Shown here one piece after another: positions 1-64,000 of a DNA stretch of 64,000 bases. The DNA is from Eunapius fragilis (Eukaryota; Porifera; Demospongiae; Spongillida; Spongillidae): assembly GCA_963681505.1 (NCBI GenBank), contig OY811978.1, forward strand, positions 4,186,230-4,250,229, in the 5' to 3' direction. The notes under the pieces were generated by a model. That model did not search any database. It was not told the origin of the DNA and saw only the letters and a list, made by a program, of their open reading frames with translations. Position 1 is the first letter of the stretch, and each line of letters opens with the position of its first letter. The translations under genes were made by a program, and so were the position numbers.

Positions 1-204
1 ATGGCTGGGTAAATGCATTTTTCAGTGGCATAATGCAAAGTGGGGTTCGTGTTGTAATTTTGCCGTTATACCTATACAAGCCCGCATCAAAAGAACTAAC
101 TCTTACGAAAAAAAGAGCGTTGCAGTTACACATTTAAATACGAGCCATTTTTATTCGATGGAGCAGGTATATAGTATACGGCAGCGTAACATGTACACTA
201 GCTG

Positions 205-335
205 CGTTAGAATTACTTGTCGTGTATTTCCGTCTATCACCGTACATTCTTCCGTCTATCCATCCCATGCACGTTTTGTATCGCAATAAAAAATATCGCG
301 ATAATCGCATATCGCAGCTAGCCCTACTCATAGTT
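205..335 (-). mobile_element. MITE-like repeat fragment (AT-rich, TATCGCGATA core)
   Basis: Reverse-complement similarity to the stretch at about 45040-45170: both share the stretch around CCCATGCACGTTTGTATCGC and runs of ATATCGCGATA. No coding capacity is visible. It lies just left of the point where the A/B segmental duplication begins, so it may have set the edge of recognisable similarity. Class unknown. Confidence 0.5.
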
Positions 336-1213
336 GTACACGTAAAATAAAAAAAACATGCTGTATAATAATTGATGATGCAAGTCCCCAATTTCCATGA
401 CCAACCTAGCATTCTTCTATCAAGTATATTTAACTTGTACACACAGTTGGGAGTGCAATGCAGACAATAAGACAAAATGCCACAAACACAATTAAGATAA
501 TTTATCAGCATTCTTAATTCAGTAAAAAGCTTAATGGAATCTTTTATCGTACTTCAGTATTTCACTAGCTGCATGCATTCAGAAAGGATAAACTGATTCT
601 ATTTCAAGGATCTCATCATACTCACGTGAGTACTGTAATAATCAGGATTTACTCAAGTGCGCCACTCCAGCATGCATGTAATGGTCACCATTGCTAAATG
701 AAGACATATTATACATAAAAGTAGAGAGTTTGCAATATTCTTCATATGTCAAGTATGTTGACATATAGGAGTGTGATTTTTTAGCCAAAAGATCAGCAAA
801 ACTTGTTGAACCTAACTACTTTCAGTTTCGATTTATAATTTGTATGCCAATTATTCTGGCAGACATTCTTGTTTCATCAGCAGTGTGAATTCAAACTATG
901 ATTTTTAAGTGGAATACCTGTCAAATTCCAGGTATTGGATTGTGGACATATAACTACAACCTAATTATCAATATCCATAGGCTTCAATTGCAAATGGTAT
1001 ATTGCATGCTCATCCAAATTCACAGTATTGGCATTCGCCATGCACTGCAGTATGACTCTAAACCGATGTCTCTAGTGGCTGTACTGTTTGACCTAGCTAT
1101 TAGGAACATCATGGCCATACGGGTCCAGGGCTGTAGGAGCCGAGCAGAACAACACAGTGAGAATAAGTATGCTGTTGGGAGAGTTGGTGGCAAAGTCCAA
1201 AGCCTCATCTATC

Positions 1214-3883
1214 CCCTCCTCTACTCAGGCCTCCTCTACTCAGGCCTCCTCTACTCAGGCCTCATCTACTCAGGCCTACACTACTCAGGCCTCATCTACT
1301 CAGACCTCCTCTACTCAGGCCTCCTCTACTCAGACCTCCTCTACTCAGGCCTCCTCTACTCAGGCCTCCTCTACTCAGACCTCCTCTACTTAGGCCTCCT
1401 CTACTCAGGCCTCCTCTACTCAGGCCTCCTCTACTCAGACCTCCTCTACTCAGGCCTCCTCTACTCAGGCCTCCTCTACTCAGACCTCCTCTACTCAGAC
1501 CTCCTCTACTCAGGCCTCCTCTACTCAGGCCTCCTCTACTCAGACCTCCTCTACTCAGACCTCCTCTACTAGGCTTCCTCTACTCAGGCCTCCTCTACTC
1601 AGGCCTCCTCTACTCAGGCCTCCTCTACTCAGACCTCCTCTACTCAGGCATCCTCTACTCAGGCCTCATCTACTCAGGCCTCATCTACACCCTCCTCTAC
1701 TCAGGCCTCCTCTACTCAGGCCTCATCTACTCAGGCCTCCTCTACTCAGGCCTCCTCTACTCAGACCTCCTCTACTCAGACCTCCTCTACTAGGCTTCCT
1801 CTACTCAGGCCTCCTCTACTCAGGCCTCCTCTACTCAGGCCTCCTCTACTCAGACCTCCTCTACTCAGGCATCCTCTACTCAGGCCTCATCTACTCAGGC
1901 CTCATCTACACCCTCCTCTACTCAGGCCTCCTCTACTCAGGCCTCATCTACTCAGGCCTCCTCTACTCAGGCCTCCTCTACTCAGATGTCCTCTACTCAG
2001 GCCTCCTCTACTCAGGCCTCATCTACTCAGGCCTCCTCTACTCAGGCCTCATCTACTCAGGCCTCCTCTACTCAGGCCTCATCTACTCAGGCCTCCTCTA
2101 CTCAGGCCTCCTCTACTCAGACCTCCTCTACTAGGCTTCCTCTACTCAGGCCTCCTCTACTCAGGCCTCCTCTACTCAGGCCTCCTCTACTCAGACCTCC
2201 TCTACTCAGGCATCCTCTACTCAGGCCTCATCTACTCAGGCCTCATCTACACCCTCCTCTACTCAGGCCTCCTCTACTCAGGCCTCCTCTACTGAGACCT
2301 CCTCTACTCAGGCCTCCTCTACTTAGGCCTCCTCTACTCAGGCCTCCTCTACTCAGACCTCCTCTACTCAGACCTCCTCTACTCAGGCCTCCTCTACTCA
2401 GGCCTCCTCTACTCAGACCTCCTCTACTCAGGCCTCATCTACTCAGGCCTCATCTACACCCTCCTCTACTCAGGCCTCCTCTACTCAGGCCTCATCTACT
2501 CAGGCCTCCTCTACTCAGGCCTCCTCTACTCAGACCTCCTCTACTCAGGCCTCCTCTACTCAGACCTCCTCTACTCAGGCCTCTTTTACTCAGACCTCCT
2601 CTACTCAGGCCTCCTCTACTCAGACCTCCTCTACTCAGACCTCCTCTACTCAGACCTCCTCTACTCAGGCCTCCTCTACTCAGGCCTCCACTACTCAGGC
2701 CTCCTCTACTCAGCCCTCCTCTACTCAGGCCTCCTCTACTCAGACCTCCTCTACTCTGGCCTCCTCTACTCAGGCCTCCTCTACTCAGACCTCTTCTACT
2801 CAGACCTCCTCTACTCAGACCTCCTCTACTCAGGCCTCCTCTACTCAGACCTCCTCTACTCAGGCCTCCTCTACTCAGGCCTCCTCTACTGAGACCTCCT
2901 CTACTCAGGCCTCCTCTACTTAGGCCTCCTCTACTCAGGCCTCCTCTACACAGACCTCCTCTACTCAGACCTCCTCTACTCAGGCCTCCTCTACTCAGGC
3001 CTCCTCTACTCAGACCTCCTCTACTCAGGCCTCATCTACTCAGGCCTCATCTACACCCTCCTCTACTCAGGCCTCCTCTACTCAGGCCTCATCTACTCAG
3101 GCCTCCTCTACTCAGGCCTCCTCTACTCAGACCTCCTCTACTCAGGCCTCCTCTACTCAGACCTCCTCTACTCAGGCCTCTTTTACTCAGACCTCCTCTA
3201 CTCAGGCCTCCTCTACTCAGACCTCCTCTACTCAGACCTCCTCTACTCAGACCTCCTCTACTCAGGCCTCCTCTACTCAGGCCTCCACTACTCAGGCCTC
3301 CTCTACTCAGACCTCCTCTACTCAGGCCTCCTCTACTCAGACCTCCTCTACTCTGGCCTCCTCTACTCAGGCCTCCTCTACTCAGACCTCTTCTACTCAG
3401 ACCTCCTCTACTCAGACCTCCTCTACTCAGGCCTCCTCTACTCAGGCCTCCACTACTCAGGCCTCCTCTACTCAGACCTCCTCTACTCAGGCCTCCTCTA
3501 CTCAGACCTCCTCTACTCAGGCCTCCTCTATTGAGACCTCCTCTACTGAGACCTCTTCTACTCAGGCCTCCTCTACTCAGACCTCCTCTACTCAGGCCTC
3601 CTCTACTCAGACCTCCTCTACTCAGACCTCCTCTACTCAGGCCTCCTCTACTCAGACCTCCTCTACTCAGGCCTCCTCTACTGAGACCTCCTCTACTGAG
3701 ACCTCTTCTACTCAGGCCTCCTCTACTCAGACCTCCTCTACTCAGACCTCCTCTACTCAGGCATCCTCTACTCAGGCCTCCTCTACTCAGACCTCCTCTA
3801 CTCAGGCCTCCTCTACTGAGACCTCCTCTACTGAGACCTCTTCTACTCAGGCCTCCTCTACTGAGACCTCCTCTACTCAGACA
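1214..3883 (+). repeat. 15-bp minisatellite, about 178 copies, with higher-order structure
   Basis: The unit is CTCCTCTACTCAGGC and close variants (CAGAC, CATCT, TTTTA, CTGAGAC), repeated for about 2.7 kb. Because 15 is a multiple of 3, every frame can stay open for long stretches, giving PPLLR, ASSTQ or LLYSG repeats, so the long open frames here are not evidence of a gene. Rare marker units reveal larger repeats: a 12-bp variant (CATCTACACC) recurs at 1682, 1903, 2244, 2451 and 3048. The last two are 597 bp apart within nearly identical blocks. The matching place in copy B (about 16935-17000) has only a few diverged units, so the array expanded after duplication. Confidence 0.93.
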
Positions 3884-4127
3884 TAGCTGGGCTTGCTGCC
3901 AAGGCAACTGTGGGGTGTCATTAGCTGAATACAAAAGGTACAGCATACTTGAACATGTAAGTCACTTTTAATGTGCAACCTACAGGTCGGCCTATAGACA
4001 AGCATCAATGCAGGTTAGTCTTACTCCTCTGACCACTAACAACAAAACCCTTCAACTGGTTGAGTGATCTGGTCCAGGCACCATACATATATAAGCAAGA
4101 CCAACTCCCTCAGTCATCACCCACTGC

Positions 4128-4218
4128 AGTTCACAAGTCATCCGACCCACCTCCTCCATCTGTATGCACATATATTTGTACTTGCATTTCACTGTATGTG
4201 TATATCATGAACTTCCAT
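4128..4218 (+). other. Segment inverted relative to copy B
   Basis: The stretch from AGTTCACAAG to GAACTTCCA is present in copy B at 17245-17345 as its reverse complement, while the sequence on both sides (CATACATATATAAGC before, AGGCGGCAC after) stays collinear. The ends carry short inverted matches (AGTTCAC and GTTCAT-like). This is a microinversion in one of the two copies; which copy is ancestral cannot be told from this window. Confidence 0.75.
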
Positions 4219-4955
4219 AGGCAGGCGGCACTCTTTGGGTTTCTACTCCAATAGCACCTAACCATTGCCAGAGTAATTGTTTGGAGCACAATGGTGGCCA
4301 GCACTTATCATTGGTCCCTGCTGGCTATGTAGCAATTGCCCAGCTGAGGCTGCTGCCTGCCCCTGAGTGGGCAAAACAATGACGGTGAATGTGGGTACTT
4401 TACAGCTACCAGATATCAGGCCAACCTGACTACATGCTTAGTGCATGGAGCACATCCCAGGGAAAGCATTAAAGCATATACAATCTTGTAATATGAAATA
4501 ATTTATCAAACAACACTGACACAAATGAAGCAAGATCAATGCTATAATTGTGGTCAGTTGAGTCTACCTGCTAGGAGGTTGGATGCGTTTCCATTCTTCA
4601 TGACAGCAAAGTCACTGCAGATTGATCTATCATGCATGTATTGGTTGGGCCCCTATAAGATCTCCAAATCAATAACAAACTTCTTTGCATGTATTATGCA
4701 AGTGCACATATGCATAAAAATTATATCAGTGAAGAGAGCTTTATATACCAGCAAGCATGGAAACCTGTTTCTATGAAGGCAGTCTATTAGAAGTGTTGCT
4801 ATCCCTCTTTTGTGATTCTCTATTTGAAGATATACATTAGCCATTGGCCTGAATGAGCCAGCTGCATTTCACAATCTATCAATGTCTACTATGACTATGT
4901 GCTGTGCATTTCACCCACCCATAATGTTTGCATTTTATTTCATTTATTCCAACAG

Positions 4956-6305
4956 TTCACCCTCAGTTACCCACCTAAGGGTACCTACTCATGTCCTGGA
5001 AGCAACATTACATACACCTGTGTTCTTTGCTCAACACTTTATGGTGTGACCACAGTCTGGACAGGATCAGCCTTTAACTGTCCCTCCACCGGAAGCTGAG
5101 TAGCTAACAGACTAGCACTCTACATGTGGCAACCTCTCTGCTGTGACAAGAAATGTTCCATTGATGGATATTGCTACACATCTGTCCTCACCATTCCTGC
5201 TGTGGGTCTGAATGGGACCACAGTTATGTGTGTAGATGGTGTTACTGGAGCTGTTGTGAGATATGATACTGTGATTGTGAAGATGGCAGGTGGGCTGGTC
5301 GTTATGCATTTGTCAGTGTAATAATAATGAACGCTCCAACATCCATGAATCCCCACCTCCCTCTCCCAGTATCTCCTGGTCCTGTTGGGAACATGAGAGT
5401 AAGCAGTACATCTGTGAACCAGCTAACAGTGACCTGGACCCCTCCCACTACTGGTGGTGTTCCTACCAGCTACAATGTCAGTATCAATGACAGCAGTAGT
5501 CCTGTGGTCATATCTGATAATGGATCATCACTGTACACCCACACCTTCACTGGACTGATCAGTGACACACTCTACACTGTATCAGTGGTGACCATGAACT
5601 GTGCTGGGACCAGCAATGTGACATCAAACACAATGCTGACAGGCACTACATCCCCTGGTGTGTCTAATACATGGTGCCGTTGGATGAGAAATGTCAGCTA
5701 CCAACACTAACTCTTCTAGCTGTGTTGGCTCAGTGATTGCTTTTTCATTCTAAATAAAAGGAGGATGTGCTCTTGGAAAATTTTTACACAGACATATATA
5801 TTGAAATAAAAATGTTCCAGTTGGCTGTAAACTAAACATACTTGCAAGCAACCAACCTGATTAAAATTTGTTATGCACAACTGACATGCATCACTTCACT
5901 ATGCACATTGTACAGATTTGTGCCCCATCCAAACATTATCTTTTTCCACCCCTCCTTAAACTGTCTAATTAGGAAAGCTTGGGAAAATGAGTTCTTTCTT
6001 GTTCTGTGTATAGGTTGTATGGGTACCAATATCTGTGATCATCATAAAAACTAGCAATTGTATTACCATGTTTGGTTTGTCTAAACTTAGTTATTTATTA
6101 ATAAGTTTGTAAACCAGAAAAATGCATATGTACCAAACCCTATTTCTGCTTTGCCATATGTTTTGTAACAGCATGAATTATGCACATGGCCAAATGTTGT
6201 GCCGTATCATAAACTGAACTCTACATTTGGTGGCACATGTATGTAGATGTTATAAGAATTTCATGATTTTGCTGCAGTGTTCTAACTTCATCATTTCAAT
6301 TTCAG
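4956..6305 (+). pseudogene. Receptor unit A1: degraded Ig and FN3 exons
   Basis: It contains an Ig-like domain remnant (QFTLSYPPKGTYSCPGSN near 4956-5010, then WTGSAFNC). Compared with genes B and C, this exon lacks the usual acceptor and first codons. It also has an internal deletion and a stop (FNCPSTGS then stop near 5098), and resumes at about 5125-5290. A nearly intact FN3 exon follows at 5370-5641 (VSPGPVGNMRVSS to SNTMLTG). Its expected donor reads GC instead of GT. At about 5693 the sequence jumps into a fragment of the later FN3-type exon (TNTNSSSCVGSV) and then into intron sequence that also precedes the membrane exon of unit A2. The unit looks pseudogenised by internal deletions. 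It would have encoded the ectodomain of a receptor like gene C. Confidence 0.75.
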
Positions 6306-6671
6306 ATATTGCTTCCATCAACATGGGTACCGTTATTGAAATAACATTTGCAGTCACATTTGTCACATCCTTCTCTCTTGGGCTGTTGGTGGCCTCCATC
6401 ATCATGTGTGTTTGCTTCACCCCAAGAGTATCCTCTGTGGCTAGTGAAACTCCTCCTACTTCCATTTCCACACCTATCATATACGAATCGGTGGGCATTA
6501 ATCAGAAACCGGTTATTGCAATGACAACAAATGTCTCCACTGATGGATATTGCTACACATCTGTCCTCACCATTCCTGCTCTTCAGGGTCTGAATGGGAC
6601 CACAGTTATGTGTGTAGATGGTGTTACTGGAGCTGTTGTGGGAAATGATACTGTGATTGTGAAGATGGCAG
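6306..6671 (+). pseudogene. Fused exon: membrane segment and short tail joined to an Ig half-domain
   Basis: The exon opens after a good acceptor (TTTCAATTTCAG) with the membrane exon of unit A1: DIASINMGTVIEITFAVTFV, then a hydrophobic stretch, then a tail with YESVGINQKPVIA. At about 6520, without a break in frame, it runs into the second half of the Ig exon (TTNVSTDGYCYTSV to VKMAG) and ends at a normal GT donor. Start and end are both phase 1, 366 nt in all, so the exon is still symmetrical. It looks like the product of a deletion or unequal exchange between tandem receptor units. A product would place a membrane segment in mid-protein. I regard it as non-functional, but an intact frame makes expression worth testing. 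Confidence 0.7.
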
Positions 6672-6751
6672 GTGGGCTGGTTGTTATGCATTTGACAGTG
6701 CAATAATTATGAACGCTCCAACATCCATGAATTCCCACCTCCCTCTCCCAG

Positions 6752-8115
6752 TATCTCCTGGTCCTGTTGGAAACATGAGAGTAAGCACTGAGTACATCTG
6801 TGAACCAGCTAAAAGTGACCTGGACCCCTCCCGCTATTCCTACCAGCTACAATGTCAGTATCAATGAAAGCAGTAGTCCTGTGGTGATACCTGATAATGG
6901 TCCTTCACTGTACACCCACACCTTCACTGGACTGATCAGTTCACTCCATGCTGTATCAGTGGTGGCCATCAACTGTGCTGGGACCAGCAATGTGACATCA
7001 AACACAATGCTGACTGGTATTCCATCCCCTGGTGTGTCTAATGCATGGTGCCGTTGGATGAGAAACATGTCAGATATTGGATGTGTCCAATTGTCACCAT
7101 ATATGCCTTTTGTACTTACATATTAAACCATCCACAGTCTAAATGTAAACCTTCTACTATGGCTAAATAGTATAATAAAAATAATAATGCCTCCACATAT
7201 GATTATATAAATACTGGATGTTCATTCTATTATTCCAGTCATCAACAACATCACAGTGGTGAACTATGGTGTTTCCAATGCATCCATTCAATGCTCATTT
7301 CGGAACAACCAGTCTCTCTACTGCTTAGTGTGCTGCAGTACTGATCCAACAGCTCCTCCTAACTCAAGTGTGTACAACATCTCCTCTACCAGAGGCACAG
7401 AGGTGACTGTTGACCTTGATGGCCTCACCAGTGGTCAGACTTACTACTGCAAGGCAGCAGCTGCCAACACTAACTCTTCTAGCTGTGTTGGCTTAGTGAT
7501 TGGAGATGTGAAGATGTTCTTCAGTTTCATGACAGCCCTTGTACCAACCACATGGCCTTCACTTTCCACTCCAGGTAAATCTATTCAAATGTGTTCCATC
7601 AGCATATTCAGATATGTCTGAAGAATTTATCAGACCTACCACAATCATTGCTTTTTCATTCTAAATGAAAGGAGGATGTGCTCTTGGAAAAAATTTTAAC
7701 AGACATATATATTGTATTTTTATACAGCATGAATTATGCACATGGCCAAATGTTGTGTCGTATAATAAACTGAACTCTACATATGGTGGCACATGTATGT
7801 AGATGTACATAGTTATAGGAATTTCATGATTCTACTGCAGCGTTTATTTCAATTTCAGATATTGTTTCCATCAACATGGGTACTGTTATTGGAATAACAT
7901 TTGCAGTTACATTTGTCACATCCTTCTCTCTTGGACTGTTGGTGGCCACCATCATCATGCATGTTTGCTTCACCACAAGAGTATCCTCTGTGGTTACTGA
8001 AGCTCCTCCTACTTCCATTTCCACACCTATCATATACAAATTGGTGGGCATTAATCAGAAACCGGTTATTGCAATTGAGCTAGAAAGCAATGCTGCATAT
8101 GGTGTAGCAAGATAG
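6752..8115 (+). pseudogene. Receptor unit A2: FN3, FN3-like, membrane and short-tail exons
   Basis: The FN3 exon at 6752-7016 has a 4-nt insertion near its start compared with genes B and C (GTAAGCACTGAGTAC against GTAAGCAGTAC), which shifts frame; most of the domain remains readable from 6800. The next two exons are intact and phase 1: 7239-7574 (INNITVVNYGVSNAS to WPSLSTPG, a cysteine-rich FN3-like domain) and 7859-8115 (membrane segment ITFAVTFVTSFSLGLLVATI, then a 45-residue tail ending YGVAR and stop). The tail contains IIYKLV, which fits the ITIM pattern (I/V/L/S)xYxx(I/V/L). A transcript using only the last exons could still be made, but the unit as a whole is probably a pseudogene. 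Confidence 0.65.
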
Positions 8116-8391
8116 AAGGACAGAATGATTTCAGGTGCACATGAATCAGTAAACTTGTTCATATATAACTAATAACACTTTTCCTAAATGTTATTAATGA
8201 GACAATTAATCCCTGACATATTGTATATGCCTCTGAGCACAGATCACTGCAGAAAGTGATCAATATAAAATGGACTTTATGGCATTAAAAATTAGACCCA
8301 ACAGTCCGAAATCGAATAGTGTGGGAGGGTGATCAGCATAATGTGTCCCATCCTGTGTAATTTTGAATAAGTATGATAATATAGGTACTGG
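8116..8391. other. 3' flank of unit A2, no gene seen
   Basis: AT-rich sequence after the receptor stop codon. AATAAT and ATTAAA-type signals occur but no clear polyadenylation site can be chosen. No open frame or repeat of note. Confidence 0.4.
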
Positions 8392-9302
8392 AGGTTAGTC
8401 ATGTAAGCTGTATGGTACATAGGTACTGGAGGTTAGTCATGTAAGCTGTATGGTACATAGGTACTGGAGGTTAGTCATGTAAGCTGTATGGTACATAGGT
8501 ACTGGAGGTTAGTCATGTAAGCTGTATGGTACATAGGTACTGGAGGTTAGTCATGTAAGCTGTATGGTACATAGGTACTGGAGGTTAGTCATGTAAGCTG
8601 TATGGTACATAGGTACTGGAGGTTAGTCATGTAAGCTGTATGGTACATAGGTACTGGAGGTTAGTCATGTAAGCTGTATGGTACATAGGTACTGGAAGTT
8701 AGTCATGTAAGCTGTATGGTACATAGGTACTGGAGGTTAGTCATGTAAGCTGTATGGTACATAGGTACTGGAGGTTGTTAGTCATGTAAGCTGTATGGTA
8801 CATAGGTACTGGAGGTTGTTAGTCAGTAAGCTGTATGGTACATAGGTACTGGAGGTTAGTCACGTAAGCTGTATGGTACATAGGTACTGGAAGTTAGTCA
8901 CGTAAGCTGTATGGTACATAGGTACTGGAGGTTAGTCATGTAAGCTGTATGGTACATAGGTACTGGAGGTTAGTCATGTAAGCTGTATGGTACATAGGTA
9001 CTGGAGGTTAGTCATGTAAGCTGTATGGTACATAGGTACTGGAGGTTAGTCATGTAAGCTGTATGGTACATAGGTACTGGAGGTTAGTCATGTAAGCTGT
9101 ATGGTACATAGGTACTGGAGGTTAGTCATGCATGTAAGCTGTATGGTACATAGGTACTGGAGGTTAGTCAGGTAAGCTGTATGGTACATAGGTACTGGAA
9201 GTTAGTCATGTAAGCTGTATGGTACATAGGTACTGGAGGTTAGTCATGTAAGCTGTATGGTACATAGGTACTGGAGGTTAGTCATGTAAGCTGTATGGTT
9301 CA
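8392..9302 (+). repeat. 38-bp minisatellite, about 24 copies
   Basis: The unit starts TAGGTACTGGAGGTTAGTCA and continues TGTAAGCTGTATGGTACA. Units are nearly identical; variants include an extra GTT, loss of a T, CACGTAA for CATGTAA, and a 4-bp CATG insertion. The homogeneity indicates recent expansion. It has no spacer-repeat alternation, so it is not a CRISPR array. Confidence 0.95.
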
Positions 9303-10230
9303 TACTACGGAAGGTTTGTCTAAACTAGTTATTCTTGTTGTATTATAACTAGCTTCAAATGAGAATCGTAGTGGATGCAGTCATTATCTTGGAATTGCAA
9401 GTCAGTTTGATCATAAGTTTAGCTGTAATCACAATGCATACTCAATTACTGCTGTTAAAAACATGGTGATTGGAAAGTTGCACAAAATGGTTGAACATTC
9501 AAATAAACTGAGCAGTAACTTTTAAAACTACTAATCAATAGCTTTATATAGATCACTGGCAGTTTTTTGGTTCAATAGCATAATTTTTCCATGCTCAGCT
9601 CTAAAGTTATACCAGTTCCACCAATTCAAAGATTTTGCGCGACTTTCCAATCACCCTGTATACAGTAATGGCATTTACTAACGTTAAATTTTCAGCTTTT
9701 CCTGACCGAAGAGTATAGTCATGGACATGTTACATTTATCTTACTTACCTCTTTTCTGTTGCCATAAATAGTACTATGTACTGCTAGTCCATAAATGTGT
9801 ATATGCGCCTTATTTACTGGAAGTGATGTTGAGGCAGAACTGCTATCAATGTTTGTGGTACAATAAAATTGTACTCCATCGTTTTATCATGACGGACAAA
9901 AGTCCCGTTCCTAGTGCCAGCTTGGAAAAGGTCGGGATGGAAAGCATCTGCCATTGTTTTCAAAACCCATATTAATTTGCTTTGATACTTAATTGTTTCA
10001 GGGTATTTTTGTGGAAGAAGACCCCTCCCACCACCTATGGTGTACAGTCGCTATTTCTACTGCATTCATGGAAAATCCCATCTGATGTTAACATTCATAC
10101 TTCTGCAACAATTGTACCCTGCCCCCCCCCCCCCCCCCCCTTCCCCCAACCATGCTACTATTGATCAGATTAGTAAATTGGCCCTAATGTTAAATGTAGT
10201 ATTAATCGTTCTTTTATTTCACCTGTGCAG
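9303..10230. other. Non-coding interval with FN3-like scrap and poly-C tract
   Basis: No convincing gene. Around 10018-10045 the bases AAGACCCCTCCCACCACCTATGG resemble the FN3 exon stretch that encodes TWTPPTTGGV, and may be a relic of another receptor unit. A run of about 20 C residues lies near 10121-10142. Confidence 0.35.
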
Positions 10231-10368
10231 AACAAATTAACGGTGGTAAATCCGGCTATACTGCTGTGCCAGATGGTGTTAGGTATGGATATTCTAAGCA
10301 GTGATTCTAAGACCACTTACAGCAACATCATGTTTTAATAAGTATTTTTTATCAGAGACTATTATTAA
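10231..10368 (+). pseudogene. Two candidate cytoplasmic-tail exons between receptor units A and B
   Basis: An acceptor (CACCTGTGCAG) precedes a 52-nt segment, 10231-10282, that in phase 1 reads (E)QINGGKSGYTAVPDGV and ends in phase 2 at a GTATGG donor. After TTTTTATCAG, 10356-10368 adds RDYY and a stop in matching phase. The entry phase equals that of the tail exons of gene C, and a tyrosine motif (GYTAVP) is present. These may be leftovers of a long-tail version of unit A, or chance. No membrane exon with a phase-1 donor lies directly upstream. Confidence 0.3.
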
Positions 10369-10700
10369 ATACCATGATGGCTCATCTCGACCAACCTATG
10401 CAAAAGTATTTATTACCGACCTGAAAACGTTTTTTTTTAATTAAAAAAAAAAAAAAACAATTATATTGCAGCAGTATGTGTTTCGAATTCCTTATAAAGC
10501 TAATCGGTAAAATAAATGTAAAAAATCGACTGGACAGTTTCCATTAGTGAGTTTTAAAAGAGGTGTATGTTTACTCTGTTTTGCCAATAACATGCAATCA
10601 GCATATCGCAGATTGAGAAAAACAGTGTGTATTACCACGCCCCGGAACTGTGATCCAATCGCTTTAATTTGACCCATCGGGCAAGCTACACAGGGAAATA

Positions 10701-10755
10701 ATGCGGAATATAATATTTGTTCTTCTTCTATTTCCCCTTCGCAAAATGAACGGTG
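10701..10755 (+). CDS. Candidate signal-peptide exon of receptor gene B
   Basis: ATG opens an 18-codon segment, MRNIIFVLLLFPLRKMNG, ending at a strong donor (G|GTAAGT) in phase 1, the phase needed by the Ig exon of gene B at 20678. The hydrophobic core IIFVLLLFPL suits a signal peptide, though the Arg-Lys after the core is unusual. If it is right, intron 1 of gene B is nearly 10 kb because the BEL element and the LINE inserted into it. Joining the two gives 530 codons with stop, exactly in frame. It is also possible that the true first exon was missed. Confidence 0.4.
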
Positions 10756-13700
10756 GTAAGTACGTATTAGTTATGTTAAATTGTACAGTGGTGTCTATTT
10801 GGACTAAGAAGCTGGTAAATAGTCATATTGTTTGTTTTGTACTTGGTCGCGATTTGCCATGGACGTTTCTTTTTGGTACGCAAGTCAAGACATAGCACTT
10901 ACAGATGGGAGGGAAGCCTACGAAGGGAACCAAAAGGAATAGAATTCAATGTTGCGGTCCTTTAATAGCAGGCGCGAAGGGCGGTCTTATATTTCATAAT
11001 TGTACGCGTGCAATAAAAACCATGATGATATATGATATAATCATTGATGATGGATGTTCCCAATTTCCATGACCACCTGGCGTAAATGGTGTCTGTTCTA
11101 CAAGTATGCTAATCTTGTCCACACTTGTGCACACAGTACGTTGGGATTGCAATGCGGACAATACAGCATTCTTCAGTAAAAAGCTTACTGGAATCTTTCT
11201 ATACAGTACTTTATATTCAGAAAGGATGAACTACGATTTCATCGTACTCACTCGAGTACTAAAATAAAGGCATTTACACTACATCACGCATGTATGGTCA
11301 TCAAAACTAAATGAAGACATATCACATAAGGGTAGAGAGTTTGCAATTATTCTTTACATGTCACGTATGCTGACATCTAGGAGTGTGATTTTGCAGCTAC
11401 AAAGATCAGCAGAGTGTGCGGAACCTAATTATCTTATGTTGCCATTTTTATGTCAAAAATTCTGGCAGACATTCTTATTCAAGTCAGGAGAGGGAATTCA
11501 CGCTACGATTATTTTAATGGAATGCCTGTCAAATTACGGTGGATTAATCGTGACAGATCACTACAGTCTAATCCACAACATCCATAGATTCCAATGCATG
11601 CTCATCCTAGTTCACAGTGTGCACAATATGTTTCGTGTCCAAGTGTACGAACAGCACTTGCCGCGGATATACGAAAGGGGAAAACTCGAGCTAGCCACAC
11701 TTCTAGTGCATAATTAATCACGTGCAATTCAGCAATTACATCACACAATTGCATTATATTACGTAACTAAACAATAACAATCCAACACTCCCATTGACAA
11801 GTGAATAACTAGTCAATCGGATCAGCCTTTAGCCGGGGGCACTCCCGCATCCTAAGTTTGGCCTTCACTGCAGCAATTCGTTGGGGTCGTTCCACAGGTG
11901 CTTCCTTGTCAGCGGGTACCTCTGGTACACAGCGGCGACGGAAGGAATACAAAAGCGTAACCGCCATTAAGATGAAAATTATCGCAAATAAGCAATATGG
12001 CACAATCGAAAAACGGACCCGCAACGCCATAAATTTCGTTTTGAATCATGATGTATACTTATCTGCATGCTTTCTTCTTTTATCCATATGCATGACTTAA
12101 TTTTCGAAACGTCTTCACCTCGAAGTTTTAGCAACTGAAAAAGTTTGATTCTGTTTTGTAATCATGCCCTCTTAGGGGCATCCCTTGTCTTGCTAACAAT
12201 CTCATATTCGAAAGAACACTGCTACCTCTCTTTGCATTCTACTTTGTGTTGCAAGGAGAGGCCGGAAGCAACAGATGTATAGTTGATGGCAAAATGGTGA
12301 CCTTTATGACATATTGTAGCCTCGTGTATCGGAAGTTTCTTCGCAGCGTCTTTCAGCATGCTAAAACCTATTGATATGAACGCTGTATCAGCATTAGAAG
12401 ACCATAAACGCTTCTTTTCGATTTGGCTATTATAAGAGGCAACTTTTCTTCACAACAGTGTTAATGAGGGCTGAAAGTTTCTTTTAGCTACATTGGTCAA
12501 ACCCTCTAGGTTCAGTGATGTGGTTTCTCTGGAATACAACTTGGAAGCCCTTTTCTTATGAAACAGAACACTGAACTTTTCTTATGAAACACAACACTGA
12601 ACTTGAAGCCATTTTCTTATGAAACATAAATCACTAGCTTGGAGAAAGCAGCAGGTGCTGTAGCAACTGTAAGCTATCACTCATGTGACTAGTGATATAG
12701 GATCATGAATAACTAACTAGTCATCGGTACAAAAAGTGGCGCCGCCATGGCGGCTCCGGCGGTCATGGTTCCCCCGCCGCTGGTACAGTCACTCCCCCAT
12801 CTTCTCCAATCACGTCTTCACAACCAATCTCAAGTGGGTATAGCATCTGAGAAGGTCTCTTCAGAATCCTTGATCCTGTGTTTGAGTGAACTCGAATGCC
12901 TGCACCTCTGACATTCCCATCCTGCCCCTTGATGAGGTTCTCTACCCTCCCAAACTTCCAGAAAGCCCTAGGGTGCTTCTCGTTTGCCTTCTCATAAAAC
13001 TGGAATGCCTCTTCATCATTGTTGGCCCCAGATGTCACATCATCCACGTAGATGGATTGCTCAAACGTTGTGATGAATTGCCGGTCTCTCATATGATAAC
13101 TCTGTATATGGTGTTTGATCGTAGCATTTAAGAGAAAGGGACTCGATGGCACTCACAGGTAAATCTTAACACTTGGATCCAGGGCAATTCATTTTTAATG
13201 TCCTCCAGCCACAGAAATCTGAGAACATCTCGGTCTTCCTCTGCAATAGAAATCATCATGCAGAAAGGCCTTCTCTATGTCAGCCACCAATGCTACACGA
13301 CCGAAATCTGAAAAGGATGTCTGTGATCCTTTGACCGAAGGAAGGCCCAATGTATAGACAATCATTGAGGGAAGGTCCATTGTTCTTGGCAGAAGCGTCG
13401 TAGACGACTCTGAGCTTTGTGGTCAACTTGTCCTCTCGAATGATGCCATGGTGTGGTAGATAGTGCAGCTTGTTAGTGTTCATACGCCATGGATCTTCCA
13501 CCACTTCTACAATTCCTTGTCTGGTTTGGTCCTTGATGATCTTGTCATATTCCCGTAAGACACTAGGGTTTTGTCACAGTCGTGTGATGAGCCTGAACAG
13601 CCTCTTCTGACACAAGTTGTAATTGTCGGGTAATGGAGGGTGATAACTCTTCCATGGAAGACTGACACAGTACCTTCCATTCTGGAACGTGATCGTGTGC

Positions 13701-15355
13701 ATGAAGTCATCGTAAACAGAAGGCTCTTCTGGGTTGATGCCAAGGGTCTCCAAATCCCAGAATTTCCTCAGTGCTTGATCTAACTGGTGTTACTGTACCC
13801 GTGTTGAGAAGCTTCAACCTTTAGAACATAGCAGGAGAGCGCAATCACAGAGGATGATTCACTACATATTCTAGGAACGGGTCCGGATAGTACCCAACCC
13901 AACCCAACCGAGTCTCTATTGCCGTTGGTCCAATTCCTTGTCGGGTTCTTCCAGTGACTAACGTCCAGTAGTGGTCTGCACCAATAAGAATGCCTACATC
14001 CAGACAGTCACCACATTCACTGGGATCTGCTAATTCCAGTTTAGACAGGTAGGAGTTACCGTTGTGATACCAAAGTTATACAGGTTGTCCACTGAGGGGT
14101 TCGCAAATGGTCGGAACGGCGAGCAATGATTCATGTAGTCTGTGCAACCGGTGGAGCGCCTGGTTTGTATACACAACTGTCCTTGCCGTCTGCAACAACA
14201 CTGGAGTTCTCACATCAATGAGCATAGATAGGACAGAAGACTGGCTATTCTGTGCTGTCGATGTCTTGGGTGGTTGATGCATGGGTGTACTCTGAGACGA
14301 TATAGATGAAGCCTGTCTTGTTCCTGATCCAGGCGACGTAGTTATTGCCTTTGAGGAAGCACCACAGATACATGGCATGATGTCTCTTTCTGCAGTTTGA
14401 GCATGTCATCGACGAGCGACACTCCCTGGCCTTGTGATTTCACTTGAGGCAGATAAACCATCTCCCTGTCTTCAAGCCTTTCTTGCTTCAACATCAATCA
14501 CTTTAACGCACTGTAAAGGTGAGTGATTTGGGTCAGAGCAGTAACAGCAGGAACCGCTGCCAGATACACCATTTGCTAGAAGTGTAGAAGTGAAGCAGTA
14601 ATAGGAAGTTCACGACTGGGTTTCTTCTCGACACTGGAATCCACTGCCCTCTCTCGTGCTTCCACCTCTCGCTCTATGACACTCAAACTGTCTCAAACTC
14701 CCACTTCTCACTGGAGACTTCACGGCTAACAATGAGGCACAGGTCATGTGGAATTTTGCTCATTAGTATAGATGCCAATACACTGCCATAGGATAAAGGA
14801 GTCACTCCGAGGGACCTTAAACATCGGATTTGTGTCTCCACTTTGTCGTAAAGGCGTCACAAGCTTTTGGTGTTGTGAGACGATGTCATCGGTTCAAGGT
14901 TCAAAAGGTTTAATTTCTGACGCTGCTGCTCCAGTTCTGGAACGTTGCGTTCCGTTGAGTCTAGACCTTCTTTGACTTGCGCTATGATTCTTGCTGCTGA
15001 CGCCTTATGGCCAGCTCGAATGCGTTTCTTTTTCGTAATTTCCTCGCTCATCTTCAAAAGACACGTGTTCTATCTATTTGTTTGTTCCCAGGCTCTCGAA
15101 GGACCATGTACGAACAGCACTTGCCGCGGATATACGAAAGGAGAAAACTCGAGCTAGCCACACTTCTAGTTCTTAATTATAGTCCGGGACAGCATCGCGG
15201 AAGTAAAAATAATTTAATTTTAAAAGTGCCTTTGGGGTCCTATAAGAACGTTCCTTATATTGGTTTCACTAGCCCAACTTGTTTTAACAAAAAATTCAGT
15301 GAGTTGAATTGTAACTACATGTATAAACATCAGGAACTACGATAGTAGTTCCTAT

Positions 15356-15885
15356 ATAGGAATTGACCCGGGTCGTGAAATCATTTTAAAAACGCGCCCC
15401 GCGTATAACTCGCGTACCGAGAAACGGATAGTGTAACTCTTTGTTGCTATCGAACCAGAAGGCAAAGACGGTCATTTTAATGTTTTATTCCAGTCTTCGA
15501 ACTGTTTGCTTTTAGAGAACAAAAAAGTTCGTGTTTTACCTCGTTCCCAGGCCAAATCTTCTCCGTCGTCGTCGTCGTCTTCTTCTTCTCGAGTGAGTAT
15601 AACTCCGGATAGGAATGGTTTTAAAGAGCGCCAATTATACCAATCGCTTTAGAATCTCCTGGAAGGACATCTTCAAGTATCAGATATATGAATAAAGCGC
15701 ATACGTAATCATTACGTAATGCGTAGTGTTAAATAGAAGCGTTCCCATGGCGACATTTAAATTGTGCAAACAAAGAGGAGAGCAGACGACGTGTTAGAAT
15801 TCTCCCGCGTTCCTTACAGTGATCCCAAACAAAAGCGGGCGTCTGCTCGTGACGGTAAAAAAATGATAATTAAAAAATAGAGGAA
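15356..15885 (+). repeat. Dispersed repeat R, copy 1
   Basis: This segment begins near TAGGAATTGACCCGGGTCGT and is found again at 30785-31679. The sequence around GGTCATTTTAATGTTTT, the GTCGTCGTC stretch, GAGTATAACTCCGGATAGG and GCGTTCCCATGGCGACATTT are shared. In both copies it runs directly into the left end of a foldback MITE, so R plus foldback may be one composite element. No protein is encoded. Confidence 0.7.
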
Positions 15886-16173
15886 ACAAGTAAAGAAAAA
15901 CATTCTCTAACAAGAAAGTTGGTGGGATATAGGAATTGGAGGCAATGGTGGTGTTAAAAGGAAGGGAACAAGGTTTTGAGAAAAGGGTAATGAGACAAAA
16001 ATCCTATATTGAGCACGTGTAAATGTAACAGAACCAAAAGAAGTGCTAAATGTAGGATTTATGTCTCATTACCCTTTTCTCAAAACCTTGTTCCCTTCCT
16101 TTTAACACCACCATTGCCTCCAATTCCTATATCCCACCAACTTTCTCGTTAGAGAATATTTTTCTTTACTTGT
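15886..16173. mobile_element. Foldback MITE, copy 1
   Basis: This is a near-perfect palindrome of 288 bp. The left half runs ACAAGTAAAGAAAAACATTC to TCCTATATTGAGCACG and the right half returns as its reverse complement around a short loop. Other copies are at 31680-32497, 39130-39426 and 42522-42817, with an end fragment at 37237-37280. It has no coding capacity. Confidence 0.88.
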
Positions 16174-17697
16174 TATTTCACAATTAGCAGCTAATTATAT
16201 TCATTGAAAATACTTGACCGTTAACATAAAAACGCCGCAGCTAGGAACAAAGGAAAGGGCTTATCGATGAGATTGTTGAGCAACGCTCTTACCAGTTACG
16301 TTGTTTTGCTTACATAAGGTAAGTGGGTGATAGGTAATGAGGCAAAAACTTTAAAAAACTTGTCTTGAAAATCTTATGGGCAGTTTTTAAGCACGGTATT
16401 TTTAGATATCATTACATGTAGAATCAAAATATGATTTTTAATTTTGGATGCGGTACTGAAATATTGTCAAATTTTTTTTAGTTCCCCCAATAAACTTGAA
16501 TTTTTTGACTTCACGTTGCTCTATATAAGTTTCGTTTTCTCACCATACATAGCTGACATATTTTACAGAATTGTGGTGATTGATTTGTTATGAATAAAAT
16601 TAAAATACATGCTACATAAACGTATATTTCCTCGATGCTGTCCAGGACTTTAATCACGTGCAATTCAGCAATTACATTACACAATTACATTATATTACGT
16701 AACTAAACAATAACAATCCAACACCAAGACAAGTTTTGTATTTGTCAAGCACTGCGGCATGGCTCTAAACTGATGTCTCTATTGGTTGTGCTGGTAGGCC
16801 TAGCACTTTTTACAGGCTTGAACATCATGGCCATATGGGTCCAGGACTGTAGGAGCCTGAACCAGAAGAGTGTAGTAATGTAGTGAGGATATGTATGCTG
16901 TTGTGAGAGTTGGAAGAAAAGTCCAAGGCCTCATCTATACCACCCCCTACTCAAAATTCCTCTACACTCAAAATTCCTCTACACAGGCCTCCTCAACTTG
17001 GAGCACTGAGGAATGCTTTGATGAATGTTGTTGTTTAGGTGTAAGTAAATATTGTCATATGTGTGTGGGAATGCGACCTACAGGTCTGCCTCTAGACTAG
17101 CATCAATGCAGGCTAGCCTTACTCTAACCTGTCAACGGGGTCTTCAACCACAAACTACAAAAGCCTTTCAACTGGTTGAGTGATCTGATCCCATGCACCA
17201 TACATATATAAGCGACACCAAAGTAGAGCAACTCACTCATTCCTGTGGAAGTTCATGATATGTGTGATACACAAACAGTGAAATGCAATTACAAATATGT
17301 GTGCATACAACAGATGGGGGAGGTAGGTTGGGTAACTTGTGAACTGCTAGGCGGCACCCTCTGGACTTCTACCACAATAGCCACACAACCATTGCTAGCG
17401 TAATGGTTTGGAACGCAGGCTGACCCAATGCTAGCCAGCACTTTTCATTAGTCCCTGCAGGCTAGGTAGCAATCGCACCTCTCCCTGCCCCTCAATGGGG
17501 AAACACAATAACAGTGAACGTGGGTGTTACTCTCTGTGCTTTACCCTATTAGCTACCAAATATTGGGCTAACCTGGCCAACATACTCAGTGCATCCCAGG
17601 GAAAGCATTAAAGTGTATAATAATTTCTAGAATCTACACATGTACACAAATGAAGCAAGAGCTATGCTATAATTGTCGTCAATTGAGTCCACCTGCT

Positions 17698-20279
17698 CTA
17701 TTTTGGTTGTTTCTACCATCCCCCAACTTGTGCTGCTAGTAGTGTCAACACTGCAAATCTGTGCTCACTCATTGATTCCCTTTCCACGACAACATATCCT
17801 TTGTTTATTGTTGGTGACTTCAATCTACCCAATATTAATTGGTATGTGCCTATTAGTCTGGGTTCTATGATTTATTTTTGACTTGCATGATGCGAAATGG
17901 TCTTACTCAACTGGTTTCACATCCTATGCATGTATCTGATTGCATTGATTTGGTTTTGGTATCAACTCCTGACTTGATCTGGGACATTTCTGTTGTTGAA
18001 CCATTCTCTTCCTCATGTGATCATTCGGCTATACACTTCTCAGTTTCTTACCCTGTTGTGATTAGTGATAGACAAAACCGACTTCTTCAATGCTGACTAT
18101 TGTTCTATGATATCAATTATGAAGGATATTGACTGGTCTTTCTTGTGTCAAAACAGCTTTTGTCTCTTGAAAGGTTCTGGTCTAAAATATCAAACGTCCT
18201 GCATCCCTGTATAGCCCAATTTTTTCCTTGCCGTTATCAGTCCCGTAAACCGTTTTCTTATCCCATGCACATAAGGCGCCTGCTGGGATTGAAAAAGTTG
18301 TGGTATAGTAAAGACAAGGTTCGCTATAAACACTCTGCTAGAAAGTATGATATGGCTGTCAAAGAATTCATCTTGTCTCAGGAAAACAACGTTCTCAAGA
18401 AGAAAAGCTTATCATCTTTCTATTCATAATTTATGTAAATTCCAAGCTTACTACCTCTCAGTGTATACCCCCTCTCGTTGACTCCAATGACAATTTGGCT
18501 GTCTCTAATCATGATAATTGTACTGTGCTTAATGATTATTTTGCTTCTGTCGTTACTGCTGATGACGGTTTGCTCCCAGAATTTGTGCCTCGTCTCTCTG
18601 AAAACAAATCCCTAAACTGTCTTCTCTTCCCATTTGACAAGGTTCTTAAGACTTTAAAATCATTGCCCTCAAAATGTTCTAAAACTCCTGATGGCTTCCC
18701 CGCTTTTTTCCTAAAGCCTTTAGCCCCAGCTATTGCTTTCCCATTATCACTCCTTTTTGAGATGTCTATGAGTACAGTACATATACCCTTAGTTTGGAAG
18801 ACTGCATTCGTATGTCCTGTCTTTAAAAAGGGTTCACGTAAACAGCCCAGTAACTATAGACCTATCTCACAAACGTGTGTCCTTTGTAAAGTTATGGAAA
18901 GTATTATATCATCTTCTATGATATCCTTCCTTCGTACTCATAATCTTATCTCACAGGATCAGTTTGGTTTCCTTGCTCAACGTTCTGCTTGTACTCAGTT
19001 ACTGATAACTCTGAACAATTGGACATTGAATGTTGACAATGGCATGAAGGTGGATGTTGTGTATACTGATATTGCTAAGGCCTTTGACACTGTCTCCCAT
19101 TCGAAATTATTGCTAAAGGTTGAGACTTATGGCTTTAAATTAAACTTGCTTCAATGGATAAGAGCTTTTTTAAATGACCGCACACAATGCGTATATGTAG
19201 GACTTGATGTATCATCTCCTAAATTCATCACCAGTGGTGTACCTCAGGGTTCTGTCCTTGGCCCTCTCTTGTTTCTGATATATGTCAATGACCTTCCTAA
19301 CCATGTCCAATCTCCAGCTGGCATTAAAATCTTTGCCGATGACACAAAACTGGACCTTGGTTATACTGAAAATCAAAATACACCACTTATGCAATCCTTA
19401 AATCAATTTTGTTCATGGTCCAAGACATGGCAACTGACTGTTGCATATTCCAAGTGCTCTGTCATTTCCTTTGGTTCTCATGGTTATGAGCCTACTTCAC
19501 CTTACTCACTTTCTGGTACTCCTCTGCAATTCATATCATCTATAAGACATCTTGGGGTGTGTTTGAATTCAGATCTTACGCCAAGTATGCCCTGCTCAAA
19601 TATTGCTGCCATGGCTTTCAATAGGAGCTGTCTCCTCTTAAAATGCTTTCATTCTAACGATGTGTCTTGTGCGTCTATATAAGGTGTATGATCGTCCCCT
19701 TCTGGAAAGTAATACCCAAGTTTGGAATCCCTGGTTCCATAAAGATATTCAATGTATTGAACGTGTTCAGAGATTTTTCACTCGTGCCATAATCAAACGT
19801 GCTGGTATACCATATGGATTATGATGATCGCCTTGCGAAACTGGGTTTACAGTCCTTAGAGTACAGGAGAGTCTTCTATGACCTTGTCATGTGCTACAAG
19901 ATCTATAATAACCTGGTTGATTTACCTTTTGAGAGTTTTATCACCAAACCGGCTAGGCCGTATTCTGTCCGAGGTCATCCTTGTATCCTGCGATCCAAAC
20001 ATTTTACCCCATCATGCATTCCGAGCGCATTTTTTCACGGAACGTGTGATACATATATGGAACCACTTACCCCATGATGTTGCCACTTCACTGAACATTA
20101 CAGTTTTTCGTACCCGTCTTAGATCTGTTGACCTATCACCCTTTTGTATGTTACATTCCTTCCATGTTTAAGCAGTTTGTAATTGCACGTACACATCGTG
20201 CCACTACTTGCCTTTTTGCATATGTATGTGTGTTTATAAGTATGCAATCAATCAAATCAAATCAGTCAAATCAATTGAT
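17698..20279 (+). mobile_element. 5'-truncated LINE of the CR1/Jockey type
   Basis: It inserts precisely into duplication copy B: copy A reads ACCTGCTAGGAGGTTGG across the empty site. Domains in order: C-terminal part of an APE endonuclease (FIVGDFNLPNINW near 17810-17850, then the stretch ending SCDHSAIHF), and reverse transcriptase over 18495-19682. Motifs there are NYRPIS, YTDIAKAFDTV, SGVPQGSVLGPLLF and the catalytic IFADDTKL. A C-terminal region over 19680-20130 has the RVYRPLLE-like and VQRFFTRAI motifs. The reading frame is interrupted by a few stops and shifts (near 17878, 18097-18145 and 19683), so the copy is inactive. The 3' end is a short (AATCA)n tract at about 20247-20275 in place of poly-A. 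It lacks ORF1 and the 5' half of ORF2. It sits in the large first intron of receptor gene B. Confidence 0.9.
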
Positions 20280-20677
20280 AAGGAGGTTGGATGTATTTCC
20301 ATTCTTCATGACAGCAAAGTCACAGTAGATTGATCTATCATGCATGTATTGGTTGGGCCCCTATAAGACCTCCAAATAAATGTGAAACTTCTTTGCATGT
20401 ATTCTGCAAATGCACAGATTTTATCAGTGGAGAGAGCTTTGGATAGTAGCAAGCATGGAGACCTTGCTAAGTCAATATTTATATGAAGGCTGTATATTAG
20501 AAATGTTGCTATCCCCCTTTGTGGTTCTCTATTTGCAGATATGCTTTAGCCATTGGCCTGAATGAGCTAGCTGCAATAAAAATTTCACAATGTATCAATA
20601 TCTACTATGTCTAGGTATACATTGTGCTATGCATTCCACCCTCCCATAGTGTTTACGTTTTATTTCCTTTCTCCCAG

Positions 20678-21770
20678 GTGCATGCCAACAGTTCACCCTC
20701 AGTTACCCACCTAAGGGTACCTACTCATGTCCTGGAAGCAACATTACATATACATGTGTCCTTAACTCAAGCTTGTACAGTGTGATCACAATCTGGAGAG
20801 GATCAGCCTTTAACTGTATTTCTACTGGAAACCAACTATCACTCAACCAGAAGTCAGGTGGAGTAGTCAATCCAACTGCTGGTGGATCATGTGGTAATCT
20901 CTCTGCTGTGACAGCGAATGTCTCCACTGATGGATATTGCTACACATCTGTCCTCACCATTCCTGCTGTTCAGGGTCTGAATGGAACCACAGTTATGTGT
21001 GTGGATGGTGTTACTGGAGCTGTTGTGGGATATGATACTGTGATTGTGAAGATGGCAGGTGAGTTGGTTGTTATGCATTTATCAGTGTAATAATTATGAA
21101 TGCTCCAACATCCATGAATCCCCACCTCCCTCTCCCAGTATCTCCTGGTCCTGTTGTAAACATGAGAGTAAGCAGTACATCTTTGAACCAGCTAACAGTG
21201 ACCTGGACCCCTCCCACTACTGGTGGTGTTCCTACCAGCTACAATGTCAGTATCAATGACAGCAGTAGTCCTGTGGTCATACCTGATAATGGATCATCAC
21301 TGTACACCCACACCTTCACTGGACTGATCAGTGACACACTCTACACTGTATCAGTGGTGGCCATCAACTGTGTTGGCTCCAGAAATATGACATCACTTCT
21401 AAGAAGAACATGTAAGTGTAGTCTGCATAGGTAGGGGGCTGAGTATACTAATTGGGAGAGCACCAGCATTAGAAGAGACTATGGGTATAGCCATGTGCCT
21501 GTGTACCAGTGTGTAACTGTAACCACAGTGTTAAGGTCAGGTTTTGCCCACTCTACAGAGCTGCCCAAAATGAAAGGACATAAAGCACCATCTACATGGT
21601 CTTATTTCTTTATTGATTGTTCACCTACCATCTAATATACTACACTCTATCCATAGCCCACTATGGGTACCATCTCAATCATATGGTCATAGGTATCTAG
21701 CTACATTGGGCTGGTCCATTGGTATAATTATCATATCTATGAGTGGTATGGAAAGTTGTGTGTGTATGTG

Positions 21771-21805
<35 letters not shown>

Positions 21806-24169
21806 ATGTGTGTGTGTACATAGCATATTGGTGGGGATATGATACTGAACAACACACGTTTACTGGTACTTATTATATTGCATCTCCTAACTTAATCCAA
21901 GCATTGCTCTGAACATATCTCTCCACAGTGGCCTTCCCTCCACTTGGTATACAGGTGGTGTCTTTGTTTAACCGCAACAATATTCTTTGTTATCTTGAGA
22001 TATCCTGGAAAGCTGTGGTAAGAAGAGTTACTATTAATGGCTACACATTATTGTAGTGGTTGCATTTTATGGCTGGTTATTAAATACAACATCATTGCCT
22101 CACATCAGAGAGGAAGTGTGACCATCTACACAGTGAGGATCTTTGGAGATAGTACATTTTTTGGTCAAGGATCCCCTATCTGTACCACCTCACCATGTCT
22201 CTACATCTATCAAGTCTCTGCCTTTGCTGCTAGTTACACAGTTAACGTGGCCTCCATAAATGGAGATGGGGCTGTGAGTCCTGAGATGATCACCACCATA
22301 TATGGTGAGACCACATGCAGGGACAAGTAACAAGTCCAGTTACTTGACATTTCAGTCAACACTTTGAGCTATGAACAGTTCATAATTGTTAGATGTACTA
22401 TAACTACACATTGAACTTTGCATCTCCATGATGTCCATGGCCCAGGACCATGTTATCCACCATAATGTAGGCTAAATACTATAAGGTAGTACTATGGATA
22501 TTGCATGCCTGTGTACCTGATGTGACCACTGTGCCATGTCTGTGGTCAAATTATACATCATGAACACTTATACAGATAAGCTGCCATCCATGACATCTAT
22601 TTATAGGATGGCAATATCTTATCATACCTATGAGTGGTGTGGTACACCTCTGGGTACACCAAAGTGTCAAGTGATATTTGAAATTTATTCCACAAGGAAA
22701 GGTACAATTGTTTATAATTTACACAACTTAAATGGCATATTAAAATTAGGCATTGAAAGGAGTTCTTATCAATATCATATAATAATACTGATCTGCTACA
22801 GCTGTTGACATGATGTGATGCATGAACTCATTCCATCTGCCTTTATGAAGGTACAACAACAATATACCAAGTCCTGAACTGTAGCACGGCACAGATACAA
22901 ACTAATCATGCATCCATTGACTGCTCATTCAACCAGTCCTTCTATTGCATGGTGTGCTGCAGTACTGATCCAACAGCTCCTCCTAACTCAAGTGTGTACA
23001 ACATCTCCTCTACCAGAGGCACAGAGGTGACTGTTGACCTTGATGGCCTCACCGGTGGTCAGACTTACTACTGCAAGGCAGCAGCCACCAACACTAACTC
23101 TGGTAGCTGTGTTGGCTCAGTGATTGGAGATATGAAGATGTTCTTCAGTTTCATGACAGCCCCGGGGATAACAACATGGCCATCACCACCCACCTCAGGT
23201 ACATGTATAAAAAATCTGCATGGAAATGTACAGCAGGTATATTCAGTCATTCAAACATGGGCATATAATGTCCACATGTTTTCAAGGTGCCTTATGACAT
23301 GCTATATTAGAACAAACACGTTCTACATGTATGGGGCTAATTTGTTCGCTCTGTGCATGCATACTTGAAAGATTTGTGCATCCAAACACCTGTTCTACAT
23401 AACCTGCATATAACCACCTGGTTAGTTTGCTGGATAAGTAAGCTATAGATGTCAGCAATACCCTTCAGTACATGATCAGTTTCCTAGTTAGTCCCAAACG
23501 TTTTTTTTTTTTCCACATATGCCTATGTAATGAACAGTGAATGCAATCCTTAATCCTGCTAAATAGCAATATCTTAAACATTTCTCTCCCACTTCATTTG
23601 GGCTTTTGGCACTTGTCTCACTTGGTCTCACTTGTCTGGGTGCATACTATTGTTTGATTGTCAGAGATGGATTAATTTGATGTATGTCACACCGTTGATC
23701 TAATATCGCAATGCTTCTGTTTATATCCTAAATTTAGACCTACTTGCCCTCATGTTTGTCAGACTAGAGCTAGTGCCATGATATCGATGAGATTGATATA
23801 ATTACGTTGTACAGAAGACATCAATCATATTCCCTTACATGTCATGGTGCCATCACTGTGTTACCCTGGCTCACATTGCTCATTCATTTGCTTGTTATAA
23901 CTTTACATTTATGCATTTTAGATTCAAACATCAACACAGCTACTGCAGTTGGAATAACATTTGCAGTTACATATGTCACATCCTTCTCTCTTGGGCTGTT
24001 GGTGGCCACCATCATCATGCGTGTTTGCTTCACCCCAAGAGTATCCTCTGTGATTACTGAAGCTCCTCCTACTTCCATCCCTACTGCTATGTATGAAGTG
24101 GTGGGCAGTAATCGAAAGCCAGCCAACATGATTGAGTTAGAGAGCAATGTTGCATATGGGACAGCTTGA
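20678..24169 (+). CDS. Receptor gene B: Ig/FN3 single-pass membrane protein with short tail
   Basis: Exon model: 20678-21058, 21139-21411, 21929-22017, 22109-22304, 22851-23198, 23922-24169. All joints keep frame (phase 1, except the phase-0 intron at 22018). With the candidate signal exon at 10701 the protein is 529 residues. Domains: Ig-like (CQQFTLSYPPKGTYSC, WRGSAFNC, VMCVDG), FN3 (LTVTWTPPTTGGVPTSYNVS), a second FN3 split by the extra intron (VTIYTVRIFGD, ASINGDGAVSPE), a cysteine-rich FN3-like domain (CMVCCSTDPTAPP, QTYYCKAA), a membrane segment (GITFAVTYVTSFSLGLLVAT) and a 45-residue tail (MYEVVG, ELESNVAYGTA, stop). It is probably a cell-surface adhesion or recognition receptor; ligand unknown. 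Tail tyrosines suggest phospho-dependent signalling, but the ITIM pattern is weaker than in unit A. No family name is assigned. Confidence 0.75.
21770..21820. repeat. (TG)n microsatellite
   Basis: An uninterrupted TG run with a few CA and CATG breaks, inside the intron between the first and second FN3 exons of gene B. Confidence 0.9.
22018..22108 (+). other. Extra intron in the second FN3 domain of gene B
   Basis: GTAAGA opens and CACATCAG closes a 91-nt segment with in-frame stops. Removing it joins ISWKAV to RGSVTIYTVR in phase 0 and restores the frame. In gene C the same position is continuous coding sequence of 51 nt that also starts GTAGGC and ends CACCTCCAG. Confidence 0.6.
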
Positions 24170-24677
24170 TAATATATAATGTGAACATTGTCATATAAAT
24201 AGATCAGTTTGTATAACACACTCGCAGCTATACATGGTAAATTGTAGAGAGGGGGATCGCAATTTGGTTTCCACAATAAAACTTTGCATACACAGATCAC
24301 CATTCAGTGATCGTAAGTGTAAACTTTGATTTATGTGATTTTGCGCCATCTAGAAACACCCTAGCTTCGACATACCGGAAACTGCCGTACAATAAATGTA
24401 CATACTACAGTGATTGCACCAATGAGTAAAGGTTTATGCTACACGTGTAGACAAAGTATATAATTGTAATATTTAATTGGTCCACTTATTAAGCGGTAGC
24501 TACATTGCCCTGCAGTATAATATTACTTGTACGAATTCATAGACATAATTTTCATTAATCATTCAAAAGCTTAAAATTGCTTATAATCATTCTTGCCAAC
24601 TACAGAATACATGAATCGAACAAATGCACATTATTATTATTATTATATACACTAAAACAAGTCCTATAACAGTCAAG
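24170..24677. other. 3' flank of gene B
   Basis: An AT-rich non-coding stretch. AATAAA occurs near 24275, about 100 bp after the stop codon, and could serve as the polyadenylation signal. A short ATT microsatellite lies near 24631. Confidence 0.4.
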
Positions 24678-26126
24678 TTAACCTAGATATAGGATAGCTC
24701 TACAGTTCGCCCTTACTAATGTCAACCCTAGGCGACTGTACAGGCTAAAAATGGTCTTGGACTTTAGTTCATTATTCCTGACGGAGAGACAACCTGCAAG
24801 CTTTGATAATGCTGCCACTTCTTCAGCTCCCCAACACCCGTAGGTCTCAACCACCAGAGGGATGCAGGCCCGCCCCAATTCGTCACGCTTTTTGTCGCTG
24901 TTGTTGTGTTTTCTGTCCTCAGCTAACAGAGCTGCCGAACCAGCCGTCACGCTCGCTTCTAGCAGAACATTTGATTGTAGCGTAGACGTGACGGACAAGT
25001 CAAAGGCAGCCGGTTTGCCAAGGTCCCAGTTAGGAACAAGAACATCTGCAGGGCGGGATTGCAGGAGTATCAGATCCCGCCCCACAACCCATTTTCAGAC
25101 GTGGACCCAAGCACGCACGTTGGCAGAAGTCATAAAACACATCCCTGAGCTTATTGTGTCGCGAAACCACATCCCCTCCATGTTTGCAAGTGAGGGAGTG
25201 ATGGCCAAAGTCATTCAACACACAGGATGGACAGTGAGGGCATCTTTGGCCTTGGACCACTGGAATACCCAACCACCACTTAAGTGCTACTTGAAACTCA
25301 GCAGGCTCCAAGTGGAGGTTGAGTCGTGGGGAGGGAGTGACTGACAGTCAAGCAGAGGCATGAGGTGAAGAAATGGACAAAAGACGAGCCCTGTCAGTCA
25401 CAGATGCATTGTGAAACAGATTATTGAACTGTTGGTATTCTATCTTAGAAGATAGAACCATCTGTGAAAGAGGAGAATCGCCTACAGACTCATGGGTGAG
25501 GGAATCCTGGGGGTCCACTAAATTGTTGTAAAGGTGCAATGACAAGGATATATACATGTACCTACCTGATGATGGAGAAAGGCCTAAGGACAAAAATGAT
25601 GCTATGTAGGTTGCATGCGAATGGAAACTTAAGCTCCGAAGCCCTAAACCCCCCCTTTTCAAGCTCAGTTGTACCTGTTGCCAGGTGGCAGCAGAAGCAT
25701 CCACTGCGGTACATTCCGAAAAGCACACAATCGGGCAAAGGTGGCTGAAAGGCCTCATTGACTAGGAGAGGTGGAGTGTTCCTAGCTAAGTGAACTAGTC
25801 TGCAAAAGCTCCCACATTGCCTGAGAAGAAGTAGGGCCACCTGGGGGTCGATATATATAGAACTCACAGCTTCTAATTCCTTTAGCAACTTGGAAGCCTC
25901 CGACTGTTTCTGCGTCTCAAAGTGTGGCACGTTAGATCGCCTCATCTCCTCTGGGAAAGAACTTAGATCCCTCAAACTGAACAACTCACATATAAACTCC
26001 GCCCCTGGTGATGGGTATGCTAGCAACAGGAGTTTGGCTTCTGGAAAAGGCGGGTGTTTTCACCTGCTGCCCAAACAGAGTGTGCGAACCCTTCAAATGA
26101 CGAAGCACGTTCACCCCATCTGATAT
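24678..26126 (-). mobile_element. LINE remnant with restriction-like endonuclease, copy 1
   Basis: This is the C-terminal part of a non-LTR retrotransposon polyprotein on the minus strand. In order: the post-RT region (DPQVALLLLRQCGSFCRLVH, 26030-25750), continuing after a frame change (TWQQVQLSLKRGGLGLRS, 25758-25348); a CCHC-type finger (CPHCPSCVLNDFGHHSLTC) followed by RHNKLRDV (25311-25030); and a PD-(D/E)xK-like core (RPADVLVPNWD, AAFDLSVTS) with a conserved tail (IPLVVETYG, 25085-24678). Zinc finger plus restriction-like endonuclease is known from R2, NeSL and Hero-type LINEs; which clade this belongs to is inference. At least two frameshifts and a missing RT core make it dead. A related copy is at 47340-48535. 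Confidence 0.75.
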
Positions 26127-26195
26127 TCTCGTACATGTAGACGTAAAGTGTTCGTGTGGACATTGACCTTTCTGTGCTACACTGGTTACTACCTA

Positions 26196-26197
26196 AT

Positions 26198-26262
<65 letters not shown>
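26196..26262. repeat. (AC)n microsatellite
   Basis: A pure AC run of about 30 units, followed by ATGCATGCCTG. Confidence 0.92.
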
Positions 26263-26265
<3 letters not shown>

Positions 26266-26423
26266 CATGCCTGCCCGCAGAGTGTTCTGTGCCCACACTG
26301 CAGTAATCGCTCTTTGCATACCGTCAGTTACGCTGCTACCAGCAATCTCGGATGGGCCTCCATTCAGTTAAGTGCACAAGGCTGTACCCCATGCATGACT
26401 ATGGTACTACTGCTTGCATTCAG

Positions 26424-27842
26424 ACGGTACCAGCGGAGAGACACTGCTCGGTGCGATGGACTACGCCCTCCTTTTTGCATATGCTGTTGGCACATACGTG
26501 AGATACGTGGGACCAGAGACGGTATTTTGGCTATATTCTGTGAGCAAGCCTTTTGTGTGTGTAGGGTAGGGGAGGGGTAGGTGGGAGTGGGACTTTCAAG
26601 AACATGTATTGCACTGCTTTTGCAGCACAAGATGTGATAGTCGCTAGCAACCGTGTAGTGGAATTATGTATTATTTGGTCAAGAGGGTCGGTTTACAGCT
26701 GGATTTATGAACCTGTGATTAGCCTAGGGCTAAATACATTAACATGTATGTTGTACTTCCAGTGTCAGGCTGTGTTAACTTTTAATTTATCATTGATATT
26801 GTACTGAATATCTGTAAAATCCGTATAATATTTGTGGTTTTATTATTGTGTTGAATGATGATTTGCAGTTATCAGTTTCAATAAAGATCTTGCAAATGAA
26901 GATGTACCTTTGGTTGCGCAGTAATTATAGACAAGAAAATATATAATAGAAAATGTACTGATCCTACATATGTGCATGTGCAGAGGCATGTACCATGAGT
27001 GGTTGTATTACCATAGTGATAACCTTTTGCGTCCATCACATAATGAAACGAAATTTTCAGTATGGCTACTGTCACTTTCTCATCTTGGGAGTATAATTGT
27101 ATGCAAGCAATATTTGGCCATTTGGGAGACCTAATTACACTTAATGGTATTGACAGTTAGTAAGTTCTTTCAGAATCAGGCCATGATAAGCAAGGTTTTT
27201 TCCTCTTAAAAGTCCTGGCATTATCCATTATGCTCTGCTTATTTACAAGTCTATCTGCTAACACAGCTCTTTTTAAAAGTGCCGAAAGAAAACGTCTGAA
27301 GGCCCAATCCTAAAAGACTTGTTTGTGCCATGTTTAAATGTAGGTCACGTTAGTGGCTGAACTGCAAAAACGTCTTTTGCTGATAACCCCCCACCCCCCT
27401 TCCCCCCACCACCAACGGGATGGCACTCAGCACACATTGCCTATTCTGGTCATCATGGAATATTACAGCCCTTATAATTATACTCATGTGCAAGTCAACT
27501 TTTATGTAAATTGTACGATGGCCTCACCTATTTCATTTGACTGTGTGTGTGTGTGTGTGCCTGTGTGTGGGTGTGTTCCTGTGTCATTGCATGTGGGTGT
27601 GTCTCATTTGCAGTGGCTTCATAGCTGACAAGGTCAACCCTCGCTACTTCCTCACCTTTGGGATGCTAGGTCAGTTCATGTTACCAGTGACGGTGGTGGT
27701 GGGTGTGGCTTGATGACCAGCATTGTTATGCAATCTTTCAGGGTGTGCTCTGTTCTCCATTTTGATGGGTGTGGCCTACTTTGCCGACATCCACCATATA
27801 TCGTACTTCATTTTGGTCCAGGTAATGGGAGGACTGATGCAG
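26424..27842 (+). CDS. SLC37-type sugar-phosphate transporter, three exons, partial
   Basis: Exons: 26424-26502 (GTSGETLLGAMDYALLFAYA, VGTYV), 27614-27669 (SGFIADKVNPRYFLTFGML) and 27742-27842 (GCALFSILMGVAYF, ADIHHISYFILVQVMGGLMQ). Together they match the part of SLC37 (glycerol-3-phosphate/glucose-6-phosphate exchanger, major facilitator superfamily) running from the second membrane helix through the DR-like loop (G.(V/I)(G/A)D...RYFLTFGM) to the fourth helix. Phases agree at both joints. The first donor is odd: the phase-2 joint needs a cut before ATACGT, not GT. Neither an upstream exon (N-terminus) nor the expected TTGWP exon downstream is visible. A LINE remnant lies upstream and duplicated TRAPPC4 sequence downstream, so the gene is probably a fragment. 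Confidence 0.6.
27541..27605. repeat. TG-rich microsatellite
   Basis: Imperfect TG repeats in the SLC37-like intron, just before the second exon. Confidence 0.8.
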
Positions 27843-27943
27843 GTGTGTGTGGTATGTGTATGTGTGTATGTGTGTGTGTGGGTGTGTGTATGTGTGTGGT
27901 ATGTGTGGGTGTATGTATGTGTGTGGGTGTTGTGGGTGTGTAA
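27843..27943. repeat. TG-rich microsatellite
   Basis: Imperfect (TG)n with GTATG and GGTG variants, beginning at the donor of the third SLC37-like exon. The open frames across it are low complexity. Confidence 0.85.
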
Positions 27944-28980
27944 AAAACTGCAAATGGTTTTGTTTTATCATGTGCTAGTAGTTAGAAAGTTCTCAGTGTA
28001 CTTTATGTTCACAGTGTACTTTATGAGAGTAAGTTCTCATCATCCTAACTGAAATTTCTTAGGTAGACAAACTAGCCTAAGTAAACACACAATAACTCTT
28101 GCTAGCCCCCTAGCATTCAAGTTTTCTTTCTTGAAAAAAAAAACTGAAAAAGCCTTCAAGAGACAATGTAAGTCATTTTATTACATGCTCCCAAGAAAGA
28201 AACCAGTCAGAGCCAACCAGCCACACTGACCTCATCAAAGTGGTTGGAGTGTTAGCACAGATGAGGTTGGTACCAGCATATACATGTGGGAGACATTGTG
28301 CACACTAACAGTTTACAAGCTGAGCAGTATCTAGGTATGTTGTTTGATGCAACAGTGACCCTGAGTCATTTGGAAATTAACATGGCTTCTACATGCCTAG
28401 TCCCATCGTTTACAACAACCCTGTAATGTGCAGGTGTAAAACTCCCTGGGGGTAACATTAGGACCAAGGCACCAAACATATGTCCACATCAAAACCAAGG
28501 CTCCCAACCATAAGCCCCAAACATATGTACACCAAAGCTCTGTAACTAACTGACTTGACAAAGTGAGAGTGACCACCCACAACATAGGGCACTCCCTCAT
28601 TGGGGGATGGATGGGGGGAGGAACCATGGAGACACACCAATAAATGAGCATATTTGAGCTCCAACAAACCTCAAGCCTCACAAGATCAGTGGTGCATTTC
28701 TTGGGAAATGGTCCCTTTTAAAATCACTGATAAGAGCCAAAGTGTCACATTCATCAATTAAGTTCTCTATACCAGCCACATCCACTGATCATTCAATTCC
28801 ATCCTCCCCTTCCCTCCAAAGACACACAACTCTGTTTCAAAGGGCCTCCATTTTGACTCCAACAGTTAATTTCAAACACTTCCAAAAACAAGGCAGTGAT
28901 TTCTACCCTTGCAGGATGCATGCAATACCAAGTATACATAAGTATTGCGTCACAATACAGAAAAGGATTTTACAATATAT
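27944..28980. other. No gene recognised
   Basis: I searched this stretch for the next SLC37 exon and saw none. The open frames on either strand lack codon-level or motif support. Confidence 0.4.
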
Positions 28981-28984
28981 ACAG

Positions 28985-30282
28985 TGTGCAGGGGGGAGGG
29001 GGGAGAGCCAAAATATTAAAGGTAAACATGGCAACAGAGGAATTTCAAGAACTAGAAACAGGCTTTGAAAAATATAAACTTTGAATTTCTTCAAACTTAG
29101 GACCAATCCTATAGTGTTAACATCATTAAAAAATATATATGTAGTCATGGACATATTTATTGTCTCCTTCTTTATGCACACCCATGCACACACCCATTCA
29201 CCCACCACACACATATACCCACACAACTCCCCCACACTCCCCATACCTAATGGGCATATCAACTGAATAGAAAGGATTTTTGAGGACGTAGTCAGAATAA
29301 AGTTTGTATATCTCATTGATAAGTTCCTCAGCCTTGCTCAGCTTGTGCTCTCCAATTAGAATGAACTTCACACCTGTACAAAGGAACAGCTCACATTCAA
29401 ATGTTCAATAACACAAACTTATACAGGTAATGATAGCAATAACTAACTAGTGAAACCAGTATTGCTGCGAAGGATTAGGAATATGTTTTGTTTAAAAAAT
29501 CAGCATATGCATAAAGTAATTCATACTTTACGTATATTCCACACTGCCTCAATAGCTACATGGCACATTTTGAAACAATGTTAACACGCAACTGAAAGCA
29601 AAAGTGTTACATGAATATGTAACAATGACTGCCATTGTCTACCTGTGCAAACACACTGCCAACATTCACAACTCACAAAGTGGTAAAAGTAAATAACCAA
29701 TCATATTTTCGCTGGTGGGGGTGGGAGTGTGGTGCAAAGCACATCATGTAGGCGAATGTTTGGCCTCATCCTTATGCCATGACTACACATTATTGACCCC
29801 ACCCCCCCCACACCCAGCACTCCTTGAGATAGCACTAATAGGAAGTTTACTACTACAGTTAATCAGTCCAGAGAGATGTCACTCCCTAAAGGATACATGC
29901 CCAGTGAGATCAGATACTGAGGCTGGTGGAACACAAGTCTTGCAGTACAGTTGCCAAAATACTGGGCAGCTAATAACTTCCACATGAGGATTACACGGAT
30001 ATGAGAAATTGAGAAATGGCTACATGCTGTTCCCTACCAGTAGTCAACCATCTGTTCATATGAAAAAACAAAAGCCAAATATGGTTATTTCAGAGCGACG
30101 TTATTGAATTATGGTGGGACGGTTCAGATGGCACTGTGACAACCAAACCTTGTGTGTGTATGGAAACGTTGTAAATAACAGGATGGAGCCATTCATCATC
30201 ATTGTGCTTGTCTCCATGTCCTGAAAGAACACTGCCAAAGGACTGCTTCTTTGGGGACAGCTTAACAGAGATGGCAGAGATC
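28985..30282 (-). pseudogene. TRAPPC4 duplicate, partial
   Basis: This segment matches 62280-63960. One exon is intact, 29247-29373 on the minus strand: [20 protein letters not shown] continuing to [12 protein letters not shown], with proper acceptor (TTGTACAG) and donor (GTATGG). The preceding exon is cut down: only the part encoding ISAISVKLSP plus a few residues (about 30240-30282) survives, joined directly to intron sequence by a deletion relative to the right-hand copy. No final exon (CELF...) lies to its left. TRAPPC4 is a subunit of the TRAPP vesicle-tethering complex at the Golgi. This copy cannot encode the full protein. Confidence 0.7.
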
Positions 30283-30784
30283 CTGTGTGGGAGACATAAA
30301 CACTAACCCCTAATTAATGCTCAAAAACCACTCCCTGGTGAAACATCCACCACCGGACCATGTTTAGCTGTCTACATACACACAAAGACACACCCAAAGA
30401 CCACAACACCCTACACACACAAGCAGAAGGCATTCCATCTCTGTTGTTGCTACTAAAGAAAAAACAGGGGCAGTAGTGTGAGGTGTTGCTTCTATATGAT
30501 GTGTTTTGTTGACTGTCAGGCAACACATGTTGAGCAGCAGGTTACAATAGGATAAAGGTAAGGTGTACACATGCATCTGAAAGGCAGGCAAAATAGAAGA
30601 GGGTTTAATAAGAAAGAAAAATGTTTGAAGCTACAGGTAGCTGGCAACACAAACGTAATACTGCAAAGTATGGCACATAAGCACACCTTCCTCACACTGC
30701 CCTCATTACAACAAAAAAGTGTGAAGGCTTCTGCATACCTTTATTTTTTAAATCGTGTAGAAGTAACATTGTACATGTATTTCC
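30283..30784. other. No gene recognised
   Basis: A short (CACA)-rich stretch and scattered open frames without motifs. Confidence 0.35.
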
Positions 30785-31679
30785 TTATAGGAATTGACCC
30801 GGGTCGTGAATAGTCTGGGGACCCTAGCATGGATGTAGGGTCTGGAACCACATGCATACCAAACTTGTTCTGATTACTTTTTGTTATTTATATGATATTC
30901 ACGATCCTCAAAACCACACTCCCACGTGAATCTAATCAACAACCTTGGCCCTTGTTAATTATTTCACGTGAGAGTGTGGTTTTGCGGATCATGAAATCAT
31001 ATAAACATACACAAATAACAAAAAGTAATCAGAACAAGTTTGGTATGCATGTGGTTCCAGACCCTACATCCGTGCTAGGGTCCCCAGACTAGGTCGTGAA
31101 ATCATAAAAAAAAACGCGACCAGCGTATAACTCGCGTAGTAAGAAACGGATAGTTTAGCTCTTTGTTCCTATCGATCCAGAAGGCAAAGGCGGTCATTTT
31201 AATGTTTTGTTCCAGTCTTCAAACTGTTTGCTTTAAGAGAACAAAAAAGTTCGTGTTTTACCTCGTCCCCACGCCAATTTTCTCCATCGTCGTCTTCTTC
31301 TAATTCTCGGGTGAGTATAACTCCGGATAGGAATGGTTTCAAAGAGCGCCAATTTTACCAATCACTTTAGAATCTCCTGGAAGGCCATCTCCAAGTGTCA
31401 GATGTATGAATAAAGCATAAAACTGACATACGTAATCATTACGTAATGCGTAGTGATTAATAGAAGCGTTCCCATGGCGACATTTATGTATATTTAGAAC
31501 TGTGCAAAACAAAAGAGGAGAGCTAGAGCAGACGACGTGTTAGAATTCTCCCGCGTTCCTTACAGTGATCCCAAACAAAAGCGGGCGTCTGCTCATGACG
31601 TAATTGAAGCGGAGGAGGGGGGGGGGGGCACTTGCCAGTATTAATAATCGATAAAAAATGATAATAATTAAAAAATGAA
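30785..31679 (+). repeat. Dispersed repeat R, copy 2
   Basis: Same repeat as 15356-15885, interrupted 25 bp from its start by the MULE-like MITE at 30811-31091. It keeps a 12-base G-run variant near 31619-31629. It again ends at the left terminus of a foldback MITE. Confidence 0.7.
30811..31091. mobile_element. MULE-like MITE with 9-bp target duplication
   Basis: The ends TAGTCTGGGGACCCTAGCA and its reverse complement (TGCTAGGGTCCCCAGACTA) form inverted repeats of about 95 bp each with few mismatches. GGTCGTGAA occurs directly on both sides (30802-30810 and 31092-31100), and the uninterrupted repeat R at 15360 holds only one GGTCGTGAA. A 9-bp duplication with long TIRs is typical of Mutator-like elements. 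No coding capacity. Confidence 0.85.
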
Positions 31680-32497
31680 ACAAGTAAGGCGACACCAAGT
31701 TGATTTCATGTTTCTCGGACGCGGCGGGTCATTTGAAATGAAGTACAAGAAAAAAATATAAATGTTATTCACATTAGGGGTGTGTCATCTATAATTATTA
31801 TACATACGTGTACGCAGTGAACCAAGCACTGCGCACGCCACTATTGTGCACACAATAGTGCCACTTCAATTGTTAGAAGTTTACTGTTCTAATACAGCGA
31901 CTGTATACATGGCTGCAGCCTTTGTCTACTGAGTATCGTCAGTATGTCCTCGTTCTTATGGATCAGTGTTGTAGTGAAATGTGGTGGTATTATTTTCATT
32001 CCACGAAAAGTTTTGCAGTGCTCATTTGCCATGCATAGTAATCTTTGCATGCGCAAGCGTTGTATAGTACGCATGCGCTTGCGGATTGTTTAATATCATA
32101 TTCACACATGTAATTAGTATATTCATTTAACATTTTTCTTTTTTTTTCCCGGCGACCGGGTCACTTTTTTTGGTTCAACTGTCCGAGAAACATGAAATCA
32201 AATTGGTATCGCCTAAAGAAAAACATTCTCTAACGAGAAAGTTGGTGGGATATAGGAATTGGAGGCAATGGTGGTGCTAAAAGGAAGGGAACAAGGTTTT
32301 GAGAAAAGGGTAATGAGACAAAAATCCTATATTGAGCACGTGTAAATGTAACAGAACCAAAAGAAGTGCTTAATATGGGATTTTTGTCTCTTTACCCTTT
32401 TCTCAAAACCTTGTTCCCTTCCTTTTAGCACCACCATTGCCTCCAATTCCTATATCCCACCAACTTTCTCGTTAGAGAATGTTTTTCTTTACCTTGT
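31680..32497. mobile_element. Foldback MITE, copy 2, split by a Harbinger-like MITE
   Basis: The first eight bases of the foldback terminus (31680-31687, ACAAGTAA) are separated from the rest (32214-32497) by the inserted element. Otherwise it is the same palindrome as 15886-16173. Confidence 0.85.
31688..32213. mobile_element. Harbinger-like MITE with TAA target duplication
   Basis: The left end GGCGACACCAAGTTGATTTC and the right end GAAATCAAATTGGTATCGCC are inverted repeats extending through TTTCTCGGA. TAA flanks both sides (31685-31687 and 32214-32216), and the uninterrupted foldback reads ACAAGTAAAGAAAAAC. A 3-bp TAA duplication with GGC ends fits the PIF/Harbinger superfamily. The 526-bp interior holds no transposase. 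Confidence 0.82.
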
Positions 32498-32762
32498 AGT
32501 TAATTTGTATTAGATAAATCTGTGATAAGCTAAGAAACAATATTTTTTGCGATTTCACTGAAAGAAACGAAGAGCTATCCATTGTTTGAGACGAGTGGTT
32601 CGGGGGTCTGATGCAATTCGGGTTTAGCGTGAACTGTGAAAGAGAAATCGCTTGAAACGCTTGCGTCAGTAATAAAAGCCCACTTGCCTATCACCATTGA
32701 TGAACTTGTTGTCAAATGGAATAATAATAGGCCTATTATTTAGGTCGCAAACTATATGTCGT
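32498..32762. other. Spacer between MITE pile and Gypsy element
   Basis: No feature seen. Confidence 0.3.
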
Positions 32763-35700
32763 GTTTCTAGCCCCGAAACTCGTAAGGATTTTTATATTAG
32801 AATGAATCGGAGTGAACACACAGATACAGTGCAGAACACGTGCACATAACACACATATATAGTGGGCTATTCGAATGATCTAGAACAGAATCCTTATGAA
32901 GTGCGAATCACAGGATTACATTAGCACATACAAGTGTTCAACTTTGAGCTCACACAACACCTCCCTTAAAACCAGGGGTGCAAGGCCATACTCTTCTCCA
33001 GTTGGTTGCCATGGGTTGTAATACGCATGTTTCTGCCTTGGCAGGGCTGGGGCTGTCACTGGTTCTGTCTGTTGAGCAACCTGCACACTGACGTCTGGGT
33101 TTTCCCCTAGTAGGGGTTGATCCGCTTCCTGCTGGGTAAATACTGGTGGTTCACTTGGTTCTGTGTCCTCCTGTGAGGTGTACTGGGGCCTCAGCTGCTC
33201 CAAATGTCTTCTCCAAGTAACACCTTTATGAAACACTCGCACCTGCACGCTGCGAGAGCCCAAAACCTTGGTAACAATGGCAGGTACCCATTTTGGGTCT
33301 TTGTCATGTCGGGGACCGAAGTACAATGCATAGCAGGGAGTTCCAACCTTGAAAATAGTGGCCACTTTCTCTACTTGGTCACCATCCTTGGTCATCTGCG
33401 ACTTGGTGGCTTCCTTTGCCTGCTTGCCCTGAGCAATGCGGGCTGGAGATGGCAACAGAACATCTATTTTAGCTCTGATTTGTCGTCCGTTGAGGAGTTC
33501 ACTTGGTGAATAACCCAGATTGAGTGGGGTACGCCTGTATAGCATCAGAAACTCTTGCAGAGCTGATCTGGGCGGGAGGGGTGACTTTGTCAGGGCCTGC
33601 TTAAAGGTCTGCACTAGCCGTTCTGCTGCCCCGTTGGTAGCAGGGTGGTAGGGAGCACCAGTCAGGTGGACGATTCCTCTTCCCTGGCACCATGACTGGA
33701 ACTCTGAAGATAGAAATGAAGAAGAGTTGTCCGTGACGATGGTGTGGGGATACCCAAAGTGGGCGAAATCCTGCTCTAACAGATCAGTAGTTGCCTTGGA
33801 AGAAACTGAGGTGGTTGGATGGATGCAGGGATATTTGGAGTAAGAATCGATGGTAACACGCCAGTTAGACCCCAAAACGTTGATTGCATGGTCCAAGTGG
33901 ATTCGGCTCCAAGGTTTCTCGGGTAGCATCCATGGGTGATTTGGCTGTTTAGGAGGTCTGCTTTGATGCTCAGCACAGGTGCTACACCGGTGACACTGAT
34001 TTGCAATGTCCTCATCAATCCTAGGCCAATAAACAGCTGTTCGAGCTAGCTGTTTCATTCTTTGCATTCCAAAGTGTCCTAGATGTAAAATATGCAGAAC
34101 TGGAACTGCAAACTCCGTGGAATCACCACCCTGGAACCATATAACAAACACCCATGAACTGTAGAAAAAGAGCTTGAAATCCTCCTGAAGTCCTCTATGC
34201 CCGCTTGGTCCTGTGTTTCAGTTTGAGGGGGCCATCCCTCCCGTGTGAACCGCATGACATTTGCGATGACGGGGTCCCGTGATGACTCCTTGGCCAGTAC
34301 ACCTGGGTCTGTCGGGTTTGTTGAGAGTCAATAGTCTTAATAGCACAGACTATGTCAACGTGTGCCTCATTTTCCTCCCCATCAAAGTCGTTGTCAGGAC
34401 CACTCGGAAGTCGACTCAGGGCATCTGCATTTCCGTGAAGGCTAGTTTTACGGTATTCAATGCTGTAGTTGTACTGGTTCAGGAGTAGGGCCCAACATGC
34501 CAGTCAGTTGGCTGCCAATGCAGGAGTTGCCTTGTCTGGACCAAAAAGTGAGAGTAGGGGCTTGTGATCTGTCACTAAGATAAATTGGCGGCCATAGAGG
34601 AATTGATGGAACTTATGAAGAGCAAAGACTATAGCCAGTGCCTCCTTCTGGATCTGACTGTAGCGTCTTTGGGTGTCTGACAGTGTTTTAGAGACATTGG
34701 CCACTGGACGTTCACTGCCATCTAGATATCTGTGAAAGAGTACTGCTCCCAAACCTGTTTCCGAAGCGTCGCATGAGATACCGACTGGTAGAGATGGGTC
34801 AAAGTGTGCCAATACTGTGTCTGCTGTCAGCATTTCCTTCAGCTTGTTGAATGCAGCCTGCTCAGAAGTGCCCCAATTCCATTTAACATCTTTCTTTGTG
34901 AGATGGTAGAGTGGTTCTGTAACTTTTGCCAAGTTTGGCAAAAATTTCCCATAGAACTGCACTGAACCTAGAAAGGAACGGAGACTGGACACATCTGTAG
35001 CCGCTGGCATCAGCTGAATTGCATCCACCTTGGAACCCTTGGCTATGCCATTGCTGGACAAAGTGTATCCCAGGTACTCGATAGAAGGCTGAGCAAACAA
35101 ACACTTCTCTTGTTGGCATCGAAGGCCTTTATCTTGGAGCCGTTGCAACAAAGCACGAAGATTCTCAAGGTGCTCCACTGCAGACACCCCACTCACCAGA
35201 ATATCGTCTATGTAGACTGCTACACCCTTCAGGTCACTTGTGAGCTGGTCCATTATCTCCTGGAAATGGGCTGGAGCTGAACTAATCCCGAAAGGAAGTC
35301 GGAGCTGTAGAAGAACACCTCGATGGGTGCTAAGAGCCAGGTGCTTCTGACTCTCCGGGCCTAACATTATTTGGTTGAATGCATCAGCCAAGTCGACCTT
35401 GGAGAAACCATAGCTGCCACTAAGCTTTCGCATCAGGTCATCTGGGAGTGGCATAGGGTACCTGTGAGGCTCCAGTTGAGGGTTGACAGTGACTGAATAG
35501 TCTCCGCACACACAAATTGGTGGACTAGACCCCTCTGCTGCTGCCTTCTTCCTGATAGGGACCACAGGAGTTCCGTAACTGTTAAACTGCGTTGGTTTCC
35601 AAACACCCTTGGCCACACCTGTATCGTACGCTTGCGTCAGATCCTCTTGGACTGCAAAGGGGACTACGCGTGGTTTACAGAATATGGGTTTGGAGTCAGG

Positions 35701-37236
35701 CTTGAACTGAATCTCAAGCTGGAAATCCTTTAAACAGCCCAGCTCCTGCTTGAAAAGGTCAGGAAAATCTTGACACACTCTTTTGCAGGCTTCCTGTAGT
35801 GCCACATCTGGTTTGAGATCCTTGAGTATGGGAAGAACAGCTTTGGCACCATTAGATCCCTCGGTAGAGGGAAGAACACTTGGTATGCCCAGGAGAGCCT
35901 GAAGGTTGATGCACAGTCGGACTATAGCGTCACGCCCCAGAAGATTAAGTCTTGAGACCTTGGAGACAGTGAAGGATAGGTTTGGTGATAACCTTTACAG
36001 TATTGCTGTTGCTGTCCTTCCTCTTCTGCAAGCATACTGATTGGAGATGGCCGATCTTCTGGCAGTAATTGCAAATTGATTCTTTGAATGGACAATCCCT
36101 GGCCCCGTGGTCCGTTTTGCCACAACGTGGGCATGTGCCTTTGGGGAAATCAGTCTTGTGACGTGAATGTAAGGCTGCCTTGGACCTTGAGCTCTCCCCA
36201 CCGGATGGAGGTGTTCTTGGAGACTTGTCTTGAACCTTGTTCACTGCAACCACCTGCTTACTCGACGATCCATAAACGGTTTCTTTAGCCACCTTGGCCG
36301 CATCTTCGGTTTCCACCGCCACTGCGATAGCCTTGGCGAAGGTAAGTTCCGCATCCTTTACCTTGAAAAGCGCCTTGAGAATCGCTTCATTATTCACGGA
36401 ACACATGAAACGAGTTCTCATAGCCTCATCCAGTGGATCCTTAATAGAAACGAAATCGCATGTGACGGCGTCCTGGCGAATCCTCGCGGCCAACTCGAGA
36501 ATGGACTACCGGGTCGGCGCTTCATGTCCGACCAGAATTTAAAACGCTCACGCACAATGTACCGGGTCGGGTCGAATTGCGTTCGCATGGACTCGGCGAT
36601 GTCGTCAATAGAAAGCTCGTTGATGTCCTTTGCTGGTGACTGTTGCGATGCCATGTTACTTAACAGTTTGTACGTAACCTTGGTCTGGTTTGTGAGGAAT
36701 ATTTGGGCCACTCGGTCGTCTGGGATAGCGTTGGCTGCCACGAAGGTTTGAAAACGCGCCCAGTAGTCCGTCCATAGTTCCGAGGTTGAGTCGAAAGGCG
36801 AGAAAGTAGGAAAACTGGCCTTCGGAGTGGAACGGTCCAAGCCCTTAGTGATAGCTGTGACGAAGGCTTCTGTTTGTTTGCGTTGCTCTTCCATCTGTTG
36901 CTGAAACAGCTGGAGAAACTCTTTCATGTCCGCCATGAAAGGAAGAGACCGTGGCGGCGTTCACTCGCGTCTGCAGTATGGTAGAACGTTTGCGGTTTCC
37001 CTCGCACGATCCTGCCGACTACGCCAGAAAAATCCTGTCTACATTTAGTTTCTAGCCCCGAAACTCGTAAGGATTTTTATATTAGAATGAATCGGAGTGA
37101 ACACACAGATACAGTGCAGAACACGTGCACATAACACACATATATGTGGGCTATTCGAATGTTCAAGAACAGAATCCTTATGAAGTACGAGTCACGGGAT
37201 TACATTAGCACATACAAGTGTTCAACTTTGAGCTCA
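32763..37236 (-). mobile_element. Ty3/Gypsy LTR retrotransposon fossil
   Basis: LTRs of about 190 bp lie at 32763-32952 and 37048-37236. They differ at only a handful of positions (a few percent), so the insertion is relatively young. Inside the right LTR the minus strand reads TGGCGTAGTCGGCAGGAT, a primer-binding site common in Gypsy elements. A purine tract (AAGGGAGGTG) precedes the left LTR. Parts on the minus strand: gag with two CCHC knuckles (CPRCGKTDHGARDC, CNYCQKIGHLQSVC; about 35.95-36.94 kb), reverse transcriptase and RNase H (34.50-35.81 kb; YIDDILVSG, CDASETGLGAVLF), and integrase (32.92-34.15 kb; zinc-binding H-H-C-C and the DDE stretch with VTDNSSSF). No clear protease active site was seen. 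The coding region is in at least three pieces, so it looks broken. No target duplication was found, so one flank may be rearranged. Confidence 0.92.
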
Positions 37237-37280
37237 TATCCCACCAATTTTCTCGTTAGAGAATGTTTTTCTTTACTTGT
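37237..37280. mobile_element. Foldback MITE end fragment
   Basis: TATCCCACCAATTTTCTCG through CTTTACTTGT equals the right end of the foldback family and directly abuts the Gypsy LTR. The remaining sequence (TAGGAACTACGATA) resembles the sequence next to repeat R at 15332. Confidence 0.75.
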
Positions 37281-37708
37281 ATATATAGGAACTACGATAA
37301 CTCATAATCATATCTAGGTATACACATATATGTTTCGAACGTATTCATAATTCGATTTCTGGAAGGACCTATAGACTGAGGCTACAGTAACCTATGTAAG
37401 TTCGCTCAGCTATGCTATACTACCTAAGCGGTTTGTACATTTTTCGATCTCGCGCATAAACGATGAGCGTGGGGTTAAGTTAAGCCGACTCGAAGTAAGC
37501 GGTACCCTGATCGCCGACGCGATGGTACGTTACATGCACACGCGAAAAGTGGCCCTGTATAAAGTATATGATATACCACTTTTCCAGGACAAGGCAAAGA
37601 TGGGCCACGCGTGCGTTCAAATGCATGGCTGATTAAAATATACTGAAGTCTGGGGCGTAGAGCCTAAGGGGAAGGCGATTTGAAACAGTGGATGATCGCG
37701 CGGAATTA
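37281..37708. other. No gene recognised
   Basis: Short inverted segments (AAAGTGG...CCACTTTT near 37545-37580) but no gene. Confidence 0.3.
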
Positions 37709-37994
37709 AGTCGGACCATAGATTATTTAGAGAGGGATTGGAAGCCGCTCACGTTTGAAAATACGCCGCTTATATCGTGTAAATGATACTTGGAACAACA
37801 AAAAAAGGATGGCAAAACTCACAATGCTTTCGAGGTTATGTAGAAGAAATGATAAAACGCTTACAAGTAGTAGATCGCTAGAACCAGAATTTGTCAAAAT
37901 TGAAGGTGTGAACAACCGTATCACGGAGTGTATGTTTAGAAGTATGCGCTCACGTGAGCGGTTTCCAATCTCTAAATAATTTATGGTCGGGCGA
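37709..37994. mobile_element. TIR MITE
   Basis: Left GTCGGACCATAGATTATTTA and right TAAATAATTTATGGTCGGG are inverted repeats that continue through GGATTGGAAGCCGCTCACG and its counterpart. Length is about 285 bp. The open frames on both strands here are by-products of the palindrome. Confidence 0.75.
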
Positions 37995-38354
37995 GCACTC
38001 TTCATGTGACAGTTGTTGTAAGGGTCTGGGAACCCTTATGTAAATTATTATTACGTAACAGTGAACTAGGAGCTTGGCGGGACGTTGCAGCAGTTAGGAG
38101 AGAACAATCCGTGTCCGCGGACCCCTTAGGCAATTGAAGGCAAGAATCCGATTGGACAATATGTATGTATCAAGACTATATAAATGTGTAGTGAAGTATG
38201 TATAAGTCATGATGCGCCTACCCAGAGATCTATATATGATCTCTGGCCTACCTATCAAGGTTATATACCCTTACGGTCAGGGACATAGCGCAAGCCGTCG
38301 AGTCGCGCTCCGAACAGAACGAGTCTAGCGAGGGGAACCTCTTACAGTTGTGTA

Positions 38355-38909
38355 CACTGCATGAAAGTTTGGATTTACAATATACAGGGTGTTTCAAACG
38401 CTCAGGATTGACTGCTTGATTTCTTTAACATATGTTGCAGTGGTTAGGCAAATACAAATAATTCAATTATTATAAGCGGTTAAGTAACTGTATCAAATAC
38501 CTCATAAATCAAAGCCCTCTATTAACAAAGTTATTCAAGATTGTGGTTTGCGATAATTGATTTTAATAACTAATAATAAGTAATACACGATTTAAATATG
38601 CGGTGGAACAGTACTGATTTCAAGTTCCTAGGTTCAATAGTGAGCTATTCACATTTTAGATCATCATTTGCTTTAAAGTTATTAACTTTTATGTGGTAAA
38701 TATATTTTATAACCATCATAAATTATTCCAGTATAAAATGAAGTCCAAAACACTACTTGATTTGGTAATGGATTATTTAATGGTGCGTTATAAAAATAGT
38801 AAATGAATCCTTTATATTAACTATTGTGTTGATGTCACATATACCATATTTACTAACACATTTGATCAGTAGTAAATATATTGTAAATCCAAACTCTCAT
38901 GCATGCAGT
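38355..38909. mobile_element. TIR MITE of about 555 bp
   Basis: ACTGCATGAAAGTTTGGATT at the left returns as AATCCAAACTCTCATGCATG at the right, forming inverted repeats of about 30 bp ending in TTACAATATA. The AT-rich interior has no coding potential. Confidence 0.65.
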
Positions 38910-39129
38910 GGTACGTCATAGCAGTTAATCGAATTCTCAGCCTAACGTAACGTCGCGCCTCATGCATTCTCATCCAACTCGAGGAAACAAGGCTTTCAGT
39001 TGTCAATCTGATTTGGATTGGAAAGGATAATTTTAGAGCTTGGGCTATAACGATTTTAATCTAACGATGCGCATGTAACTGTCAATAGTGATTGTGTGCC
39101 CATATGATAATTGGACCGGTCTTTATTTT

Positions 39130-39426
39130 ACAAGTAAATAAAAAAACATTCTCTATGAGAAAGTTGGTGGCATATAGGATTTGAAGGCAATGGTGGTGTA
39201 AAAAGGAAGGAAACAAGGGTCTATAATAATAAGGGAAAATGGAATAGTCTCCTATATTTAGCACGCGAACAACATACTATATCCTACATATAGAAATGTG
39301 CTAAATATAGGACTATTCCATTTTCCCTTATTATTAGACCCTTGTTTCCTTCCTTTTTACACCACCATTGCCTTCAATCCTATATGCCACCACTTTTCTC
39401 ATAGAGAATGTTTTTTATTTACTTGT
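39130..39426. mobile_element. Foldback MITE, copy 3
   Basis: Palindrome with ends ACAAGTAAATAAAAAAACAT and its complement. The interior is diverged from copies 1 and 2 (GGTCTATAATAATAAGGG), so this represents a separate subfamily. Confidence 0.85.
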
Positions 39427-39518
39427 TTCATTTATTTTTATTCATACCCGATTATGAGCCGTAGCATGTTAAGTAATCCATCTTGATATGAGAGGGAGGT
39501 TGTAAACTTACGACATAC

Positions 39519-39841
39519 CTTTGAGTGACCTTAACTCTTTTCGCCGAGCGAGATGCACATTCAGGACTATGGCAATATTGCTCTCTTTTAGCAGCCCGTT
39601 CCTTTTCAGGATCTGCTCGATACCTTGCACGTGGAGATGTCCGTTCCTTCTGAGGATCTGCTCGATATCTTGCGCGTCGAGAGGTCCGTTTCTTTTCAGG
39701 CTCTGCTCGATAGTTTTCACGTTGAGAGGCCCGTTTCTTTTCAGGCTCTGCATTGTAGTTTCCGCTCGGGCTGAATCCAATACGTCGTCTCGAGTTTAGA
39801 GGTACTTTGCTCGTCGTTTGGCTTTCTTCTTTTCCTGACAT
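39519..39841 (-). CDS. First exon of an unknown protein with charged 17-residue repeats
   Basis: ATG on the minus strand opens 107 codons ending in phase 2 at a good donor (AAG|GTATGT). The peptide begins MSGKEESQTTSKVPLNSRRR, then carries about four repeats of the type (N)YRAEPEKKRTSRRAR and YRADPEKERAAKRE (17 residues, 51 bp), then RSAKRVKVTQR. It is strongly basic/acidic and probably disordered. Similar YxADPEKKRA repeats occur, as far as I recall, in many invertebrate proteins that are themselves linked to mobile elements; that link is inference. No second exon was found to the left, where only MITEs lie. Gene or decayed transposon exon, I cannot tell. Confidence 0.45.
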
Positions 39842-41995
39842 GAAGACATTTTTACAAAGAGCGTCAAACTACAACGATCGAAGCACAAGAATGATTATAG
39901 TACGCACGTGCACGTTGTTTAATTTAAATACATGTAGTGCAAAACCGGATACATGCCACAGTTAATTACCACTACGTGTAGTGCCCAGACCGTACACATT
40001 TGATTACATCATGTATACTACTAGTAGTTCGTATAAAGAGCGAAATATGACCTATCCGAGTCGTGTCAGTGCAGTAAGCATAACTATACGTGATTTGCTA
40101 ACACAACCACCGATATAAATCATGTAGCCTCGAGACGTTTTGACCACAGAAGCGAGAATGCCAACGAATTATGAAGCCATTGGTGTGATTTTCATTTCTT
40201 AAAAGTGTTCCTATCGCGAGTTATGCGTGGTCAAGAAGAACAAAAGAACAATACGTGGGACTGGGTACGAGTTTGGAAATAGTTTTGTTCTCTACAACCA
40301 CGCGGTTTTGTGACATCAAACAAACACGAAACTGCTTGTTGTTGCCTTCTTATACGATGACAACAAGGTAAGCCATCCGCTCGTCAGGAGTCTTGTTAGA
40401 AGCGGGTCGCGTTTTTGAATGACATTCATAATCGGGGTCAAAACTCTCGACAATTACCTCGAACTGATGAAGAGTTAGGTACTGTGTACTCTTAATTAAT
40501 TCTATACGTTTCCAATTCGAATTGCTACACCACCCTGCATGGTATCGAATTAGTATAGCTGCATGTGTAGCAACCATTTTATACTTCAAGAAGTCGAAAA
40601 AAATAATCATTTTTATGGCAACAATCCTATATGATAATATGGTGATTATTATAAGGTATTGAACCGGCACATGTATACGCTAAAAAATTGGTCTCCACCA
40701 ACAATAGCAATCATAGTTGAACTATGAGCACGGCAGTATTAAAATTCACAAGGTTTAAAGCCAAAACTATGTTTACACCACAATAAACACTCTGGTTGGA
40801 CAGAGTAGTGGATATAAGGAATTAAACAGCAAGAAATAAGATGTTACAATCAGGCCTAAAAATTCAATGGAAATCACTGAATTGAAACCTTTATATATAT
40901 TTTCGAATCTATATTAACTAAAGCATATTTGAAGCGTATTATACATGTATCGTTTGGGGCTATTTACAATCTTAAAAAACAGTTATTCTTGAAGAGATAT
41001 AACTGAAATTGAAGGGAGAAAATTGTAAACTATATTTGGAATTCTAAATACGCCAATTAATGGATCTGATACCGAGAACTGAAATATAGCGCTGATCTGA
41101 TCGGCACACGCATGCACTTTCGACATGCCGCGTGCATCACATCAACACCGAGGATGGCAGATACAAAAGTGATGAAGGTACCGGTTTAAAGAAGCATAGT
41201 TCAATTTCTTCATATGGTGCAGATATAAGAAGACACGGTACCCCTGGTAAGTTGCACTCTTATTGATTGAGGGATTGTTATAGTAGCATGCGTGTGAAAT
41301 TCAGCCCGTGTTGAAAACGAAGGCCAATTTCTGTAATTTTCATCTTGGCCAAAACATCATTTTTGCATCAGTGCAACTCAGTGATTTTAAATATAATATA
41401 ATTATAATTATAATATATATATATTTAAATTCTACTTCCATCCAAATTCGTTCCCCTAATTTTTTATCTAGTCTAGCTGCTATAGCGGACGGCCGGTATA
41501 GTCAGGTTTATTAAGGAGGTCCACAAACCGCGACGGTTCCAATATGGATACTTGCTTGTTCTTCTACCTGTCTGGCAAGCAGCTATACGTGCATGTATAC
41601 TGATTAAAATTCGCCTCTTATAGACAAGCGAATGAGATCTTTTTAAAAACGTTTTCATTTATCAAACTGAAATCACTAGCTAGGCACAGGAAACCACCAA
41701 CCTATCTAAAATATACATAAGTGAATACTTGGTTGTAAATAATAGTTAACGACACAATTATTAATTGGCAAATAAAGTGTATATGTATTTCCGTTTTCAT
41801 CGAAATTATGATTATGCCCATTATTTACAGTGTTGTGGAATGTGCTTTGCAGCTGGTCTGTGATTGTGTCTTGCGCTAATGTATTGTATCAAAGGCATTG
41901 TTTTTTTAAAGGGAAAAGAAAAATAGCTATTTTAAAAGAATGAATTACATTGATGTCCGCTTTGAACACATGCCTATATTCCTTCTTCTCTGTAG
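39842..41995. other. No gene recognised
   Basis: AT-rich sequence with short frames only. It could contain the promoter of the exon at 39841 on the minus strand. Confidence 0.3.
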
Positions 41996-42240
41996 GCATG
42001 GTGGAAAGCCGCTGCCGCAGGCAGGACCTATCAAGAGCTCATAGACTGTTACCATTTATGCATGATAAAAATAGCCTCTCATGCCGACAATACATTCATG
42101 GTTACGAGTTAGAGAAAAAAAAAGTCATGCATAATACATGTACAGTAACTGAGAATGAAATCAAAGATATGAATCACTGGACAAAAATTCGCAAAAATGG
42201 TGATGCGACCTCTCTTAAGTTTTGCGGGCAAAGGGGATAG
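41996..42240 (+). CDS. Possible terminal exon of an unknown gene
   Basis: A pyrimidine-rich acceptor (CCTTCTTCTCTGTAG) precedes an 80-codon open frame beginning GMVESRCRRQDLSRAHRLLP and ending KFCGQRG and stop. Composition is protein-like (YELEKKKV, TENEIKDMNHW), but no family is recognised and no upstream exon was identified. It may be chance. Confidence 0.25.
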
Positions 42241-42444
42241 AGGCTTTGCAACTGCTCTTAAAGCTTGAATTGAGTTATGTGTCTATTCTTTAGCATAGGT
42301 TAGTGTTATGAGCTGGTGATGTATACAATATTTTACATGGTTATTAAAGCTTTAAAAGGTAGTCCATTTTAAGCATGTTTTATATTATCCTTCAGTTGAA
42401 ATTTACACTGCATGCATGTACTCACTTTTCCACATGCAGTTCAG

Positions 42445-45400
42445 ATGAATACCTTAAAGCTATTTATCTTAACGTTTTCAATTATTGTGCAAGGTAAGTA
42501 ATAAGGCTTGTTGTAAAATGTACAAGGGATAAAAATTGTCTCTATGAGAAAGTTGGTGGTATATAGGAATGAAAGGCTATAGTAGTGTAAAAAGCTAGGA
42601 AACTAGGTTAACTGACTGGGAAGGACAAATGAAATTGACCTATATTAGTACGTGCATGCCATATTTTTATAACTATTTCTCAGTGCTAATATAGGTCAAT
42701 TTCGTTTGTCCTTCCCACGCAGTTAGTAAAATCGTGTTTCCTTGCTTTTTACACCACTATAAGCTTTCATTCGTATATACCACCAACTTCCTCGTAGAGA
42801 TAATTTAATCACTTATTTCTTTCTTTTGTTTTAAATTCTTCAGTAATTACATTTTAATTTCTGTACCATGAAATGATAAAAGGAATTTACTATGATCAGA
42901 ACGCCCGCCCATCGGTAGTGGTGATGGCGTCGTTGGGTGTAGCCCCAGACAGTCGCGAGGGAAGGGCAGGTGGTCATCGTTCCGATCAGACTAAATCAAA
43001 TCCAACCGTCCTAGCCTAAGTTGCCAAACTAATACTAGCGTACTATTATGGATGATAAAACTCGTTTTTAATTTTAAAAGTATTTTTATATGTCTTTTTA
43101 ATAAATAAACAATGAACATACATTCTTTACAAATGTTGAAATATAAATAATTAAAATATCTATCTATAGCTATAACTTAGATACAATAAGTCAATACACC
43201 GGAGACCTAACCAATATGGCCTTTGCGTTAAGCTGACACAGCAGAAACGTAGTACACATGCAGTGCGAGTACGTGCAGCAAGTCTGTCGACACGGTTTCC
43301 TCTGCCCAACAACCATATGTCTCGATGGCTATATAAATTCAAACCCAGCCCAAACGGTTGCATTTCACATGCATGCATAATTGGCGGCATGTTTGCGGGC
43401 TTCAGCAGCCGATGCAGCGGATCCAGCGTCACACTCACTTCATTTAAAAGTAGTGGGATTTAGCGGTGATGTGACGATGAAATCCAAAATTAATACTGCC
43501 GGCTTGCCAAACTCCCAGTTCTGCACCAAGATGTATTTTTATTTTTAACATTGTGTACCGCTGTACGATCACACTTTTAATGTGTTTGCCATGCAACTGC
43601 TTAGTATACATGGTCCTCTGGTCTGGAGGCAACCGGCGTAACGAAAGCATGTTCTTGCAGACTGTAGGGCTATTGCCGCTGGTTCTGTTTCGGGGAGGGG
43701 CTGTAGGCTGTATAGCACTGACTTCCCGTTGTACCTGATCGCGTATACGTAGTGGAATTCAATACCATCCCCCTGCGTATACATTGGTAGAAATTAGGTC
43801 AAAACAAATACAAGCGATAGTACAGCTTTGGTTCGATCGCCCAATTACTTGCCAAAACATGCAGGCCATAACTAAACTTTCGTTTATGCTGTGTAACACA
43901 TGATAGAGCCTAGTGTAACCAGGGGCGGATCCAGGATTTCAGAAAAGGGGGGGTTGCTAATTAATTTCATGAAGCGGGGGAGGGGGTCTGGGGCGGAGCC
44001 GCCTCTGGTAACGCACAGGCGTAAATGCTTAATAAAATGATACCTTAAATTTCCGTCATATATGGTCGGATATGTAGCTGTATATATACCCTGAAATCAT
44101 CACAAGGGCCTCAGGAGGAATAAGAATTTGAATCACGCTCACGACACGTGATTTATTATGTGTTACATTAGACACTACTCGCTTTAGTTATTGCCCGAAC
44201 AGTTAGGTTAGGCGTCTAACAGACCCCTCTGGATAACATGCGCATAGGCGGAGGAGGTGAACAAATCAAAATATCAAATCATGTTCACAATTAATTTTCC
44301 CTACAGTGTATGGTGGAAAATGCTTGTGAATAATACTTGGGCACCCCTTATGGATGCGGACACATCTTAAAGCGATCGGTACACTTGGCGTTCTTTATAC
44401 AAACGTACCTATCATAAGGTATGCTATCCCAATGGAAGAGGAGACGACGACGACGGTGGAGAAATTTTAGATGGAACAGTGGAAGTCAGACATTGCAGTT
44501 ATGGGGTACCACAATTGAATGTGTGAACGTTCTATTACGCCAAATTGCCACGTTAGCCTACGCCCTCTGTTTGCAAGGGTCTGATTATGCTATACCGTAA
44601 TTTCGAATTTCTAACTTCATGACCGCCACTTCTAGCTTTGCAATACATGTATATGGCTTGTTTTATATTTATTGCGCAATGTTACAAATTAAGATGACGC
44701 TATCGCGCGAAGTACGATACGTGATGCTTATGTGCGAGCACAGTGTTCGTCTAATTCGGCAGGTTGTGTGCAAATCTATACCACCTATCACACTGTTTCG
44801 CGCACAAATTGACGTGCCGATTTTTCCTCCATCTCTGTGTTCATTTCTACACGCACGTGTATATATATATATCAATTGTGTGCCGGTTGTGTACATGTAT
44901 TGTCAAGATAGTCACCTGTCAGTAATAAGAAAACAGAGGGCATTAACGTGACCTTTTTGAAAATAGAACATACAGCAGTTTTTTAAAAATAAAAAAAATA
45001 CTTTGTAATCTGCAGCACAGCGTTGACATTAGGACTGCTGCAATAAATCACGATACTTTTATACATATCGCGATATGCGATATTTTTTTGGTCATATCGC
45101 GATACAAACGTGCATGGGGTATACGGAGATAGATGGAAGAATGGACTGAGATCGATAGACGTTCTGAATGTACGAAAAGTAATTCAGCAGGACTAGTACT
45201 GATGTTCGGCCATACACGCGCTGCCGTACTGCGTATACATATACCGTAAATTATGATAAGACGGTTTATGTGTTGGTTCTTTTGTTGCCGCCAGAATAAC
45301 GCAGCCTCAACTATGAAGATTATTGCTCGACGAAATACTTAAAAATATCTCGATACAATATGGCGATATTTTACTCATATCGCGATGTATCACGGGGAAA

Positions 45401-48400
45401 GAAAGCGTCGAATCATTTAGAAATCATTGCGCGATTGAACAGAGAATCACACAAAAATCCAGTGGTTAACACTAACACTTCAATTGTGTACCCCAGAAAT
45501 GCAATGAATGTCCACATGAAGTCATTTTTTACGTGACTCGCGTCGAGCGGGACAGCCAAGAGTCGGGTCACTTAGCTCTTCGTAGCAATCGAGCGATATC
45601 GAAAAGTAGAACAAGCCTGCGTTGTTTCCGTGTCATAAGACTGTACTCGTCTCCATTGTCCGTACACTCCCGGCTCGAAACAGTGGAAAGTAACAGCTTG
45701 GAACACCGCAGCAATCTTACATGGAACCTACTAACGTACAGTACCCGATCGGTCATAGAGAAAATTCGCAGCTCGACCATAGAGAAAATTAAGCGTAAAA
45801 AATTAAGCGTAACATCGGTAACTATTGAAACTATCTAGTGTTCATAGCAACCGCTATGAAAACTAATGGTTTGCTTAGTCGCAATGTATACGCTCAGTTT
45901 TCGAGCTGCTCTATGACCGAGCGGCTACTGTAGTCGGATGAATACACTTGTGTAACTTTATTTAGCTAAGGCTAAAGAAAGGCTGGGTGTCCTTTCATTT
46001 TATACTGCTATTCATGGATGCTTAACCCCCATAATATAGGCGCCTACTACGTTGAAGGAAGGTAGGAGAATACGAAATGCCATTCCTCCAATGTAGGGTT
46101 CTAAAACTGGCAAGATGGCTAGAGGATCAAAGGCTGAGGCCATCTCAAGTGATTTTTTCATTATGGCTGGTAGTAGCTTAGTAATGTAATTAGCCTGTTA
46201 TTCATTGTGACAAACACATTGCATACAAATTAAAAGATTCACAAGTTAAGTGAATCATTGTGGGCTAACAGTCCAACATACTTACAGTTGCCAAACAGAG
46301 AAATAGTGAGAACAAGACACACAGAAGTATGTGGCCTAGAAAAGCTGCTAGTGACTGGAGTGGGATAAGGATACATGTATTTCAAGCCAAGGTATACCTG
46401 TGGAAATGAAGCCATGCACATTAGTAAATAAGAGTCTGCACATATTTAGTGATGGTCAAAGGAGTATTCAATCTGAAGAAGTTGCCTCAATTGACAAACT
46501 CAGATAACATAGTGCAATCAATGGAAGAGACAGCTAACATGTGCATGCTATGTAGATTGAGGTACAAGCAGTTACCTTCTTAACTACGCATAGACTCCCA
46601 AGCTTTTCAGGAGGTTTCATTTTGCTTGTGTTGCCATGCTAACGTGTATGAGCAGGCAACTCCCACCATGTGCCTCTCATGGTCCTACCCAAATCAGTTG
46701 GTGCTACATGGCCTGACGGCACCAACATTATTAAATGCAGACATTGTTGATATGGTCTCTAGATGATGATGTGCTAGCAGATAGGAAGTCAGCTACTCTC
46801 TGTGCTCTATCATTAATAATTCAGGGGCGTAGGAACGCCCTTAATAGGGGGGGCCCAAAGTCATATTATTCATTGAATTTCACCGTACATGGTATCACCT
46901 ATCACCATGTACGGTGAAAATCGATGAATAATATGACTTTGGGCCCCCCCTATTAAGGGCGTTCCTACGCCCCTGTAATTGATACACTAGGACCATCACT
47001 GGGCCTGCACATAAACTTGCCATAGTGGGAGCTTAAAAAATGGCATCGCCATGTTCCCATTAGGTATGAAGGTCTCTCATGTGCCGCACCTGGTCATACT
47101 TGGTGCTAAATTGGGGACTACCTTTTCTGTGCCTGTTAAGGCAACCATACACTAGGCAACAATGTTGCATGCAACTCAATGAATGCAATTATATTTTCAG
47201 TAAAACATTAGTTTACTGATATTTTACTAGAAATGTACTAAAATTCATAGTGTTGCACGCAACATGTTGCCTAGTGTATGGTCGTCATTACATTGCCTCC
47301 AAGCACACTGAGGCCATGAAGCTGTTGTCACGGCTGGTAGAAGTGGCTTGCTTGATCCTCAGGTTGCCCTGATCCTCTTACGAATGTGTGGAGGTTATTG
47401 TAAGCTGGTCCATTTGGCTAGAGCAACACCTCCTAGTCTGGCCTCTGACCCTTTGCAGCTATTTGATGCAGAAGTTAGAGAGTGGTTTACCCTGTGCACT
47501 GCAGTTCCAGTATCCAATTTGACATGGCAGCAGGCTCAGCTCAGTTTAAGCCATGGTGGTTTGGGAGTCCGCTCTGTTTCTCACCACTCTTCCGCTGCCT
47601 ACATTGCCTCTCTTTGTTCTTCTGGTTTTGCTAATAGAGGGATCACAAACACCTTGTTTGTGCAGTTGATAGTTTCAACAGTATTGTTTCCCTGTCCGAG
47701 ATAGTTACTGTGGCATCCATATTGGCATCACCCATGCAGCAGAGAGCACTGTCTTAGAAGATAGAGGATTATCAATTCTCAATATTTTATGAAGCATCAA
47801 CACCTGCAGACAAGGCACATCTTTTATCCACGTCAGCCCCACATGCTTCATCTTGGCTGTTAGTCACTCCGGCTACCAGACTGGATCTCCATCTTGACCC
47901 CAATGAGCTACAGACTGCAGTGAAGTGGGGACACTACAAGAGAAATCTCCTGCTCTTATGTCCAGATACAGCACTTGACCAGCTGGGTAATCACGCTGCC
48001 ACTTGCTAGTAAGGGGGAGATGTGGTCTCTCGTCACAATCGCCTGAGAGATCTAGTGCTGGAATTCTGCCGCCGTGCCCACCAGGGGGTGAGGGTGCAGA
48101 AAGGCAGTGGTCTTACATCTGATCACAACCGTACTCAACCAGCTGACATACTTGCATTGGATTGGGACAGAGGAAGGCATGCAGCCTTTGATGTGACCGT
48201 AACATCCCCATTGTCTGTATCCATTCTCCCTGAGGCAAGCATGTCAGTGGGGGTCAGCAGGACTTGAGGCAGAGGTGCAAAAGCACAGAGCCAATGACCC
48301 CAAGTGCACTGAGCCGGGATGGGTTTGTGTCCCATTTGCTGTAGAGACGTATGGCAAAGAAGCTCATGCCACCTTCTCCCGCCTCGCAACCTGCATCACC

Positions 48401-51400
48401 ACCACCTCTTCATGCCACAAGAGCCAAGTCTTGGGTGAAATGTATGGCAGGCTAAACTTCACCCTCATCCGAGCCATCTCAAGGACCATCCTGGGTAGAT
48501 GCCTATCCATCAAAGACAATGTAGAATTCTAACGTGTGTTAAGCTATATTGTACATGTATTCATGTTCGTATACCCTGTATGTATAATGAAAAAATAAAT
48601 AATTCTTATTCATGCAAATGTCCAATTGACCTCATGTGCTCATCCTACGCTTTGATCTGTTCTCCTTTTATCTGTATTTTCACTGTATGTGTATCCTATT
48701 ATATTATATTATTATTACATATGAAGAAAAAAAAATTCATGCATATGTGGTTTAACTATAATTAGCTCAATAGAATTGTATTTAGATAGCATTTCTTTTA
48801 TAATCATCTAACACACATCTTCCCCTCACTTCAGGTTCATGCCAACAGTTCACCCTCAGTTATCCACCTAAGGGTACCTACTCATGTCCTGGAAGCAACA
48901 TTACATACACCTGTGTTCTTTACTCAAGCTTTGCTGGTGTGATCACAATCTGGAGAGGATCAGCCTTTAACTGTAGTATTGGAAACCAACTATCACTATC
49001 CCAGAAGTCAGGTGGAGTAGTCAATCCAACTGCTAGTGGATCATGTGGCAATCTCTCTGCTGTGACAACAAATGTCTCCACTGATGGATATTGCTACACA
49101 TCTGTCCTCACCATTCCTGCTGTTCAGGGTCTGAATGGGACCACAGTTATGTGTGCAGATGGTGTTACTGGAGCTGCTGTGGGAAATGATACTGTGTTTG
49201 TGAAGATGGCAGGTGAGTTGTTGTTCAATGTTATGCATTTGTGGGTGCAATAATTATGAACACCCCAACATCCATGAATCCCCACCTCCCTCTCCCAGTA
49301 TCTCCTGGTCCTGTTGGGAACATGAGAGTAAGCAGTACATCTGTGAACCAGCTAACAGTGACCTGGACCCCTCCCACTACTGGTGGTGTTCCTACCAGCT
49401 ACAATGTCAGTATCAATGACAGCAGTAGTCCTGTGGTCTTTACTGATAATGGATCATCACTGTACACCCACACCTTCACTGGACTGATCAGTGACACACT
49501 CTGCATAGCATCAGTGGTGGCCATCAACTGTGCTGGGAGTAATGTGGTGACACAGACCAAATGGACAGGTGACCATGGAGTGCAGGGTATCAAGTTGTAC
49601 AACAAAGAGGAAAACAGTCATAAAGAGATTTATAAATATGCCAGGGGTCATTTCCATCTTGATCTTACTATTTTCTATCCTTCTTTCTAAATCTGCATTC
49701 ATACATATCTCTATTTGCATGAATCATATCAATATTCACATACCTCTCTTTGCAGTGGCAGACCCTCCAGACAAGGACAGTATCCATGTTGTATTTGTTT
49801 TGTACCCAAACATGATCGTCCATAGCCTGGATGTCACCTGGACACCTGTGGTAGGCAGACATACCATGTGTGCTAATGATGAACCATTTGGTCACCTCCA
49901 GGGAGGCAGTGTGACCATGTACACAGTGAGGGTTGTTGGTGATGGTACCTTTGTTGGCAATGGCTCTACAACTTGTACCACCTCACCTTGCATCCATTCC
50001 CTATACCTCAAGGGATATGTATCCACAACCAACTACACCATCTTCATTGCATCCATAAATGGAGATGGAGATATTGGTCCAGAGAATTTTTCTACTATAA
50101 ATGGTTAGTCTGTAATTTATTTGCTACCCTGGTTACAATAGTACAGCAACTGTTATCCATATATGAGTTGATTTCTCAAAAATGCAGAGGAAATGATGCA
50201 CAGATCCATCCATGTATTGAAGCAGTTTCACTTGTCCCATGACCTTTATAACACATGTCAATGCCTAATATGAAACTTTCAGTTTAAGCTGAAAGATTAT
50301 TGATAATCAATATGGTTGATTTCCTAGTTATCAACAATATCACAGCTGTGAACTATGGTGTTTCCAATGCATCCATTGAATGCTCATTTTGGGACAACCA
50401 GTCTCTCTACTGCTTAGTGTGCTGCAGTACTGATCCAACAGCTCCTCCTAACTCAAGTGTGTACAACATCTCCTCTACCAGAGGCACAGAGGTGACTGTT
50501 GACCTTGATGGCCTCACCAGGGGTCAGACTTACTACTGCAAGGCAGCAGCTACCAACAACAATTCCAGTCCTTACAACTGCACCTTTCCAGGGTTTGGTG
50601 GTGTTAATGCATTTGTCAGCTTCAAGACTGTATCAAGACCAACAATGCAAGCAGGTGTCTATTGCATGATACCAGGGGTTTCAGAGTGCAATTGATATTA
50701 ATTGTGTTCATAATAGCATTTTTTCATTTCCAATTTTTCCTTTTTCAAACAGTAACCACACCTAGAAGTACAAACCCTGTTTCCTCAGGTATTTATGGGT
50801 GCAGAAATGAATATATACTTTACCCATTGTAATACAAATGTTACAGCAATCATCGCCGCCATCACTACCCCCTTAGCCCTTTGTGTTGTCTTGGTCATTA
50901 TTGCCATGGCGATTCTCTTCATTTGCATCAGGACGAGGAGAAAAGGTGCAATTCTAAAGTGATTGTAACCATGGTTACCATGGTGACAAATAATTTGTGC
51001 ATCAGCAAAGCACAGCCCACACATGCATAATTATATTCTGCTCTTCTGCTTCAACCCACACACACATTTACGCACACTCACACACATATACCCCACATGC
51101 TTACAGGAGACAAGACAAACAGGTAAATCCATGCATGGTGAATGTGCATAGGGTAAATGTTAAAGCTGACTATCACTTTAGTAGCAATGTTGCATATAGT
51201 AGTAGCGCCATATGATAGTATGTACTGCATGTTTACAATTCATTTTCAGATTTCCGTCCACTTCGTTGCAAGAGCTACAGAAGCAGAGGGAGTGAGGCTT
51301 GTGGAACGCGTAGCATAGCGCATGTAGTGTAGAATTATACAAACTGTTCTGCGTATTTATCTGCATGACTGAATTTTTTATCATCACTCGTCCCTAGACG

Positions 51401-53596
51401 ATATATCCGCACCTCTGAAGTGGTCGCCTCTAATGCCGTGTACATATACAGTAATCACGATAGAATATACACCGAATGCTCATGTACGCGGGACTACGAA
51501 CATGTAAATGCAGCCAATCAGACGTCCACAACCGAGGACACTACACATGTGTATAGCACCCCCGACAATAAGGTACAGATATTATGTGAGCGCGATTTTA
51601 CGTAACGCGCAAGATAGATGATACGATTAACAAGTTGAAACAATGACGTCGACAGAGATGCGGTTTCATGCATGACATTCCGAAGTACAGGGGGTTAGTC
51701 GGGTGTGGATGGGGGTGGTGATGAAAGCTATGTGGCCCTACCATCTATGGCGCTTAATTATTCTCCTCATGTTTCAGATAAAACCACACACCCCCTCGTC
51801 CTATATACGTACACACGAAGGGCCGGACACAGGGCATGGGTATGGACGCCTGGATGACGCAGACCCATCGCAGAAGAAAGTGACTGTTATGCGCAGCCCG
51901 GACGACGTCTTAGGCCAGGTAAGCACATCTGTATGTGTACTTGCGCATAATGTACAACAAGTACTTCTGTTGCACCACAGGTAAAGTGCATATCATAATG
52001 TTCAGTTGGCATTGCATTATAGACTGATCATAAATAGTATATGGACAAGATGGAAGATTTTCACGTTGATAAATCATTTCTGCACCAAAGTGTTCAATGA
52101 GCACGCAGTTGTACCAGTGAATGTGAGGGCGAGCATATACGGTATAATAATTTAAGGTATTTGCTGAGACCAACCAACCAACCAAGCACATGGAGTCCAA
52201 CCATGTAGGGTGTGGGGAGGCCAACCATGTAGGGCGTGGGGAGGACAACCATGTAGAGTGTGGGGAGGCCAACCATGTAGGGTGAGGGGAGGCCAACCAT
52301 GTAGGATTAATAGAGGCCAACCATGAAGGGTGTACATGGAGGCTATCACATGCACACAAGAGCCAGGTACCCCTGAGACTGTGTACAAACATGTAGTTCT
52401 CAAGAAAATTTGTTTTGTACATCACCATTGCAATAACAGTAAACACTACCTGTTATGGGTACGGGTGATATTCATAATATGACGCTGTGAAAGGAATAGA
52501 GGAAAAACATGATATGACCAATAATGGTCAGGGCACTGCCATGTGATTAGCCTGACTGACAAGCTGAAGTAAGGGAGGCTGCTGAAGACTTGTATCTATA
52601 ATCAACTCCTTTCATGTTTAGAAGTACTCTGAGAGTCTGCTAATACAGTATTAGAGCATTGCAGAAACTTTACATAAGTTGTAGCCTAACATGTGAGCAT
52701 TACAATAGAACTACATGACATCTATATAGGTCAATTAATTAGAGGGAACTACATACACATGTAGTGCATTTGCACACCTCACTGAGAAGTACCATTTCAA
52801 TTAATGTGTGTAAGCATATTCCATAATGCCCTCTCCCTACTCATCATACCCCAAATCCATCAATCAGAGTATCACACCTTCATTGAAATGTTTCTTTTTA
52901 CATTAAATAAATGCAATTCAAGTTGTCAACTTTTTTATTTTGCCAATTAACAACAATCCACTGTATATGCATTTTCTGTTGGAGAGGTTGCATGCCATGT
53001 TACCACAGTTTTGTGCCTACTCCATGTTACTGCCTCCTGGAAAATTGATTTATGTCTTTCACTTCTAATCTAAGTCCAAATATTTGTAATCAATGCATGT
53101 CTTGTGAAGAACTAAATATTGCAATCACAATAGCCATCAAAGCTAGTAGCCACCAGAGTTAGTAGCCACCTGTGCATGCTGGTCCAGACTATTTGTATAT
53201 CAGCAAAGGGTGCAATCAAATAGCTACTGACGGCCAGTAATATGCACAACAGGTCGTAACATGGAGTAGGATGATCACATGATGCACGTGTTGGACACCT
53301 GCACTGGATCTGTGAACACAACTGCCATGTATTCCTCTACAAACATACTTTTCCTCACCTAACATAGCATGCCACCATGACTATCAAAGATGACAGTTAC
53401 TCTGTACCACTGAAAGCGTCAAAGTCAAATGGAAAAGGTATGTGTGTTCTACATGCTGTCACATACACACCACATGTGATCACTTGTTATAGTCGTACAA
53501 GTTCCAGTTGTGTCCCATCAAGTCCTGGCGCTGGTCCCTGAAGGCGACTATGCTCAACCTATGGATCATAAAGGAGTGCTTAAGAAGACCACATAG
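42445..53596 (+). CDS. Receptor gene C: Ig/FN3 single-pass receptor with long tyrosine-rich tail
   Basis: Exons: 42445-42493, 48835-49212, 49299-49568, 49756-50103, 50328-50654, 50753-50788, 50847-50945, 51107-51122, 51398-51572, 51778-51918, 53368-53437, 53493-53596. All phases agree; 671 codons with stop. Residues 1-17 are a signal peptide (MNTLKLFILTFSIIVQG). Then follow Ig-like (about 18-142), FN3 (143-232, LTVTWTPPTTGG), FN3 (233-348, YTVRVVGDG), cysteine-rich FN3-like (349-457), a Thr/Ser stalk, and a membrane helix (about 470-497, LALCVVLVIIAMAILFICI) with stop-transfer RTRRK. The tail (498-670) holds about a dozen tyrosines, including YSTP, YSVP, YAQP (YxxP), YSN and YGRL. YxxP is the known docking site of Crk/Nck-type SH2 domains. 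It is likely a surface adhesion or recognition receptor. Intron 1 (6.3 kb) holds MITEs and a LINE remnant. The signal exon and the microexon are the least certain parts. Confidence 0.75.
42522..42817. mobile_element. Foldback MITE, copy 4
   Basis: A diverged palindrome (CTCTATGAGAAAGTTGGTGG at the left, CCACCAACTTCCTCGTAGAG at the right) lying 30 bp inside intron 1 of receptor gene C. Confidence 0.8.
42818..43918. other. Intron 1 of gene C, unremarkable part
   Basis: Several short frames with no motif support. Confidence 0.3.
43919..44030. mobile_element. Terminal-like sequence of a hAT-type element
   Basis: CCAGGGGCGGATCCAGGATT followed by a G-rich stretch and GGGGCGGAGCCGCC resembles the CAGGGGCGGATCCAG termini common in animal hAT transposons. 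No matching inverted end was found nearby, so this is a fragment at best. Confidence 0.35.
45025..45400 (+). mobile_element. MITE-like repeat with TATCGCGATA ends
   Basis: The left part (AATAAATCACGATAC, ATATCGCGATATGCGATA) and the right part (CTCGATACAATATGGCGATA, ATATCGCGATGTATCACG) form an imperfect inverted pair. The inner stretch matches 205-335 in reverse. Confidence 0.55.
45401..46821. other. Intron 1 of gene C, no gene recognised
   Basis: Open frames of 60-100 codons occur on both strands, without motifs or splice context that would support them. Confidence 0.3.
46822..46975. mobile_element. Near-perfect palindromic MITE, 154 bp
   Basis: The left end CAGGGGCGTAGGAACGCCC and the right end GGGCGTTCCTACGCCCCTG are exact complements, and the arms pair for about 72 bp apart from one or two bases. 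The loop is only a few bases around GTATCACCTATCAC. CAGGGGCG termini suggest a hAT-derived element; no clean 8-bp duplication is seen. Confidence 0.85.
47141..47286. mobile_element. TIR MITE, 146 bp
   Basis: GCAACCATACACTAGGCAAC at the left and GTTGCCTAGTGTATGGTCGT at the right are inverted, continuing through TGTTGC; the interior is AT-rich. It lies next to the LINE remnant. Confidence 0.7.
47340..48535 (+). mobile_element. LINE remnant with restriction-like endonuclease, copy 2
   Basis: Same protein region as the minus-strand copy at 24678-26126: DPQVALILLRMCGGYCKLVH (47351), TWQQAQLSLSHGGLGVRS (47523), VVSRHNRLRDLVLEFCRR (48020), QPADILALDWDRG with AAFDVTVTS (48136-48210), and VPFAVETYGKE (48328). 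The finger region is damaged, and at least three stops or shifts interrupt it (near 47700, 48010 and 48268). The two copies are diverged, so they are independent old insertions. It lies within intron 1 of receptor gene C, immediately upstream of the Ig exon. Confidence 0.75.
51150..51215 (+). other. Relic of the short-tail terminal exon inside gene C
   Basis: In the intron after the microexon, an open stretch reads VNVKADYHFSSNVAYSSSAI and stop. AGCAATGTTGCATAT is identical to gene B, where it encodes the tail end SNVAY before the stop. In the frame of the microexon it could be read only through a 27-nt intron, too short to be credible. It looks like a remnant of the short-tail ending. Confidence 0.4.
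52196..52331 (-). repeat. 24-bp minisatellite, about 6 copies
   Basis: The unit GCCAACCATGTAGGGTGTGG GGAG is repeated with small changes, in the long intron before the last two exons of gene C. The TWLASPHP-type minus-strand frame is only a by-product of the repeat. Confidence 0.85.
52332..53367. other. Late intron of gene C
   Basis: AT-rich intron sequence between the exons ending 51918 and starting 53368; no other feature seen. Confidence 0.4.
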
Positions 53597-53887
53597 AATA
53601 TTCAGGTTAGTTATAAGACATCTGATTCCTTGCAGTTAATCTATTGCTCTATGTGTAAATTGGGCATCACCCTTGGAAGGGGGGGGGTGACCACAGGACC
53701 TCACAGCACATATATTCTTGCATCTATTGAGATTATAGACAGTTTATGATGGGGAGTGGAAGAGTGAGTAGTGAGAGAGGGAGTGGTGAGGAGTGGAAGG
53801 GTGAGGTGTGAGGTGACGTGTTGCAATGACAGCCTGGAGAAGAGGAACCATGTTTATTGTCATGTTTTGGTGTGAATGGTACTTGTG

Positions 53888-53915
53888 CGTGTGTGTGCGC
53901 GGTATGAATGATGTT

Positions 53916-53964
<49 letters not shown>

Positions 53965-54040
53965 GTGTGTGCGTGTGTGTGTGTGTGCGTGTGTGTGCGT
54001 AGTGTGAATTATGTTTGTGTTTGTGTGTGTGTGTGTGTGA
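53888..54040. repeat. (TG)n microsatellite with internal duplication
   Basis: Two blocks of GAATNATGTTTGTGTTTGTG followed by TG runs, with CG interruptions. It lies just after the 3' end of gene C. Confidence 0.9.
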
Positions 54041-57000
54041 TGTGCACATGCATTCATACTGTGCATAGAGCAATGATATACATCTATGTTTGCAGCCGTT
54101 CTCTGACTGGAAGGATACATGGAGGTACTGGAACATATACACATCACATGTAGGACACTGTTATTAAGTTTAGTAAATCGTTTAGACCTTGTGACTTGTA
54201 AACATAGCTGTTTACTGATTGTTATTGCATATGTTAAGTTTCATTTGTAAGTTGGGAAACTGTCTATTGATCAACCACCAACTTACTGTTTACCAAACAG
54301 GTCAGGCCTTCTTTGGGCAGGGAATATACCTGGTCTGTGTGATGTGGTCATAGTTTTGATGTCATTTCAGACTACCACCAAGTCTCTAGGAATCTACTAC
54401 ATTGATCAGCAGAGCCAGTCTTCTTATTGGGCACACACCCTGGTCTGGACATTCTGGTCTTCTCTGTCTTATGGATGCATTTGCATGCAGCAATGTTTCC
54501 AGTGAAAAGATGATGGAGCTATTCAGTGCACACATGCCTCACGTACTGCCCATTCATTTAGTCTATCATTGGCATAGGCTGCGGGTAAATGCCTTAAGCA
54601 AGCAAGGTGGGGAGGGGAGGGGAGGGGAGAGAGGAGGAGGAGGAGAGCATCATGAAACATAGAGAAAGACAACCTCTGCACCTATACAATGTACTTTGCA
54701 GGAAATTTGTGGCCACAAATAAAGCTGGAGTATGTGTTGTGTGTGACTGACACCCCCAAAGTATGCAAACAATGATATTCCCCTAGTGTACTGCACCTGC
54801 AAATGATTGAGCCCAAATGGCAACTATGAGAATATGAGGTCGTCAGTGGTTAAGGGTTATTATCATGACACCATCTGATAAATGAGATAACCTATTGAGA
54901 CAGGTTTAACAATTTCAAGATTGCCATATTCACTTCAGGTATAAATATTCTTGTCAAAAGTAGTTATCAATCTCAGCTGATGGAATTATTGTGAGAGTGG
55001 CTGACAAGCTATTCATTCTCTCTCAGGTGTAACAACTCATTGATAACCACATTTGGTCTGCTACTACAGAGTATTGTGATAATTATTTATCAATTGCACA
55101 GTATAAACCACAATCACAAAATATTATTGTGGTTATTCAATATTGGACAGGAAGTGATTTGCAGACCTTGGGAGTGTCACAATGTACCATCCAATACAAA
55201 TGTTGTATAGTGAGAGAACACAATGAGGGTGATGACATTGAATGACCCGGGGAAAAGTTGAGGTGATTTCTGCTGGCATATTAGGCACACTTAAAGCATT
55301 TGAAATTGTTGGGTTTCGAAATCAAATGTTATGGAAATGCATCATAGTTTTACAAGACAATTATATTGGGAAAATATTGAAACCTTTCTTGAGTATTCAT
55401 TTTTGATTTGTCTAATTTCCTCTAGGTAAATTTTTTCCGTGCCAGATGACTACATTTTATGTCATATCTGATGATCATGTTCCCTCAGTTCATGAGACTT
55501 AGTGGTGAGGAATCATGATATGTGGAGAAGCCTGATTACAAAAGATACTCAGATTGTATATCAAGCATTAATTAATATTTCATTGTATTCTACTTTTAAG
55601 ACAAGTGCCCTCCGCTGAGAGGTTAAAACATATATAATCACAAGACAAAGTTAGAAACGTCTGAACATGAGATTTTCACTACTGGAATTAACTAAGAGTT
55701 GTTTATCGCAGGCATATACAAAAATTTGATTTGAGACAGCAAATGGGTGCATCAATGCTATGCACGAGAAAGAGAAGGAACAACACATAGCCTTACATTA
55801 TAGTAGTGGAGCTCAGGTGGATGTAGATCTATTGAAACAAAAAATCATGTAAAATCAACCCAATCAGCTTGGTGTTTTTGCAAAAATAACAAGGGTCAAA
55901 CAATCTGTTAGAGAGAGGAATAGGTTCAGGAAGATGCTTGTAATTCTTGTCAATTGAGAAATCACCACTACACAAGTAGCTGATTGTATGGGCATAGGGA
56001 TATTTGAAATGCAGAGCATTCTTCAATCAAGATAATTGCGCACATGATTATATCAGCTATGTTATTTCATGATGATGTTGCCATGAAATACAAATTCATT
56101 TGAATCATCTTATTCAAGAAGTAAAACTCAATTTAATGCAATGAATATTTAATTAGAAAAGACCATACAGATGGTTAACATGCAAATCCTTTAGGGGGCC
56201 CAGACAATGAATGTTCAATAGAGAATGTTCATGTGTAAAAAGGATGCACCACAGAGGCTTGGTCATATCCAGCAGTAGAGCATAGTACTCAGTGAAGAGC
56301 CAACACTTCCATTGTTAAAGCTTTGCTAACAGCCTTTAAAGCTTTGTTAACCATACAATATAGCTGATGTTAATATCTAATCTCAACACATGATTTGACA
56401 GGGATTGCTTTTAAACCATAATGGATGATCATGTCTCCTACTGTTCCATTTCTATTGATTTTAACAGGCGCCAGATGATGAAGACTAATGGCAGAAAATG
56501 AGATGACGTATGTGCATGCTTTGGAGCGATACATATCACTGGCTTCATGACCATAAAGGGAATACCCTGGAGATTCAGGGACACTACAGTTGTACACTAT
56601 ACTGGTCCAGGTGATAGAATTAATCAGTATGATGTGTTTTGATTTGCCTTGAACCAGTGGGAGATATGCATAAAAGTCACCAGTATGTATGCTGGTCTGT
56701 CATTGGTGAGACCATGACCCTCCTCCCCACTGATGCTCACGTCAACAACCTCATAACAAATATGGTGAATGAATACATCTCCCAGGTGATGTTTGGCCTG
56801 CCATAAATGTCTGGCAGAGCAGGATAGGGTGGTGGGGGTGCCAACCTTGAAACAAAAAGGGCCTCCTTACCTGAAGACATTTCTTACTAAACCCATCCAC
56901 ACCTAACCACCATGTCACTGCAGTCTGGTTATTAGACTCCAAGTTTAAGCCTAAGTCCATGTTATCACTCATAGCCCGGAAGGTTCATACATGGCTGCTT

Positions 57001-57480
57001 TGTTGGCTGAGGAGGTTCCAAACAAATATCTAAACAGACGAGGAGTGGGAAAAGCCCGGGAAAACTCAGCCATGATGAAACAATGCAATGACTCGCTAGG
57101 AGAACTTGGAGTTATGAACTACAACTGCTTGCTGTTCCAATTCACCTAGGCCTGATGAGGAATGAGAGGCAATAAAGATGGCATGATGGAAAGGCTCAGA
57201 ATAAAGGTCTTGGCATCTACATATCAAGCCAATCCAGGTATCTCCTGGTCCTATAAATAGTAAGTGTAATAAATGCTTGCTCCATCATGCTTGGTCTGCT
57301 ATTGGTGTAATTCCCATTGTGCTTGGCATTGTTATTTATTTACCCCAAAGGGGGTAGGCGACAGCCAGTTGGGTGCATGTAGGGGTGCTGACTCCCTACC
57401 CAGAGCCTGACTGGAACCAAGGGGAAACGTTGGTTCCCCTTTGGCCAGCCCACCCCTTAAAGCTGGTCAAGGTAAGGTGG
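54041..57480. other. 3.4 kb without a recognisable gene
   Basis: One open frame at 54402-54662 runs into a GGGGA repeat and has no motif. The rest is AT-rich with short frames. A G/GA-rich simple stretch lies at 54608-54650. I see no repeat or mobile element that I can name. Confidence 0.4.
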
Positions 57481-57489
57481 TTAGGACAG

Positions 57490-59500
57490 AATAGAAACCC
57501 AAAGAGTGCCACCCAAGTGAAACCCCCCAAATGGATGATTTAAAGGGTAATTTGGTTTCAGACACAAGTGTGAATACAAGATGTGTGTGCATGTATGTGT
57601 GTGCAGAATTGGTCATGGCTCTGATGTTACTGTAGCCGTGCATGTGTTTGAAGGACATGTCAATGGATGCTGGGTATAGGTGGTGTAGGCAGTAGGAGGC
57701 CTGCTTGTGCAGCTGCTGTTGCTACTCCAATACTGAGGCTGTGAGTGTTATATTTGGAGGTGTCGTACCCACATCTCAACAATAGGTCTGTCAGGATAGC
57801 TCTCTTAGCTTAGGAGGTGAGTGGGCCACCAGAGTAGTATTGACATATAGGTCAACTCTTGGTGGTGCTGTGCAGGTTTCAAAGTAGGCTTGCAGTGCTA
57901 TGACCGGGCATGAGTCATGATGAGTACAGCCCATGGATATGATGGTGCCATCTCCCTGTATGGTCAGTCTTCGACTTTTTGATGAGAGAATGAATGCCCT
58001 CCTCGACCCAAGTGATTTCATTTCTCCAGGGGTTGAGTGTGGGGTTGAATCTGCCTCTGTTAGTCTGGGTGTATCCACCTGTCATGTCTACTCAGGGGAT
58101 CGCTGTCTTGTAGCCTCAGTAGTTACTCCAGCATTTAGTCAGTGAGAGGCAGTCTCTTGGTCCTGAGGTGGGCTGGGCCCTGGGTGTGCTGCATGCCTCT
58201 GATGGCTAGGTGAGGGTGCAGTCTCTTGGTCCTGAGGTGGGCTGGGCCCTGGGTGTGTTGCCTGCCTCTGATGGCTAGGTTCCATGTTGGTTTGTTGTGG
58301 GCTGGACTGCTAGGTATGATGGAGGTGAGTGACAGCTGCCAGGTACACCTGGATGATGTTGGTCTCAAGTACTTGGCTGCAATAAGCAGCAAAGAGACTG
58401 ATGTAGTGTTTGGTCCCAGGTATGGAGGTCAGATTGAATTTGGTACAGAGTGGCTGTTGAAGGAGCCATGGCTCTGTGGAAGAGGTGGCCTTCTAGAGCT
58501 CTGTGGGCATCTGGATGGCCTGGGGACCAGCTCTTGAGAGGTACTGGTGTGGGCATCTGGATGGCCTGGGGACCAGCTCTTGAGGAGTACTGGAGTGGGC
58601 ATCAAGTTGGCCTGGGGACCAGCTCTTGAGGTACTGGTGTGGGCATCTGGATGGCCTGGGGACCAGTTTTTGAGGTACTGGTGTGGGCCTGTGGAGCAAG
58701 GAAAAAGAAACGGGGTATTTGATTGCGTTAAAAGTGCTGTCCTGCCAGGAGGTGGCCCCAGGTGAGAGCTTATGCCACTACGGTGAATAGATCCTGCCAC
58801 TGTATGGAGTATTTGTGTAGTTTCTGGTGTGGCTGCCAGTCACTCTGAACCGGGCTACATCCAAGTAAGCACCAAACCCAAAGGAGTTGGAAGCATAGGC
58901 TGGGAGCCAAGCGTAGACCAAAAAGGGGGAGGGGCATGTTTTGCCAATGTAATACTGCTCTCTGCCAATCTATACCAAGGAGTTCCCATTCAGATGCCTG
59001 GATTGGGACCATTCAGATGCCTGGATTGGGACTGTTCTGAAGGTAGATTTCAGGTTATCCCGGCTCCTTTGTCAAATTTGCTAAAAAGGGTCACAGCACC
59101 GTCAACTGTGGAGTAGTGGATGGTGAAGTCTTCTTTGGCAATAAAGTCATTAATGCTGAGACCCTCTGGTGCTGACAAGTGAAGGATGACTTTCCACTTC
59201 CTGTTTTTCTTTGGAACTGCTCCCAAGCTAGATGTGCTCTAGGGGCCCTTGGGGAAAGGGTTCGAGGATGTGTCCCAGCTCCACCTCTGTCTGTAGCGCA
59301 GCATTGATGATTTCAGGTTGCCGTAGTGTATAGGTAAGGTTGCGTGCAGTGAAGGAGAAGTGAGGACCATCCTAGCCAGTGGAAACATTGTTGCCAATGC
59401 CGTTGAGTAGCCAGGAGACCCAGGCTTTGTCCAGATGTCCCTTCAGTTCTTGCTCAAAGGCTGAGGTCTACTGCTGTTTCAATTACTGAGAAGTTTCACC
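57490..59500 (-). mobile_element. DIRS-like tyrosine-recombinase retroelement fossil
   Basis: Minus-strand fragments resemble DIRS-type elements. The reverse-transcriptase region is at about 58.85-59.45 kb (LSAPEGLSINDF-like, ASEWELLGIDWQ, FGLRLAP). A tyrosine recombinase region is at about 57.6-58.5 kb (APSTATLYQ, AAKYLRPTSSRC, IRGMQHTQGPAHLRTKRLPL, DSCPVIALQAYF, HSLSIGVATAAAQAGL). The order RT then recombinase, with no integrase, fits DIRS. Terminal repeats were not identified. The element is heavily decayed, with probably ten or more interruptions, and carries small tandem repeats inside. A Crypton origin is less likely because RT-like sequence is present. Confidence 0.65.
58506..58690. 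repeat. Tandem repeat of about 46 bp, 4 copies
   Basis: GGGCATCTGGATGGCCTGGG and GACCAGCTCTTGAGG recur four times inside the DIRS-like fossil. A separate 69-bp pair (AGTCTCTTGGTCCTGAGGTG) starts at 58151 and 58220. Confidence 0.85.
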
Positions 59501-59864
59501 ACATCCCTATGGGATGTCTAGAAACCCAAAGGTGGTGCAGTTGCGTCTTGTCAGTAAGGCTGCACTGACTGCCATAACAGAAAGACCGTTTGTTCCCTGA
59601 TAGAACATTGAAACCCTCTGACCAATCTTTGGAGTTGCAGTGCAACAAGAACGGGGAAGCTAACACACATGGTATCGGGGCACACATGCTAGGGAGGATG
59701 GCACAGATTGTGTAGCAGTAAAAGGTGGGACGTGCGTGTGTGCTCAATGCCTTCTATTTTGATTTTCATGAAGGTGCTTTCAAATTACATCCTCCTGAAC
59801 TTTTTAGCCTCGAGCCATCTGCTGGTGCTAAGCCACTCACCCCTCACCCTGTGGGGGGTACATC
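59501..59864. other. Spacer, no feature recognised
   Basis: Nothing that can be supported. Confidence 0.3.
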
Positions 59865-60600
59865 TCCCTCATGATCACCCCATCACCCTGTGGGGGGCAC
59901 ATCTCCCTCATGATCACCCTATCATGCCGTGGGGGGCACATCTCCCTCATGATCACCCCATCATGCTGTGGGGGGCACATCTCCCTCATGATCACCCCAT
60001 CATGCTGTGGGGGGGGGGGGGGGGGGGGGGGCACATCTCCCTCATGATCACCCCATCATGCCGTGGGGGGCACATCCCTCATGATCACCCCATCACCCTG
60101 TGGGGGGCACATCTCCCTCATGATCACCCTATCATGCTGTGGGAGGGGGCACATCTCCCTCATGATCACCCCATCATGCTGTGGGGGGCACATCTCCCTC
60201 ATGATCACCTCATCATGCCGTGGGGGGGCACATCTCCCTCATGATTACCCCATCATGCTGTGGGGGGCACATCTCCCTCATGATCACCCCATCATGCTGT
60301 GGGGGGCACATCTCCCTCATGATCACCCCATCATGCTGTGGGGGGCACATCTCCCTCATGATCACTTCATCATGCCGTGGGGGGGCACATCTCCCTCATG
60401 ATTACCCCATCATGCTGTGGGGGGCACATCTCCCTCATGATCACCCCATCATGCTGTGGGGGGCACATCTCCCTCATGATCACCCCATCATGCCGTGGGG
60501 GGCACATCTCCCTCATGATCACCCCATCGCCCTGTGGGGGGCACATCTCCCTCATGATCACCCCATCACCCTGTGAGCGGCACATCTCCCTCATGATCAC
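59865..60600. repeat. 39-bp minisatellite, about 19 copies
   Basis: The unit is CATCTCCCTCATGATCACCC followed by CATCATGCTGTGGGGGGCA. Subtypes end in ATGCTG, ATGCCG or ACCCTG and are arranged in blocks. Each unit carries a run of 5-8 G. Being a multiple of 3, it keeps several frames open, so the peptides over it have no meaning. Confidence 0.95.
60009..60031 (+). repeat. Run of 23 G inside the 39-bp array
   Basis: One unit has its G run expanded to 23. It could form a G-quadruplex; it may also be a sequencing or assembly length error. Confidence 0.85.
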
Positions 60601-61545
60601 CAGTGAATAAAGAATTTATTTGTTGTACTTTCTATTATCTCTAGTTGTTGTGAAGGACTGAACTAGTGGCAGTCTTCCCACACTGACCACCACTAGCACC
60701 AAGCTATTCTTCATACTCTTTAAACCATTAGCTCATCCCGAGTACTGAGTAACTTATATATACACTTACAAACATTATATGCAGCTTTCCAATGACTGCT
60801 CACATGCATGACAGTCACAGTCCTCAGCCATAACCCTCTGAATATCTACAAACCACTTACAAATTGGACTGTGCAGTTGTACCATCTGTTGAGTACTGGT
60901 ACATTAACTAAAGTGGTGGACCGTAGATAAAGAATCCATTTGCACTTAGCTAATGCAAGCAAACTTTACTCTACAAGAATGCAACTGACTTAAGTGTTCC
61001 CACCCACTACACCACGTATGACTCCTCCCACCTCTCCCTTTGCTCTAACAATTCTCATGAGATGGATAGTTGGTGTGAGTGTAGGGAAGTTGCCAACATG
61101 GGAACCAGGTATTGTAGTGTACATGTAAATTAGGAAATATAAATGGTTTTAGGTTTAAGAGGTTGTAACCAAGCAATGCAATAGTGGGAGGAGTCAGGGG
61201 TGGTGCAGTGGGAGTCACCCTCCACACAAAAAGACTAGCCAACCTTCACCTGAATGAGACAGCTGAATGCAATGAACATTCCTCCCCAGACCCACTCACT
61301 GTTCCCACGGCTACTGTCTGCATGCCATTCCCCTCCCACACGCCTCCCTGTGCCCCTCCCACCACCACCTCTCTACTCTCACCCTTTCCTCCCCTCCCCT
61401 TCCCACCCCTCCTCCCCACCCTCCCCATGTTACTCCCAACATGTACATGTACCAGCACAGCAAAGAACACACAGTAAGGAACACACACACACATACACAG
61501 AGGATACGTAACACAATGCTGTATGTACAGTACTTGTGACACATA
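60601..61545. other. 3' flank of TRAPPC4-like gene
   Basis: No gene seen. A pyrimidine-rich stretch (CCTCCC/CCTTTCC) lies at 61330-61430. The 3' UTR of the minus-strand TRAPPC4 gene should be here; ATTTAT and TTTATT-type minus-strand polyadenylation signals occur but cannot be chosen with confidence. Confidence 0.35.
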
Positions 61546-63944
61546 TCAAGCACTAACACCTGACAGTCCCTGGTATGAAGACTTCTCAGTTGAGTCCAGC
61601 AACTTCACCAGGTTGCTGTTAAACAGCTCACACCTGAAGATGGATGCACCAGAACATAATATAAAGGTCAACTGCCCCACCCACCACCCAAAGGTCATCT
61701 GCCCCACTCCTCCACCTAAAGGATCAGTTGCCCCACCCACCACCGGCTCCAAACAACCATGTTGTTCCCCAAGCAAATACTAGCTCCTCCCCCAACCATA
61801 TGGGAGGTGAGTGCCTAAATCATTGGTACAAATCGAGTGGGAAACCATGCACACACTTTGCACACCATTAATTATCTCCGTAACGGATAAAGTAACGAAC
61901 AGAACAAATCAATAGCGACAGGACCCTTCTAAGGTGTGGAGGGTGTGTAAGGTGTGGAGGGGAGGGTGTGAGTGTGTGGAGGGTGTGTAAGGTGTGTAAG
62001 GTGTTAAGGTGTGTAAGGTGTGGAGGGTGTACAAGGTGGGAAAGCGCCGACACTGAATGGCTGCAGTGTGGCATCTGACCAGCCAGTGGCTTACATACAT
62101 GTAGACCTAACCTAGCATAACAACTTTTAAGGCATATCAATTCAAATTTGAATCTAACATTTTAATCTAATATTTAACATTAAAAGTAAACACATGATCT
62201 AAATGAAAATATGCATATCTCAGCATTAATTAGTTTTGATACCAGGTTTAAAAGCAAATAGACTCTTGATTCAGTGGTATCAATTTCTTCAAACTAGGAC
62301 CAATGAAATTCTCAGGGACATGGACATGGCACTAACTTCCAGATGCACAGTTGTAGCCTGCATCTTACTATCAACCACAAAGTACATGTAACTCCAGGCA
62401 AGGCTGTATTAAACTCCCATTGCTTCCACGGCAACCTAAAACCATGTTCTCTAATAAACAGTACAGTGTAAGTGGCAAAACTGAAGTGCATTGCACGTAA
62501 AGTATCACTTAACTTAGCTGATTAGAGCCGAAAATATTAAAGGTAAACACGGCAACAGAGGAATTTCAAGAACTAGAAACAGGCTTCGAAAAATATAAAC
62601 TGGTGCCCTGAAAAAGGGTCTATTTTAAAAGTAAAAACACATATTCTACATGAAAATATGCATATCTCAACATTGATTGGCATTAATGTCTAATCTAACT
62701 TCGTCCTATACATAGAACAATTGTCCTATATATAAACTTGCATAGTTAATTTCCTTTGAATGTTGAAACATTTTATCAGTAGTGGATTTATTCTATGGCA
62801 TGTTGTCATATATTTTGCTATAGTGTTAACATCATTAAAAAATATATATGTAGTCATGGACATATTTATTGTCTTCTTATTTATGCACACCCATACACAC
62901 ACCCATTCACCTGCCACACACATACACCCACACAACCCTCCCACACACACTCCCCATACCTAATGGGCATATCAACCGAATAGAAAGGATTCTTGAGGAC
63001 GTAGTCAGAGTAAAGTTTGTATATCTCATTGATAAGTTCCTCAGCCTTGCTCAGCTTGTGCTCTCCAATTAGAATGAACTTCACACCTGTACAAAGGGAC
63101 AGCTCACATTCAAATGTTCAATAACACAAACTCATACAGGTAATGATAGCAATAACTAACTAGTGAAACCAGTATTGTTGCAAAGGATTAGGAACATGTG
63201 TTGTTTAAAAATCAGCGTATGCATAAAACCAATTTCTAGTAATTCATACTTGTCGTACATGTATCACAATATTTCCATGTTGCCTCAATAGCTACATGTA
63301 TATGGCACATGTTGGAATAATGTTAATCTGAACTGAAAGCAAAAGTGTTACACATTATTGACCCCACCTCCCCCACACCCAATACTCCTTGAGATAGCAC
63401 TAATAGGAAGTTTACTACTACAGTTAATCAGTCCAGAGAGATGTCCCGCCCTGAAGGATACATGCCCAGTGACATCAGGTACTGAGGCTGGTGGAACACA
63501 AGTCTTGCAGTACAGTTGCCAAAAATATTAGTCAGCTAATAATTTCCACATAAGGATTACTCGGATGGCTACATGCTATTCCGCACACCATCTATTCATA
63601 TGAAAAAACAAAATTCAAATATGTTTAGAGCGACATTATTGAGTCATGGTGGCACAGTTCAGATGGTACTGTGCCAACCAAACCGAAACATTGTACTAAC
63701 AGGATGGAGCCATTTATCATCATTGTGCTTGTCTCCATGTCCTGAAAGAACACTGCCAAAGTTACTGTACTACAAAGCCATGTGTTCCTAGCTGTACAGT
63801 AAGTAGCAAGTTAACCCAAACACTTATATGTCAAACACACAACACGTACCTGTCACAGTCTGGAAGCAGTGCAGCTTGAATGAGTCAGCCTCAAGGTACT
63901 GGATACCAGAGGACTGCTTCTCTGGGGACAGCTTAACAGAGATG
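61546..63944 (-). CDS. TRAPPC4: TRAPPC4, C-terminal three exons (gene continues beyond the window)
   Basis: Minus-strand exons: about 63850-63944 ([31 protein letters not shown]), 62960-63086 ([43 protein letters not shown]) and 61546-61633 ([28 protein letters not shown], stop). Phases 1 and 2 agree at the joints. The order and motifs (KNPFYS.(E/D)MPIRCELF, FKLHC.QT.TG) are those of TRAPPC4/Trs23, a small longin-fold subunit of the TRAPP complex that tethers ER-Golgi vesicles and helps activate Rab1. Upstream exons lie past position 64000. Oddity: about 11 bp are missing at the start of the first exon seen, compared with the partial copy at 30270, so its acceptor is unclear. Confidence 0.75.
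61930..62035. repeat. GTGTAAGGTGTGGAGG simple repeat
   Basis: Irregular tandem units of GGTGTGTAAGGTGTGGAGG in the last intron of the TRAPPC4 gene. Confidence 0.85.
62036..62959 (-). other. TRAPPC4 intron shared with the duplicate copy
   Basis: Stretches at 62281-62310, 62525-62610 and 62820-62950 match 29085-29110, 28990-29080 and 29118-29245, showing that introns as well as exons were duplicated. No other feature. Confidence 0.5.
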
Positions 63945-64000
63945 TGTGTGGGAGGCATAAACATTAACCCCTAATTAATGCTCAAAACCACTCCCCCACA

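Follow-up and report, generated by a model that had tools for sequence, protein, structure and literature searches.

A candidate paired-receptor layout with a YxxP-bearing tail in the sponge Eunapius fragilis

Introduction

Several vertebrate receptor families contain members that share an extracellular part and differ in their tails. In CEACAM1 and its ITAM-bearing relatives, and likewise in Siglec-11 and Siglec-16, gene conversion has left ectodomain exons near-identical beside different tails (available parts of PMC2832619 and PMC5701461). Exchange between the paired CEACAM receptors was demonstrated by stretches of codons with little synonymous change, a method closely related to the one used here (PMC2832619, in the part available). 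Two neighbouring predicted receptor genes of the sponge Eunapius fragilis, here called P3 and P2, resemble these pairs in having partly near-identical ectodomains and different tails. The likeness is one of layout only, since the vertebrate pairs, as far as the accessible text of these sources goes, oppose ITIM tails to ITAM-like or adaptor-coupled ones, whereas the sponge genes set a YxxP tail against a short tail with YxxV.

The closest described counterparts of the P3 tail belong to proteins with other ectodomains. Like P3, DCBLD1 and DCBLD2 carry several cytoplasmic YxxP motifs, which recruit an adaptor and bind CRK/CRKL, and YxxP-tailed receptors recruit CRKL upon phosphorylation by Src-family or Abl kinases (excerpts of PMC6029619). 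They differ in their CUB-LCCL-FV/FVIII ectodomain and in the number of motifs, seven in DCBLD2 and eight in DCBLD1 against up to three in P3 (same excerpts of PMC6029619). YxxP-tailed transmembrane proteins of choanoflagellates, such as Salpingoeca PTSG_05573, also have several cytoplasmic copies, but their ectodomains are of other kinds, three of the five contain SH2-like domains and PTSG_05573 has ten YxxP (PMC5043372, available in part). Peptides with pYDVP from one of these proteins bind the SH2 domain of Monosiga crka1; pYxxP binding is ascribed to the ancestral Crk SH2 domain, the use of YxxP by Crk SH2 is older than the animals, and the sponge Amphimedon possesses both crka and bcar1 (same part of PMC5043372). 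The first-pass annotation of the locus had called YxxP clusters docking sites for Crk/Nck-type adaptors, and the available text of PMC5043372 backs this for Crk in early animals.

A third set of comparisons comes from recognition systems. The fester co-receptors of Botryllus and the Alr candidates of Hydractinia are clustered Ig-superfamily receptors with tyrosine motifs, as P3 would be if its N-terminal domain is an Ig domain; compared by layout only, they are unlike P3 in bearing ITIM/hemITAM motifs, and FcoR has a V-Ig/sushi/two C2-Ig architecture (PMC12065747, as available). No gene with the layout of P3 was found described in the sponge and receptor literature searched, a search over titles and the first lines of abstracts with most subscription journals outside its coverage.

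Gene structure of P3

The window is a 64,000-nucleotide stretch of contig OY811978.1 (assembly GCA_963681505.1, positions 4,186,230 to 4,250,229), and all positions below refer to it. Twelve frame-consistent exons totalling 2013 nt had been proposed at 42445-53596. The chain could be rebuilt unchanged: all of its introns are GT-AG, the exons sum to 2013 nt, the stop lies at 53594-53596 and the frame contains no internal stop. Exons 2 to 6 are in phase 1 at both ends, the usual state for shuffled extracellular domains.

Exon 4 of this model (49756-50103) needs to be split. It encloses a 51-nt GT-AG stretch (GTAGGC...CTCCAG) that was missed at first and that, being in frame and stop-free, a frame check does not reveal. 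This stretch is taken as an intron because P2 has an intron (22018-22108) at the homologous place and because the Pfam fn3 score of the second FN3 domain rises past the cut-off of 25 bits, from 15.7 with the 17 residues concerned to 26.5 without them. The corrected model would comprise 13 exons, 1962 nt and 653 amino acids (Table 1), with the YxxP tyrosines 560, 624 and 656 of the 2013-nt product becoming 543, 607 and 639. Past the stop, the first AATAAA is at 54718, and no ATTAAA occurs before 57000.

Table 1. Exons of the corrected P3 model and its paralogues in the window.
Feature	Position	Strand	Support or remark
Exon 1: ATG and signal peptide MNTLKLFILTFSIIVQ|G	42445..42493	+	Sole strong candidate; donor CAAG|gtaagt
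Exon 2: N-terminal domain rich in cysteine; Ig-like only in its pattern	48835..49212	+	No Pfam match; sub-threshold PDB profile matches
Exon 3: FN3 domain 1	49299..49568	+	Pfam fn3 35.2 bits; PDB FN3 chains
Exon 4a: FN3 domain 2, first part	49756..49850	+	Intron-corrected model
Added 51-nt intron	49851..49901	+	P2 intron at homologous place; fn3 score gain
Exon 4b: FN3 domain 2, second part	49902..50103	+	Intron-corrected model
Exon 5: FN3 domain 3	50328..50654	+	AF2 pLDDT 61.9; Foldseek FN3 matches
Exon 6: stalk VTTPRSTNPVSS	50753..50788	+	Rebuilt twelve-exon model
Exon 7: transmembrane helix and RTRRK	50847..50945	+	Hydropathy; frame not best by codon score
Exon 8: 16-nt microexon	51107..51122	+	Common to the twelve-exon model's chain and the best-scoring chain
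Exon 9: tail with YIYSN (YxN) and YSTP	51398..51572	+	Both chains; weak donor score 0.6
Exon 10: tail; ends not firmly placed	51778..51918	+	Best-scoring chain has 51691-51980 instead
Exon 11: tail with YSVP	53368..53437	+	Shares acceptor and frame with the best-scoring chain; donor not certain; weak acceptor score 0.1
Last exon: tail with YAQP and stop, uncertain	53493..53596	+	Weak acceptor score -0.1
Paralogue P2	20678..24169	+	Exons 20678-21058, 21139-21411, 21929-22017, 22109-22304, 22851-23198, 23922-24169
Paralogous units P1a/P1b, broken	4943..8110	+	Fused at 6521/6522; tails with IIYESV and IIYKLV

Exon 1 is well supported, even though 6.3 kb filled with repeat debris separates it from exon 2. 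With splice-site weights and a signal-peptide score that are approximations from general knowledge and untrained on the source organism, it ranks top among 132 ATG-to-phase-1-donor candidates in 38000-48830; a second in-frame ATG at 42412 gives the same exon and the same score as the start at 42445. Shuffled sequence did as well in none of 200 trials over 10.8 kb and in one of 200 over 6.4 kb, and the hydrophobic N-terminus is as described in the first-pass annotation, which had read it as a signal peptide. Palindromic elements, with inverted repeats of 80-93%, occupy 42533-42806, 46818-46980 and 47144-47282 inside the modelled intron 1.

Extracellular domains

Upstream of the transmembrane exon, the P3 product contains 20 N-glycosylation sequons. 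Its extracellular part had been proposed to consist of one Ig-like and three FN3-type domains, and domain searches bear out the FN3 portion. The first FN3 domain passes Pfam, and its PDB profile matches are FN3 chains such as those of Roundabout 3 and neogenin. The second clears the Pfam cut-off once the intron is removed; the homologous domain of P2 reaches only 13.8 bits. The third, encoded by exon 5, has no Pfam match above cut-off and is FN3 by predicted fold: its AF2 model derives from a three-sequence alignment, and Foldseek places engineered FN3 domains and the CD148 FN3 domain at the head of its list (best E 2.3e-4, with a TM score of 0.63 normalised to the query). In that list, E is 0.001 or better for five matches, and an anti-sigma-factor sensor domain stands at rank 9. 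Assignment of exon 5 to Pur_ac_phosph_N was rejected, as the Pfam matches fall below the curated cut-off and are taken as fold likeness to FN3.

For the N-terminal domain, an Ig-like identity is plausible. Exon 2 shows an Ig-type spacing of cysteines and tryptophan, judged by eye, and has no Pfam match; an AF2 model built from two sequences has a pLDDT of 28.9 and is not usable. A PDB profile search returned four sub-threshold matches (E 0.17-2.8), all to immunoglobulin heavy chains, which are hardly independent because they cover the same stretch of closely similar chains. An NCBIfam search with three exons gave no match. The N-terminal domain may resemble unnamed sponge proteins.

Transmembrane segment and cytoplasmic tail

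The transmembrane segment (best 19-residue hydropathy 3.44) and a tail bearing YSTP, YSVP and YAQP are present as first described. Past the transmembrane exon, a simple exon-chain program, run with the same approximate splice-site weights and with thresholds loose enough to admit the twelve-exon model's own sites, gave as its best-scoring chain 51107-51122, 51398-51572, 51691-51980, 52209-52281 and 53368-53541. This chain scores 34.8 against 25.5 for that of the twelve-exon model, and shuffles reached the two scores in 1/300 and 21/300 cases, respectively; under four different settings, the numbers of shuffles that equalled the best chain were 1, 0, 2 and 0 out of 40. Both chains contain the first two of these exons and the acceptor at 53368 in the same frame (derived by hand); YSTP and YSVP stand in frame in both, while YAQP is present only if the last exon is right. 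Support is good for exons 8 and 9, and from 51778 onward the modelled exons represent one chain among several that could be drawn.

A multi-exon tail is likely. When the residues of the tail were shuffled 20,000 times, three YxxP within 168 residues arose in 282 cases, and 0/300 shuffled-chain peptides had three; the tail thus has more of these motifs than expected by chance. The sequence supports a predicted tail of about 170 residues, rich in tyrosine, with up to three YxxP and one YxN. An ITIM/ITSM tail was rejected, as the patterns [SILV]xYxx[ILV] and TxYxx[VI] have no match in the P3 tail. Codon scores count as weak evidence because the test was trained partly on P3's own exons and on the transposon ORFs of the window: by them, the frame of the twelve-exon model is the best forward frame in exons 9, 10, 11 and 12, and these exons score above the two that belong to the other chain only (51691-51980 and 52209-52281). 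In exons 10 and 11 a reverse-strand frame beats the model frame, and for exons 1 and 7 another forward frame scores higher than the one modelled.

Within the sequence itself, base composition is what argues most against the modelled tail. CpG depletion accompanied by raised TpG and CpA is a mark of past methylation. The ectodomain has a CpG observed/expected ratio of 0.05, with TpG at 1.60 and CpA at 1.62; the ratio is 0.99 at 51.1-52.0 kb (exons 9-10) and 1.12 in the 5' part of intron 1 (to 46000). The island proper, 51123-51999 (0.99), lies amid CpG-depleted sequence, holds exons 9 and 10 and is possibly a promoter or a recent insertion.

Such an island would suit a receptor with a short tail, in which case the YxxP exons would be part of a different transcript or no exons at all. 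Use of an acceptor at 51250 gives an exon that continues the open frame of exon 7 as far as a stop and would end the protein in RRK-DFRPLRCKSYRSRGSEACGTRSIAHVV-stop. The frequency with which shuffles attain the twelve-exon model's tail chain points the same way, as does GCCACCATG at the start of exon 11, which looks like a translation start when judged by the Kozak pattern. The short-tail reading, which is not exclusive of the others, is nevertheless unlikely: shuffles rarely attain the best chain, which includes 51398-51572, shuffled chains never yielded three YxxP, and each of exons 9-12 is in the best of its three forward frames and scores above the exons found only in the other chain. The tyrosine-rich, multi-exon tail is the one considered below.

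Neighbouring paralogues

Searches of the window with the P3 exons identified clear relatives on the same strand only. The remaining matches are weak; the strongest of them pairs exon 5 with the reverse strand at 51787-51977 (E 0.003). P2 is open from exon 2 to the stop and has 511 residues as assembled, including a tail of 49 residues from RVCF on, with YEVV; an AATAAA at 24275 lies nearby. Its first exon was not identified, the signal-peptide-plus-donor search giving a single weaker candidate at 10701. The P1 units are broken: the first has an in-frame TGA at 5097, the second changes frame inside FN3-1 (tblastn frames switch at 6789/6791), and a fusion makes one tail run into the interior of the Ig-like exon that follows.

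By pattern, P2 has no ITIM or ITSM, and the ITIM-like IIYKLV and IIYESV are confined to the broken P1 units; judged by pattern only, P2 and P3 do not oppose an inhibitory motif to an activating one. Outside the window, no relative was found in viral contigs, genome contigs or phages, in scans most of which detect close relatives only.

A reverse-transcriptase (RVT_1) ORF at 18351-19679 (+), LINE-like by reading, sits upstream of the Ig-like exon of P2, between two pieces of P1/P2 upstream similarity. Shortly past the broken P1 units lies a 38-bp tandem array (8381-9304; 24 copies, 97% match). Direct repeats at 29004-30335 and 62524-63995, about 33 kb apart and 82-96% identical in pieces, bracket P3 and are a possible substrate for unequal exchange.

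Mosaic identity between P3 and its neighbours

Identity at third codon positions between P3 and P2, measured in 20-codon windows with means taken by hand, varies along the genes. It is 0.75-1.00 (mean 0.93; 19 windows, codon 0 to 180) through exon 2 and most of exon 3, 0.30-0.75 (mean 0.49; 8 windows, 220 to 290) in exon 4, which encodes FN3-2, and 1.00 in the FN3-3 block in the middle of exon 5, from where it falls to 0.55. The switch points fall inside exons. In a permutation test that assumes an even rate of change along exons, the largest P3/P2 matching fragment over four exons was reached in 0/10,000 permutations, and exon 5 alone gave 0/10,000 for both P3/P2 and P3/P1b. Values of dS for P3/P2 are 0.114 (exon 2), 0.121 (exon 3), 0.969 (exon 4) and 0.483 (exon 5). 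Intron 2 is 87.5% identical over 80 aligned bases, gaps excluded, and the low dS of exons 2 and 3 would therefore reflect shared history more than protein constraint. DNA similarity stops past 50558, and no relation was detectable between the transmembrane segments and tails of P2 and P3 (best blastp E 9.6).

The sequence shows recent sharing between P3 and its neighbours in the Ig-like domain, the greater part of FN3-1 and the FN3-3 core, and none in FN3-2, the transmembrane segment and the tail. This mosaic is read as the probable result of recent gene conversion, or of repeated unequal exchange, between receptors whose tails differ; a partial duplication of recent date would leave much the same picture.

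On a rival reading, gene conversion would be no more than a by-product of tandem duplicates. P3 may then be an ordinary adhesion receptor whose family has duplicated locally, its tail and that of P2 having no functional pairing, a reading we consider plausible but less probable than not. The broken P1 copies show that non-adaptive duplication and recombination have taken place at the locus, and the dN/dS of 0.55 for exon 2 (P3/P2; columns with gaps or stops dropped) does not point to diversifying selection. For the sponge Ephydatia, tandem duplication accompanied by unequal crossing-over is reported to be common (PMC7385117, available in part). Set against this is the placement of the tracts: the Ig-like domain, FN3-1 for the most part and the FN3-3 core lie within them, and FN3-2, the transmembrane segment and the tail outside; chance placement could still explain it. 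Diversifying selection on exon 3 was rejected: its dN/dS values of 0.98, 1.14 and 1.15 come from three pairs, two of which involve the broken P1a, and were not taken as positive selection. They may reflect relaxed constraint.

Clustered, recombining receptors with tyrosine-bearing tails also broadly resemble the Botryllus fester co-receptors and Hydractinia Alr candidates (PMC12065747, in the accessible part), and P3 might by that token belong to a polymorphic locus that decides between fusion and rejection. We regard such an allorecognition role, which takes up the self-recognition suggested in the first-pass annotation and is a special case of the other readings, as highly improbable: P3 has no ITIM pattern, and the data represent a single haplotype. 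The main text of a paper on Amphimedon grafts contains no word beginning immunoglobulin, fibronectin, tyrosine or receptor (PMC5450542).

A possible paired-receptor system

The reading we favour, at about even probability, is that P3 is a type I membrane receptor with a signal peptide, a cysteine-rich and probably Ig-like domain, three FN3-type domains, a transmembrane helix and a YxxP tail, standing in a paired-receptor layout with P2. The layout is likened to paired receptors because the heads are partly homogenised by exchange while the tails differ. In sequence, P3 and P2 combine ectodomain similarity attributable to conversion, FN3-2 excepted, with different transmembrane and cytoplasmic parts. 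This combination of partly homogenised ectodomains and a different tail is more informative than the twelve-exon finding itself.

In such a system, P3 and P2 would bind the same or a similar ligand through their shared outer parts and signal differently. Clustering by ligand or contact would lead Src/Abl-type kinases to phosphorylate the YxxP tyrosines of P3, which could then recruit Crk-type SH2 adaptors and so reach the cytoskeleton. The counterpart, P2, offers only a short tail with one YxxV.

A wider proposal is doubtful at present, namely that an early-branching animal has a paired-receptor system maintained by gene conversion, with a common Ig-like/FN3 head that binds ligand, is homogenised again and again and is joined to either a YxxP (Crk/Abl-type) or a short YxxV or ITIM-like tail, and that this system predates and is independent of the vertebrate ITIM/ITAM pairs. 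Should P2 and P3 prove to be co-expressed and to share a ligand, they would provide a small, testable case of paired receptors beyond the groups in which such pairs were found described, with output through YxxP in place of ITAM, and would connect the ancient YxxP-Crk pathway with receptors for cell contact in an early-branching animal. If the pairing is false, the locus would still be a clean example of sequence exchange confined to ectodomain parts of adjacent receptors.

Repeats and transposons elsewhere in the window

Among 19 further ORFs of the window, four match Pfam (reverse transcriptase, RT/RNase H, integrase and DUF5641) and are read as transposon proteins; the other 15 have no match. 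A Gypsy-like element on the reverse strand (32919-36960) carries reverse transcriptase, RNase H and integrase domains, and its ORF at 36421-36960 lacks a Pfam match; a gypsy pol search of viral contigs returned no relative. A 39-bp tandem array at 59837-60601 has higher-order periods of 95, 118 and 157. The minisatellite at 1215-3880 consists of about 179 copies of a 15-bp unit (CCTCCTCTACTCAGG) and produces long spurious ORFs on both strands.
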